Assembly (NCBI GenBank): GCA_037176885.1
Contig: JAWWNJ010000047.1
Location: 1,302,001 to 1,366,000 of the forward strand
Length of the DNA stretch: 64,000 bases
Source: Favolaschia claudopus
Taxonomy: Eukaryota > Basidiomycota > Agaricomycetes > Agaricales > Mycenaceae
Direction: 5' to 3'
Shown: in pieces, positions 1 to 64,000 of the stretch
Numbering within the stretch: position 1 is the stretch's first letter
How the letters are laid out: each line of letters opens with the position of its first letter
Notes under the pieces: model-generated
Databases searched by the model: none
Told to the model about the DNA's origin: nothing
Seen by the model: the letters and a program-made list of their open reading frames with translations, nothing else
Made by a program: the position numbers and the translations under genes

Positions 1-159
1 CATTGCCAATTCCAATGTCCCTGATTTATGGTATAGAAATACATTTACGACGAGGATCGACTTGCATGTGATCACCGGAAGTTGTCTCGCGTTCGTATGG
101 CAAAAGCGTTTAGCCAATCGATTGCGTCCAGTTAGTGCAACGCGGTGCTTTCCTCCGAT

Positions 160-769
160 ATGGATTCCTGCTCACTATCTGCATATCCAGACTTTAGAAA
201 AGAGTACGTTCATTATTCTGAGTCCACTGCGAAAGCGAACGCAATGGATTGATCAATTTCTTGCTTGCAGGCAGTGGGCTGATACTCTCGGCGTTCCCAT
301 CGAGGAATTAGCTGGTCTCGACCTGGAGGACGTTCAGAAGAGAGCCGCAGAAGCACACAAGATGAACACCGCCCAACAAGTCGATGAACAACCTGTCGAA
401 GCCGTTGCAGCAGCCGTTCAGATCGTGGTTGAGACTGACAGTGACTCGGCCCCGGCTACCACAGAGGAGCCCGCCGTAGCAAAGCCTATTGAAGAGAGCG
501 GGAAGGACGTATCACCAGCAGATCCCAACAAAGCGGATGATAGGGCTCAACAAGTTCAGCCTCAGGCTGCTCCGATACCTATTGCGGTGGCTGCCCAACT
601 ACCCCCGAATCTGGCGCAGCCGGAACCTGAACCCGAGGAAGACCTGGATGATGAAAACGCAGTCATCCTGGGATTGCGTGTCTATACTGATAAAGAGGCA
701 GGGGCTGCGGTTATTGGAGGGCAGCTCAGATACGAGATGGAGGCAGCTTTCGCGAATATGGTTATCTAG
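160..769 (+). CDS. Hypothetical acidic Ala/Pro/Glu-rich protein (5' end uncertain)
   Basis: Two exons, 160-203 and 271-769, joined by a GTACG...TTGCAG intron keep one frame of 180 codons. The second exon begins QWADTLGVPIEEL and continues into a low-complexity stretch rich in Ala, Pro, Gln and Glu that ends near EEDLDDENAVILGLRVYTD. No domain is recognised. The ATG at 160 is the first in this frame, but the gene may have further exons left of the window, so the start is uncertain. No neighbour suggests a role. The ORF is supported by the matched splice phase and by its length compared with the shadow frames. Confidence 0.5.
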
Positions 770-1149
770 ACATCAGAATGGCTTGCTATTCAATTACTAC
801 CATGTGTTCAGTTCGATAATTTACCTTGCTGCGAGATGAGGGGTCTACTAGTAGAACGTCGTGCAGCGAGATTTTCTAATATCAATTCGACAGATTTCGA
901 TGCAGTGAGACGGCATTGACATGGAACTCGAAGCGGACCGTTCGGTGCAGCTGTTCAGTCTCCCCGCACGATGTTCAGTTTGCGAGTAGCATGATGTTTA
1001 CGACATACATAGAAGATACATCGACAGCATAATAGAAAAGATATTAGAAAAGCGTCCGAATGTGAAATCACATCGAAATAAGCCGAAGTAAATACGATAG
1101 CAAGTCCATGAGCTTGTCCGTTGAATAATGAAAACCGAAATAAGTGCAA
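770..1149. other. Intergenic, nothing recognised
   Basis: AT-rich spacer between two converging genes. It would hold both 3' UTRs. No repeat or ORF of note was seen. Confidence 0.5.
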
Positions 1150-1902
1150 TCAGAACAACGTGTCCAACTCCCTCCTCACAATGAACTCCTTGATGCCACT
1201 CGGTCCCGCCGACACGTCATCCTGATCTTCCGCAGCATCTCCAAACCAACGACTCTCCCGCCTAGATGAAACACCTGAAGATTTGGACGAACGAATGGTA
1301 GACGAAGAAATCCGTGGGCGCGAAGAAGAAGGCGAAGGCGCCGTGGACGAAGAAGAAACCGACGAAGCGCGCCGCGGGTGACCCAATCCAATCTGCGCAG
1401 CAGCGGTGGGACGAGCGATAGCTTCAGGGATCGAATTCGAAGAAATTGAAGTAGACTCGTAATCGACTAGTATGGTGTGAGCGAGGTGGGGTAGAGTTCC
1501 AGACTCGTAGTAGAGGGTAGTAGCAGTTATAACTGGCAGACGACCAAGAGGCGAGGGGCGTAATGTCGCATATTTGTGCTCTGGGTGGCGCCCGCGCACC
1601 GGCCGAGACGAAGATTCGGATTCGATCGGGATTGAATGCTAGAGGGTCGCTTCATGAATGGTGAAGTAAAACGAAATAAAGGAGACTCACGAGGTCTGAG
1701 ACATCTGTATTTGGCAGGAAACTAGCCTGGGAAGACAAAGATTCGATTGGTATGGGATGCTGGATGGAGGTTAGTTAATAAGCAAATTATGAGGAAAGCA
1801 GAGGGAAAGGAGACTCACGAATGCGAAATCTGAGACATCTGTATCAGGGAGGGGACCAGCCCACGACGACAATGACGACGATATGGAGGGGAAAGAGATC
1901 AT
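1150..1902 (-). CDS. Hypothetical Ser-rich protein with a duplicated mini-exon
   Basis: Three exons on the minus strand (1902-1819, 1726-1691, 1638-1150), all phase 0, give 202 aa. The 36-nt middle exon encodes ASFLPNTDVSDL. The end of exon 1 encodes the related WAGPLPDTDVSDFAF, and both are followed by an almost identical GTGAGTCTCCTTT donor region, so an exon plus its donor was duplicated. The C-terminal half is Ser/Arg-rich (SSSTAPSPSSSRPRISSS) and ends IKEFIVRRELDTLF. No domain is recognised. The start at 1902 is the first ATG in the frame, but upstream exons towards 2.1 kb are possible. Confidence 0.5.
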
Positions 1903-2099
1903 ATTTGACGAAGGCGCGGAGATGAAGATGGAAGGTAGAGAACTTGAAGATGAAGCAGAAAAATGCAGAGGATGATAGAGCAAAAGCGTGAAAGTAGATG
2001 AAGGTAGGGAGAGAGAAAGATTTGTGTAACACTAATCACCCTGACCGATTCTTTATGAGATGCAATCAGGAGAGGAGACACTTTGTCTAGATCTGAGAC

Positions 2100-3690
2100 T
2101 CAAAACTCCGATGCCCCGTCGGCCGAATATCACCGACTGCCGCCAAAGCTGCGTTATGCCAGCAAGCTTGGTCGAAGAAACCACAAGCTTGGTCGACGAC
2201 ACCAGCACGGGTAAGGGAGACGATTGCCGCAGTGACCCCGCTCCACATCCGCTCCTCCTCCACCTCTCCCTCTCTCGCTCTATGGATAGATTGAATCTTC
2301 CTCTTCATACGAATGCCCACACTCGCTCGGATCCCTCGCAAATCTCACTGCCAGTAAATCTGAGCCACGGGTAGACAAGGCGATCGGGGATGACAAAGGC
2401 GAGGCAATTCATGGAAGGAGGACGACATTTGCGTCCATGAGGACGTATGTACGCAGAGGTGGGTGATATGAAGATGGCTGCGATAGAAGAGTGCCGGTCG
2501 ACGGGCGTACAGCGTCCGTTTTGGTGAGCTGCGAGCCTCCCCTTCACCCCTTTACCCTCACCACTTCACGTCCTGGGTATGCCGCCATCCCTCCCAAGGC
2601 ATTGTGTCGCCTATCCACCCTCGCCTGCACTCCACACACCCGCGATGGACGGAACAACCGACACCAACGGGCAATCCATAGCCGCGCCACAGCGACCTCT
2701 TCATCCCCTTGCTCATCAGCCCAATCTCAGCCCATGTCCGCCTTCCTTGGTCTGTAAGCGCATCTACCCCTTGAATACCATCTTCGTCGCGGCACGGGCG
2801 GCGGGGGAAAGGTGCTGCGATCGAATAAGAACGAGACGCGACGTGCGAGACGTGGGCGGAAGGCTCAGCGTAGCGCTGCGCGGTGGAACGAACTACGAGC
2901 TCGAAGCCACCGGGAAGAGGGACGAGCATACGTGGCACATGGCATGGTGAGGTGCGCGTACAAGCTCCATCTTCTTCGTTCGCTCACCCTCGCCCACCGA
3001 GTCTCCCTAACAAGCAACCGCTGTGCATTCACACCGCCTGTCCCCAACGCACGGAGTGGGCTCTCGTGCCTGCCCCTCACCGCACCACGCACCCGACACC
3101 CGCATCTGAGAACGCTCCCCCAAACCGCCACCCTTCGACTCGTCACTCCCCCCACTCTTCCAAGGACCTTCAAGGCTCATCTCCCCCCCTTTGACCGTCC
3201 AGTCGCGTCCTCTTTTCCCCTGCTACGTCTCCCCGCGCCTCGTCTTCTATCCCTCATCCTCAGCTTGATCACCGCCCGAGATGCGTACGAGCGTCGACAG
3301 GACACCCTGTACGTCCCAGTGCATCTCCGCAGCGTCGAGAAGACGCAGCCGCGGAAGAACGGTGGGATAGCCGCAGTGGCGAAAGCGAAGGCGAGGCGAG
3401 GCGAGGAATGGCTATGGTGGTGCCGACGAAGACAAAGAAGAAGCGGCCTGCGCCTGCACCCGTAGCTTCAAGGACGGGTAGTGCACTGTCGAAGAGACAC
3501 ACCCGCAAGAGTAGGAAGGTGTACCCGCAGCAGCTAAGGCGAGACAGCCAAGGCGAGGAGTGCTGATGAAGACGAAGCGTACGCGCGGAAATTTACGTCC
3601 CGTTGGGTAGGGAAGACGCGTATGGCGGATGAGACGAGACGAGGCAGACGGGGGAGCAGACCGATGGCAACGCAGAGGGCCAGGGCGGGG
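2100..3690. other. GC-rich stretch without a convincing gene
   Basis: Several overlapping long frames occur on both strands, as expected for GC-rich DNA. None shows a recognisable motif, a consistent splice pattern or a believable amino-acid composition. Low-complexity Arg/Pro/Ser readings dominate. I call no gene here. Confidence 0.4.
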
Positions 3691-5470
3691 TACGAGGATC
3701 ACGGCCGACGGAATCAGCTTCCCATCAGCGTCGACGCTGGAGCTGGAGATGAGGGCGACGGGGTAGAAGGAGAGATGGTGCCGCGGGACAGCGGCCTCAG
3801 GCCTCATCACCCCTCCCCGAATCCACCCCGCATCCCCTTCTCCGTAAGCGAATCCATGGCGGCGGAGCCATCCTCGTTTGCACGCGCTCATGCACAAGGG
3901 GTTGGAGGGGCGGGGAAAGGAGGTGCCGAGTAGAGGACGAGGGCCGCTTGGGTCGTGAAATCAATACGCCAGAGGGTGGGATAGAGGCGGATGCAGTGGA
4001 CGCTGAAGGGAACGACAAGCGTTGGTGAGAACGACGTAGGAGCATCTGCCATCGTATTCTATCCATCGGCGACCTCCATTCTGCCCGTCCCCACAGGCAG
4101 ACCACCAGGACAGGCGTCCGTTTCATTCTCCGTCCCGACGTCCCGCTGCCCCCGCTTCGAATCCACAATCATCGTATCAACATGCCGCGGTCACGCAATC
4201 GCAAGGATAAGTCTGACGACTCTGGTCGCATGGGGATGCGGTGGGGGATGTGGATGTCGACCAACATAATACATATGAGGGTGATGAGATACGAGCGGGA
4301 AGGTAGGGGTACGATGAGGAGGATGAGGGTGAGGCGAGGCGAGGGATGGGTAGCGGGGGCAGGGGTGACTAGTGGCGAGTCCCCAATTGCAAGTGGGTCT
4401 TCCCGCTCAAATCGAATATCACTTGAAAAAACGGCCAGCGCGAGGAAGACTGCCACGCGTGCTTTGGTTCCTTGCTCTGGAATCGATACCCGGTCCGCAC
4501 CAGCAGACGAGGTGTCGCTTGACGACGCCGAAAACGATGCGTAACGCGGTGGGGCGTACTGCATCGACTGCAGGGGAGAGCAGGGCTGAGATAGCGGTGA
4601 ATGTGGGCAGATGGACGAAGGTGGACTCGGCAGTGGTCGGAGGGCGTCAAGGTCGTCGTATTCCTAGAGAGTGCCTGAGATGGTACGTGGTGAGTGAGGA
4701 GGAGGTGAAACTGACGAGGGGCGGTGGCGAGAAACGTACCGGTGGTGTATAGGTAGCAGGAAGCTGAGACCATGGCTATTGAAAGCAGATGCGGGTTGCG
4801 TAGGATCCAGCTTGATTCTTCAAAAGATGGTGAGCTGGGTTGCGTGGACAAGGATATTCGAGACGACGCACCGAGCTTAGCTGACTATGGACCGGATGCC
4901 AGGGAAAATGCCCCAGGACACGCAGCGTATCGATAAATCTGTTTATTGTAAAGTGATGAACTGGTTGCGGAGACGAGAATATTAGAGACGACGCACCAGC
5001 TTGACAAGCTATTCAACTAAGTACACCATCCTACAGCACCCAATCCAGCTCTACGTCACGACTCGGAAGACTTGGAAATATCGTCGACGAATGCGGGCAT
5101 TTTGCTTGGAGTCGGATGAAAGCGGTGAAGCGGAAGCGTCGAGATACATGAAATCCGAGGGCTAGATAGCAAACTGCACGGAGAAGAGGGATAAGTCAGC
5201 CTGAGACCAGCAGGATGAAGAAAGCGGAGATTACACACGAAGATTATTTGAATCACTGTATCTCCCGCTCTACAGCAAGGAATTGAGGTTCGAAGCGAGC
5301 TGAGAGACTAGAAAAAGTGCTAGAGGATTTGCGGCAGAGATTGAACCGGTTCGCTGCAAATTCATCTGAAAAGCGTTGAGCGTCGTGGTGGTCGATGGTG
5401 AGAAAAGAATGCCGTTGCGTGCCGAGATCATCTTCTCAAATCAACAAGCATCAACACAATCCTCTTCTTC
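3690..5470. repeat. Duplicated block, copy 1
   Basis: This stretch resembles 11630-12970 in the same orientation, with patchy but clear similarity. Examples are the GGCCGC(T/C)TGGGTCGTGA string near 3940 and 11680, the ATATCGTCGACGAATGCGGG region near 5090 versus 12590, and the nearly identical 70-bp stretch at 5393-5470 versus 12881-12960. On the minus strand both copies can encode a short C-terminal peptide containing MYLDASAS and SDSK. In this copy an in-frame TAG lies just upstream of it, so it may be a decayed gene end. Function unknown. Confidence 0.55.
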
Positions 5471-5683
5471 TCAAACCATCATCAGCTTTTGTCTTTCGAC
5501 GTCTGCGGCTTCCCCTCCGCATAGCTGATTTTACGACCTCAACTTCCGAGTCGCTGGCCTCAGAACCTCCCCGCAATCTCTCTGACACTGCGCGCCTTGG
5601 CCCTTGAAAGTAACTTCAGGCTGAGGGGCTCTCGCTGCTCCCAAAAACTCGCTTATCATCTCTGTGATTTCCCTAGCCTCGCG

Positions 5684-5785
5684 CTCGGATATCGTGCGCG
5701 GTGCATCACCTGCTCAGAATAGTGAAATGAAGTGAAACGCATTTAATGCCGTAGGCCAGTCGAGGTTCGACCCCTCGTATCCGGG
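5684..5785 (+). ncRNA. tRNA-like module, type 2
   Basis: The 5' strand CTCGGATA pairs with TATCCGGG. The D-like stem GTGC/GCAT closes loop GCGGT. The T-arm is CGAGG-TTCGACC-CCTCG with a B-box-like sequence. The anticodon stem is weak (about 3 bp). It is related to the type 1 modules downstream. Confidence 0.45.
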
Positions 5786-6258
5786 ATTAGATGATCGCTC
5801 CCTCATTCTCGTTTTTGCTAAATTTTATTTGATCTACATACTTCAGACTCGACCCGGCATAAAACTCTTACCTTGCCTCAATATTTAGCGGCCCCGCTCG
5901 GAACTCGTTCTTCTTTTCCCTTATCTCGCTTGCTCTTTTCTCCCCGGCCTCTCCCCAATCGTCGTCTTTGTCAAATCTCAATCCTGGCAAAAACGTCTGG
6001 AGGAGCACCAAGAAGAAGGAATAGTATTACTTGAAGAATACTGTAACGCGCCGTCGATATCATAGAGTCAGTCATTCCTCTTCAGCAGTCAACAGAATTC
6101 AGCTCTTGTCTAACAATCACTCCTACGTTTTTGCATTCCTCTTCTTACGACGTCTGCGATTCCGACTCCGCATAACTTATTGAAATGTATACTGGTACCA
6201 CCCTCCAAGTCCTCGACGTCATCTCTCTGACAATTTTTATCCTCAAATCATCCTCGCA

Positions 6259-6344
6259 CTCGGATGTCGTACGCCTGCGCATTACAGCGGATCCAAACCG
6301 ACAAACCCCACAGCCCAGTCGAGGTTCGACTCCTCGCATCTGAG
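6259..6344 (+). ncRNA. tRNA-like module, type 2
   Basis: An 8-bp outer stem CTCGGATG/CATCTGAG (one G-U) and T-arm CGAGG-TTCGACT-CCTCG are clear. The D-arm is degenerate. A second, degenerate B-box-like string lies near 6440. Confidence 0.4.
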
Positions 6345-6576
6345 CCTGTCAACTGAGATCTTCTTCGACTTTTTCTCGTTTCTTCCGCCGTCCACCCTTA
6401 CTAGCATAAGATCCTCTAGCGTCCAAGAACTTGAAATAGGTCCGACTCCTCCGCGTCTTCGGCCGTCGGTGGTTAGTCTTTTCCCCCAACTTTCCGCCTA
6501 ATTTATAGTCTCACCATATAGGCGATTCGCGCTGTATCCAACCTCAGTGCGAGGCAGCGTAAGCATCGCCCAACAC

Positions 6577-6668
6577 ACGGACGTCGTGCTTGGAGCACCA
6601 CCGCCGCTAAATCCCCTGTGTCTGTTTTAGTTTAAAACGGTGATAGAGGTTCGATTCCTCTCGTCCGA
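6577..6668 (+). ncRNA. tRNA-like module, type 1
   Basis: Outer stem CGGACG/CGTCCG. D-like stem GTGC/GCAC with loop TTGGA. Anticodon-like stem CACCG/CGGTG around a loop that opens CCGCTAAA and carries a 25-30 nt insert. T-arm AGAGG-TTCGATT-CCTCT. TTTTT lies about 25 nt downstream. Confidence 0.5.
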
Positions 6669-6901
6669 ATAGATATTCCGTCTTCCATTCTTTTTGTCTA
6701 TTCTGTCGTTATCCTTTGCTAACACACGAACAGCTTGTGCTGCGAAGGTAAGTATGTGCTGCTTCTCCTCACTCTGGATCGTCTGTGATCATTGTTTTTT
6801 TCTATCTGATTTTGTTTACTTTGCAGACTTTCTTCCACAATTTATAATGCTGGCTCTCTATAATTGTCTTCAACCTGAATGGTGGGAAGGCTATCCAGAA
6901 C

Positions 6902-7000
6902 TCGGATGTCGTGCTTGGAGCGCCGCCGCCGCTAAATCATGCGTGTTTGAAGTTACAGGATCTTTAAAACGGTGCCGGAGGTACAAATCCTCTCGTCAGA
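6902..7000 (+). ncRNA. tRNA-like module, type 1, degenerate B-box
   Basis: Same layout as the previous module: D-like stem with loop TTGGA and anticodon-like stem CGCCG/CGGTG. The T-arm has decayed to GGAGG-TACAAAT-CCTCT and the 3' strand reads CGTCAGA, so this copy may be inactive. Confidence 0.4.
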
Positions 7001-7169
7001 ATGGGCCGATTTCGTGTTCTTTCTTTTCGTTTTTCCGCCGTAACCCTTTGCTTACATACGAATAGGTACCCCGTTCAATAAGTAGCTCCAACTCTGCGCA
7101 TTCGTGGTTGTTTAATCTGATTTGTTACAGTATCTTGCCAGCTTTCTTCAGGCCATCAACTCAACTCAA

Positions 7170-7490
7170 ACTCAAATGGTGTCGACTTCGAACATCTAAC
7201 TTCACGCTTCTACAAAACAAATCTGGATCTTCTCTCGCGCTATCGATTCCCCCGTGCGTTACTTCTACCTTTGGCCTCAGGCTCTTCCCATTGAACGATC
7301 TTCAGGCATCCAGAATATTCTAACCTGCTCGCCTCACCTTATATGCTTTTGTTTCCGGAAGTTCTCACCACCTGCCCACCTCGCCCAAGAATCACTCACC
7401 CGTGGAACCTTTCCTCCGTCGCCGAACACAAGACATGATTTTACTCACAAAACTCCGAATTTCATTAATGAAACTGTTCCGTTGCCGCCC
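7170..7490. repeat. Duplicated segment, partner of 16610-16915
   Basis: About 300 bp are shared in the same orientation with 16610-16915, for example AAATGGTGTCGACTT, TTCTCACCACCTGCCCACC and CGAACACAAGACATGATT. Both copies follow a tRNA-like array, so it belongs to a larger duplicated unit. Short frames are open, but no protein is recognised. Confidence 0.65.
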
Positions 7491-7507
7491 CCATGTAGTT
7501 CCGTGCA

Positions 7508-7586
7508 GGCTGGACACTACACCCAGCGCCAGCACCCGATGCGAGTTCGTGTTGTTGGGTACGGGTTGGGTGTAGTGTCCGGTTTG
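7508..7586. repeat. Hairpin-forming inverted repeat
   Basis: CTGGACACTACACCCA and TGGGTGTAGTGTCCGG form a roughly 15-bp stem around a loop of about 45 nt. Its nature is not known. Confidence 0.6.
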
Positions 7587-7757
7587 CTTTGGACGCGGCG
7601 GCATAAAAGGGCTTCGGAACCTCTTTTAAACTTTTGCCATTGCGTCTTGTCCATTGATTTGGTATAGCGGAAACGTTGCAGGATTAAGCTTATGTTCTTC
7701 TATGTACCCTCTGGAGCGTGATGTAGAACGCCGTTACATGCCGAGACGACATCAATA

Positions 7758-8059
7758 GTAACGGTCAGAGTAGCGTTTTAAGGTCGTTTATGAGGTCGTT
7801 TCTCAAGTCGTTTCTCAAAATCTTGAAGCGTGGGAGAAACGAATCAGAACGATAAACGACTTGAGAAACGATGTAAAACCGCCTCTGGAGGCGTTTATGA
7901 AGTCGTTTATGGGTCGTTTCTCCTGCCAAATGAGTTGCTAGTCGTTTATTCCCACGTTTCTGTCGATTTTCTGATCCCATCAATTTTGAAAAACGACTCC
8001 ATAAACGACTTGCAGAAACGACCTCATAAACGACCTGAAAACGCTACTCTGACCGTTAC
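7758..8059. mobile_element. Mariner-type MITE with AAACGAC repeats
   Basis: A 302-bp element starts GTAACGGTCAGAGTAGCG and ends with its reverse complement. It is flanked by TA on both sides (7756-7757 and 8060-8061), the target duplication of Tc1/mariner elements. The inverted repeats run for about 60 bp. The interior holds many copies of GTCGTTT(A/C)T or its complement, possibly subterminal transposase sites. It has no coding capacity, so it would be non-autonomous. Confidence 0.8.
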
Positions 8060-8230
8060 TAATCTCAACAAACTTCAACAGAATGCTCTTCTTCTCGCTT
8101 CTCGAATCACCACCTGGCTTTTCAAGTCCTCCACGTCATCTTCCTAACACGCCCTCAATTTGGCGCGCGCGCCGGCGCCGCCTTCACGCAAAGACTCGCT
8201 TATTATCCGTGTGCTCTCCCCACCCTCTCA

Positions 8231-8321
8231 CTCGGATGTCGTACGCGATGCATCGTCTGCATAGCTGATTCGAAGTGAACAATCTCGCAAGCCAGTCGAG
8301 GTTCGACTCCTCGCATCCGAG
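8231..8321 (+). ncRNA. tRNA-like module, type 2
   Basis: CTCGGATG pairs perfectly with CATCCGAG. T-arm CGAGG-TTCGACT-CCTCG. D-like stem GTAC/GCAT. The compensatory change relative to the CTCGGATA/TATCCGGG copy supports a conserved RNA stem. Confidence 0.5.
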
Positions 8322-8369
8322 TGCACGACAAGAATTCTCTCGCAATGATTTTTTTGTTCATGCTGCTTT

Positions 8370-8398
8370 AACCAAGTCGTTCGTTCGTTCGTTCGTTG
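8370..8398. repeat. TTCG microsatellite
   Basis: About five GTTC/TTCG repeats, ending in GTTGTTC. Confidence 0.7.
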
Positions 8399-9112
8399 TT
8401 CTGTCTTCCATCCTCTTCCTGCTATCTCTACTCCGTCTTCGCATCTGATCACTTGCCAACCCTCAGCCGTTTTAGAAGGTCTATCTTCAGTTACCAGTCC
8501 GCTATCTTTGCCACGCGAGTATATAACATCTATATTCTATCATCCGTTGGTCCCAACTCAATTGGGCCCTGAACCGGACTCTGTATCTCAGCATCGACGA
8601 GTAGGCAAGACGTGCTGCTGCATGATTGCCATGCCGTTCTGTCGAGGTTCAACTCCTCCCGCTCGTTCGATCATTCCTGGCCTATCACTCGCCTTTTTAC
8701 TCGAATTTTTCTCAGTTGTGATGAAAGCTTCATTCACATCTTTTCTAGTAAGTAATTGTCACCTACCCAACCCAAATCACTCAGACATGCCCTGCGGTAC
8801 ATGACTAACTCTAGCTTACCCAAGGGTCCAACATCGGAAGCGCAACGGGCGATCGAGGTTCAATCCCTCCTCTCCGAATCGTCGCCAGAGGATTGTTTTT
8901 TTTGGCCTTGATCTATCGATCTTTCTGCACCTCATTCTCGGGAGTCCAAGTATCTCGGGGTTGGTTATCAGAGTATTATGGACGAACAGATGTCTCTCCA
9001 GCTCGCGTCGGATCGTCCGGGGTCAGTTTTATTTTATCTGCAAACTTTCCTCGCGATTTACAATTCTGGCGCTTTCTTCAACCTGAGTGGGCAACAACAG
9101 CACATTCAAGAC

Positions 9113-9206
9113 TCGGACGTCGTGCTTGGAGCACCACCGCAGCTCAGTATGATCACCAGCATTTTGAGGCACAACGGTGAACAGAGGTTCGAATCCTCTC
9201 GTCCGA
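9113..9206 (+). ncRNA. tRNA-like module, type 1
   Basis: TCGGACG/CGTCCGA 7-bp stem. GTGC-TTGGA-GCAC D-like arm. CACCG/CGGTG stem whose loop opens CAGCTCAG. T-arm AGAGG-TTCGAAT-CCTCT. TTTTT about 25 nt downstream. Confidence 0.55.
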
Positions 9207-9435
9207 ACTGGGACTTCGGTGAAGTATCTTTTTACTTTTTGTTATTTCTTCCGCCGTTATCCCTTGCTTACATACAAACCTCTAGCACTTGAATTAGTAG
9301 GTCCGACTTCCCCTGGCGTTCAACTGCCGATGCCTACTCTTTCCCCCAAAACTCTCCGCCCAACTTACCGTCTCTCCACATAGGTAATTCGCGCTGTCCT
9401 CAACCTGAGTGGTAGGTACTAAGCGCATCTAAGAC

Positions 9436-9526
9436 TCGGACGTCGTGCGTGTAGCACCACCGCCGCCACTAATTGTTGTTGTATCAAGTTGAAGCTGGTG
9501 ATAGAGGTTCGATTCCTCTCGTCCGA
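9436..9526 (+). ncRNA. tRNA-like module, type 1
   Basis: TCGGACG/CGTCCGA stem. CACCG/TGGTG anticodon-like stem (one G-U). AGAGG-TTCGATT-CCTCT T-arm. TTTTTTT about 25 nt downstream. Confidence 0.55.
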
Positions 9527-9749
9527 ATATGTGACTTCGGAGTCTCTTTTTTTCCCCCGTTATCCCTTGCTAACATACGAACAGCTAGCCCCCGGATGAG
9601 TAGGTACGAGGTCCGACTCCTCCTCGCGTTAAACTGTCAATGCCGAGTCTTTTCCCCCAAACTTTCCGCCTAATTCACAGTCTCTCTCCATATAGGCAAT
9701 TTATCCTGTCTCCAATTACAACCTGAATGGTAGGTAGGCTATCTAAGAC

Positions 9750-9849
9750 TCGGACGTCGTGCGTGGAGCACCATCGCCGCTAAATCATGTTCCTGCGTGG
9801 TTAAAGATAAGTTGAAACTGGTGATAGAGGTTCAAATCCTCTCGTCCGA
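9750..9849 (+). ncRNA. tRNA-like module, type 1
   Basis: TCGGACG/CGTCCGA stem. CATCG/TGGTG anticodon-like stem kept by wobble pairs. AGAGG-TTCAAAT-CCTCT T-arm. TTTTT follows near 9880. Confidence 0.55.
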
Positions 9850-10076
9850 ATCGGTGAAAAGACTTGCGATATTCGCTCTTCTTTTTACTTACTACGCCGT
9901 TGTCCATGCTAACATGCAGCAACTACTGGAAACCAATGAGTATGTAGCTCCGGCTCCTTGGAACCTTCGTCAGTCTGATTTAAATCTAAACTTCCCTTGA
10001 CAGGCTGGCAATTTAGGCATGCAGCTCTGTTTCTCTATTTGCGCTGGCGTTGACCGGAGTGAGAGCCTCAGGGTAC

Positions 10077-10164
10077 TCAGGAGTCTTGGAGCACTGCCGC
10101 AGCTAGTGCTGAAGTGTCGATGTAAAACGGCGGCGGTGGGAGAGGTTCGATTCCCCTCGTCCGA
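10077..10164 (+). ncRNA. tRNA-like module, type 1, altered 5' half
   Basis: The T-arm (AGAGG-TTCGATT-CCCCT) and the TGCCG/CGGCG stem are kept. The 5' part reads TCAGGAGTCTTGGAGCAC, with part of the acceptor and D region missing. The copy at 14610 shares this shortened 5' half. Confidence 0.4.
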
Positions 10165-10219
10165 ATGGATCACGCCAGTGTATGATTTTTCTTTTCTTTT
10201 CGTCTGTTGTCCATTGGTT

Positions 10220-11255
10220 ACAGAATAATTTACTTAAACAGCACAGGGCCTCTTGCTTGAGCTAATTCATGGTTCGATAAAATACTTATTCATCAGAGTT
10301 TTGATACTAATATAGAGGTTTCTTCGAAGTTTCCTCCCTCCCAACCTACCTCCGTCTCCTTCAAACGAAATCAACGCTCACATAAAGCTACAAAACAGGC
10401 TTTGAACTCAGTAAACCGCATCCTAGGATGTTTGCGGCACACCATTTGAATGACTGTCTTTCAGATCAAGTGTACCCTATATAGGGTGACCGGCCGAGGT
10501 TCGACCCCTCCTATCCTTCTGCACGCTCGCAGACATGGTACAGCTTTTTTCCCTCTGTCACTTCCGAATAAAGGATCCATTGGCGTATGCGGGGGTTTGA
10601 TTTTTCTCCTCGTGTTCTTGGTCTGTTAGATTCTGATTATTCTGCCGATTCATCTTTGTCAACAAAGGTCTCAATAGATTCAGCCATGTCGCCGCACGAA
10701 ATATCCGACAAGATCCCAATAAATTGAATCTCCATTCTTAGTTACACTATTAATTGCAGGATGCAGAACTATTCAGTGAGAAAAGCTCGAAAGCCTTAGC
10801 TGCCACAGGAGACTTTGAAGCCAAGCTATAAAGTAAGGCAAGACCCAAAACAAGCCACAAATGTGTATCAGGCACTCCTCGCAAATCAACCGTGGAAATG
10901 TACTGCCGTATACGGAGAATTTCAATTCGTTACTGACTCAAATGAACCGTGGAAATGTACTACCGGATACAGTGGAGCCGTGCCGAAACGGCGTCTGGAA
11001 CCTCGAAAGTCAACAGTCACCAACAAACTCGCTTCTTCTCTTGCCACCACGTCGCTTTCTCTGTCTCCTCACAGGCGCATGCCACAACTGGCGAATCTGA
11101 CAGCACATGCTATTCAAGGATCCTTCATAATTGTAAGTCAAGCCTCTCCCGCCACACTGCACACGTCGTTACTCCGGGCAGCGATCCCCTCTCGTTCTGA
11201 ATTGAATAAAAAACTTTTTCCCTCTTTAGCCATGTGGTCCCGCCGCCCTATTTAC
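10220..11255. other. No gene; short direct repeat and one orphan B-box
   Basis: I see no reliable ORF. An orphan B-box string CGAGGTTCGACCCCTC lies near 10495. Around 10890-10970 the string ACCGTGGAAATGTACT occurs twice, about 64 bp apart. The rest appears unstructured. Confidence 0.4.
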
Positions 11256-11259
11256 TACA

Positions 11260-11363
11260 TCAAACGTTGTGCACGGGGCATCCTGCCAAAATACATGGGG
11301 CAACTGCGAAAAAGTATATTTCTGACAGGGCTGCGAGTCCGAGGTTCGACTCCTCGCGTTTGA
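11260..11363 (+). ncRNA. tRNA-like module with fully swapped acceptor pairs
   Basis: TCAAACG pairs with CGTTTGA. Relative to TCGGACG/CGTCCGA, two base pairs changed on both sides. D-like stem GTGC/GCAT with loop ACGGG. Anticodon-like stem TCCTG/CAGGG. T-arm CGAGG-TTCGACT-CCTCG. This is one of the clearest pieces of evidence that the family is folded RNA. Confidence 0.55.
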
Positions 11364-11629
11364 ATGACTGAAGCGTGTGTGATTTTAGACCTTTTGGCTC
11401 CTCGGCAGTTCAGCGTACCTCGAGAATTCTTTGCTCCCCGTTCAATCCTGCGATGTTGAGGACGACGGGGGTAGAAGGAGAGGTGATGGCGACATGGCTG
11501 ATGCGCTGGCTAACCCCAGCCTCGCGCTCGCGCTCGCCCCGCCCCGCCCTCTTCATATCCGTATCCATATTCGTATTGGCTGCGCGATTCCCGTCTTGTC
11601 CGCGCCGCGCGCTCAATCAGTCTTCCGTG

Positions 11630-12970
11630 CACGCAGGGTTGGAGAAGGAGAAGGAGGTGTTGACTTGAGGACGCGGGCCGCCTGGGTCGTGATCGTACAC
11701 CTAGGGGTTGGGTGGAGGCCATGTATGGTGAGGTGAGGCGACGAGCGCGGTGGGGACCGACGTAGGAGCATCCGCCGCCACCACCGCCATCGTATTGATC
11801 CATCGACGAACTCACGCCTTCGCTCGCCGCACTACAAATCCCCTCCACTCGCCCCACCACGAATCCCATAGACCGTCCCCCGTACCACCGACAGACTGCT
11901 TCCGTTTGCCCTCGTCCATCCCTTCAAATCCATCCCCCGCTAGCCCTCGGCTTCTTTCGGGATTCCCCGCAGCTTCGTTCGCATTCTTCTGTAACGACTC
12001 CCGGCAAACAGGTGTGTACGATGCCATTTTGATATGTCGCCTTCGAGGGACGGCAATGACGAGGTCAAGACGCACGACGTACAAGGGGAGGTAAGGGTAA
12101 GAAGACGGCGGCAGGGAAGGAGGGAGAAGAGAGGCTGTAGGGGAGGGATGTAGCGATGTATAGAGGCGAGAGAGGCGCGGGAATGCCACAGGGCGAGTGG
12201 AAGCGAATCTTCTCGAGACTGAAAGAGAGTCCTGCGAGCGCCTAGACTACAGCGAAGACGCCCACCTGATGCGCAGATGCGCGCTTTGGTTCACGTCGAG
12301 GACCAACCGGTGCCTTGCTTGGAGCGCGCCTGTGGTATATAGGTAGCGCTGCCGAAGCCAGAACCACAAGCTGGGCGTTGAGAGGAGGAAGCGGCGGATG
12401 ATTGAGGGCAGGTTGACACAAGGGAAAGGCGGCAGGATACGCAGCGCATGGATGAGTCTGTTCATGAAAGAGTGATGAGCCGGGTTCCGCAGACAAGGAT
12501 GTTCGAGACGACGCACCGAGCTAGGCAAACTACAGACCTACACCCATCCCACAACACCCGCCTCTAGCTCTACGTCACGAAGACTTGGGGATATCGTCCA
12601 CGAATGCGGGGATTTTCCTTGGAGTCGGATGGAAGCGTTGAGGCAGAAGCGTCGAGATACATGAGATCCGAGGTCTGAACAAAAGCAAACTGCACAGAGA
12701 AGAGGCAAAAAATCAGCCTGAGACCAACAAGATGAAGAAAGCGGAGATAACGCACGAAGATATCGATTATTTGAATCACTGTATCTTCCGCTCGACAACT
12801 AAGTAATTCGGTTTCGAAGCGCGCAGAATAACGAGAAGCTGGTGCCTGTTCATCTGAAAAGCGTTCAGCGTCGTGGTGGTCGATGGTGAGAAAAGAATGC
12901 CGTTGCGTGCCGAGATCATCTTCTCAAATCAACAAGCATCAACACAATCCTCTTCTTCTCGAACGCTCAT
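11630..12970. repeat. Duplicated block, copy 2
   Basis: Partner of the block at 3690-5470, same orientation. On the minus strand near 12580-12690 this copy has an open frame reading SDLMYLDASAS...RIRGRYPQVFVT before a stop, without the TAG seen in copy 1. A 3' exon of an unknown gene is possible, but its upstream exons cannot be fixed. Both copies lie just before type 2 tRNA-like modules. Confidence 0.55.
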
Positions 12971-13170
12971 CAGCTTTTCGACATCCCTCTTGTTTCGACG
13001 CCTACGATTGCCACTCTGCATGTCTGCCAGTGGCTGTCTACCTAAGTCCTCCGCGCAAACCCACCTCATTTTTGCACGCTGTTCGCCAAGTTTTCGCTGC
13101 GTCTTAGTAAGTTCGAAGGTTTTGCGAATACTTGCTCGCTTATTATCCCTGTGCTCTCCCTACCGTCTCA

Positions 13171-13273
13171 CTCGGATATCATGCGCGGTGCATCGCCTGC
13201 TCGTTTTGGTCATGCATAACGATCAATGCCTCAGGCCAGGCGAGGTTCGAGTCTTCGACTCCTCATATCCGGG
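13171..13273 (+). ncRNA. tRNA-like module, type 2
   Basis: CTCGGATA/TATCCGGG stem, D-like stem GTGC or ATGC/GCAT with loop GCGGT, anticodon-like stem GCCT/AGGC. The T-arm contains an 8-nt insertion (CGAGGTTCGAGTCTTCGACT), so this copy is probably damaged. Partner of the module at 5684. Confidence 0.4.
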
Positions 13274-13953
13274 ATTCTCAGCTGCTTTACTGACCTTTCT
13301 TTTGATAAATTTCTTTTCGTCGACCGTGACTCCACTCCGTACTCGTTCTGCTTAGGTATTCGCATGACATTCGACTGCATCCAACATCGTCCGCTCTTTT
13401 TCTTCCTCGAATTCAGTCGCCGATCTGGATCTTCATCGTCAATTCTCAATTCTCAATCAAGCAATTGTCTCATCCATACCTTGCCCTCAACTGGGCCATT
13501 CTTCGGGTATCCGGCTGTCCTTATCGATACCCGCCGACGCGCTTCCGATGGGACCACTGGCAGCAAACAACGCAAACGACCTTCAACTCAATTTTTTTGT
13601 CTCACAGCGTTGTCGCATGAAAGAGTCTACTACTACCAGTACCCATGCACTCGGATACCGTGTCTCACACTCTACTTCACCTGTCCCTCGTCCCTCATCT
13701 AAACCAATGAATGCACCAATGTAAGCTATTCGATCGAGGTTCGACTCCTCGCATTCATATTCGGTATGGTTCATCGACGTTTTTTTTAGCAAGAAAAATC
13801 TAACTTCTCCTCCTCTCCGATCGCCAAAGGTTAGTCTGCTTTGTTTGCAACAAATTTTGCGACCAATTTGCAATTCTGATTCTCTACATAGATCTATGTA
13901 AGTAGGCAGTTGGCGCTGTCTTCAACCTAAGTGGTTGGTAGCGCATCTAAGAC

Positions 13954-14049
13954 TCGGACGTCGTGCTTGGAGCACCACCGCAGCTCCGTATGATCCTGTC
14001 CAGGATTTTGAGGCACAACGGTGACAGAGGTTCAATTCCTCTCGTCCCA
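13954..14049 (+). ncRNA. tRNA-like module, type 1
   Basis: TCGGACG against CGTCCCA (one mismatch). CACCG/CGGTG stem. AGAGG-TTCAATT-CCTCT T-arm. TTTTT about 25 nt downstream. Confidence 0.5.
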
Positions 14050-14270
14050 ATTGAGATATTCTTCGACTTTTTCTTGTTCCTTCCGCCGTTGTCTATGCTC
14101 ACATACAATCCTCAGGCTTTAGCGTCCAGTAAGTAGGTCCGACTCCTCCTCACGTTCAACTGCCGATGGTCAGGCTTTTCCCACAACTTTCCGCCAATCT
14201 ACACACTCTCCATATCGGCAATATGTGTTGTCCTCAATCCAATTAAAGTGGTAGGCAGGCTATTGAAGAC

Positions 14271-14370
14271 TCAGACGTCGTGCTTGGAGCACCACCGCCG
14301 CTAAATCACGTTTCTGCGTGGTTAAAGATAAGTTTAGAACGGTGATAGAGGTTCGATTCCTCTCGTCTGA
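14271..14370 (+). ncRNA. tRNA-like module, type 1, compensatory stem
   Basis: TCAGACG pairs with CGTCTGA: one base pair is changed on both strands relative to the sister copies. D-like arm GTGC-TTGGA-GCAC, stem CACCG/CGGTG, T-arm AGAGG-TTCGATT-CCTCT. A T-rich terminator-like run follows near 14395. Confidence 0.6.
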
Positions 14371-14609
14371 ATGACGGAAGACACTTGCGAGATTATTTTT
14401 ATTTTTATTTACTTCGCCGTTGTCTATGCTAACATGCAGAAACTGCTCGAAAGCATTGAGCAGCTCTGACTCCTTGAAGTCTGGGGTTAGTCTGATTTAA
14501 TATTAATATTTCCGTTTTCTAAACTTCCCTCGACAGGCTAGCAATTTAGGTATGCAGTTCTGTTTGTCTATTTGCGCTGGCGTTAACCGGAGTGAGAGCC
14601 TCTGGGTAC

Positions 14610-14698
14610 TCAGGACTCTTGGAGAACCGCCGCAGCTGGTTTCTAGAGTGTCGATGTAAAACGGTGGCGGTGATAGAGGTTCGATTCCTCTCGTCCGA
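14610..14698 (+). ncRNA. tRNA-like module, type 1, altered 5' half
   Basis: Same shortened 5' half as the copy at 10077. CGCCG/CGGTG stem, AGAGG-TTCGATT-CCTCT T-arm and 3' strand CGTCCGA are intact. Confidence 0.45.
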
Positions 14699-14927
14699 AA
14701 TTCGAATGCCTCTTCTCTCGTGACAAATTTTTTCGTCCTGTTTCTTCCGCCGGTATGCTCAGATAGTAACAGCTGGTACCCAATCGGTCGTTCCGATTCC
14801 TCATCGCGTTGGATCGTCGATGGTTAGTCTGCCTTAGCTTTAATTCCAGACTCTTCTATCAATTCACAATTCTTAATAAATTTCTCTGTATACAGGCAAT
14901 TTGAGTGGAAGGCAACTTATTTCAGAC

Positions 14928-15022
14928 GCGGATGTCGTGCTTGGAGCACCACTGCCTCTATGTTGCTTGTGGGACTCGAACAAAACAGAGATTGTGCCAG
15001 AGGCTCGATTCCCCTCGTCCGA
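14928..15022 (+). ncRNA. tRNA-like module, type 1
   Basis: GCGGATG against CGTCCGA (partly paired with wobbles). D-like arm GTGC-TTGGA-GCAC. T-arm AGAGG-CTCGATT-CCCCT with a C at the first loop base. Moderately degenerate. Confidence 0.4.
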
Positions 15023-15257
15023 ATAGGTCGGGTCATGCATAGTAATAGTATGTTTTCTTTTGTTTCTAGTTTTCCACCATTATCCTTTGCGAACACACGA
15101 ACGGATACCTCTCAAATAGGTAGGTCCGACTACCTCCTCGCGTTTCATCATCGCTCCTTCGTCTGATTTTCGCAAACTTTCCTTGCAATTTCCGATTCGG
15201 TTTTACTCTGAGTAGGCAAATTCACGCTGTCCCCAACCTGAGTGAGAGGTAGCGTCC

Positions 15258-15348
15258 TCCGGACTCTTGGAGCACCGCCGCAGCTAGGTTGCTAAAAACT
15301 TTGACGTAAAACGGCGCCGGTGGGAGAGGTTCGATTCCTCTTGTCCAA
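15258..15348 (+). ncRNA. tRNA-like module, type 1
   Basis: CGCCG/CGGCG anticodon-like stem (compensatory to CACCG/CGGTG), loop opening CAGCTAGG, T-arm AGAGG-TTCGATT-CCTCT. Acceptor pairing is poor. TTTTTT lies about 25 nt downstream. Confidence 0.45.
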
Positions 15349-15471
15349 ATAGGTATTCTGTCTTCCACTCTTTTTTGTCTATTCTGTAATTATCCATTGC
15401 TAACATATGAACAGCTACCCCGCCCAATAAGTATCTCCGGCTCCTCTCACACCGCGGGAGCGCAAGAAAAA

Positions 15472-15633
15472 GGCTCCCTACAGTTAGATTTTTATTACAG
15501 ATATTTGGGCAGAAAAAAAGCTTCCTACTTTTGTCAGGTAACTAGTCCCAGATTAGACCGCTTTTTAGTCTACATAAAAAGCTCCCAAATCAAGCCTAAT
15601 TTATGTCAAATAAAAATCAAACTGCAGGGAGCC
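15472..15633. mobile_element. AT-rich MITE-like hairpin, copy 1
   Basis: Ends GGCTCCCTACAGTTAGATTT and the matching complement finishing CTGCAGGGAGCC. The interior is AT-rich and related to the copy at 15722. Confidence 0.7.
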
Positions 15634-15721
15634 TTTTTTCCGCGCTCCCTGGCTGTGGTTGCCGGTCGCCTGCACCATCCTGCCTTGAACTGGCACCCAC
15701 AACGAGGGAGCGGAGAAAAAA

Positions 15722-15882
15722 GACTCCCTACAGTTTGATTTTTATTACAGATATTTGGGCACAAAAAAAGCTTCCTACTTTTGTCAGGTAATTAGCCCCA
15801 AATTAGACCGCTTTTTAGTCTAGATAAAAAGTTCCCAAATCGAGCCTGGTTTATGTCAAATAAAAATCAAACTGTAGGGAGC
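15722..15882. mobile_element. AT-rich MITE-like hairpin, copy 2
   Basis: Over 90 percent similar by eye to copy 1, starting GACTCCCTACAGTTTG and ending CTGTAGGGAGC. Its outer right flank is cut off where the captured coding fragment begins. Confidence 0.7.
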
Positions 15883-15884
15883 AT

Positions 15885-16067
15885 GCCTCGGAAGTTCGGG
15901 CCCTCAAAACCACTTGGGACGCAAAGAGCATCAACCAAGGTTCCATTCGCATGAGCGCTCACGGGTTGGACGAGGCTTCAGGATCCACATCGGGACGGAA
16001 TGGTGGTAATTTTGGCGGAAATGTCGGTGGTCGTTACTCCTCGGGATCGTCCGGTCGGCGTGTTTAA
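15885..16067 (+). pseudogene. Captured 3' coding fragment
   Basis: A 60-codon frame starts ASEVRALKTTWDAKSINQGS, continues into a Gly/Ser-rich tail and ends SSGRRV before TAA, with 3' UTR-like sequence after it. It has no start codon and abuts a MITE, so it looks like the last exon of a cellular gene carried inside the inverted-repeat element. The parent gene was not recognised. Confidence 0.55.
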
Positions 16068-16609
16068 ATACATCTTGGTCTAACCCTTAACTTCACGGCA
16101 ATGTAATCCATTTGGAAGCCTGGTTCCCTCTGCCTGCCCCTCTCTTGCAATTCAAAAAATCTTCCTCTCTCTCTTTATAGTGAGAGGAATACCACCCAAA
16201 AGTCCATGGGTCTACTTCGGAAGAAGGAGACGGTATGCATGCATCTGCAAAGGGAAAGACATACGACAGCTTTGTGAGACTGTGGATGCTGGGGATTTTT
16301 ACCTGGGGGAAGAGAACTTCCCCCCGGTCCTACGGGTTTTAACCAGTTGTCCAGCCATACAAGCGGCCGGCCAGTTCCACAACAGCCAGCGTCTTGTATG
16401 ATCAACCCCCTGGAATGATGTTGTGCTCGGAGGACAACTTGTGGAATTCTGTAAGGATAAACACCCGTACAGTACTACATGTTTGTCATCCGTAAACTCG
16501 CAGTTCAGCCTGTGGACCGCGCGAGTATAATAAACCCCCCCCCCCTTTTTCTCGCGCTCCCGCGGTGTGTCTCCGCGCTCGTGGGTGCTTACATAATCCG
16601 GTTTCTCAA

Positions 16610-16915
16610 ATGGTGTCGACTTTGAACATTTTCAACAAAACAAATTTGAATCTTCTCTGCCGCCGCGCTATCAATTCCCCCGTGCCTTGCTTCTACCTGC
16701 GTCCTCTTGCCATAGAACGATCTTCCGGCAGCTATCCAATATTTCTAACTCCTCGCCTCGCTTCATTTGCTGTTGTTTCCGAAATTTCTCACCACCTGCC
16801 CACCTCGCCCAAGAATAACTCACCCGTGGAACCTTTCCTCTGTCGCCGAACACAAGACATGATTCCACTCACGAAACTCCAAATTTCGCAACCGAGTTGT
16901 CCCGTTGTTGCCCGC
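16610..16915. repeat. Duplicated segment, partner of 7170-7490
   Basis: See the partner entry. Here it follows the 1.1-kb inverted-repeat element directly. Confidence 0.65.
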
Positions 16916-17728
16916 ATGTATAGTAGTTTGTTAAACCAGTACGATGACCCTCAGCTGGATGTCCGGCACATATCCCGTTGGCGTGCATCGTTGGGTTAAC
17001 AACACGCGGCGGGTTTTCCGGGAGTTTCCGGCATCGGGGCATCTATTTTTATTTTTATTCGCAGAGTTAGCTGTTTTGCACCACGGAACATTCTCACCAG
17101 TCTTCGCTGCGCACCTTCCCTTTCACTGCGCTTTGCGAAGAGCAATTTTTCAACAGCTTGACATCGAGAATTGAACCGATTCAGTATTCATTTCCGTATC
17201 TTGGACACTGCGCTCCGAAACCTCAACAGCTCAACAGCTGTAGCGTGAGTCACACTCCATGCACATAAATGCCCAGCGCAAAATGTGGCAAAATATAATC
17301 GGTTCGTGTCTCCTCCCGTACCCCCGCCGCTTCCATGACTTCCCTCCCCTGTTATTTAGCAATCTGTCTCTTAAGCTGCAGCTTCTATCTTGCCGCTTCT
17401 ATTCGATCGAATTCTTTTGCGCTCAATGCTGATTCTCAGAATCTAGCCGGGGGTGAAACATTTCAACTGCCCTGCAAATTTTGAATAACCTGGTGAATTC
17501 AACTCATACCTATGCACAGCGCAATTTTTGTTACCGCGAAGTTCAAATGTTTATTGCAACGTTTGCTGGAGCGGAGGCGACGTCTAATTTGCATTCGGTG
17601 TGCAAGGTACGTAGACACACTTCTCCCACCACTGTTAGCTTGAGTATTATTTTGGTGTGTTGTGCTACTACTCCCTCGATCTGCTAATGCGCCAACAATA
17701 TATTCATTCAACATTTATTACCAATTCA
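16916..17728. other. No gene recognised
   Basis: Short frames only, with no repeat or RNA signal that I can support. Confidence 0.4.
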
Positions 17729-18037
17729 TTACAGATTGCTTGCCGGAGCGAAGCGGAGGCTCATCTTGTACAACCAAGAAGATGAGGAGATTTTTGGAGA
17801 ATTTCTACAAGTTGAGCAGCGAGAGTTTCCACTGAAGTCTGAAATTATTGGTCCTATGATTGGACTCGGAGGCCACACGAATCCGTCCAAATCGATGCTG
17901 TGAAAAAGATCTCGTTGCGCAGAGGCCGCGAAAACGCGACAAACCAGAGCCACAGACTTCAGGTTGGCGCGATTGGGGACGAGACCAACAATCAGATCCC
18001 ATAGCTCCGGCAGCGGGAGCGGGAGCGGCCCGGTCAT
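17729..18037 (-). pseudogene. F-box protein fragment (N-terminus)
   Basis: The frame starts MTGPLPLPLPELWDLIVG and continues through LVCRVFAASAQRDLFHSIDL, a good fungal F-box pattern (substrate-adaptor N-terminus that binds Skp1 in SCF ubiquitin ligases). After about 50 residues it becomes GFVWPPSPIIGPI and then a short tail without leucine-rich repeats. Full F-box/LRR proteins elsewhere in the window are about 400 aa, so this is a truncated remnant. Confidence 0.55.
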
Positions 18038-18264
18038 CCGTCTACATCCGGAGCAGATCTGATGTCACATGAGTCACATCCTCTCTCTTTCACCCACCAC
18101 GGTGGCACCACCACAAAACCCACTCAAAAGCTTGGACCTCAATCATTCAGCCTCGATTCGTTGGACTAAAGCGTACGCAACTGAACATACGATACAATAC
18201 CTCCTCCAGACTCACAACCACAGTGAAACTTGATTCTTGAAGCCCTGAAAAACTTTCAAAAGCT

Positions 18265-18350
18265 CTCGTTTTAAGCCTGGACGGGACGGGTTCCGTCCGT
18301 CCGTCCCGTCCGTTTTTTCCGTCCAAAGACGGACGGGTTAGAGCCCTAGT
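18265..18350. repeat. GGACGG-rich self-complementary stretch
   Basis: Alternating GGACGGG and CCGTCC(G) units can fold into a hairpin. Possibly the end of a small transposon. Confidence 0.4.
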
Positions 18351-18359
18351 TTTGCGGAG

Positions 18360-18938
18360 GTGTGCCGGTCCTCACCATCACTTTCTTCTCTCCCTCCTGA
18401 GTCCTCTAATCAAATTCCCTCTCCCCCGAAACAGTGGCACGCTTCCAACGTCCATAACGTCTTCGAACTCACCGACTACCTCATCAACTTCCTGACGAAC
18501 ATCGACCCGCCGTCACCGCAATACGCGGAGAACCCGAATTTGATGACGTTTTGTGAAAGGTTGTTTGGGCAGGCGGTGACCGAGGCGACGAGGGCTAGAC
18601 TTAGAGGGGAGGCGATGGGGGTGTTGAGGAATGTTTCGTTGCGGTTTCCAATGAGAGGTTTGCTCTTAGATCTCTACAATTTCCTGAATCCTGATCAAAT
18701 CCTGATGATCAACCCTCAGTACTCATTACCTGCCGTCAGCGCAGTAACTAGCCATGGGCCTAATTCGCCTGCTGCCCAACCCGATCTGACGATTATTACT
18801 GGATCGTCTGGGTTCATTCTTGATTCAGGTACGCCATTGAATCAAAGGTTGAAACGTTGCTTCACCAAGGATACCGAGGGCAAATCAGGAAGGGGGGTAA
18901 CACTCACCGAATCTCTAACGCTCGAGTTGCGGTGGTAG
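18360..18938 (+). CDS. Unrecognised ORF, probably a gene remnant
   Basis: A 192-codon open frame with protein-like composition: HNVFELTDYLINFLTNIDPP, then NLMTFCERLFGQAVTEATRA and GEAMGVLRNVSLRFPMRG. The first part has GC and codon use like a real gene. The last third degrades into mixed sequence. I recognise no family. A splice donor after about residue 100 is possible but no partner exon could be fixed. It may be a pseudogene. Confidence 0.35.
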   Translation: MCRSSPSLSSLPPESSNQIPSPPKQWHASNVHNVFELTDYLINFLTNIDPPSPQYAENPNLMTFCERLFGQAVTEATRARLRGEAMGVLRNVSLRFPMRGLLLDLYNFLNPDQILMINPQYSLPAVSAVTSHGPNSPAAQPDLTIITGSSGFILDSGTPLNQRLKRCFTKDTEGKSGRGVTLTESLTLELRW

Positions 18939-20528
18939 CGGTGAGCGACCGGTCGCCTTGTAGTCTGTAACTGATTTATCGAGCTCAATTGTAGTTTGGA
19001 AAGCCGCAAGAAGACGGCTCGGAGGACAAATATGCCACCAATCGTATCAATTTCGGCTGCCAATGGGCGCCAGACAATTCACCGTCCCGTAAAATCACCA
19101 GAATGGCAAATCCTCTCTACCAATGAGCACAGGCGCTTTAATTTCCGGCTTCTGGACCCTCGACCTACGAGTTCAACGCATCTGATATTATCAAGTAATT
19201 TCAATTATGGGATTTGCGGTACTTCGGCTACTCCCGTGGCTAAAAATTCACAGCGCTCATCACTGCCTCCAAAGAAAAGCAATTTCAGATATCTTTGACT
19301 TTGCAACTCCGGGGAGCAAACATCACTTTCAACGCATTTCCACGTTACTAGCTGATCCACTGGCGCTGAATTCGTATCGAATTTTGAAGCAATCGGACAC
19401 GCGATTGTCTCAGTTCGCTCTTCCAACGATGTTTAGGGAAGGTGTTTCAACACTTCATGCATCCTGTCAATGTACTTACGGCCAAGCACTTTTGCGAATC
19501 GACCGACGTCTTCCATCATCAAACTCTGCTGCGCCTCCGACCTCCGATGTGCGGGAGAAGCTTACAGATACTAATGCTGGCTTTGTGATCGAATTTCACA
19601 CTATTTCACACCGCTGCGGCAACATTCCATGCGTCTTGGCAACTCTCTGTCGAAGACTCGAAGCATTCGAGCCATCTTCCCCGTCTTGGTAAGCTACCCT
19701 CGTCCAGACTACAGATATCTCACCTTCACCCCCTGCTAGACTTCTCAGATTCCCGTGGCTCTCCTGCCGAAAACTCACGAGTGATATCGGGTTTTGACGG
19801 AACCATTCCCGCTGACAATATCCAGGGCGTGAATCAGTAATCACTTGGAAATCTGTCAACCCAACGGCGTTCGTCATTGCAGACGCGTGCTTTTCATATT
19901 CATCGCAGGGTAGCACCTATCGTGCTTCTATCATTCTTCGGAATCTAGATCTTCTCCCGGGGCAGCGCTTACACCGGGCTGTAAGCTGGATCAACGTAAT
20001 CTTCATGTTCAACAGATTGCTCTCACAGCGCTTCCCCGCTCTTTCCACTGCCCGGTTGCTCATTTATGTATAGTTTTGGGGATAAGATGCATCTTAAAGT
20101 ACGTCTCCATATTCCTCGCAGGCCTCAGTTCTGAAGCTCTCGATAGGAACGCGGAATACAACACACATTCGGGTTCCGACCGCCTTTGGCCGCCGTAGAC
20201 TCATCTCCACAGCTCTCGACGCGCTGCTCTGTTGAGACGTATTAAAAGTGTGGTTCAAAAATGGCGCGCAAAGACGCGCCGAAAGTCGTGCAGGAAATTA
20301 TCCGATCTATGAAGGATTTTCATGTCCTCCGGTGTCTACGGGAGGTACTCTCGCCGTCGTATGGGTTCAAAATTGAACACTGTGTCATACAGCTAAGCGA
20401 CACAATTTCTTTGTGGCTCACAAACTCAGTCCACACTCAAACGTTTGAACTAGGTCCCCAACACCAAACCAAAAGCAAATTCGCGTCTTCGATCACGCAT
20501 GTCAAACCACCTTGATGTTTATGCTCCT
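18939..20528. other. No confident gene
   Basis: Several 70-160 codon frames lack start context, splice logic and known motifs. An 84-codon frame at 20261 (MARKDAPKVVQEIIRSMKDF) has plausible composition but no match I know. Confidence 0.35.
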
Positions 20529-20936
20529 TTTGATGAATGTTGCTTTTCTGTAAAGGCCGGGGAAGACAACCTTTGTACTTGCAAACGAGTGTTGAACTTC
20601 CTGAACAGGTTGCGAAGAGACGTGTCTCACACCACGGTGGCCTGCCTTCCTCCGTCCTATTTCCGAAGAGCTCGGCAGATCAGACGCAAATCCTCCTTTT
20701 CAACTCCTCGGATAGGCAGCCTATGCTGTGGGCGTTGCTTCGTCCACACTTCACTTCTGTTCGGCGGAAGTGGGAGCGAACGATCAAGGTTCAATTGGAA
20801 ATGGCTCTTTCCGAATCAAGGTTGATAAGGTATGGCTTCCATGGCATCAACATTCTACTGCTGGATATAATATGCGGTATCAAGTTTCTACAACCACATT
20901 CTCTCTCCACCGTCCTCTCTCAAGCATCTACAGCCA

Positions 20937-22019
20937 ATGAACTTTCCCATACTACCGGCACTTCATCAATGGCCCTCCTCAGGCATCCAAGAACCTTTAC
21001 ACCCAATGCTCGAGATGCGCAAGATGCGTCGCGTGACTGAGCGTGGCGAGGCAATATGGCCTTTGCGTTTAGAGTCCGCGCTTGTCGAAGGTAAGGCAAC
21101 TTCGATTGATTTTGTCCGGAATCGGGAGTCTGACGCAATGTCCCTGAGCATAGGCCTGCATCATTATCAACCTACTATCTGTCAAGAAACTGTAATGCTC
21201 AAGCGTTACCCGGGACGCAACCAGTTTCTCTCCAACTACATCTTCGACAAGACTGGGGAGCGACGTACCCCCAAACAGGTTGCCAGTCGGCTGCAGCAGA
21301 CACGAGAGGCCCCTCTCGATGAGGAGAGTCAGTATCTCATTCACCCAACTTCATTAAGCCACAGGATTGAAAATTGATTCACAGTGCACGATTTGCTCTT
21401 CCCATGTCCCTACTCCTCGCCCAGGATTACGTCTACTGCACAACTTTCGGCTCCGGACAGTCGCCCAATCTCTCAATGCTGTCAACCGACTGTAATCCCC
21501 ATCGACATCCTCCCGGAGCCGTTTTCATTCCCATCTCACGATAGCGTGCCTCAACAACTCTCGTCTCTTATCGCCTCCCGCACCCCCTGCGCGCTGAGCT
21601 GCATCGACCCCACCGTTACCTTGATCTCCCATGCCTCCCACGCGCACCTCGCCCAATCCCAGTTCTTCGTCTACAAAGACAACCACAGAGTTGTACACAC
21701 GGAGACCGCACTGCTCACCTCATCGATTGACTTCTCCCAACCGAACGTTCCGCAAATGGTCTACGCCGCGAAGCTAGTGCCGGAATACTGGAGCTCCATC
21801 GTTGAAAGTCCGGGTGAGCTGAAATTCCGTCGAGTTCACAATCAGTTCGCTAAAGGGTGTATTCCATTGCTTATTGCAGATCCCACTCGTTTTAGCATCC
21901 TTCATCAAGTTGTGAATTTCGACGACAATGCCGTGATATTGTCCGCGCTTTATGTCTTCAGATTTGCGGCGGAGTATTTTGGCGCTGCGTGCCCCGCTGT
22001 GAATACCGTTGGATATTGA
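20937..22019 (+). CDS. TEA/ATTS-domain transcription factor, copy A
   Basis: Four exons (20937-21090, 21154-21327, 21385-21813, 21880-22019) give 298 aa with every phase matching. Residues about 38-103 form a TEA domain: the first helix region around ERGEAIWPLRLESALVEG, then KRYPGRNQFLSNYIFDKTGE and RRTPKQVASRLQQ, the DNA-recognition helix region of this family (TEAD/abaA/Tec1). It should bind MCAT-type DNA sites and act in the nucleus. The C-terminal two thirds has no known domain. The ATG at 20937 is chosen because the same ATG occurs in copy B and a stop lies upstream in both. The nearly identical copy B lies inverted at 42470-43563. Confidence 0.8.
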
Positions 22020-22502
22020 TAGCGTTGCAAAAGCTAGAATTTCATCGGCGACAACAATAGATGCAGTTTAAAGCCACTCTCGCGGTGGATCTTTACTGCC
22101 AATAATTTATTAACTCTTTGTTCAACAATGTAATTACAATGTGGACTCTACTATACTTGTATCGAACCTTTAATTTGGGGGAACTCTGCGCTGCCCGTAC
22201 TCCCACAGCTGTACGGTATCTCTAGAACCTACACACCCTTACTCATGAATGAAGCTATCCAAAATCTCCTTCATTTAATTCCAAGAAAAGATCAAGTTGA
22301 GAGTGCGTGTCGGTTATAGCCGATGAAGTCTAAAGTCAGTGACCGGATTCATTTGGAGGTAGAGTGTTGTTCAATCTGAATCGCAAGTTCGACAGAACGA
22401 AATAGGGGGGAGACGAATCATGCCGACTCGGAACGGATGTGATCGCATCACAGATACCATCAGCCATCGACACGTGTCATGTCCCCTTTGCCTCTCACCA
22501 CC
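22020..22502. promoter_or_regulatory. Intergenic region before F-box gene A
   Basis: AT-rich spacer holding the 3' UTR of the TEA gene and the promoter of the F-box gene. No distinct motif is supported. Confidence 0.4.
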
Positions 22503-23847
22503 ATGGCTGCGCAGAACCCTCTGGAAATTCAAGAGTTACTTGACCACTGCATCAGCTTCCTGGCTCATTCTACCCCGGACCTTATCTCCTGTGCGTCGGT
22601 TGCTCGCCCCTGGGTGCAACCCGCTCAATCAAATCTCTTTCGATGTCCCGTGTTCGACGCGAGAGCGATTGAAAAATTCTACCACGCTTTGGAAGCGTCT
22701 CCGCATCTGGCCGCTTATGTTCAGGAGCTGGATCTTAACTTTCATCATCATGGGATAGAGCCGACTTTCCACGCTCTTTGCGGACTGCCTTTTCCTCAGC
22801 TCGAGATTCTGCATCTCAATTTCGGTCGGGTCTTCTGGCACCCCAATTCCCCCCATCGTATACAGCAAATGCTTCGCCTCTTGACGTCTCCGAGGCTGCG
22901 CTACGTATCACTTGATGCCTATTGGGCGCGTGGTGAATCCTGCGCGCACATGTTGAGCAACTGTTCCCTGACGATCCAGCATCTCTATCTTGACGGTGGA
23001 CGGTGGGAAGCCGAGAGCATATCGTATGATTTGCTGCGGAACTCCTTCAAATCGTTGCATCTACATGTGGCGGACTTCGACAGCGATTTCCCTGGGGCCA
23101 GCGACCGGCCTGCCCAGTCATTCCCCTTCGATTCGTCGAACCTCGAAGCTCTGGCGATCAGCGGAGAGTCTATTCCCTGGAATACAATATGCAAAACCAA
23201 GATCCAAATTTTATCTCTTGAGAAGCTGGTCAGTCCGTTGCTTTTTTTTTTGCCAGGTGATATATTTATCGACGCACCTACGTTTCTTTGGGAAGCAGGG
23301 CAGTACTGATCTTAACCTCGCCTTATTTCCACGCCTTCACATGCTGTTATTGGACCTCGATAAATGGGCTGTTCCAGACGTTCTCGCGATGCTGAGGACG
23401 ATCAATTCTGAGAACACCATCCGCACCATCGTGGTCTCTGTTTACACCGACCAGACGGACGAGTTGGAGTTGAACATGCATATGGAGGCGCTCGATGGGG
23501 CGCTTTCGTCACTCTCGCTTACATGCCTCTCCACCGTCGAGGTCGAACATGTATATTGGGGACGTCAACCGCCGGACGACGTCGCTCGTCTGCGCGATCA
23601 TTTTCCGCGATCATTGGCGCGCAATCTGGTTCGTACCTTCTTTTTTTTTTTGCTTTTGTTTGTTATTCCTTGCTCTCATTTGGCGGCCGCATTTTGACAG
23701 TTGCGACTCAGCGCGCGGAATCATGACTCCAAGGCAAAGCGGTGGCAGGTGTGTCGCGAAAACCTCATCTCCAATTATAACCAATCGACGAATGACATCA
23801 GGAGCTTGTTGAGCAGTTTTAGAACATCTATTTCAAGCTTGCCATAA
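22503..23847 (+). CDS. F-box protein, copy A
   Basis: Exons 22503-23228, 23299-23628 and 23701-23847 give 400 aa. The N-terminus (IQELLDHCISFLAHSTPDLI, then SCASVARPWVQPAQSNLFRC) is a fungal F-box, which docks on Skp1. The rest has LRR-like strands (YVQELDLNF, FPQLEILHLNFG, SPRLRYVSLDAYW) that would select a substrate for ubiquitination. The ATG at 22503 is conserved in copy B, while an upstream in-frame ATG at 22479 is not. The last exon could end differently, since a GTGTGT donor follows WQ near 23748. Substrate unknown. Confidence 0.8.
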
Positions 23848-25143
23848 ACGTGTGGTTGCGTGGATGGCCATGGGCACTTTGAACGAATCCTTCAGTTTAC
23901 ACTCAAAACCTGTTGAATATTTGGGTTAGAAAGCGATACCGAGCGCCCATGATTTTCGCCATCTCCTCATTTCTTTCACCATGTCGAAATGCATCGCATT
24001 TGAACACCGGAATTCGTAGAATCGACTCCACCTGTAACATGGGATCGCTGCGATCGAACAGATGCTTATAATCGAGGGTAGGTCGATTCCGTGTCCACAA
24101 ATATCGTTCGATTCAAATCCACCAATGCTGTCCATGTCTTGATGCAACTCTTTCAAACGTAGCTGTTTTGATAAGTGCCCCCGGGCCGCTCGGAGAAACA
24201 CCATTCAAACATTGTGCGTTTTTCGACTGTTTCCCCGGGCACAGCGTCATATTCACTGCACATTGCTAGCAGCGAACTCCAAATTGAGAAGGAAGAATTA
24301 AAACGCCACTAGATTGCTGTGAAACGGAGGAGATCGATTGTAACCCGAGGTTCAGAGGCTGTATATAAGTATGTGGCTACATCATATTAACGGAGAAAAG
24401 AACGACAACAGTAGATTCGAGGGAATGTAGAAGTTCGACTTGCTTCCCAGTTTAGCTCTCTGCTGTGTGGACGTTGGCTTCGATTTCGCCGCACAGTGTA
24501 GAGCTGTTTAATCGATTGCCGCCCAAGAAGATTCTCAACATTCTTCGCCTTGCGCGCCGGAATCCCATGCATCGTGTGGCGCTTTTCTTCGAACTCGTTC
24601 AAATGGAGGACAGTAAAATGTTTGAAAGAATTAATTCGGTGAAACAATATCTGACCCTAGCCGCACTGTATTATAATCTCAACCAACGCGAGTTTAAAGC
24701 CAATTTGAACAAACCCGAGAACGCCGAAATCAACATGCCGCCCTGCCGAGATCAAGCATCTTTCGTTCCGGTGTGCCGTAACTTCCAATTTTGCTTCTCG
24801 CCGCCATCATGTCCTCGCTGGCAGTGGGCACTGTGGCACAGGTCCCCTGTTCTGTGTGGCGGGGTGGCGTCTATCGTGGCACTATAAAGGAGCGGAATGC
24901 TGGGAGACGTCGAAGGTTAATCTTGGACATTCTCCATCTAACCAACATCTAACACCACTACTTATACGGTTACCTTGCAGTTGCCGGTTACCTTGAAAGG
25001 CTGGACGACGTTGAAAGGAATCGCGTTGTGAGTCTTCAATTCATCTCAGTATGTATCGAACGTGTCTCTCAATTTGCACTGAATGCGTATTTTTGAAGTC
25101 GAGCCCAGATATATAACGATCTCGGAGTTACAGCTCCACCTCT
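23848..25143. other. Spacer with duplicated upstream region
   Basis: From about 24460 to 24930 the sequence matches the reverse complement of about 33990-34410 in arm B, including short open frames that are probably not coding. The minus-strand frame at 23926-24204 has no recognised motif. Confidence 0.45.
24883..24888 (+). promoter_or_regulatory. TATA box of Ser-rich gene A
   Basis: TATAAA about 260 bp before the ATG at 25144. The same box lies about 257 bp before the ATG of the inverted copy, inside a block of strong conservation (CAGTGGGCACTGTGGCACAG), which argues for a shared promoter. Confidence 0.5.
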
Positions 25144-25883
25144 ATGACCGAATACTCCTACTACGCGCACTCGACGTCCTCGACGAGCTCCAACGGCAGT
25201 ATAAGATCTTACGCATCGTCACATCCCACCTACCCCTACACGCAACGACACTTCAGCCAGACCCACTCCCCCTCTACCTCGAGCACTCCTACCCAATCGA
25301 TGAGTCGGCATAGTCATTCAAGCAGTGGAAGCATACATGGAGGAAGCCATAGACGACCATTCGCCTCACACGTCCCCTCTTGGCCACCGCCGGAGAGGTA
25401 CCGCCCAGGCTACGGATTCATCTCGCCCTCCTCATCTTCGTCTTCATCTTCACGGTCGACTCGCAGCACATCGACGCGCGCATCTTCGTCTTCCTCGCGA
25501 ACGTTGACACCATCGGATTCTATATCGCAGGTCGACTCTCGATCTGCAAGGTCGATACCTTCCTATTCGAATTCAGTTTCTCGTTCGAGTCATTCGCATT
25601 CGCATTCGCATTCGCCCCGCACTCACCAGCGTTATGATCGCCACATCACTCCAATTCCTCGTTCGCCACCTGTGTCATATGGATACCCTTCGAATGGATA
25701 CGGAGGGACGTATGCGCCGCAGGCCCAACTTCGCCAGCCCCAGGCTGCGACCAATTATAAGACGGGAGGAATAATCATCTTGCCTCGCGGGAGAGGGAGG
25801 GCACCGGATGTCGTGGTGTGTATCTTCTTCGTAACTTGAATTCAAAGATAGATGCTAACGGGTCACATTTCTAGTTCTATTGA
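25144..25883 (+). CDS. Ser-rich low-complexity protein, copy A
   Basis: Exons 25144-25815 and 25875-25883 give 226 aa. It starts MTEYSYYAHSTSSTS and is dominated by Ser, Thr, Arg, His and Pro, with a conserved core RPFASHVPSWPPPERYRPGY and a C-terminus GIIILPRGRGRAPDVV. The last exon adds only FY before the stop, as the inverted copy adds IY. No domain is known. The conserved core and hydrophobic C-terminal motif, kept while the Ser-rich parts vary, suggest a real protein. Possibly disordered. Confidence 0.65.
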
Positions 25884-26276
25884 AGTGGCTACAATAGCTC
25901 GTCTGAATTACCCTGATTTACACAGTATTTCCTGGACTCGGGTTTCCTAGATTTTAGATCGATCAATTCACACCAATACTTTACCTCCAACGACCAACAT
26001 TCGGGGCGGTTTTGCTATAATCTCTTTGCTGTACGACTATGACCTTGTTTTGATGAAATGTAACGACATGACCAAGAATACAATCTCCCAAATTGTCCAA
26101 TTGACACTTCTTCCGGCTCAGCTGTTCAAAGTGCGAATTGCCTGATTTGATTCAGAATGTCACTGAATCAATTCATGTTCGAGCAAAGGACATATGTACA
26201 TTTCATTTCAATCTCAATGACTCCTGAAATTCTCTTTCGTTGCTCCTTCTGTACCCTACTTATTCACCTCACTCGT
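25884..26276. other. Intergenic between converging genes
   Basis: Spacer with the 3' ends of the Ser-rich gene and the transporter gene. Nothing else seen. Confidence 0.5.
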
Positions 26277-29200
26277 TCACTGAACCGTCTCAACCCTTTC
26301 CTCACTCCCCTTCTCCCCACGACTCTCCGCGTCTTTCTCACCCCGAACTTCATCAACACTTTCCTCATCTTCATCAATGAACGCATTCTCCCCCGCGCCA
26401 CGCTCGTCAAACGCCACTCGGTGTTTCTCGAAATGTGAGGAATGATTCCTACAACACAAATACCATTATCGGTCAACATTCTTTCAACGAATCAGAGACA
26501 GAGGAGAGAGAGAACGCACTCAGCCGGCCCAATAATCGTGATCAAGATCACAAACGCCGCCACCGCACCAATGAGTATACCCTGCACTTTACCGTAGTCG
26601 GGGACAGTCTTGCCGTTGACGACGGTCTTGAGGTGTTCGCCGCCGGCTGCGCGAAAGGAGGAAATGATTAGGATGGAGAAGGAGGAATGAGACAAGGACT
26701 CACTAGCTTCAATCTGCGCTGCCGCGCTCGAAATCATGTTCCCGATTTGATAGGCCACGCCGGGGAACGTCGCGCGGAAGGCGGGGGGCGCCATTTCCGT
26801 TAAATGGATGGGGATCTACGTACGTACGAGAAGAGTGTATGATTAGTGCAAGGCGAAGAGGAGAGAGGGTGGGGAGAGGCGGAGAGTAAGGAAGAGAATC
26901 ACTCACGACGCCCCACGCCCCCTGCACACCAAACTGAATACAAAACGCCCCCGCAGCCAACGCGGAGAACCCGCCGGGGAGGATCCAGAGCGGGATGAAA
27001 GCACCGGTGATGATTTCGAAGAGGCTGTAAGCATCGTTCAGTAGGTGTATATAGCACACTGCACGAGGGAACAAAAGCGGAAGAAATTGATTGATTGAAC
27101 TCACACAATCGTAATCCGCCGCCCAAGGAACTGCGATGCCCAACCGGCGACGGCACCGCCTGCAATTGCGCCCTACGAAAATTAAATCCAGTTTCATCAT
27201 CAGCATCAACTCGAATAAAGCACGATTGGTGGATAAGGAACCCGGAGAGACGCATGAGTTTGGAAAGGAAGAAGAGTCCGATGGCAAGTCGCGTGAACGA
27301 ACTAACGGAAGCGTATACTGTATCGCCCATTGCTCGTCGACCCTCCCAATGACAACCCGCCGGTACACAACTGTCGTGAGACACCCGCGTACAGGAACGG
27401 TGGGGCTGCGAATGCTGCTGCGGAAGCGGAAGTGGAACGGAGAAAGGAGGAAGGGAAAGGCACGTCTTCAAATTTAGATGGAGCAGAAATAGCTCTCGTA
27501 CGCGTCTCCGTTCCCTTGTCGGGGTCGCACGAGCACAAGTCGACGTAGGGTATGAATGAATGCGTGGAGGCAGATGGGACGTGGGATTGGGAGCACGAAA
27601 CACGGAAAACGGAAAAAGGCACGGGAAAGGCAACGTCTAAGTATCCGCTCCGAATGCAGGATACATAGGACATATTTCCCCTCCTCGGAGTGGTTAACGA
27701 AAAGACCGAATCGGAACAAAAAGAATAAAAATGTAAGACTCACACAATTCCCGATAATCGTCGCAATGACCGCATCGTCGGCGCTGAGGCCTTTGTCCTG
27801 CTGTACGTAGGTGGGGTAGAGGTCTTGCGAGCCGTGGGCGAGGAAGTTGAAGCCTGGATGAGAGAAGGGGCGTTAGCGAGAAAACGAAAGAATGAAAATA
27901 GAGTAGCGTAGAAAGAAAGAGTGGAGGAAGAGTAAGAGCAATCACCCACCAGTCAACAACAACACCGCATACACACACAGCGCCCAATGTTTCTTCAGCA
28001 TCGCGTTCGTCTCGCGGATGAAGATGCGGGTTTTTTGCGCTTCGGAGGTGGCGTGGGCTTCGGCTGCGCGGCGGGCCTGGGGGAAGAAGGAAGGAAGGTC
28101 AGAATTAAGGAAGTAAGCGAGGAGACCCGGATCCGAGTTCACCTTCAAAAACGCCTCACTCTCAGGCAACAAACTGCGCAACACGGCGCCAAAGGTGCTG
28201 ATGCCCGCTGCGGTCCAGAAGAGGGCGCGCCAGCCGGGGGCGACGGCGGGGACGAGTTTCAGGGAGATGAGGGCTGCGAGCTGTTGAGAGATGGAATTAG
28301 TTGGTTTGTGTGGAGAGGATGATAGAGAGAGAAAGAGGAATTTAAGAAAGAAAGATGGATTGAAGACGCACAAGATTCCCAAAGGCATACCCCTCCTGCA
28401 GGACGCCGCTGGCGACGCCGCGGAGCTCGACGGGGAGGTTTTCGAGGGAGGTGGAGGCTGCGAGGCCCCAGATGCCGCCCATGCCGATGCCTGGTGAGGC
28501 GTGAGCGTTTGCGCAAGGAGAGAGGGCTTTGATTTTTAACAAAAAAGAGACGGGAAGCCGACACCCACCAAACAACGACCGCAACGCCAAAAACTGCTTG
28601 AACGTCTGTACGAAGCCGGCGCCGAGCTGGAGGACGGCGACGAGGAGGAGGTTGAAGACGAGAGGCCATTTGCGGCCGAAGCGGTCGGAGAAGATGCCGA
28701 AGAGGATGGCGCCGATGGAGCGGAAGAGGAGGGTGAGGGTTATTGCTTGGGTCTGTGAAGGAAGGAAGGAGGGAGTGAGTGGGTGATGAAGGAAGCGAGG
28801 AGTGAAAGAGTCAGTGATGGAATGAAGGACGGAAATGAAAGAATGGTGCGAGCGTGAATGAGGAAATCATGATGGAGTGAATGAAATGAGATGGGGGAGA
28901 AGGGGAAAAGAAAGAAGAAGCGATATGGATCAGTCGATGCGTGAAGTAAGAGATGGAGGAAATTGAGGGGAAAAGGCGAGGAAGAAAGAAGAAGAGGATA
29001 GGCGCAGGGAGGGAAGGAGGGAAAGTGAAGTATGCGATATACAAAATGAGGAAAGAAAGAAGGAAGAAAGCAAAACAGAAGCGAAGAAAACAACGCACGA
29101 TCGAACTCGTAGGCTTCCCAAACTGCGCACTCAACGCGGGGACACTAACGCTGACACTGAAGAAATCGAGCGCGTCGCAGGTCCATGCGAGCCAGCCGAC

Positions 29201-29329
29201 CCAGAAGAAGGCCCATTGGAGCCAGGTGAGGCGGCGGAGGTGTTGGATTAGGGTGAGTTTGTTCGTGGTTGAGGCGGATTTGGGGGGACGCGGGGCGAGG
29301 CGGAGGGGGGCGAAGAATATTGTGCGCAT
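26277..29329 (-). CDS. Jen1-like monocarboxylate/H+ symporter (MFS)
   Basis: Eleven exons on the minus strand (29329-29099, 28752-28569, 28490-28372, 28280-28143, 28076-27950, 27853-27744, 27172-27105, 27024-26907, 26815-26704, 26646-26520, 26448-26277) join in phase to 501 aa. Features are WLQWAFFWVGWLAWTCDALD in helix 1, the MFS loop motif SDRFGRKWPL (about 99-108), ENLPVELRGVASGVLQEGYA in the middle, and HGSQDLYPTY near 273-282, the H..QD(L)YPT signature of Jen1-type lactate/pyruvate transporters. The C-terminal tail after IIGPAENHSSHFEKH is acidic and cytoplasmic, typical of the family. It should import short monocarboxylates with protons at the plasma membrane. The gene is divergent from a dehydrogenase, with 1.4 kb between them. 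Confidence 0.88.
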
Positions 29330-30691
29330 CGCGATTCGGATTCGTTGCGAGGGACTGCGGGCGACCAAAGGGAAGGAAGACCAGAGTGGTGGGAGTGCGT
29401 TGCTTCGCCTTCTTATACCACGGGCTGGCACTCAATGAAATACCAATCTGCTACCCTGATCTGTCGTCGATGATAGGCGTTTGTTGGGCTCCCGCGCTTG
29501 CAGATAGGATTATTTGAATGGGGTGTGAAGGGGAGGGCTATGCTGACGCGGCACCTCGCGGCATTGCGCATTGGGTGGGTTCAACTATTCTACCGGCGCT
29601 CTCGTTCTCTCATGGGAGGGAAGCGGGAGGGTGTTGTGTTCGAGGGAGGGCAAAGACAGAAGAGGAAGTGTGGGTGGGCATGAGGCTAGGGAGTGGGAAA
29701 TTGTGAACTCGGGGTCGTGACGTGAGAGTCTGAGAGTCAAGTGAATCGAGCGCTTCGGGAACGTGATGCGGAACGTTGAGTCGGACGACCTCGAGAGAGC
29801 GAACGAGTGCTGTGTGGACGGTGAGAGAGGAGGGAGGGTTGTTGACAGCTGCGTTGTGCATGTTTGGGAGACATGATTGATTGCATCAGGGTGATGGCCG
29901 GTCGCATGTCCAAAGTCGAATTTCCGTACCTGCTTGCTGAGATTTATGGTCGTTCGACATAGTCTCGGATACCCAGACCTTTCTCCGCAGTCCCTATCGG
30001 GGGTCTTTCCATATATAGTGAATAGAGGATTTTTCTGACGGATGATTGATGTGAAAGGGTGGGAGAATTTTTAGGGCGGAGAAAGGTCTGGGCCGATCGA
30101 CCTATAGTCACCTACCATCACCCCGCCCACTCATACTCATTAATGCGTCAACGCGCTCCACTGGCCGATATCGTCGAGGAAATGCCTCCAGATGAGGAGG
30201 GGCAGCATTCTGCCTCTGTCGGGTGCCTGTATTGTACAATCATGCTTGCGTACGCACAAACCATTTTCACAAGCAAGAGGGTGATGGTAGGTGACACCAC
30301 ATCGATCACCCCAGACGTCTCCAAGCCTTTTTATTTTCCCACAACTCAGAGATCAATCAGCTGTCAAAAGTGTCTTGTATTCACTATATATGGAAAGAGC
30401 TCCGACCTCTACGTTCTGCTGCACGGATTGTGCGGAGACGTCTGGGTTTCCGAGACTAGTTCGACAAGCGAAAACCCTTTCGTGAGACTGCGTAGATCAC
30501 TGGACTTGAAAGCTCTACCAAGGACTGGAACTGGACTGGACCCAACCCACGGCAATCTCCGCCGCGCCGAACTTCCGAAAGCATTACCAAAACATTACGC
30601 GAACCCTGACAACACCCGCCGATATAACCCGACCTATATCGCATTCGGCCGACCAAAACCTCCCTCTTCTTCCTCACCACCATCGACGACA
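29330..30691. promoter_or_regulatory. Shared 1.4-kb divergent promoter region
   Basis: Lies between the ATGs of the transporter (minus) and the dehydrogenase (plus), so it must carry both promoters. CT-rich stretches just before 30692 resemble fungal initiation regions. Open frames in it look fortuitous. Confidence 0.5.
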
Positions 30692-32596
30692 ATGGCGAGC
30701 CTCCTCCCTTGGCTCTTCCCACCCAAGTTCGTCCCGGAGCGCGACATCCCCGACCTCAGCGGCAAGGTGCCTTCCTCTCCCTTCCTCTTCCTGTCCATCC
30801 CTACCTAACCCACCCACTCACCCGCCCCTCCGCAAGATCGCCCTCGTCACAGGCGGCAACACCGGCCTCGGCTACCAAACAGCCAAACACCTCCTCCTCC
30901 ACAACGCCACCGTCTACCTCCTCGCGCGCTCCCCCACCAAGGCCGCTGCGGCGCTCGCCTCCTTGAAAGAAGAAACCGGGAAAGACGCGGTGTTCATCGA
31001 GCTGGATTTGGCTGATTTGAAGAGTGTGCGGAGGGCGGCGGAGGAGTTTTTGAAGAGGGAGGAGAGGTTGGATTTGATGTGGAATAATGCGTGAGTGTTT
31101 TCGTCGTGTTGCTTTGTTTTTGAGTGGGTGGGTGGGTTGGCCCACGTCGTCCTCCGTTCTCCGCTTTAACCTCTCTTTCCCCGCCTCAGTTGACGCTGAC
31201 GGTTTACCCTACGCTAGAGGTCTAATGGCCTGCCCGACCGAGATGCTAACCGCGCAAGGATACGACTTGCGTGCGTCCTTCCTTCCTCCCTTCTTTCTCT
31301 CCCTCGCTCGCTCATCCCCGCCTAACTTAACAGAGTTCGGCACAAATGTCATCGGCCACTTCCTCCTCACCGAGCTCCTCGTGCGTTCCTTATCCTCCTC
31401 GTTTTCATACCATATAACACATCCCCACTTCGATTTCCTTTTAGCTCCCCGCCCTCCTCCGCTCCCACCTCACCACCGCCCACCCCGCGCGAATAATCCA
31501 CACCTCCTCCATCGGCCACCTCTTCGCGCCCTCCACCCCTTCCTTCGACTCCACCCCCCTGAAAGGCGGGGAAGCCCGCGACGCGTGGATCAAGAAAGAG
31601 GGCGGGGGAGAGATGATGAGTACGTGGTGAGTTTAGTTTCAAGTCTTCCGTATTCTATTCTATTCTACTCCTGCCTTCATTCGCTTCATTTAATTCTTTC
31701 TGTTCCTGTTTCTGTTTACTTCGTTGCATTCCTGTTCCTATTCGTTTCGTTTGCTTCTTCATCTTTCCTCAACTATCTCCTCCTTCTTCATTCCTCTTCA
31801 TCTTTCCTACATACTCTCTCTCCTTCACTCGCCCTTCCCAAGTATACCACCTCAATATTAACTACATATACCCCTCCAGGAAACTCTACGGCACCAGCAA
31901 ACTCGCCAACATCCTCCTCTCCAACCACCTCGCGCGCACGCACTCCCCCGATGTCTTGGTATCCTGTGCGGTACACCCTGGGTTTGTGAATACTGAGTTG
32001 GGGAGGTGCGTTTTCGTTCGGTTTTCTTATTTTTTCCACTACCTTCGCGTTACCCTTGCCGACTTGCCCTCAATCCTCAACCTGGTTTCTCCTCATCCCT
32101 ACATACCCTTCATCGATATATCCCTCCATCCATCCACCGCGCACCTCACTCCACCTCACTTCACTTCTCGTATCCTTTTCGACGGACGCGTTGACTAACC
32201 AACTACACAGACACGGCGGCTTCCTGATGCAATGGTCGGGGAAGATGTTGTTCTTGACGCCTGCGTACGTCCTCTATTCTTTCTTTCTTTCTCTCCCCCT
32301 CGCCCCGCCGAAATTGGACGTTCTCTTCTCATCCCCTTCCCCTTCCCCGCATTCACATTCGCATCCCATCCCATTCCACCCCCTACCTATACCCCCACTC
32401 AACTTCAACTAACACCCCACCCAGCCAAGGCGTCCTAACCCAACTCTGGGCCGGCACCGCTGCGACGCCCGAGGAGATCAACGGGCAATACCTCGTCCCC
32501 TTCGCCGCCCGCGGCAAGCCCTCTGCGCGCGCGCTGGATGAGAAATTGGAAGAGGAGGTGGTGGGGTATTTGAGGAAGCAGGTGGAGGGGTTTTAG
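30692..32596 (+). CDS. Short-chain dehydrogenase/reductase, retinol dehydrogenase-like
   Basis: Eight exons (30692-30766, 30837-31090, 31218-31270, 31334-31380, 31445-31626, 31880-32005, 32211-32264, 32425-32596) join in phase to 320 aa. Residues 30-37 (TGGNTGLG) are the Rossmann cofactor motif. NNAG follows the third strand, Ser164 or Ser165 lies in IIHTSS, and Tyr207/Lys211 in YGTSK complete the Ser-Tyr-Lys catalytic set. The ending [13 protein letters not shown] resembles the WWOX/retinol-dehydrogenase group. It should be an NAD(P)-dependent oxidoreductase. The substrate is unknown. It sits with a carboxylate transporter in the spacer of an inverted duplication. Confidence 0.88.
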
Positions 32597-33069
32597 GGTG
32601 GGATAGGAGTGAGAAGGGGTGAGGTTGATTTGATTGGGAACGAAGTTGGGCTACGTTAATAGTTGCAGAGGTAGCATAAAATCAAGGGAGGGGTCCATTT
32701 CGCCGAGTACTTAGTAAATATGAGTTGGGAAGTCCATTCAACCATTGATTTTGGGCGCAATTCAATTTGAAGCGGAGATGACGGAACTGAGCGTTGAAGC
32801 GCCGAGACAGGACGCAGAAGCGCAACATAAGAAGCTCACATACTTATGGTGAGTGAAGAATCAATATCATTCACCCAAAGCACCTAGAGGAATCAAAAAA
32901 AATTGTATTCGTAGAGCTGTATCGTTGCAGATAATTGGGGGTATCATTGAGCACCTACATACGTGCGTTCATTCGCTCGATCGTGGGTATATCCCGAGAC
33001 AGTAACCCGATTCAATTCGCGATCCATGGATTTAAGTTGAGCGGAAGATCACGATTCAGTCGTCAAGAT
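32597..33069. other. Intergenic between converging genes
   Basis: No feature seen. The edge of inverted-duplication arm B lies at its right end. Confidence 0.5.
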
Positions 33070-33750
33070 TCAATAAATCTACAGGCATTACAGAATTTAA
33101 TCGGCATTCGGAAAGCAGGACGAAATTTAGACACGCACCACGATATCCGGCGCCCTCCCTTCCCCCCGAGAGAGTATGATTATCCCCGTAGCACGAGATC
33201 CCGTCGCTACATGAGGTTGAGAGGGTACATGGTACCCTCGAGGCGCATATGTCGCTCCGTAGCTGTGATATAACATCCGCGGCGGCGGCGGCGGAGGGGC
33301 ATGGCGATCATGGCAGTGATGACGAGCATAACGGGGCGTTGCGAGCGAATGCGAACTCGACCCATGATACGAAGTCGAATGCGAATGAGAATCCGGCGAA
33401 CGAGAATGAACCTGCGAGATTGAATCGTCCGGCGTCAACGTCAAGGATCGCGAAGATGAGCGCGACAAGGGAGTTCGAGTCGAGTGTGAGGAAGTAGACG
33501 AAGAGGAAGAGGGCGAAACGAACCCGTAGCCTGGGCGGTATCTCTCCGGCGGTGGGTAGGACGGGACGTGTGAGGCCAAGGGTCTGCGTTGTGCGCCTCC
33601 GGAAGTGAAATTTCCATCACGGCTTGGCATTGGGCTCGGGAGTGAAGGGAAACTGGAAGACCTTTGCGTGGCGGGGTACAAAGACCTAGGGGATCTTATA
33701 CCGGAATTTCTTGAGCACGCCGAGTCAGAGCAGTGCGAGTATTCGGTCAT
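33070..33750 (-). CDS. Ser-rich low-complexity protein, copy B
   Basis: Exons 33750-33139 and 33078-33070 give 206 aa. It starts MTEYSHCSDSACSRN and keeps the core RPLASHVPSYPPPERYRPGY and the tail GIIILSRGEGRAPDIV followed by IY. The Ser/His-rich middle differs in length from copy A, consistent with relaxed selection on the disordered parts. Function unknown. Confidence 0.65.
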
Positions 33751-35222
33751 AACGGTGGAGCTGGATGACTATACCTAGATCGGCTGTAGTACGCGTTCAG
33801 AAAAAATCGAGTGATCGAACGGAGGCGACAACGCACGACTTGAAGGTATTTACTTCCTTCTACCACTCCCTTTCCCAGTTCACCGTATACGTAGTACTGT
33901 AGTGGACAGCTGCTACGGGGAGAGAGTCGAATCGAGAAGTGATGAAAGAGTTTCTAAAGCTTGAAGATCAAGGTTCGAGTCGTCGACGGCTCGCAGCATC
34001 CTGCTCTTTATAGTGAGGGACAGACGCTACCGCGCCACACAGAACATGGGACCTGTGCCACAGTGCCCACTGCCAGCGAGATGGCGGTGAGAAGCAAAAA
34101 TGGAAGTTACGGCACACCGGAAAGATGCTTGATGTCGGCAGGAGCGGCATGTTGATTCGGCGTTCTCGGGTTTGTTCAAATCGGCTTGAACTTTTCGACG
34201 TGGTTGAGATACGGTGCGGCTAAGCTTGGATATAATTTCACCAGATCTATTCTTCTAAACATCTTGCTATGTCATCCATTTGAACGATTTTGAAGAAAAG
34301 CGCCACACTATGCGTGGGATTCCGGCCCGCAGGGCGAACAATGTTGAGAATCCTCTGCTGAGCGGCAATCGAAACAGCTCTACACTGTTCGACGAAATCG
34401 AAGCCAACATCCTGACAGCAGCGAGCTATAGTTGGGGACTACACGTAGTCTGAGTCATTGTCAACTGCTTTGGCCGGGAACCCGCGTGTATTGGCCGAAG
34501 AAGTTGGCGAACAGGCTATGGGTGCAGTGCATAATGTCTACTCGTATGCACCCAAGTATCGGAGCTCTTCGAACCCTTCGCAAATTAATTACGGTGATCT
34601 GTAAATCCCAACGCTGAATTGAGGAGAAGTGGGTTCGACTTTCACACGAAGGCGTCATGTAACACCTTGATCTCGTTTTGTGCGTATTTTCTGCACACTA
34701 ACTGGTCCAACCGCATTTCGCTCATCAATCACTCGACTCTACGTGACTACGTCCGTCTTTCTTTCCTCAGTCAATATTACACACGCACACACAATCTCTA
34801 AAGTTCAGGTTGATTTGAGCCCTCTCAAAGCAGTCGGAAGCGTTTTAAGTGCCACCTCGGATGACCAAGAGTACGTGAATTGAGCGTAACAGATTGATTT
34901 AGCATCCAACAAGAAGCAAAAAGCGATGCACTCGGGCAGCCTTGAGAGTCCCCCTGTTATAGTGGGAAAACTTGAAATTGAGCGAAGGAAGAAATAGGAA
35001 AAAGTGACGCTGAGACGGCCGCGCACCACGGCGCTCAGATACCGAATCTTGGACTCACTCCCACTCGGAGGGCCATGAGCCAAGAGACGGCCAGCTGCTG
35101 CCATTCTGGAACTATACATGCCACCTGACGAAGCCAAGGCAACGTGTACCGGATAACGAGAAGTGATGACGCGATTCATGTACCGTGTTGGAGAGAACTC
35201 ACGCTATTTCGGTCAATGAGCC
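33751..35222. other. Spacer, partly the mirrored promoter block
   Basis: About 33990-34410 matches arm A in reverse. From 34420 to 35220 I see no gene. Short frames lack motifs. Confidence 0.45.
34007..34012 (-). promoter_or_regulatory. TATA box of Ser-rich gene B
   Basis: TATAAA on the minus strand, about 257 nt before the ATG at 33750. Its position matches the box of copy A. Confidence 0.5.
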
Positions 35223-35728
35223 CAGTGTTCCTCCTAAGGGTTAAGCCTTAGAATGAATTAAGCCTTAATTTCAAGTTAATGCTAAGGCTTAACATGAAGC
35301 TGGATCCATCTTAACCCTTAATTAAGCCTTACCTTGGATTACGTCACCGTCTCGGCTACGTTCTGCAGGCTCGGCAGCTGCCGCCGGCCCGCAGCATTGT
35401 CAAAAGGGATTATAAACAGCGGTGTACGGCAGGTTCCGTTGATTCTGAAGCGCGTCGGAACATGGGCCAAGCATTGCCGTGGAGGTAGCAATTTGATATG
35501 CCACCGGGGCAATCCACAAACCTCGAGTTCAGCCAAAACTCAGCTGGAGCAAGCCATAAGAAGCAAAACTGCCTTAGAACTCCCCGAAAATACATCTAAA
35601 AAAGCCCGGAAATTTTTGCATTTTTCATCCTAAGCCCCCTTAATATGGAGCCCTTAATAACGTTATTAAGGGCTTTAAGGCCTTAGCCTTCCGTGGTGCC
35701 CTTAATAAGGCCTTAAGAAGGAACACTG
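35223..35728. mobile_element. hAT-like MITE
   Basis: A 506-bp element with ends CAGTGTTCCTCCT(T)AAGG and the matching complement ending GGAACACTG, the CAGTG start typical of hAT elements. The subterminal parts are packed with TTAAGG/CCTTAA strings that could pair. The flanks share a degenerate ATGAGCC, but no clean 8-bp target duplication is visible. No coding capacity. Absent from arm A, so it inserted after the duplication or was lost there. Confidence 0.65.
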
Positions 35729-35864
35729 TCATTATGAGCCTGAGCCCTTCAATTGCGGAAATCCTGTGCAAAGTGCAAGGAACTTCGAAACAGTATAAGA
35801 TGATGAGTTACAAAGTAGGCGCGGAAAACATGGCGTCCCCTTTCTGACCCAGATATTCATGAGT

Positions 35865-37212
35865 TCAAGTAGCTACAATGAATCTACAGCTGCTCAACCA
35901 GCTCCTGTTGTCATTCGTCGATTGATTATAGCGGGAGATAGGATTTCCGCGACATACCTGCCACTGCTTTGCCTTGGAGTCATAATTCCGCGCACTCAGT
36001 CGCAACTGTCAAAATGCGGTCGCAACATGAGAGAAAGAAATAACGAAAGAAAAAAACCTAAGCAGTCTAAGAAGGTACGAACCAAATTGAGCGACAGTAA
36101 GCGCGGGAAACAGCCGCGCAGACGAGCGACGTTCTGTGGCGGTTGATTCCCCCAATATACATATTCGACCTCGACGGCGGAGAGGGATGTCAGCGGGAGT
36201 GACGAAAGCGCCTCATCGAGGGCCCACATGTTCAGCACCAGCTCGTCCTGGTCCGTGTAAACAGAGACCACGATGGTGCGGATGATGTTCTCAGAATTGA
36301 TTGTCCTCAACATCGCGAGAACGTCCAGGAGAGCCCATTTATCGATGTCCAATAACAGTGTGTGAAGGCGTGGAAACAAAGCGAAGTTGAGATCAGTACT
36401 GCCCTGCTTTCCAGAGGACAGTAGGTGCGTCGATAAATGAACTATTTTGGATGAAAAAACAGAAACAGGCTGACCAGATTCTGGAGAGATAAGATCTGGA
36501 TGTTGCTCTTGGATATTGTATGCCATGGGATAGACTTTCCGCTAATCGCCAGAGCTTCGAGGTTCGACGAATTAAAGGGGAATGACTGGGCAGGCTGGTC
36601 ACTAGCCCGAGGAAACTCGCTGTCGAAGTCCGCCACATGTAGATGCAACGATTTGAAGGAATCAGGGAGCGAATCGGAGGACATGCCCTCGTTTTCCCAT
36701 CGTCCACCATGAAGATAGAGATGCCGAATCGTCGGGGAGCAGTTGCTCAACATGTGCGCACAAGATGCACCACCCGACCAATAGACATCGAGTGATGCGT
36801 AGCTCAGCCTCGGAGACATCAGGAGGCGAAGCATTTGCCGAATACGATGGGGGGAATCGGGGTGCCAGAAGACCTTGCCGAAATTAAGGCGCAGAATCTC
36901 GAGCTGAGGGAAATGTAGTCCGCAAAGAGCGTGGAAAGTCGGCTCTATCCCATGATGGTGAAAGTTGAGATCCAGCTCCTGAACATAAGCGGATAGATGC
37001 GGAGACGCTTCCAAAGCGTGGTAGAATTTTTCAATCGCTCTCGAGACGTCGAACACGGGGCATCGAAAAAGATTTGATTGAGCGGGCTGCACCCAGGAGC
37101 GAGCGACCGACGCGCAGGAGATAAGGTTCTGGGTTGAATGAGACAGAAAGCTGATGCAGTGGTCTAGTAACTCTTGAACTTCGAGAGCATTCGGTGTAGC
37201 CAATGGAGCCAT
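35865..37212 (-). CDS. F-box protein, copy B
   Basis: Exons 37212-36475, 36403-36083 and 36005-35865 give 399 aa, with splice sites at the same positions as copy A. The F-box (VQELLDHCISFLSHSTQNLI) and LRR-like strands are preserved, with scattered substitutions, and the reading frame is intact. Its persistence as an intact ORF suggests that it works. Same likely role as copy A: substrate choice for an SCF ubiquitin ligase. Confidence 0.8.
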
Positions 37213-38965
37213 GGTAGTAAGAGGCAGACTCCAGAGTGGAGCGACACACGAGTTGATGCTGATCAATCAATCGTGATGGGATCACAATCCCGGATTCGCA
37301 GTCGATTGGGTAGGCTCGTCCCCATCCGGTAATTCTTCACGTGCTCTTGCGGAACAAGACCACTGAATTACCAGGGGTTAACCGACCGATCAACTGGGTC
37401 CACTCAACATGTTGAGTGCACAGCCACGTTTTACACACCGCGAGGAACCTCCGGTACGTACCGAGGCTGAGTGTGACGGGTCACATGCGTAACACTTAAC
37501 GAGAACTTTGCTCGCACTCGCGATATCTCGGCCACTGGCACCTGTACCTTCAGCTTTTCTTTGCATTCAGTGTAGCCATTGCTTCTCTCATTCATCCCTG
37601 TGCTTTTTTCCCGTTCAAATCTCGAAATCCGTCAATTTAGAAATGTTGCCGATAAATCCGATCTCACCCTGCTGCTGCCACAATATGAGCATCCTTTGCT
37701 GCTGCGAGTGCTCTCAAAAATATTTGTAGACTATGCCTATGATTATGGAATGCTTTCTGGAGGCTGTGTCTACATGGGACTCTCATGCTTGAAGGGACTT
37801 GATCAATTTCTACGAAAAAATCTTTCGCAGCTTGTTCTCAAGCTTTCAAGCGCGGCTGGGAGAGAGATTGGTGCCAGGGAAGCTTTAAAATGAAGATCAA
37901 ACAATATTAAAGACTCAAATGTGCTCGAGAAAGTGTCTTCGAGCCCACATTCCGGTGTTATTCTACTTATCTTATATATAATTGCTGAGCCTTTTCTTCG
38001 CTCCAGTGTGCCGCACTTGGAGGGTTTGCGCTGGCCGCTGCAACCCTTGACTGGTATGTTTCATTTTCATGATCCAATTCTCTGTATACTGAAATCTCAG
38101 GCATTCAGCAAAATCACGCTTTGCAACTGCAAAAACAGGCAGTAGAATAATATCAAGAGGTCTCACTTCTTCATTTACTGCAGGCAATCACCCAAGACAC
38201 CCACAATTGAGCATTCTTGATGCTGATTCGATGTTGCTCTGTGAAGGAGTGGTAATACTGGTATAATTTGTTCGAAATGTAGACATATGTAATTCAAAAT
38301 CATGCCGAAATGAAGTTGCTTGAACTCTCTGAACATCTGTGTGCTTACAGCGAAGTTCTCTTGAACTTCTCCTTTCCTTCTTTCTTTTTTCTTCTTTTTC
38401 GACGTTTTTGCACGTTTTTCCCCTTATGGACACCCAGTAGTATCATCGGAAAACCTTACCAGGTCAGCCCGTCCATCACAACCAAATATTTATCCTCCCA
38501 AATATTTGTCTGATCTGTCAAACCGGATCCTCTCGGAATGCTGACCTCCGCACCGACTGGTTCACGAGTCTATCGATTGGGTTCAAATTTGGTTCAAATT
38601 GGGTTGGTATTTTCGTATGCTTGAGCAGGCGAATAAAGTTCTATGTTCATTCAATGGAAATGGACTGCAATGCGAAGTGAACATTTTATCACCATGGAAC
38701 GTATCTTCTCCCTCTTTATAAGATTGCGTCGTGTCTTTTCTTTTTCGAGTGACTTCCCTGGTAAATACTAAGTTGACTCTTGGTTGACTCGAGAGCGTAG
38801 CGACCTGACAAGGCGGAAACAATGCTTGCCGGAAAAACAATCCCGTTGAAATCAAATAAACTAGCACTCGGAAGCAGAAATGACTCGACCTCCGAGTCTT
38901 CGTATTGAATATATGCCGGCTCTACAACCGCTCAACAAGCTCCTATAATGATAGGTGAATCAATG
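37213..38965. other. Spacer at the start of the arm B insertion
   Basis: No confident gene. A frame near 37580-37893 (containing LTLLLPQYEHPLLLRVLSKI) has fair composition but no recognised motif or start. Confidence 0.4.
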
Positions 38966-40233
38966 CTAATCCTTTGATGAATTACGGAGACACACCTTCC
39001 ACTGCTTTGAGCCGAGCTCTGGGTAGCAAACACTTGTTCGGAACTGATAGTAGACGGAGAACAATGAGGAACATTATGCTAAGGTGGGACAGAAAGGATA
39101 CATACTGACAAATTCCGTGCCTTCAATTTCGGAAAGGATTTTTCCAAGTTGTTATGAATCTCCGACGGTGGCAGATTCGGTGAGAACGTATATTTGATCT
39201 CAACAGTTTGGAGGGATTTCATCGTCAAGGACGAAATCATAGCGTCGAGGAGAGGACATGCGAAGTCGATCCCGCGTGCTTGAATCCAGGATATCGAAAG
39301 TACGATAGTGTGGATCTTATTATTGTGATGGGGCGAGAGTGTCTTTAGTGTTTCCAATATGTCTGGCAGAAACCATCGGCCTATCTCCAAGACGAGGATT
39401 TGAAGGCAAGGAAACGATGCGAGATTGATGGAGATGCTGCCCTGCAAGTGAGAGTTTGATTAGTACAGCAGCTTCATGGTCAAATATCGGTTAGAATAGC
39501 TAACCCAGTGATCGAGAGAAAGAATCCGGATGTTGGCTGTTGGGATTACGTCCCATGGGGTCGACCTCCCACTGATCGCGAGCGCTTGGAGGTTCGATAA
39601 ATCAAATGGGAAGGACGTGACGGAGTTGGTGGGCCAGGTGAAATCAGTGGTGAAGTCCGATACAATCAGCCGAACCGATTTCAAGCAAATCGGAGCAGCG
39701 TTCGCGGTATCAAGTGCCGGGTTGCCCGTCCATCGACCACCGTAAAGGCTGAGATGTTCGATTGTCGGGGAGATGTTGGTTAACATATCTGCGCACTGCG
39801 CAGCGGCGGACCTTGCATCAAGAAATGCATAACGGAGCTTCGGGGAAGCGAGGAGTCGCTGCATTTGGTGAACGTGGGGGAGAGGATTCTCCTGAGAGAA
39901 GACCATGCCAAGCGTGAGGTAGAGAACTTCGAGGTGGGGGAAAGAAAAGGCACAGAGATCGTGGAAAGTCGGGACAGATCTGAGCCGATCAAAGTTCAGG
40001 TCGAGCTCGTGAACATAGGCGACGAGGTGTGGAGAAACCCTCACGGAGTCGAGGAATTTCTGCGACGATAGCGGGAGGTAGAACTGTGGAGCTCGAAACA
40101 GTTCCGATTGGGCGGGTTGAACCCATGGACGAGCAACCAACGCGCAGGAAAGGAGATCCGGAGGAGAATGAGATAGAAAGCTAATGCACTGCTCAAGTAA
40201 TTCTTGAATTTTGAGCGGATTGGGGGGATCCAT
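38966..40233 (-). CDS. F-box protein, divergent paralogue with a damaged splice donor
   Basis: Exon 1 (40233-39505) starts MDPPNPLKIQELLEQCISFL, a clear F-box. It continues with LRR-like strands (YVHELDLNFDR, FPHLEVLYLTLG). Exon 2 starts at 39441 (GSISINLASFPCLQILVLEI). The exon 2 to 3 junction differs: where copies A and B read AATCTG or AATTTG followed by GTTCG, this gene reads AATTTG followed by TCAGTA, so the donor lacks its G. The homologous last exon frame (ending GSKQWKVCLRNSSKD) can only be reached with a frame change. Possibly a recent loss of function or a shifted C-terminus. Confidence 0.65.
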
Positions 40234-40460
40234 GATGAGCATTGAGTTTCGATCTTCGTGACTCGAGTTGGCAGATTTTGGTTGCGCTTTAACAGCCCTC
40301 GTGATTTTTCCGACTGGCAGCCAATGTTTCGCAGTTATCGCCCAGGGGGGAGTGCTGCAGGATGAAAGTAGGTCGCAAGCAAAGAGTCTGATGTGACTGT
40401 CATCGCTGTCACAGATACCATCTTCCCACGAGTAGCCGATCACTCTTGCTTCAAACCGTC

Positions 40461-41005
40461 ATGTCGCCTCAGCGCCCTCTGCTCATCCTGAGTATACTGG
40501 TCGGTCTCGTAGTCTTTCTCTTCTAGCAATCCCCCGATCTCCTTCCCTCTTCACTCCGCGCCGAACTCGAACCCTGGACAAGTCAGCTCTCGGTCGCTCT
40601 CAGCGGCGGTCTACGCACCCTTCTTGCCGCGCTCGCAGTAACCGAAATATACATCGGTCTGGGCGCGCTTTACACCGTGGCGCGCGGGATAATTTCTGCT
40701 ACGGATGAAAGCCTCGGTGAATCGTGGCGAAGTTTCGCGGACTTTAACGCCGCTGTTGTGGTGTTGCTCGTCATCTACTATGTGACGCCCGGAGAGCCTG
40801 TCGTAGACCTCGACAAGCCATTGGAGCAGAATTTCGAGAGCGCGGGGATATTTTTGCTCAAAGGAGCTGCTCTGACTGGGATGGCTTTGCTCCCTGGGAT
40901 GAAAGGTAGATTTTCATGCAAGCGAGCAGTCATGGATCATTTGACATAGATTCCGCAGGTCGGAGACGACGAGGCGCAACGGTTAAGGCAAAAGCAAGAA
41001 AATGA
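40461..41005 (+). pseudogene. Small membrane protein gene with in-frame amber codon
   Basis: Exons 40461-40905 and 40959-41005 share one frame of 164 codons. It starts MSPQRPLLILSILVGLVVFL (a membrane helix), then reads TAG at 40524-40526. After the stop, the same frame continues with two or three more hydrophobic stretches (RTLLAALAVTEIYIGLGALY, AAVVVLLVIYYVTPG, IFLLKGAALTGMALL) and a basic tail KAKARK. The frame is otherwise well kept, so the stop is either a recent null mutation, readthrough or a sequence error. A start at the internal ATG 40677 would drop the first helices. No family recognised. Confidence 0.5.
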
Positions 41006-41553
41006 CATGTCTCTGACATCACGCCATTCATCTACTATTGTGTGTAGTATGTGTACATCCCATCAACTTACGTGCCATCTGTGCTCATAACCTCCTACAG
41101 CATTTGTTTGTACGCGGAATATATGACTGTACCCGTGAGACGATACTTGCGAATTGTTAGATTCAATCTGACTTCATCTGCACCTCGGGGTCTTAACTGA
41201 AACAGTTGAAGTCCACGAGGGTTAGATTCAACCACTATAAACACGACTCGCTCATACTAGGTGCGATTCGTCGTGCGAAAGGCTCGGTATGTCGTCTCTA
41301 TTTCTTTTTTCGGGTTGAGTTTCTATTGACCTCTGAGGTTTCAAATAATGACCCTCTGTTGTGCTAAGCGGCGTACATCTTGAGAAAGCAAACCACTCGC
41401 TTCTTCAGAGTCTGTGCGGCCGATACAAAGGCTCTCAATCTCTGTGGCATTAGCTGACGAAACGTTTGAGGTGCGAGGGTGGAGTTCATAAGAAGCAGTC
41501 TTCGAACCAACTTAAGGTCATCAAATACAAGACATTACTCGATTCGAATACAT
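41006..41553. other. No gene recognised
   Basis: Spacer without clear signals. Confidence 0.4.
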
Positions 41554-41742
41554 TCAAGCAACTACGCAAGCACCGCCGCCGTTTCCTCCTCCGGCGCGAC
41601 CCTTGGAAGAATCAGCAATGTGCGCTAGTGACTTGGAAGTGCGCTTCACCTTAAGCGTCTGGCCGTCCGCATCTGCGTCCTCTGCACGCGCGTCAATCTC
41701 CGCCCGCGCTGCGGCGAGATCGACTTCGGTGAATTTGTCCAT
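41554..41742 (-). CDS. Small CaaX-terminated peptide, possible lipopeptide pheromone precursor
   Basis: A single-exon frame of 62 codons starts MDKFTEVDLAAARAEIDARA and ends GRAGGGNGGGACVVA. The C-terminal CVVA is a CaaX box (farnesylation, trimming, carboxymethylation). Basidiomycete mating pheromone precursors are short, often start MD.F, and end in a Gly/Ala-rich segment plus C-V/I-V/I-A, as here. A charged KGR precedes the mature-peptide position. No STE3-type receptor is in the window, so it could be a solitary pheromone-like gene. A G-protein gamma subunit is less likely because its conserved core is absent. Confidence 0.5.
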   Translation of the reverse strand: MDKFTEVDLAAARAEIDARAEDADADGQTLKVKRTSKSLAHIADSSKGRAGGGNGGGACVVA

Positions 41743-42469
41743 TGAGCCAGCCAAAGGCTAAGCGGTGAAGGCAATCGGATTGACTTCAACGGGAATTCTG
41801 CTGGGAATATGGAGGCACTCACCGCTCCGTCTGAGAGATCTCTGGTCTCTTCAATCTAAAGCAAAATTAACAGTGTGGATCAAGGGCGGATGCGGGACCT
41901 ACGTACCTCCGCCAAAGGGTGGGCATAAGCGGCCCATAGAAGCGCAGCGACAACGTAGCCGGAGGAGATGAATCGCATTCTTAGAAAAAGGTTGGGATGA
42001 GAAGAGGGAAAGAATTTGAAGGGTTTGTCGATGACGGTGAAGACTTGACCTCTATATATAAGGGAACTTGCGGAGCAAGGTAGACTGGGGTAGCTGAAAC
42101 CGATAGTTGCGGAGTTGCTGTAATGGTGAGTGGAGAAGGAGACAGTCCGAGGTAAATGTGGCGTACTTACCCTCCTTTTGAAACAAAGAGATCGTCTTTG
42201 TTTGGAACAGAGTTAGTCCACTCTAATATTCATCGTTCTAGTCTTTATCCTGACAGACGCAGCTTTGTGTTTACTTAATGTTCTAACCTTTTCTTAGACA
42301 CGAAGGAAAATTTAGATAACTGCCTCTAGAGCAGAGTTTATTTCGATTTTGAAGGTTCGATACAACTATACTTATGTAGTCAAGTCCAAATTCTAATCAC
42401 ACCAAACGGTAAATCAATTACTGGGCTGTATTTATTGCTGTCCACGGTCGAATTCTGGTTTCTGCGAAG
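41743..42469. promoter_or_regulatory. Upstream region of the CaaX gene and 3' side of TEA gene B
   Basis: AT-rich, with TATATATAA at 42053-42061. Read on the minus strand this could serve the CaaX gene, but it lies 300 bp away. No other feature. Confidence 0.35.
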
Positions 42470-43563
42470 CTATAACACATATCCGACGGTATTCACAGCG
42501 GAGCACGGAGCGTGAAAATACTCCGCCGCAAATCTGAAAACATAGAGCGCCGAAAATATCACCGCATTGTCGTCGACATTCGCGACTTGATGAAGAATGC
42601 TAAAACGAGTGGGATCTGCAATACGCAATGGAATACACCCTTTAGCGATCTGAGTGTGAACTCGGAATTTTAGCTCGCCCGGACTTTCGACGATGGTGCT
42701 CCAGTATCCGGGCACTAGCTTCGCGGCGTAGAGCATTTGCGGGCAGTTCGGTTGGGAGAAGTCAATCGATGAGGTGAGTAGTGCGGTCTCCGTGTGTACA
42801 ACCCTGTGGTTGTCTTTGTAGACGAAGAACTGGGATTGGGCGACATGCGCGTGGGAGGCATGGGAGATCAAGGTAACGGTGGGGTCGATGCAGCTCAGCG
42901 GGCAGGGGGAGCGGGAGGCGATCAGAGACGAGAGTTGTTGAGGCATGCTATCGTAAGATGGGAATGAAAACGGCTCCGGGAGGATGTGGATGGGGATCAC
43001 GGTCGGTTGACGGAGCTGAGAGATTGGGGGAGTGTCCGGACACGACAGTTTTGCAGTAGATGTAGTCCTGGGAGAAGAGTAGGGACTTGGGAAGAGCAAA
43101 TTGTGCACTATGAATCAATTGTCAATCCTGTGGTTTTCAATGAAGTTGAGTGAATGAGATACTGACTCTCCTCATCGAGAGGGCCCTCTCGTATCTGCTG
43201 CAGCCGACTCGCAACCTGTTTGGGGGTACGTCGCTCTCCAGTCTTGTCGAAGATGTAGTTGGAGAGAAACTGGTTGCGTCCCGGGTAGCGCTTGAGCATC
43301 ACGGTTTCTCGACAGACAGTAGGTTGATAATGATGTAGGCCTGTGTTCAGGGACATTGCGTCAGACTCCCGATTCCGGACAAAATCAATCCAAGTGGCCT
43401 TACCTTCGACAAGCGCGGACTCTAGACGCAAAGGCCATATTGCCTCGCCACGCTCAGTCACGCGACGCATCTTGCGCATCTCGAGCATTGGGTGCAATGA
43501 TTCTTGAATGCCTGAATTTGAGGAGTCCGATGGCTGAGGTGAAGATAGTACGGGAGAGTACAT
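42470..43563 (-). CDS. TEA/ATTS-domain transcription factor, copy B
   Basis: Exons 43563-43404, 43340-43167, 43107-42679 and 42615-42470 give 302 aa, closely similar to copy A. The TEA core (KRYPGRNQFLSNYIFDKTGE and RRTPKQVASRLQQ) is identical. The third intron starts GCGAGC where copy A has GTGAGC, a change to a GC-AG intron. The C-terminus is slightly longer (NTVGYVL). It should bind the same DNA sites as copy A. Differences lie outside the TEA domain. Confidence 0.8.
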
Positions 43564-44360
43564 GGGCTGTAGATGCTTGAGCGAGCAATGGATCTGGTGG
43601 AAGCTTGACACCCCATTTTATATTCACTAAGAGAGAATATTGATGCCATGGAAGCAGTACCTTACCAACTTCATTTCCGAAAGCGCCGTTTCCAATTGAG
43701 ACTTTATCGTCCACTCCCACTTTGGGCACCGCACACAGCATAGGTTGCCGATCCGACGAGTTGAAGAGGGGAATTCGCGTCGGATGGGAACCAAGCTCAG
43801 AAATAGGACGGAGGAAGGAAGGCCATCGTGGTTTATACCACATCTATTCGAAAGGTTGCTTAGGTCATGCAGCGCTAGTCTACAAATCCAAATGCTCACT
43901 GTGCCGGCCTGTCCTCCCGAAAAGTATATTCAATGAAGAACATTGACCTGTGTAATCAAAGACGCAACTTTGTTTTTGGTTTTGGTAAGTTGGGAACCTA
44001 GTTTGAGAATGAACTGACTTTGGAGGCACCCAGTAAAATTGTACGACTAGGGCTGCATGGCGCAGTGTTTAGTTCGACCCATACGAGAGCCCCCAAGAGA
44101 CAACGGAGGACACAAGAGCCCTGGTAGATTGTAACGCGAGCGTAAACGTCGTGTCTTATAACTAGACACATGAAATACAAAAGGCACCCACCTGCGGCGT
44201 ATTATATAAGTCTGTCACTGGCACTTGGCCAATTTCTCAGCTTCACTTACGCGGTTTTCGACGCGTCTTTACGCGTAATTTGTAGAACACCCTTATAACA
44301 TGTTTTAACAGAGCGTTTCTGTAACTTGAAGCGCGCGGCTGCGCGCCGGGAACTGTGGAA
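43564..44360. other. Duplicated 5' flank of the TEA gene, then spacer
   Basis: About 43600-43950 matches 20530-20930 of arm A in reverse. Beyond 43950 the similarity stops, which marks the outer end of the inverted duplication. Confidence 0.5.
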
Positions 44361-44742
44361 ATGAGTGAGTTCATGTTTGATATGTCGGCAAAAGACAGCA
44401 AACGCGAATATGTCGTATTACGCGTCCCTGACGCCAGGATAGCGGGAGACGATGGTAACATAGCGTATAGTCTGGACGAGGGTAGTCAACCAACGAGGAG
44501 AATGAAGATCGACGGACAGGGAAAATAATGCTTTGACAGATAGTTCCAAAGACACATGGAATGTTGACACAGGCGCTACAAATCCATTCACGATGAGCAT
44601 ATGGCCTCCAAAACACCTCGGAGACGAAGCAGAGCTTGATGATATAATCCTCGGTCGATTCGGAAACGGGCTAGGCAGGGTGTATGAAGGATCGGATCAC
44701 CTGCCATCGTACCTAGTAAACATCGTTGGAAGAACGAATTGA
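44361..44742 (+). pseudogene. Small hypothetical ORF broken by a frameshift
   Basis: The first frame starts MSEFMFDMSAKDSKREYVVL and stops at GQGK (TAA near 44526). The second frame continues the coding-like composition with DSSKDTWNVDTGATNPFTMS and ends LVNIVGRTN. A one-base shift near 44515 would join them into about 127 aa. No family known. It lies just outside a palindrome cluster and may be a remnant. Confidence 0.35.
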
Positions 44743-44865
44743 GAAAACTGCGCGCCCGATTACTGCAAAATTTCGATGCAGATCCCACTTCAGGCTACCT
44801 AGATATACCCCCCTAAGGGGTGGACCCTACCCATGACTTAACTGGCCCTAGGGGGGGTGTACTAG

Positions 44866-44971
44866 GTGTTCTGCCCCACGTGAGGTGGTGTTCCCCACCG
44901 TGTGGGGAGGTGAGGGTGCCCCACGGGAATCACGTAGGGTGTGGCTGCCCACCTGTAGGTGGGTTCCCCAC
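44866..44971. repeat. Short palindrome cluster related to the element ends
   Basis: Five degenerate GTG(G)G..CCCCAC palindromes with centres near 44872, 44891, 44917, 44946 and 44965. The first steps (19, 25 and 29 bp) repeat the 20-25-29 bp part of the pattern in the right terminal repeat of the KDZ element. Could be a remnant end of a related element. Confidence 0.5.
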
Positions 44972-45020
44972 CGCCTGCGTAAGACCCCCGGCACCGCCGG
45001 GGGAGAAAAAATGGTTTTTA

Positions 45021-45567
45021 CGCCCGTTTCTGCACCGTTTTGCATGGGTCTAGGTGCATCTTGGAGCTGTGATTTTTGTGGCTTTTATGAGCTATATATC
45101 AGACCGATTTGAGCACTTTGGTTTGATCGTTCACGGTCTGCCGCTGCTGGATTGCCAGCCCATTTTTGCTCCATTTCGCATGGGTCTAGGTGCATCTTGG
45201 AGCTGTGATTTTTGTGGCTTTTATGAGCTATATATCAGACCGATTTGAGCACTTTGGTTTGATCGTTCACGGTCTGCCGCTGCTGGATTGCCAGCCCATT
45301 TTTGCTCCATTTCGCATGGGCTCTGGGTGATCCTTGGAGCTAGGATTTTTGTGGCTTTTATGAGCTACATATCAGACCGATTTGAGCACTTTGGTTTGAT
45401 CGTTCACGGTCTGCCGCTGCTGGATTGCCAGCCCATTTTTGCTCCATTTCGCATGGGCTCTGGGTGATCCTTGGAGCTAGGATTTTTGTGGCTTTTATGA
45501 GCTATATATCAGACCGATTTGAGCACTTTGGTTTTGATCGTTCACGTTTTGCCTCAATGTGGGTGCT
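45021..45567. repeat. 137-bp tandem minisatellite, 4 copies
   Basis: The string GTTTGATCGTTCACGGTCTG recurs at 45121, 45257 and 45394, and in diverged form at 45531, so the period is 136-137 bp. Adjacent copies are nearly identical. The unit contains ATGAGCTATATATCAGACCG. No coding sense. Confidence 0.85.
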
Positions 45568-46059
45568 AGCAGGAATGACCAATGTGATATAAGTCGTTTT
45601 TACATCAAGCAAGTAGGCGGATACAGCTATATTACAAAGTGATATGTACTTGTTGAACATAAGACGTAAGAGTGCAGTGTCAATGCACATGTGGGTGACA
45701 GCGTAGGTATGTGGTACGGTTCAGTCAGGCTTACATCACGCAGAGTCTGTAAATCAAATGTGACAGTCAACAATACAATGAGTGAACACAAATCGAATCT
45801 TAACGCAAAGGCCAAAAAAACACTAAGTCTAAGTCAAAGAGAAATCAAACAAAACGAAAGTGGAATGGAACGGGCCATGCGGGAGTCGAACCCGCAGAAG
45901 CTAGCTGACATGATCGTGACAAATACATATAGGCGTACTTCTTCCCCGAGGGCCCTCAAAGAATTTTATTGTTAATACACATCATGTTCAAGCTACTGTA
46001 AAAATATATAATACATTCTGTTGCTCTCCATAGTTGGCTTTAGAGGCGCTAAACAATTT
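45568..46059. other. AT-rich flank of the element with a tRNA-like T-arm
   Basis: No ORF. On the minus strand about 45873-45958 there is a clear T-arm GCGGG-TTCGACT-CCCGC and a GGGCC/GGCCC outer stem, listed separately. Confidence 0.45.
45873..45958 (-). ncRNA. tRNA-like sequence, minus strand
   Basis: 5' GGGCCCT pairs with ATGGCCC (one mismatch). T-arm GCGGG-TTCGACT-CCCGC is perfect. The D-arm and anticodon arm do not fold canonically, so it is not called a normal tRNA. May belong to the transposon end, since the left inverted repeat could extend this far. Confidence 0.35.
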
Positions 46060-46171
46060 GCTTCCTTCTGCCTAAAAAGAAAACAGGGAATGTAAGTAGT
46101 GTGAAGGTCAATAATTATAATGAGACACGTACAATAAAGGTTTCAAAGTAAAAAGAAGTTGCAGAGACAAA

Positions 46172-46257
46172 CTAAGGGCCGGGGAATCGAACCCACGACG
46201 TCCAAATATAGACGTTTCCAAGGAAGGTATCATTACCTCTATACCAACCACCCTTCA
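46172..46257 (-). ncRNA. Pol III-type tRNA-like gene in the left TIR
   Basis: Minus strand: stem AAGGG/CCCTT, A-box TTGGTATAGAGGTAATG with D-stem GTAT/ATAC, a second hairpin ACGTC/GACGT, and B-box GGTTCGATTCC. T-stem pairing is imperfect. A diverged copy sits at the mirror position in the right TIR. Confidence 0.55.
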
Positions 46258-46348
46258 TTTAGTAGATAGCAAGTATGTCCCACATACGGTCTTTTATTTA
46301 ATGATCTACAAAATATCTAAAAATCTTCCAAGTCAAGCACGACAGCAG

Positions 46349-46622
46349 GTGGGGTTCCCCACTCTAGCCGCCGTAACTAAGGAGGATCCCCACCCTCTTG
46401 GCATTATGGTGGGCTACCCCACGGATAGTGGGCGTGGGGACCCCACACCGAGGTGGGCGCCCCCACGTTTCTTATTATACATCGTGGGGTTCCCCACCTC
46501 CTCTATTCTCAGCGGTGGGCTGCCCCACCTTGTCAAGCAGTTCGCCGTGGGGCACCCCACCTCTTTTTCTTCATGCGGTGGGGTTCCCCAAGTCAAGATA
46601 TTGTTGGGGTGGGGCTCCCCAC
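46349..46622. repeat. Helically phased palindrome array, left TIR
   Basis: Ten GTGGGGNNCCCCAC-type palindromes with centres near 46355, 46386, 46415, 46440, 46459, 46490, 46521, 46553, 46584 and 46615. The steps are 31, 29, 25, 19, 31, 31, 32, 31 and 31 bp. Spacers differ in sequence and are AT-rich. Likely protein-binding sites. Confidence 0.85.
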
Positions 46623-46769
46623 CCATTCTTGTTGCTTATTAAAAGGTCTTCATTCACAATAGCCATAGATTCACACCGTAGTTTGAGATTCAAAGTGAAT
46701 TTGAAACAACTAATTACACAATGTAGACATGATATAAACAATTCAAAGATATCATACAAAGTTCATGCG

Positions 46770-49700
46770 TTACAAGATATTCCACATCTCGAGTTGTCTC
46801 TGCCAACGGCCAAGGTTATACTCGCCTACAATAACAGGCGCAGTGCCTGCCGGAAGCCACCTCCACTTCTCTGCGCTTTCATCGTATATAACTGTTGCTC
46901 GATCAGCCGCACTTTGCTCCGCCACTTCTTTCAAATCCACCGCCTCCACCGTCATTCCCCTTTCGACAACGCCATCCTCGTTCTTACGGACCAGACGCAC
47001 CATCAACTTCTTGGTGGCAGGCGCTTCCGCATCAGAACGCGAACGTTTTGACGCGGGCCCCGCCTCGTCTCCATGTTCTGTTTGTCGTTTGCGCGACGGT
47101 CCCGCCTCCGCATCACGGCGCGGCGCCGGACGGGCCTTGGTGTTGAGACGCGTGAAATCCACGTGTGGTAGTCGCGCAGGCGCAGGCGCTACTGGTGCAG
47201 GTGGTCGGGAGGAACTTGAAGTGGCATGGACTGGAGGCTGCTTGAATGGTGGAATTGAAGGAGCCGACGACCTTGCCGTTCCATATCCTTGACCTTCGGC
47301 CGACGACGGTAGAAAACTGTTTCGGGGCGGCGGTGGGGCGGGCTCGTAACGGTCGGTGGGAGCTGCATTGTGACGGGGGAAGAAAGTATTGGAGCGATAG
47401 TCGGGCCCGTTGTACCCGTACCCTGAGTATGGATAACGATTGTCTTGCGGATAGTCGGACCGTCGCGGGGGATACTCAGAAGGCGGGGCTAGCGGAGCGG
47501 CAGTATGGCGCGCATCGCCGTGCAGTGGTGGGTGTCGATACCCGTACATGCCAGCGCCGTAGCTGGCCTCGTACCGTCGCGGAGCGGTGTTGCCGTACCC
47601 GCCTGTCTCTCCACGACCAAAGCCAAACCCGCCGTCGGGTATGTCGGTGGCATAGGCGGTGTTCTGACCCAGCTCACCTGCTCCATAATCGTTCGCAGCG
47701 GCTGAATAGCTGCGGGATGTAGGAGCAGCCGTGCGGGCAGGCGGCTCGTGCGAGCGCAGCCCATCTTCGTCCCCATGGTCCCCCAAATCCGTCCCCGCAT
47801 CCTCGTCTGCTTTACCCTTCCCCTTCTCATTCTTCTTCTCCTTCTCCTTACCCTTCCCTTTCCCCTTCTGTTTGCCTCCTGAGCTGTTCGCCTCGTCGAC
47901 CAGCGCTTTGCTGTGAGCCCCGCTCTCGCTCACCGCAACCACCACCCTGCCATTCTCATCGTAGATGACACCGAGGTCGCCCTGTTCTGTAAGCGAAAGA
48001 GCCATGTCCTCTGAATTACGGTGGATCAGTTCTGAGCGCGTGAAGGAAACCAAATTAATATCACATACCTGGATCCCACTCAACGATCTTCATGCAATTC
48101 TCTGAACCAGAGATCATACCCGGTAAGAACGTCTCCAGCATCGTCGTCGTCACCTTCTTCATTTGCCAATTCCCTCGCCCGATGATCAAATCTGCTTCTT
48201 GCAGGGCTTTCGGATAGTTGATGATCTTGGAGCGTGTTTCGTACGCCGTGTCGAGGAAGCGTCTTGACCACTGCATTGGAAAGTTGGCTCGGGTTTGGTT
48301 CGGCTCTAGTTTATCAGCAGCGCGACATCGATCGTCTGCAATAATGTTAATAAGACGGAAGGCTCTGAAAAGAAAGCGGAGGCACATACATAATTGGGCT
48401 GAAAGGATGGCTCGGAACTGCATTTGTTGGTCGTCGCGTTTTTTCGGTTTGACTTGACGACTCTGACGAAGGCGGGCAGGCGGTTCTTCGTCGGCCCCGC
48501 CGTGCTGTTCTGGGTCCGCTGCCTGTTGCTTCTGGACGAGACTGTGAAGGTATTAGATTATACAAGCAGCCACCATTGCCGGAGCGCCTACCGAAAATCA
48601 AACTCCATGTCTTCAAGCTGACTTTGGAATTCTTGTTCGCGCATGTTCTTGACAGCCAGATATTCGTCACCGACGCCGAAGTTGAAGCTTGCGTGACCCC
48701 GGGGGTCAACTGCCGATCCGCAGAGGAAGAAGCCGTATTCCTCTTGGATGACTTTCATCTGAACCATCGTCAGATTGGCTATTATACATAAGTAACAACT
48801 GACACTTACCAGTCTGTAGATCGGTTTCATTTGCTCACGGACCCTCGTCCTCAGTTTTCCCTCGTTGCGAAGATCCAAGATCAGTTGAGCCTTGTAATCC
48901 TCGTACCATTCCTTGATTTTCAAGTGTTGCAGCTGGGCATACACGGCGTCGAAGTCCCTTCGGTCGGAGGGAGGAAAGTCGGGACCGAGCGCATCTATGA
49001 ATTCTTGGCGTACATGTTTGGAGTATTCCCCGCCGCTGACTATATAATCGTAAGCACGTAAACCTCATGTACGAAAAACCGAGACATACATTTTCCCTCG
49101 TTTGGGTGGTGTGCAGCGTACCACGACTGGTACACATTCCACGGGGACTCCCCAGCCCCCACTCGCTTCCTGTCGCCCATGCAGCGGTACACGCTTTCCA
49201 CCGACTTGCCACACTCCTTCGCCAGTTCTGCCACCTTCTCATCGTACTCCTTGTCGAGTAGCGCCAGTTTGTCCAACGTTTCCTGTGGGATCGGACCCGA
49301 CCTTCCCTTGGAGCCTGCCTCCTCCCCGCTCTCGTCGTCTGAAGGCGCGTCATCCTTCTCCTTCTCCTTCCCCTTCCCCTTCGCCTTCGCCTTCGGATTC
49401 TCCTGGTCGGAGTCACCGTCGCGCTGCGACTTCCGCGTCCGCTTCTTGGCCCTCGGCTTCCTCGTCCGCCGCCCCTCGGAATCTGAATCACTCGACTCAG
49501 GTTTCTTGGACTTGCCTCCGCTCTTTCGGACTATGTGGCGCCGCGCATTGGACGCGCGCGCTCTAGCTGCTGCCGCTTCTCCCTCCTCCTCTTCCCGGTC
49601 GCTCGCCGCGTCGCGACTCTCAGTGTCTGAGCGCGGATGTAGGCGTTGTTGGTTCTGGTTTCGTTGGTTCTTCTTCGTCTCTTCGTAGTCCGAACCTGAC

Positions 49701-51185
49701 GTGCCTGACTCCTCGTCAGCGGCGGTGGCAGCAGGGGTAGGCTTTTTGGCTTGAGGACGCGGGCGCAGATCGTGACGAACGGGACTCGTCTGAACGTCTA
49801 CATAGCCGTCGTCGCTCAAGTCGTGGGCGGGTAGCTGGTCCTCCTGAGGATGAAGGTCCTCCTCGTCGTCTGATCTCGTTACAGGCGTTTCCTGGGCATC
49901 CACGTTTTGCTCAAGTCCTGAGCCAGGACCCCAGTCCTCCTCCTCGTCGTCCCCGTCGTCGCCATTGGTGAGGAATTGGTGGCGGTCTGCGAGGAGGCCG
50001 GCGTTTGCAAGTTGCTCGCGGCGTCCGGGCCACAGTCCACCACCACCGCGAGAGATTACGAAGTTCTCATCGCGGTTATAATCCATCCCCAGGACCCGCG
50101 CGCGCGGTTTCGGCCTGGGACCATGGGATGGCTTGGGACTGGGGGATAGCGGGAGCGCGGGAATGCTAGGAGAAGGAGGAAATTCGAGATCCTGCAAAGT
50201 TGTTATTGCCTGGGAATGTGCAAAGACGTGCAGATACTTACTGGAGTGCGCCTCGGAGATTCTGGCATGACCTGAGGTGGTGAAGATGCTGGCTGCTGTC
50301 AAGAACATTAGCTATAGATCCATGCTAGTCATATTCATACTTACCACGGGGGATGGCGCATCCGAGAACAGGACTGGACCTGGTGAGTGAGGAGTTTGCG
50401 GTAGGGGCCGGGAGGTTCGGGGCTCCGGAGTCTGAGGCTCTGGCGACGGCGTCTGAGGCTTCGGCGACGGCGTCTGGACATGACGAGGCGGAGCAGCAGG
50501 AGGAGCTGGTGTTTGTGGCTAAGAAATTGTTAGCGTTGTCGACAGCATCAAAAGACCGGTGGACGTACCCGGTCTCCATCTATATCATGCTCGGGAGGTT
50601 TGTCGACATCCATGTCGTCGTTGGTTTCCTTAACAAAGAGGTCAAGTCAAGCTCTTTCGTTTCAGCTGAAGGACATACCAACGGTGTCGGTATATGACGA
50701 CGGGGAGGAGGCGATTGTGGCTGAGGAATTGTTAGCGTTGTCGACAGCCTTCAGACACTGGGGAACTTACGGGCTCTGGCTCTGCCTCTGTATCATCTTC
50801 GTCGGGTTTGTCGACGTTCATGTCGTCGTCGTCGGAATCCTTGATACAGGGTGAGTCAGGTCAATGCTAAATGCTGAGCGTAGAGGGTACACACCGGACG
50901 CGTCGCCTTCTTTCCACGACGAGGCTGCTTCCTCGCTGGCTGACGTTTAGCTTCCTGTAACATACGTTGAGAGGAATGTCGAGATAATTGGCTGAGCTCG
51001 ACTCGTACCTTTTCAGTCGATTTGGAAGCGGCTTTCTTCTCAGTCCGTGCCCTTGCGCGAACTGCGGCTGATTTGGCGGCCGACTCTTTGGTTGCCGTCG
51101 TAGATGTCGTTGTCTTGCCTCTGGACCTCGTCGTCGGTTTCCCGGTTCTGGTGGCTTCTGCCTTTGCCCGTCGAGTTATTGCCAT
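46770..51185 (-). CDS. KDZ-element accessory protein, 1264 aa, charged
   Basis: Thirteen exons (51185-51009, 50954-50895, 50839-50771, 50720-50679, 50628-50569, 50518-50345, 50295-50242, 50191-49090, 49039-48810, 48758-48592, 48541-48390, 48335-48069, 48010-46770) join in phase. It starts MAITRRAKAEATRTGKPTTR (basic, AT-hook-like KPTTRSRGK). Then come a Pro-rich part made from duplicated exons, a long acidic/basic segment with KKPRAKKRTRK, and a conserved-looking region (WNVYQSWYAAHHPNEGK, then EFIDALGP and a helical stretch). The last exon has a Tyr/Gly/Pro-rich part and ends GRWQRQLEMWNIL. No known domain. The basic tracts suggest nuclear nucleic-acid binding, perhaps as a transposition partner. 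Confidence 0.7.
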
Positions 51186-52547
51186 TACGTTTTCAAATTG
51201 AGTGGAGTCGGAGTGTAGGTTGTACTGCTTGAAGTGGGAGCTGGAGGGCTCGACCGTAAAGTGAAGTTGAGAAGAGAGTTGGATGTTGTGGGGGGAATCG
51301 CGACAATGAACTCAATTTGGCAAGTCCGATTTCCTGGACAATGGTGGCCACTTGCTAGCCTCCATTAATGAGCCGAAAATAAGACCACACTCACTCTGCC
51401 ACCTTCCCTTCCACCTTCAATCTCGTTCTCGTCTCGTTGTCGCGCCGCCCTCTCAACGGTGTCTTTGCGCGTCGTATGCAGCCGCCTTACAATTCTGCTC
51501 GTCGCCAATCTGTGTGCTTTTACGCCTTCGCAAAGTTTTCTTGATATTCTTGATATTCTTGGGTCCGATGTCGACGTTGTCAAGTCAGTCTCTCACTTAC
51601 ATTTCCCGCGAATTACAAGAAACAAATGCATTGCAGGTCCAATCTACACCTCTAATAGTGTTCTTCTCAGTCCCGCTGTCACTTCAGACCGGTTTTCAAG
51701 TAAGTGGCAGCATGTCCAAATCGGGCTGAAAAAAATCCCTAATCAGGAAACGCCAAATTGCAGTCAAGACGAGCTCACCTTGGGTACGCTTTTCTGCCGC
51801 ATTCGTTGCTCCTGAATTCTTCCATGTAGACATCTATCTTGAGGCAGACTATGACCCCCGGGCTTTCCTTCTCAAATTCCATGCCACCGACGTCGTTCTC
51901 CCTAGCACATCAAGAAATCGTCGCGCATATTCTTGCTTCCGTTTGCGATATCATCACTGTAAGGCCTATGGTCAGACCCAGCGGAGATGGTATCAGCCAA
52001 TCGAGACGTGTCCATGCGTTGCCATCGTCGTCCTTGCTGCGCCGGCCGAGAAGTGCTGAAGAAATGTAAGTTTCTCTTTCCATGATAAGTAAAGTGTATT
52101 GTACTCACGCAAAGCTTTCAGCCGGACTCGTTTCGTCTACATATACCATCCCCGCGCCCCTTCCCTCCTTCTCTTCATCCTTCGCCCACCCGACATCGTC
52201 GTCAAGAGCCAGGGAGCGCTCAAGGACATGTAGATAACTAAAGTAACTGTCTATACATTACGAACATCATCTCTATGTACACCCGTCGGGGCCGTGCCTC
52301 CCCCCTCGTCGCTCGTCCACCCCGCTCGCTCTCCACTAACTTTCTGACCGTCCTCGTCGCGCTGGATGAAAAGTAAGTCTATCTTTCACAAAGTCGTAGC
52401 ATGCACTGTACTCACCCAACGCTTTCCCATATGCAAGTCTACACTTCCTCCAGCGTCCATCCCTTCGCCACCAGCCCGCCCACTCGCTCCCGACATGGTC
52501 GTCAAGAGCAAGTGGCAGCCGGCGCTATTGATGGCTGATTGGCCGTC
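51186..52547. other. Region between divergent genes with possible small genes
   Basis: On the plus strand, exon-like pieces near 51571-52231 give an in-phase reading (MSTLSSQSLTYISRELQETN, then ETPNCSQDELTL and IYLEADYDPRAFLLKFHATD) bounded by plausible splice sites. A competing frame runs through the last piece (LAHQEIVAHILASVCDIIT, ending VVKSQGALKDM). The block around 52020-52230 is repeated in degenerate form around 52290-52510, including a donor, an intron body and a GTCGTCAAGAGC string. A small gene or its duplicated remnant is possible, but I cannot settle the frame. Confidence 0.35.
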
Positions 52548-52624
52548 ATGTTCCAGCCTCGGCGGACGAGGGCGCGGAAGGCCGCTGCGGGGTTCCGCGC
52601 CCTCGTCCGCCGAGGCTGGAACAT
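52548..52624. repeat. Perfect 32-bp-arm hairpin
   Basis: Arms 52548-52579 and 52593-52624 are exact reverse complements around a 13-nt loop. The right arm contains TTCCGCGCCCTCGTCCGCCG, identical to 60338-60357. It lies 255 bp before the start of the Spt5-like gene. Confidence 0.9.
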
Positions 52625-52878
52625 CAGGCCCGGTTATGGCCGGCGTGGGAAATTCCTCTTCTTGCCCAAAACCTCCATGTCGAGCAGGTAAGTCTGTCGT
52701 CGCGTTGAACAGCGTAGTCAGTAGTTAGAGAATATGAAAGTTATGCACGAAACCTTTGAGTATCAGTGAACGCGCACCGTACGGCGCAAGTCCGCCTCAA
52801 ATTTGACTATGGCACGACTTTCAAATGCTTTAAGAATTTTCCGCGTCGGCGACGTTAACACAAACGCTGACGACGACT

Positions 52879-55800
52879 ATGGCGGCCCCCAGACCTTCAT
52901 CGCCTTCCATCCACGCACACGCGACGCAACAGGGAAACACCCCCAGTACGCCGCTGGTTAATCGTTCGGAATCCAAACTCACCAAAAGTATAGTGGATAT
53001 CGATAGCACAAAAGGCGGCGCGGAAGACTCTGGTACAATGCGCAAACGAACGCCCTTGTTCCTCCCCGACTCTCGCAATCCAACTCCGTACATTGGTCAA
53101 GGATTTCGCGAGACACCTTTCGCAGACGGATGGGAAGCATCTTTGTTCGAGGCAAGCAATACTCTTTCGTTTTCATTGTATAGACATGCTGACTTGTATG
53201 TAGCCGCCTCCTCCCCCGAAGCGCCGAAGAGTAGATCTAGAGGCAGAGCTGGGCGCGCGTGACGACGATGCGGAGGAAGAGGAAGAAGAAGAAGAAGAGG
53301 AGGAGGAGGAGGACGAGGACGAGGAAGAAGAATACATGCAAAGTTTTCGTCAGGCGGCGTCGCATAGCGAGGCCAGCGACGTGCGTAGGTTTCTGGATGT
53401 GGAGGCGGAGGAGGCTGGAATGAGCGAGAACTCGGATGACGAGGAAACCCAAGCGGATCGGGGTGCGTATGGTAACGCTGGCTCCTACTCGGTCCTAACT
53501 TGCTTTCTTTGTAGACTTCCTCGACGATTCAGAGAACATCAATCCAATCGACACCACCACGCCGGAACGGGACCCAGTCAGCGCCGCCCCATCTGAGGAA
53601 CGCTCAAGTATCGACGATGCCATGGAACGCCGCATCCAGGAAGTCATTGCAAGCAGAGCAGCTCAGTATCGCAAGGAGACGCTGGCCGAAATGGGACAAT
53701 ACCAAGGTGAGTACATCTTTCTCATTGACATATACGATTGTAATAAAGTCTCCTCCAGGTTGGACAGTCGTTCGAGAAGAGACTGTCACTCGAGAAGTCC
53801 TAATCCACCACCAACCGTTGGTGCACACCGCGACTCCCGCACCCCGCCCCCAAGCCGCTGTCGACCAGAATCACCACAATGGGCGCGCCTTAGCAGCTTA
53901 TCGATCACAGCACGCTCCCCCCGACCCCCGACTCCATCGAGACCTCGCCCTCACCTTGGTCGAGGTCACGAACCCGCTGAAGAAGGGTCAGTGGGTTCGC
54001 CTCGGATGGGGCAAAGACAAGGGTCGGCTGGCGTTCGTCATCGCAGGCAACACGCTCCTTGCGCCCGGTCGAAAACCGCCCGTTCTTCGCATCACCAAAG
54101 CCCGCCATAAAGTACATTTAATCACCCCCATCGACTACTTGGCCGCCACGAGAACCGCGCCACTCGCGGCCTATCAAGCTATTCTTCAGCAGGCGACCTA
54201 TCAAGAATTGCAGGTCTTTGTGCGCAGTAACCACGCCGAGTTACGGCGTTTAGTCCATACCGACCTGTCGCCCGCGCTCAGACCTGGGGATCGGGTAGTG
54301 GTGGTTTCGGGGGAGTACAAGGGGCAGAGCGGGTTCATTGCGCGCGTGAAGGTCAATGAGGGCAAGGAATACGCGCGAGTAATCCCGGCGTACGACGGGG
54401 AATACGTGCCGGACTCGCTGGAAGCCGGGATATATCTCGAGACGACGGATCTGAGGCGGCACTTCCTCGACTTTTCTTTCGCCTTACAAGTCGGTGATCG
54501 TGTGCGAACGGTGGACGGGAAGGAGAGCGGTCGTGTCAAATCATTCGACTGCTATGGGACGCAAGTAGCCCTGGAGCGTGATGCGCTCGGCAACTACCCC
54601 ACGCACCTCCTGGACGACATTGTTCGAGTCTGGGAAGTAGGAGATGTCGTGCGCGTTCGTTGGGGCAACCATGAGGGCCGTGCGGGGTACCTGGTAAAGG
54701 CCGATGAACGAAACGGCATGGTCGAAATATATGATGTGAGTATTACCTCGTTTTTCCATACTTAACATCATCTAAACGTTTATACTTCAGCTGGATCGTA
54801 TCGACGGAACAGGGCGTCCAAACCGTTGGGAAGAAGAACACCTCGTGAGTTATTCTGATTTTATACATATTTCTTGAAAGCTCAAACACTGCACCAGTTT
54901 CGTGTACGAGCGGCCGATATTGACTTCGACACTATCGGCGACACCGTGACTTATGCTCCCATCGTCAACTCCGTCCGTCAAGAAGGGGCAGACATTCACT
55001 TCAACGTCGATGGCGACCGCCTGATATCGCCGCCCCAAGGCCTCAACGTGGTCAATCCTCGCAAGGATCCGACCGCGCATTACATCGGATTGGGGGTTCT
55101 CGTTGTAGCTACTGGGGCGATGAAGGGTTTTCGAGGAACGGTGACTGGAGTCTACAATAGCGAAGATCGTGCGAGTCGGCTGCGACGTCTGGAAGAACAG
55201 TGGGCTGAGATTCGGTCGCAAGAGGAACGCTCTCCAACGGCAAAAGGACTTGCAGAACGACTTCGTGGAATCGACATCGGCGCTCAAAACGCTCTGGCAA
55301 AAGCAGAGAAGGTGCATGAAGGTCTTCTGCTCACCATTCGAAAGGCAGAAGCGGGCGAAACGGTGCAGCACATACGAATTGAGGATGTGGTCCACGAACG
55401 GTATGGAAACATTTCTTGATCATCTCCAATCTATCTAATCATGTCACCGTTGATCCAGGACCATGGTACCTTTACTCAAAACGAGAGGCATGCTTGATAG
55501 GATTTTGCGGGGAAACCAGGTGATAGAAACGACGCAGCAGCAATTCAGCCTCTTTCCACCGCTACCACCGCCTCCGCGACCAGTCACGCCTTGCCCGTCT
55601 CCCACCGATGAACCGCTCTGGTGCAATGACTCCCTCAAGCCCAGAATTGAAGGTATGGAGCTAATCCAGGGGGTAGATTGACTTTCGGCTGACGGTTTTT
55701 TATTTCAGGCGAAGAAGATGGCGAGTGGCTTTGTATTCCGGGGCTGGCGATGAAACGGCTGGATGTGATCGTGGTGGGGGTTGCGGAGGTGGAGGCGTTA

Positions 55801-56250
55801 AGACCTAAGGTCCGCGAGATGGAGGGGAAGCGAGGGTATATACTGGTGGAGGAAGACGTACCGTCTCGTGGTCCAAAGAAACGAGAGTTGAAGAAAGTCA
55901 AGAAGGCAGACAAGATTGACGTCTACGGGGCAACGGTGGGCGGTCTCAAGCACCCTTTGGAACGCAAATACGTTCGCCCTTGTCGCACATCTGATGATGG
56001 GCGTTTGCTGACTGAGGTAATGGAACGGGTGGTGGTAATAGGCGCAGACGTGTACCGCAACCTCAGTGAGCGAGGGTCTTATGGCTTTACAGCGCCGCAC
56101 ATTCAACACCCGCACGGCTTTGAAGTCGTCGCCGTAGATTTTGGGCAGGGACAACTCGCTTTTTTTCATATCTCAAGTCTATGCTTCGCCAAAAATCAGT
56201 CTATTGCCTTACGCGACAAAGTATTCAATGTAACCACGCTCGATAATTAG
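52879..56250 (+). CDS. Spt5-like protein with repeated KOW-type motifs
   Basis: Eight exons (52879-53151, 53204-53462, 53515-53706, 53759-54735, 54791-54844, 54898-55400, 55459-55652, 55709-56250) give 997 aa. Intron 1 is GC-AG. After a PPPPPKRRRVDLEAEL segment comes a long Asp/Glu run and FLDVEAEEAG, as in the acidic N-terminus of Spt5. KOW-like turns follow at about 317-332 (KGQWVRLGWGKDKGR), 417-440 (PGDRVVVVSGEYKGQSG), 484-501, 532-551 (VGDVVRVRWGNHEGRAG) and 648-671 (LVVATGAMKGFRGTVTG). No NGN domain was seen. Spt5 binds RNA polymerase II and nucleic acid. A transposon copy could influence its own transcription or bind nucleic acid, which is inference. Next gene: the transposase, same strand. 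Confidence 0.75.
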
Positions 56251-56339
56251 CACAATATGTTACTATGTATATCAATGAACTTTTGCCATCGCTCAAATAA
56301 CGACGGACTTGAAGATTTTGGCCACTCTCGGCCGAGAAC

Positions 56340-56410
56340 ACCGAGGCGGAAGACCGAGGCGGGCTTCCGTGCCCTGAGCCGCCGCAGTGTGGGCATCTTT
56401 GGCGCTTGAC
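56340..56410. repeat. GC-rich intergenic motif, copy 2
   Basis: GGCGGAAGACCGAGGCGGGC followed by TTCCGTGCCCTGAGCCGCCG resembles the hairpin arm at 52593 and the motif at 60325, with changes. It lies in the 330-bp gap between the Spt5-like gene and the transposase. Confidence 0.6.
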
Positions 56411-56582
56411 GGCGGGCACCGCATTTTCTCTCTTGCTTCCCGCCACTACTGTCGGTACCATACTTGTACATTTTATAATGAAATATGAGAATAGTTTCAA
56501 AGCACATAACGAGAGGACAATGAATGCCACCGAGTACTACAAACACCAACTCCACCCAGCGTGCATTGCTTGCTTTCCACCC

Positions 56583-59500
56583 ATGGCCAAGATATCTCGG
56601 CGCGCACGGGCGAAGGCTTCGGCTGGAGTGGAAGCGGCGGCCTCGTCGCCATCGACGTACAAGCTACAACGAGGACCGCCCGTCCCCAATCCTCGCCGCA
56701 AACCAACACTGAAAACCCCACGTCGAGATGTCCTCCTCGGCAACGGACGAACTTTGGTGCAGCCTCATGTGCTCCCGAAGAAAAAACTACCTCGTATCAA
56801 CTTCAGCGCGTCCAGCGAAACTGAGCGCAATGCCACCGACAATTTCGACCCCTCCGCCTCCTCCTCCCACCCCGACGCATACCACATCTCGTTTCTCCAT
56901 GACCAGACGGACCATGGCACTTATCAGCGCAAGAAGATCACGCAGTCGACCCGCTGGCAGGAAGAGGTGCTCCCCCTGCTCGTACCAGTCCTGGCGACTC
57001 TTCTACAAGAAACGAAATCTCTTCGCGATCTACATTCCACTGGTCGTTCGCCACGACACTCGTCCTGCAATTGCCCTGGAAGAAATCTCAAAGTCACTAT
57101 CGTGCGCTGGGCCTGTGCGTATACTTCACCTTGCGCCTCGTTGCGCTCGTACTAACAATTCTCCGTGCAGCTATGGAAGACGTCCACCTATTTGTCTGCC
57201 CTTGCGCTCCCGCCCCAGTCCAGCTCATGCGCCTTGGGGCGTTTGGCTCCTCCCCCGTTCATCCGTCCTTGGCTGTGGATCTACACGTCCTGGAATTCTT
57301 CAGAAACTTATTCTTGCAGGTCTCCCCGAACACGGCTGCAGTCAGCAAGACCTTGGAGCACGTATTGAGCGAAATGGGTTTCCAGCTAGATCATGAAGTA
57401 AGTCCCCGCCGCCCCTTTCTTCACCTACAGTGGCTGAAGATTCATGTAGAATTCGCTGCGCCGACGCTTTGGAAACTGTCTTAGCTGGTACACATATCTA
57501 CGGAACCTGCTCAAACACCATTACGCGCAGAAGATTGAGTTGGCTCGGGACGAGGTGGTGGGACCGCGCCAACCTCCATCTATGGAAGAACCACGCGGCC
57601 GTTCACCAACGCGTTCAGGAAATCGTGAAGCCTCGTCATCTGTCACCCCCACGCCGCGAGCGCCCCGCCGGTCCTCCTCCTCCTCCTCCTCATCTCGAAG
57701 CACCTCTCCTCCGGCCAGAACGCGCAAACGCCGACGGTCTCCTTCACGGTCGCCTTCACCCGCCCCTCAATCCAAAGATACGCCCTTCCCTGAGCCTGAA
57801 GCTCGCGAGCGTCCCAGCGAATATCTCCGACGTCGATGCCCTCTCTGCTTTGGGAATCTGAAGCACGACCCAACCCAGAAGTACGTCCTTTGCTTGATCT
57901 TTCTATCTATGAACCTGATGGCTTTTAGATTCGACGTACCAGCATGCACCGACGCGTGTTTTGGACAAAAACACAACCTAACTAACGCGATCGACGCTCT
58001 GAAAGCATTCCCGGACACCCGATTTATTTCTGAAGACGTCCTTGCACGAATGGAGGAGTACGTCGACAGCCAGCGGAAACCGAGTCGGAGACGCACCAAG
58101 AAGCCAAGGCACAATAAAGAGGACGAGGAGGAGGATGATTACGATAGCGCTGGACAGAAACTGCCGCGCTCCGTGCTCGACGCCTGCGAGGCGTCGTTCA
58201 AGGCCGCCGACGAGAAGCGCGTCAAAGCCAGCACCAAGTTCTTCGACAACACGGGGCTCATGGCTCTGGTCTGCCGTCACGACAACGTCCTATTCCTGGC
58301 CAACATGAAATCTGCGGGCGAGAAACAGTTCTATGTGCTCGCTCTCATAGAAACTTTGTTCCAGCATCTGCCCACGGATATCCGCGTTGGACTTTTATAC
58401 GACGTCGTGTGCATATTGGAGCGGAGCTGCCTGAAGTGGGGGTTCTTGGAGCGGTATATGGACCGCTTGGAATTTGCCGTGTCCGTCTTTCACGCGTTTG
58501 GACACGAGTGGGCGTGTCAGCTGGTATACCACCCGCGGAAACGCGTTGGATTTGGTTTCACTGACGGTGAGGGGTGCGAGCGGTTTTGGAAATCAATCAA
58601 GCACCTCATCGCACACCTACGGATCTCGGGGGTGAGCAGTCTAGGCAGGGTGATTCAAATGCGCTACTAAATCATTACTCACAGTATTATAACCGTTTGT
58701 ACACGCTGGATGCCCAGATCACCCACAATGACGAACAGAACCTCTTCCGTGCTGGGGAATGGCTTCTGCGTCGATACCGGCGCTGTATGAAGAAGCGTCG
58801 TGAAGCCGCCGAGAAGCTGCGTCTTTCGGGAAAGTCGCCGACGGAACTACGGGAGCAGTTTGCGTTGCAGGTTAAGGCTCAGACCAAGCCCTTGGCTCGT
58901 GCGTTTGACCTTGAATCACGTCTGCATCTCACTGAATTCATTCCCAGGCCAGAAAAAAACCAACGGGGAAAAATTCGTCAATTCTATCATCATCCAGCGA
59001 TCCGTAGTCGAAACGCGGACGGCTCGCGTGGAAGACCTCACCGCCGAATTCCTTGCGGCGGCCTCGGCGGAGAATCCAAGCGCGGCCGTCCTCGACACCG
59101 AGCTGCGGGAAGCGCGAGAGGGTTTGCGCAAAGCGAAGGAGACGCTGCGAAAGAAGGAGCAAGCCTTGGGCCTCGCAAACCGTGAAGACCTGCGAGCTCT
59201 TGCGAAGAGCGAGTACATGCGAGAGCTGATGAACGCTCAAGCCTTGTTGTTGAGGACGCGAGCGCGCCTGCGCACGCGAAAATTCGAGCTTGACGCTGTA
59301 GAGCGCTCATTTAGACGTTTGCTGAGCCGTAAGTGATTTCCTTCCATTGTTAAGAGCCAACGCTGACTCTCTTCACAGAGACTAAACTACATGCCCACAC
59401 AGAGTCCGCCGTCAAACGCCGGGAGCCCACGATCAGCAAGCTGGCCGCACGATACAACAAGGCTTGCCAGAAGGTGGCAAAGCTCATCAAGGACGGCAAG

Positions 59501-60173
59501 GCCCCGCCGCACGCGTTGGCGCCCTCTGAGATACCACCGGGGGGGTTGTGGAAGCTCGACGTGGACGACGTCGTCTTCCAGGATATTGCTTTCGACGACG
59601 ACGAAGCCGAGGCTCCGCCGCTGTGGCTTTCGGACGACAACGTTCGCGACGGCATCAAGGCACTGCTGGAGCTCGACCGATGCGACGAGGAGGATGCGCG
59701 CTTGTTGAGGGAGAAGATCGCGATGAGAGAATGGTTTGCAGAGGAATGGGAAGTGATTCAGAGGGCCGTGGACTCAGCCGGTGCGACAGCTGGGTTTTCC
59801 TTTCCCATTGGTTTTACTGACATGTTTAACAGAGTCCGACGTCGACAAGTACCATTTCAAGCTACATCAAACCAAGCTGCTTCGTCTCTGCAGCGTGTGG
59901 GATAAAGCTGCCCCGGACTTGGGCGAAGACAAGTCCTTGTTACGGGCTTGGGGTCCGTCTGCGATTGAGCTGGCTCAATGCCGTTTACGTGCTCACTGTG
60001 CTGCGCGCGGAGAGGATGATGATGACTCCGATGACGGGGGTGAGCCGGTTGAGGTTGATGGTGAGGAGGAGGAATATGAGGTGCTCGAGACGCTTGAGCG
60101 AGCCGATAGTTACCGTAACGAAGCCGTGGATCACGACGATGTATTAGAGGACATGGACTTCTTTGCAGATTAA
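56583..60173 (+). CDS. KDZ (Kyakuja-Dileera-Zisupton) transposase
   Basis: Eight exons (56583-57114, 57171-57397, 57450-57880, 57929-58631, 58685-58898, 58948-59328, 59379-59780, 59833-60173) join in phase to 1076 aa. The N-terminus has a CxC-type zinc cluster (CNC about 160, CPC about 187-189), then the family segment HPSLAVDLHVLEFFRNLFLQ. CPLCFG near 383, CTDACFGQKH (Asp about 404), FFDNTGLMALVCRHD (Asp about 503), LLYDVVCILERSCLKWGFLE, FHAFGHEWACQLVYHPRKRV and DGEGCERFW (about 609-617) are hallmarks of the KDZ core, an RNase H-like fold. The acidic residues are candidate catalytic ones. The C-terminus is helical and acidic. All motifs are intact, so it may be active. It should cut and rejoin DNA at the element ends. 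Confidence 0.92.
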
Positions 60174-60254
60174 ATCTACTACGCTGTACATCATATATAC
60201 ATTATGTACCCTATTGCACTATTCATACAACGCGTGAACCTGAGGCACTTGCAT

Positions 60255-60276
60255 ACGCGACGCGACGCGACGCGAT
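60255..60276. repeat. CGCGA microsatellite
   Basis: ACGCGACGCGACGCGACGCG just after the transposase gene. The complementary GTCGC repeat occurs at 63216-63240. Confidence 0.7.
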
Positions 60277-60324
60277 CACATGGTGTCACGTCATGCGGTC
60301 TCCCGCGCCCATGTCCGCCGTTTT

Positions 60325-60363
60325 GGCGGAGGCGGTCTTCCGCGCCCTCGTCCGCCGGGCTGC
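60325..60363. repeat. GC-rich intergenic motif, copy 3
   Basis: GGCGGAGGCGGTC followed by TTCCGCGCCCTCGTCCGCCG (60338-60357, identical to the hairpin arm at 52593-52612). It lies in the gap between the transposase and the next gene and can form a short hairpin. Confidence 0.75.
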
Positions 60364-60755
60364 CAACAAAGATGTGCCATTGTTTGCTGCGGGCGCCTAT
60401 TGCTCCTTGTCTCTTGCCACCATGTCGAATCGTCGATAATATAGTTTTGCCTATTATAGAACTGTAAACCGTACAATACCGTAGTAACACGTAGAGGAAC
60501 AATAGAAGACAAATCGCAGAACCGATGAAGGCCGATGAAGGTTCACTGGCCAAGTATCCGAGCATTGTTCGTGCAAGCGAGCGGTCGTTGGCGTGTCCGA
60601 ACAGGCCGATGCCACCAATTGGTTTCCGGGAAAGGAAACGTCTGGTACGAGGATTCTCCATTATAAAAACCGCTAATTCCTCTGCTTCAGGGATGTATCA
60701 ACGCCTCATTATATCGACTTTCGTCCTCCTCATCTATCTTACTCGTGTTTTCACC

Positions 60756-61951
60756 ATGCCAGTCGACCGCACCCCCTCGATGCCTCGCCGAGCAGTCGTG
60801 CTCAACCGCAAACCCCGAGTTTCTGAACCCCAGTTGCCACCCGCTCCCCTGATCACGCCTCGAACGGAGAAACAGAAACGAAGGCGGGAGTTCTTCCTCC
60901 TTGAGCAAGAACCCAGTCGTATTGCTGCGAACAAGAACATCTGCGCGCTTTTGGCTGATATGGGTACGTTTTCCTGCGCCACTGATCGTGTTCTCCACTG
61001 AGCCTTCATGAACAGAGGCAAATCCTGAAGATTGGTACAAACGCTTCTTGTACGACACCGCTGGTGAGTTCTTCGTTCACTCCGCCGGACAGTGCACTGA
61101 TATTGATTAGTTGAAGACTACGAGATCGACTTCTGCAAGTTCGTACCCGACAGTGAGGTGGAGGTCGTTGTTAGCCAGATGGACGCGGCCACAGCGAAAA
61201 TCGAAAAATTGCGAACCGCAATAAGTGAGTCTTTTTCTCCTGCTACTATCTCTGGCTCGTCCGCACTCACACACGGCGCACAGAGTACGGCAACGTGGTG
61301 GCCAAAAGCGACGCCGTTTGCGCCTACATGGCTGCCATCAAGCAATTCCATACCGACTTCGGTGTCTCTTACGAGTCCCAGGCCAACGACGGGGCGGACG
61401 CGGACATCGCCCTCAAATGCGAGATGATCCAGCTGTACGTCGACAGGGTCAAGCCGATGGATTCGTTCGATTTCGAACTGCGCGTCGGGACGTGGGAGAT
61501 GGAGATGTTGTTCATCAATCCACACCGCCTTGACGATCCGCGTCGTTTGCAGCTCGACGCTCGGCGTACGTGATTATTGCTTCCTTCTTTTATGCTGTAA
61601 TTTATTGTTACCTTTCAGTTCGCAAACTCGTCGCTGGGTGGAAGAAAGTCCCTGCCGACTCTCTCCCGCCCTTTGACGATCACAAGGGGATCCTCTTTCG
61701 GCTCTTCAACGACTACAGCTCGCACCCCAGGGACCTTGCCGCCATTGAGCGGTATCTTCAAAGTACGTTTGTTGTGGTTTTTTCCTTGATTTCTATCTTT
61801 TACTGACTCATTACTAGTGTCGATCTATTATCAGACGTTGAACCGTTTGCAGAACGAAGCATATGAGGCCGCCAAGACCGTCGTGCCCTCCAAGATGCCT
61901 CGTCCGCGCGCCGTTGCAGAACCCAGGAAACTTCGGGAGTTCAAGCTGTAA
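60756..61951 (+). CDS. KDZ-element protein, 309 aa, unknown
   Basis: Six exons (60756-60963, 61016-61063, 61111-61224, 61284-61565, 61619-61762, 61818-61951) join in phase. The N-terminus is basic and Pro-rich (MPVDRTPSMPRRAVVLNRKP), followed by KQKRRREFFLLEQEPSRIAA. Then come a helical, mostly acidic body (EANPEDWYKRFLYDTA, SEVEVVVSQMDAATAKIEKL, FGVSYESQANDGADADIALK) and a C-terminus MPRPRAVAEPRKLREFKL. No domain is recognised. An in-frame upstream ATG would add a hydrophobic MYQRLIISTFVLLIYLTR leader. The later ATG is preferred because of the basic start. It lies downstream of the transposase on the same strand, so it may be an accessory factor. Confidence 0.7.
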
Positions 61952-62323
61952 TTAGCCGTCTGTTTTTTGTTTTCTTTGTGCTTCGTATATTGTTTATCCT
62001 CTGTTGTATTACAATGAAATACGGTTCTATGTAATCTCGTTGAGTGAAACGTGTGAAATTGCTTGACGAACGGCAAGTCGTATAAGCGTTGAAGGTGCGT
62101 TACAATTTTGCATCGATAGGCAACAACTATCTAATACACGAACAGAAACATGGAAGGCACGAACGGCATTAATAAGTAATAAGTAATCAAGAGATCGTTT
62201 GGAACTACAAACTACAGGAACATAAGAAAAAGAGGAATACAAGGCACGAATTACATGAGTAAGTAAGAAACAAGAGATCGCTTGGAACTACAAAGTGAAG
62301 CACTCAAAGAAAAGATAGCTAAT
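61952..62323. other. Gap between converging genes
   Basis: AT-rich. The strings AGTAAGTAA(T)AA..AAGAGATCG(T/C)TTGGAACTACAAA occur twice, near 62170 and 62260 (about 82 bp apart). Nothing else seen. Confidence 0.5.
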
Positions 62324-62912
62324 CTACGAATCAACCAAGTCCCTCAAAAGGCGCGTCACCCTGACCGCCTTTTGGATCCCCCCCCGAAGGCGGCCGATTT
62401 CAAACTTTTCGCGATGGTGTACGCGGCAAGCCTCGCACGCGCAGGGTTTCTTCCATAAGTCGCTGGTCTTCAAATACAAGTGTAGACACCGTTCTTGAAG
62501 AATTTTGGGAAAGAAAAGGACAGATTCAGATGTAAGACTCACCTAGCTTTTTTGCATAACGTGTACGAACTTTATCGACGACAGTGATACGGCACCCGCG
62601 GCACTGCCGGCGCCATTGGCGAAGGCGGCGCTGCATATTGTCGGTGCGGCCCGCCTTCCACTCAACTAACCCGCTTTGATGCACCATTTTCAGCCAATAC
62701 ACGACGCCGGGGCGGTCGGACGGGGACGGCCGTTTGGCGATGGCGCTGTGGACGTCGCCTCGCCTATAGATTTTGTTGTACAGCGTCGACTGGTCGTGGA
62801 GGTCGCGGTCGAGGCGGGCGAGGCGGGCGCGGCGGAGGCGGCGGGCTGCACAATGAGCGCCAACGACATTGAAAAGGTAAGTGTACTCACTGGTATTAGA
62901 CGAGGTATTCAT
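62324..62912 (-). CDS. GIY-YIG/T5orf172-type nuclease-like protein
   Basis: Exons 62912-62891, 62845-62543 and 62493-62324 give 164 aa. The core runs VVYWLKM (55-60), EWKAGRTDNMQRRLRQWRRQ (69-88), then Glu108 in KKLERCLHLYL, and ends CACEACRVHHREKF (125-138). The order (Y.., K.GRT.N...R...W, E, C..C..HHREKF) is that of fungal T5orf172/MUG113-like GIY-YIG proteins, whose core is an endonuclease fold. Conserved Arg and Glu are present, so catalysis is possible. An unspliced longer reading of the first exon into Ser/His-rich sequence exists. It lies next to the right TIR on the opposite strand, so it could be an accessory nuclease. Confidence 0.7.
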
Positions 62913-62949
62913 ACTGTGAACAGTACGAATAGGGCGGGAGAGGCGGGTG

Positions 62950-63215
62950 TATGCGGATGTGGCGAGCGCGCTGCGATTGGACACAACGCGGGGAGGTGAG
63001 AGGGAGGATGAGGCGCCGGTGTATGCGCGTATGTCGGTGTTGTGAGCGCCGGTATGCGGGTGTATGCTGGTGTGGTGAGCGCGCTGCGACGGGGGCACAA
63101 CGCGGTCAAGTGAGAGGCGGGTAGGGTGTGTGCGTTTGTCGGCGGGTGTATGTGTGTGTCGGGGCGGTGAGCGCGCTGCGACGGGGGCACAACGCGGTCA
63201 AGTGAGAGGATGGAA
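62950..63215. repeat. Minisatellite next to the right TIR
   Basis: The string GTGAGCGCGCTGCGA(C/T) plus ACAACGCGG(T/G)..GTGAGAGG occurs three times (about 62960, 63075 and 63168), with GTGTATG-rich links. On the minus strand it encodes Pro/His/Thr repeats that may be an artefact. Confidence 0.7.
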
Positions 63216-63281
63216 AGTCCGTCGCGTCGCGTCGCGTCGGACTTGCGTGCGTTTGTATGCGTCGGCGTCGCGTCGCATCGT
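63216..63281. repeat. GTCGC microsatellite
   Basis: GTCGCGTCGCGTCGCGTCGG and, 30 bp on, GTCGCGTCGCATCG. Reverse complement of the repeat at 60255. Confidence 0.7.
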
Positions 63282-63454
63282 GAACTCGTTCAGTTGTGTA
63301 TTTCTGAACGCGTAGGTAGGTGCTTTACATTTATACAATACATATTCTACTTGCCTGCTAAACAGTGAATGTATTCAATAAAAGGAATAGATATTTAAAT
63401 ACGCGTTTGAATCAGCGGATGAGAATCTAAGTGAACGATCAACTATTAGTAGGG

Positions 63455-63696
63455 GTGGGGAACCTCACCGCATCAAATATGGGGTGTGGGGCAGCCCACA
63501 ACTAAGAATACCGACGGTGGGGACCCACACGGCGAGAATAGACACAGTGGGGAGCCCCACAATCTATAATAAGAAAGGTGGGCGCCCCCACCTCGGTGTG
63601 GGGTACCCCACGCCCACTGTTCGTGGGGTAGTCCACCGTAATGCCAAGACGGTGGGGAGCCTCCTTGGTTACGGCGGCTCGGGTGGGGTTCCCCAC
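63455..63696. repeat. Helically phased palindrome array, right TIR
   Basis: Nine palindromes with centres near 63461, 63492, 63523, 63553, 63584, 63604, 63629, 63658 and 63689. The steps are 31, 31, 30, 31, 20, 25, 29 and 31 bp. This is the mirror image of the left array, including the 20+25 irregularity. Several right-end palindromes have single mismatches. Confidence 0.85.
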
Positions 63697-63786
63697 ATGC
63701 TGTCGTGCTGGACTTGGAGATTTTGAGTTACTTTGTAAATCATTAAATATAAAACCGCATAATGAACAATCTTGTTGTCTACTTTG

Positions 63787-63875
63787 CTAAGGGTGATTGG
63801 TGAAGTGGTAATGATACCTTCTCCATTGGCCACGTCATTCGTTGGACGTCGTGGGTTCGATTCCCCAACCTTTAG
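63787..63875 (+). ncRNA. Pol III-type tRNA-like gene in the right TIR
   Basis: CTAAGGGT pairs with ACCTTTAG (one G-U). A-box TTGGTGAAGTGGTAATG, hairpin ACGTC/GACGT, B-box GGTTCGATTCC. The left copy pairs AAGGG/CCCTT, so the outer stem is kept despite sequence change. TTTTT follows near 63892. Confidence 0.55.
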
Positions 63876-64000
63876 TTGGTCTCCGCAACTTCTTTTTATT
63901 TCGAAAACTTTTGTGTTTATTTTATGTGTCTCATGATACTTATTGAACTCCATACTGCTCACATTCCCTGTTTTTTTTCTAACTATAGCAGAATGAAGCT

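Follow-up and report, generated by a model that had tools for sequence, protein, structure and literature searches.

Family-specific palindrome arrays near both ends of a Kyakuja-like KDZ transposon: candidate binding sites for an element-encoded protein

The 64,000 nt of DNA analysed here ("the window") raises the question of why a large transposon should carry a row of short palindromes near each of its ends. These arrays are real and not a product of chance: the window contains 14 exact matches to the core TGGGN4CCCA, 13 of them inside the two arrays, against 1.03 expected and a maximum of 4 in 100 shuffles. The original prediction of nine or ten palindromes per end agrees with our count of 10 in the left inner array (46349-46622) and nine in its inverted-repeat partner on the right (63455-63696). 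The palindrome proposed for them, GTGGGGNNCCCCAC, is matched exactly at only four of the 10 left sites and three of the nine right sites, however; the weakest sites (46380 and 63652) have three mismatches each, and one left-array site, a 13-mer, has a centre of 1 nt. Similarly, the proposed 30-32 bp between centres applies to six of nine steps on the left (31, 29, 24.5, 19.5, 31, 31, 32, 31 and 31 bp) and five of eight on the right (31, 31, 30, 31, 20, 25, 29 and 31 bp), with the remaining steps falling outside that range. The irregular step of about 20+25 bp is indeed present at the mirrored place in both arrays (24.5 and 19.5 bp on the left, 20 and 25 bp on the right). Because the left and right arrays belong to a single inverted repeat, one in each arm, with 77-87% complementarity in pieces I1-I5, the mirrored layout is inherited rather than independent, and the mirrored irregular step is trivial. 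The spacers, thought to be unrelated, are homologous between the ends and weakly related within two of three family A arrays (P = 0.03 and 0.018; three arrays of three to four units each); only the left array of the window fits the claim (P = 0.27).

The arrays had been taken to mark the ends of the element, but the real termini lie 1.1-1.6 kb further out. The transposon is a 20,059 bp Kyakuja-like KDZ element, a family A copy, that begins at 44786 and continues past the end of the window at 64000 to C47:1366844 (window coordinate 64844), 844 bp beyond it. Its termini, CACTTCAGGC..GCCTGAAGTG, are common to six two-ended family A copies and read CACTTC..GAAGTG, i.e. 5'-CA..TG-3' as in Kyakuja. 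They are flanked by a 7-bp target site duplication (TSD), CAGATCC, whose left copy is at 44779-44785 and whose right copy is beyond the window; an exact 7-bp TSD was present in all 13 copies checked, which represent about 11 independent insertions. The outermost 292 bp (44786-45077, plus strand) are identical at both ends of the element (blastn of one end against the other, 100% over 292 bp), and internal to them is a 77% inverted repeat that holds most of the array. We label the element Kyakuja-like because it has these terminal inverted repeats (TIRs), a departure from the lack of TIRs described for two Laccaria families of Kyakuja. The left terminal region also contains 3.9 copies of a 137-bp tandem repeat (45022-45553, plus strand). 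Further imperfect palindromes, missed earlier, form an outer cluster at the termini (44817-44972; steps of 49, 19, 26, 28 and 19 bp), which was read in L005/L006 and equivalent copies as well as in the window itself. A tRNA-like stretch lies in each arm of the inverted repeat, with a B-box-like motif on the left (approximately 46180-46255, placed by eye, minus strand) and a second copy on the right (63787-63875, plus strand); we rejected a tRNA gene, since ARAGORN reports none there and the right copy scores 21.1 bits against the Rfam tRNA-Sec model, below the gathering score of 47.

Assignment to KDZ elements was borne out by the genes. The catalytic frame of the transposase (57450-58667, plus strand) matches PF18758 (1.1e-50), and a CxC1 cysteine cluster (PF18802, 8.9e-7) occupies an open frame at 56903-57481 on the same strand, 5' of the KDZ frame, as is characteristic of the KDZ superfamily. 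The open frames that follow (58791-60170, plus strand) have conserved counterparts in families B, C and D and are presumably the C-terminal part of the transposase gene. A CxC-KDZ structure model of moderate confidence (pLDDT 67.5) had no structural match at E<=0.001, and no TET/JBP domain, as found in Kyakuja TET+ families, was detected among the frames of the element that were scanned. Three further genes were recognised. The left gene (46773-50086, minus strand; modelled with five short introns and 1017 aa) is a fast-evolving, TNPA-like candidate, residues 265-665 of which are a 100% match to NCBI R3P38DRAFT_3201453, annotated with 1264 aa. Three long open frames at 53515-56247 on the plus strand (frame limits, not exon limits) form a KOW-like (Spt5-like) gene, with PF23291 at 1.8e-5 and PF00467 at 0.0034, both under Pfam cut-offs; its first frame has 84-91% amino acid identity across families A-D. 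Lastly, a T5orf172 frame (62529-63197, minus strand; PF10544 at 3.7e-4, just over the cut-off) is present in families A and B and was not found in the stretches of families C and D that were searched.

Are such arrays a general property of KDZ elements in this genome? The motif TGGG-N4-CCCA occurs genome-wide as 434 site pairs, against one for the reversed control, and class-specific searches gave 75, 83 and 32 matches, against none in the control; these pairs adjoin KDZ genes of five families. Related KDZ elements without arrays would speak against the original prediction, and both further families chosen by their KDZ gene and read blind, C and D, proved to have arrays; conversely, family E was chosen by its arrays, and a KDZ gene was then found. 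At least 19 of the 23 KDZ matches in a ranked block (C188:271768 to C244:47064) have an array within 25 kb, among the arrays listed, and at least 16 KDZ copies are flanked by an array on each side, among the copies listed. The other four, all close KDZ copies (C23:139210, C67:968215, C255:61743 and C90:461418), have no array among the matches listed, which are partly class-specific. Among the matches listed, a KDZ match is present no more than 25 kb from 20 of the 38 array groups, compared with about 2.8% for one random point, an association that is partly circular because most array lists used class patterns from KDZ-linked families; for the unselected motif search the corresponding figure is two of seven array groups (C8 and C12), again among the matches listed. 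At least two array groups (C64 and C206:78572) have a nearby KDZ match that possibly belongs elsewhere. Five short family E elements (C42, C64, C92, C97 and C170) have array sites at both ends with no listed KDZ gene between them. Of two short elements of the B-like group, C49, read throughout, bears a single inner array, at one of its ends, and the parts of C69 outside its middle show one only, within 3.3 kb of one end, so the second inner array looks dispensable. A scan of viral contigs for three phased sites gave a single match, L035, which is an unrelated 16-bp tandem repeat.

The arms of the palindromes, TGGG and CCCA, are fixed, and the centre varies by family: mostly SNNC in A, mostly YTAR in B, always ANNT in E and mostly GC-rich in C and D. 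Half-sites are mostly TGGGG or TGGGC in family A, TGGGY in B and TGGGA in E; an element-encoded reader is predicted to select sites like TGGGSNNCCCCA in A and TGGGANNTCCCA in E. The mutual information between centre and family is 0.57-0.83 bits, against a null maximum of 0.28. Across five family A arrays, arm columns differ in 0.077 of cells and spacers in 0.249, about three times more; the corresponding values are 0.036 and 0.089 for B, 0 and 0.060 for E, and 0 and 0.144 for D, from one pair each. The transposase cores of C and D, which share a centre class, are 0.89 identical, and those of A, B and E, with three centres, 0.67-0.73. A roughly constant step of 31 bp is typical of families A and B; steps are mostly 30-37 bp in C and D, and mostly 18-23 bp in E.

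The spacing had been said to place every site on the same DNA face. We measured coherence at 10.3-10.6 bp against a null that keeps tandem duplications and repeated step classes; this stricter null was adopted over an earlier one of independent random steps, under which nine of 11 arrays had P<0.05. Five of the 11 arrays are phased at P<0.05 and three more at 0.05-0.075 (P = 0.013 and 0.065 for the arrays of the window), but the remaining three are not: one array of the B-like group (P = 0.16) and those at the downstream ends of C and D (0.69 and 0.55). Summed over eight arrays, coherence was 5.23 against 2.60 +/- 0.49, a value reached in none of 4000 randomisations.

The conserved arms and family-specific centres indirectly support the idea that the arrays bind protein, and we consider it probable, judging from sequence, that they are family-specific cis sites for a multimeric protein encoded by the element, most probably the CxC-KDZ transposase or the TNPA-like left protein. 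Each TGGG-N4-CCCA would be a two-fold symmetric site for a dimer, and its reader would recognise the TGGG half-site together with the family-specific central bases. It may bind many sites, perhaps cooperatively, in rows that tend to one DNA face; the resulting nucleoprotein complex would bring the two ends into synapsis and, by self-recognition, keep the families apart.

Which of the two proteins reads the arrays? The left-hand protein is a candidate that fits as well as the transposase, and it is possible, if tentative, that it reads the arrays specifically, as an analogue of TNPA, with the common CACTT terminus left to the transposase. The termini are similar in five families while the arrays differ, the left gene adjoins an array, and its amino acid identity between families A and B (0.35) is the lowest among the frames compared; a word-limited search across 5.8 billion proteins returned one match to its protein, its own annotated gene. 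In CACTA elements, by analogy, TNPA evolves fast and binds subterminal repeats that are specific to each family, alongside a conserved transposase, in the portion of the soybean report available (PMC2613891). A short segment of the left protein is found in A, B and C alike, with a predicted structure of three helices, but a fold search with it gave no structural match at E<=0.001, the protein has no Pfam DNA-binding domain (best Sigma70_r3, 0.087), and no homologue of the gene was seen in the stretch of family D that was searched, which is part of that element.

Comparison of families A and B, a single pair, bears on both proteins. Differences at 4-fold sites amount to 0.54-0.72 for the frames of the transposase, 0.63 for the left gene and 0.44 for T5orf172, which has diverged too, but 0.16-0.19 for the KOW-like gene. 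The inner arrays do not align, whereas the outer clusters do (74-82% in the first kb), so that only the inner arrays have co-diverged. Inner arrays, transposase and left gene are anciently diverged between the two families and the KOW-like gene lying between them is not, which suggests that large fungal transposons exchange modules. We propose, as an idea that falls somewhat short of an even chance, an address code in which a family-private centre within fixed TGGG..CCCA arms would be recognised by an element protein that diverges along with it and wraps the helically phased rows of the two ends into an end complex specific to the family, with recombination exchanging reader genes and arrays together and leaving the KOW-like gene shared.

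Other explanations would not require an element-encoded reader. The sites might serve a host DNA-binding protein, such as a CreA/Mig1-type C2H2 factor with affinity for GTGGGG, that drives or silences element genes. The CreA site is SYGGRG, which GTGGGG resembles. A host reader is unlikely, as the half-sites differ among families of one genome and, in this element, the two arrays are placed differently with respect to genes, the left one being downstream of the left gene and the right one on the upstream side of T5orf172; we rejected a promoter-array reading on the latter ground. The arrays might instead be neutral tandem repeats of a unit of about 31 bp that grew by slippage, with functionless spacing. 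In keeping with this, spacers are clearly repeated within four arrays of families B and B-like (identity 0.50-0.62 vs 0.27-0.31), and repeated step patterns occur in E, F and G, but arms are kept while spacers decay, the same arms occur in five families whose spacers and steps differ, and the short E elements retain sites at both ends, making this account improbable. Least probable are DNA or RNA hairpins or cruciforms: the left array folds as single-stranded DNA 6.3 sd under shuffles, as expected of any palindrome array, and pairing beyond the arms is kept only at the centre in E, where N1-N4 always pair (0.58 of sites in A, 0.31-0.37 in B, B-like and F, 0.15 in C, 0 in D and G), and in the flanks in A (0.92 of sites, vs 0.14-0.54 elsewhere).

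For the preferred reading, binding by an element-encoded protein, five families of one genome with differing centres and diverged candidate readers make recognition testable by swaps of sites and proteins, and constitute natural data for rules of DNA recognition. In the papers on KDZ elements consulted here we found no description of how their transposases find their ends. Outside transposons, the EBNA1-bound family of repeats of EBV oriP consists of palindromic sites, each for a dimer, set in a row at intervals of about 30 bp. Unlike the arrays described here, oriP is a viral replicon maintenance element, and its protein is unrelated. PMC2654434 deals with that system. Among KDZ elements, the partial text available for Laccaria Kyakuja (KDZ superfamily; Kojima 2025, PMC12730594) describes, as here, a KDZ transposase, a 7-bp TSD and 5'-CA..TG-3' termini, but no TIRs, where our element has 292 bp of identical ends and another inverted repeat that contains arrays; that text makes no mention of subterminal palindrome arrays. 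Cryptococcus KDZ1-KDZ3, in the excerpt available (PMC12810828), are likewise DNA elements with a KDZ and CxC1 transposase, of about 9-11 kb, but have TIRs of 139-241 bp and TSDs of 8 bp (4-8), and such arrays are not mentioned there. A parallel in layout is found in soybean Tgmt* elements of the CACTA/En-Spm type, which, in the part of the report at hand (PMC2613891), are also large (20.5 kb), with many short subterminal repeats that diverge between families and in some cases pair as palindromes; they differ in transposase superfamily, in their 3-bp TSD and in their asymmetric subterminal regions, and, unlike the TNPA sites, every site here is itself a fixed-arm palindrome. With a 7-bp rather than 3-bp TSD and a KDZ transposase, our element would work like CACTA/En-Spm without being a member, and we predict that its arrays, like known subterminal arrays, are bound by an element protein.

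As originally predicted, palindromes stand in rows near both ends of the element, a 20,059-bp Kyakuja-like KDZ transposon of family A: GTGGGGNNCCCCAC-like sites, typically with arms TGGG and CCCA around a 4-nt centre, lie at 46349-46622 (10 centres) and 63455-63696 (nine). The window, C47 positions 1302001-1366000, contains 14 exact TGGGN4CCCA sites against 1.03 expected (at most four in 100 shuffles); when up to three mismatches are allowed, the original pattern matches 41 times against 21.8, with no more than 30 in any of 100 shuffles. Positions 46349 and 63696, proposed as the ends of the element, are both interior; the copy spans 44786 to 64844, reaching 844 bp beyond the window. The terminus CACTTCAGGC is common to copies whose outer flanks we compared, and an exact 7-bp target site duplication (TSD) was present in 13/13 checked copies (six A, two B, four B-like and one E), representing about 11 independent insertions, with three B-like copies having one flank pair in common. 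One short B-like insertion with identical flanks lies on contigs C49, C266 and C387 (loci L025, L021/L022 and L026), which the assembly carries as duplicates or haplotypes. A family A copy on C192 (120005-162315), also with an exact TSD, has 42 kb between its ends rather than 20 kb and probably contains a nested insertion.

The outermost 292 bp of the window copy are identical at both ends; inward of these lie a stretch without a match and then a 77% inverted repeat (left arm 46020-46590) that takes in the greater part of the inner array as well as a tRNA-like stretch. The predicted mirrored layout is therefore present but is not independent in the two ends, since both arrays are one inverted repeat. 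Imperfect sites also form an outer cluster, ~30-190 bp inward of the terminus. The tRNA-like stretches (46180-46255 and 63787-63875), with an identical B-box-like GGGTTCGATTCCCC motif in both repeat arms, score below the Rfam threshold and may represent a degenerate tRNA or a TFIIIC-type site. The left terminal region also has a 137-bp tandem repeat (3.9 copies, 45022-45553), and staggered matches to family B suggest that related repeats may occur there.

Arrays recur in related elements across the genome (264.6 Mb, 460 contigs searched). A terminus search recovered family A, plus family B and B-like elements at ~80% identity over 73 bp; their arrays have TGGG..CCCA arms as in A and steps of mostly 31 bp (one array also has 21-22 and 52-53), and the centre is YTAR in 25 of 35 exact family B sites. 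Families C and D, whose loci were read without prior knowledge of arrays, both have them, starting ~80 bp from a terminus ending CTAAAGTG, with steps mostly of 30-37 bp; most centres are GC-rich, 6/13 exact sites in C and 8/21 in D having CGGC or GCCG. Genome-wide, TGGGN4CCCA pairs 0-30 bp apart number 434, a count that takes in repeated copies and overlapping pairs, against one for the reversed pattern. Family E, found through this pair listing, has the centre ANNT in 22/22 exact sites and steps mostly of 18-23 bp, some of 29-39. Class-specific array searches gave 75, 83 and 32 matches against none in controls, and the terminus pattern CACTTYAGGCNACC gave 35 against nine for the reversed control. 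Arrays labelled F and G are probably not extra families, since their sequence class and distance agree with those at the far ends of D and C copies.

Among the 150 of 177 KDZ matches listed, at least 22 lie no more than 25 kb from a listed array, at least 16 of them with arrays on both sides. A block of 23 listed matches (C188:271768 to C244:47064) includes at least 19 with a listed array at this distance, and the other 127 include at least three with an array nearby, among the arrays listed. Four matches (C23:139210, C67:968215, C255:61743 and C90:461418) have none within 25 kb among the arrays listed, some lists being class-specific. A listed KDZ match lies within 25 kb of 20/38 array groups, against ~2.8% for a random point, an association that is partly circular because class patterns were taken from KDZ-linked families; the figure for an unselected array list is two of the seven groups that it shows (C8 and C12), among the matches listed. 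Arrays thus seem to be characteristic of this KDZ clade. In family E, five short elements (C42, C64, C92, C97 and C170) have listed sites at each end of a span of 4.8 to 7.5 kb, and no KDZ match is listed in between.

Pairwise comparison of five family A arrays gives differences in 0.077 of cells at the eight arm positions and in 0.249 of cells in the spacers; the arm/spacer values from one pair each are 0.036/0.089 in B, 0/0.060 in E and 0/0.144 in D. Arm positions were picked where a single reference row matched with at most one mismatch, which introduces a mild bias. The base at each of the four centre positions depends on family (0.57-0.83 bits against a null maximum of 0.28, for 141 distinct rows under eight labels, with B-like, F and G apart and outer sites included), although kinship of sites within arrays inflates these values. 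Spacers had been described as unrelated. Their identity is 0.36 against 0.33 (P = 0.27) in the left array of the window copy and 0.42 against 0.30 (P = 0.03) in its right array; in B and B-like arrays they are recognisably repeated (0.50-0.62 against 0.27-0.31). The family A array on C61 gives 0.43 against 0.33 (P = 0.018); spacer repetition in family A is weak or absent. Because arms differ less than spacers, and spacers are repeated in B but weakly or not in A, the arrays are best seen as decayed tandem repeats with maintained arms.

Helical phase was compared, for periods of 10.3-10.6 bp, with a null in which each distinct step class was shifted at random and repeated classes were kept together. 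Coherence was 0.88 (P = 0.013) for A left, 0.79 (0.065) for A right, 0.96 (0.038) and 0.94 (0.001) for B, 0.52 (0.16) and 0.72 (0.075) for B-like, 0.22 (0.69) for C, 0.29 (0.55) for D, 0.77 (0.012) for E, 0.63 (0.038) for F and 0.77 (0.054) for G. Summed over eight arrays it was 5.23, against 2.60 ± 0.49, and was reached in 0/4000 draws, with few independent cases, A and B being of shared ancestry and F and G probably likewise. Placement of the sites on one DNA face is backed by family E, whose steps are not 31 bp, but is not general.

The transposase was identified by its CxC1 and KDZ domains, in agreement with the original prediction, and many Mycena species are among the named matches of the KDZ frame. 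A KOW-like gene (53515-56247) has KOW matches under Pfam cut-offs; upstream of it is a 45-bp inverted repeat (52541-52631; 1 nt between arms, 89% complementary), part of which is found again at 60332-60357. Families A and B have a T5orf172 open frame (62529-63197 in the window) close to the right array; none was found in the searched parts of C and D. The left protein, a TNPA-like candidate (46773-50086, minus strand), has 1017 aa in our gene model, and its residues 265-665 are 100% identical to an annotated Favolaschia claudopus protein of 1264 aa. The annotated protein has no Pfam match at E<=10, and the core finds one database protein, of the same gene, at E<=0.001 in a search that requires shared 5-residue words. 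A short segment, also present in families B and C, is predicted from three sequences, with moderate confidence, to form three helices.

Families A and B align as a mosaic. By 500-bp bins, identity is 76-92% for 52.3-56.8 kb, 62-73% for the transposase (~56.8-60.3 kb) and 76-99.8% for 60.3-62.8 kb. The outer cluster falls in the first kb, where identity is 74-82%. Neither 46.3-52.3 kb, which holds the inner array and left gene, nor 63.3-64.3 kb, with the right array, aligns. Differences at 4-fold sites are 0.54-0.72 for the transposase frames and 0.63 for the left gene, both of which look saturated, and are 0.16-0.19 in the KOW-like gene and 0.44 in T5orf172; among families A-D, the values are 0.09-0.29 for the first KOW frame and 0.49-0.70 for the KDZ frame. 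The saturated silent sites speak against recent positive selection alone and favour recombination between long-separated lineages. The KOW-like gene, far less diverged at silent sites than the adjoining transposase, has apparently been exchanged between families, and the inner arrays and the two candidate reader genes are part of the old, diverged portion.

Given the symmetric arms, the family-specific centre, the rows at both ends and their retention in short elements, we propose that the sites may be bound by a dimeric element-encoded protein that assembles on both ends. The transposase or the left protein could be this reader; the KOW-like protein makes a poor reader candidate for the centre, since families with different centres still share 84-91% identity in its first frame. 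B-like copies on C49 and C69 have the outer cluster at both ends; C49 has an inner array at one end only, and the terminal parts read of C69 show one within 3.3 kb of one end only. This suggests that the outer cluster may serve as the basic signal of the ends, to which the inner array would add an enhancer-like or regulatory function.

Among the titles and opening lines of abstracts searched, none described such arrays in KDZ elements. A passage in PMC2613891 has TNPA of CACTA elements binding family-specific subterminal repeats, and we take this as a working model for the arrays here. The portion of Kojima (PMC12730594) on Kyakuja of Laccaria reports 7-bp TSDs and CA..TG termini without terminal inverted repeats; relative to that description, the array-bearing inverted repeats of the Favolaschia elements are a departure.
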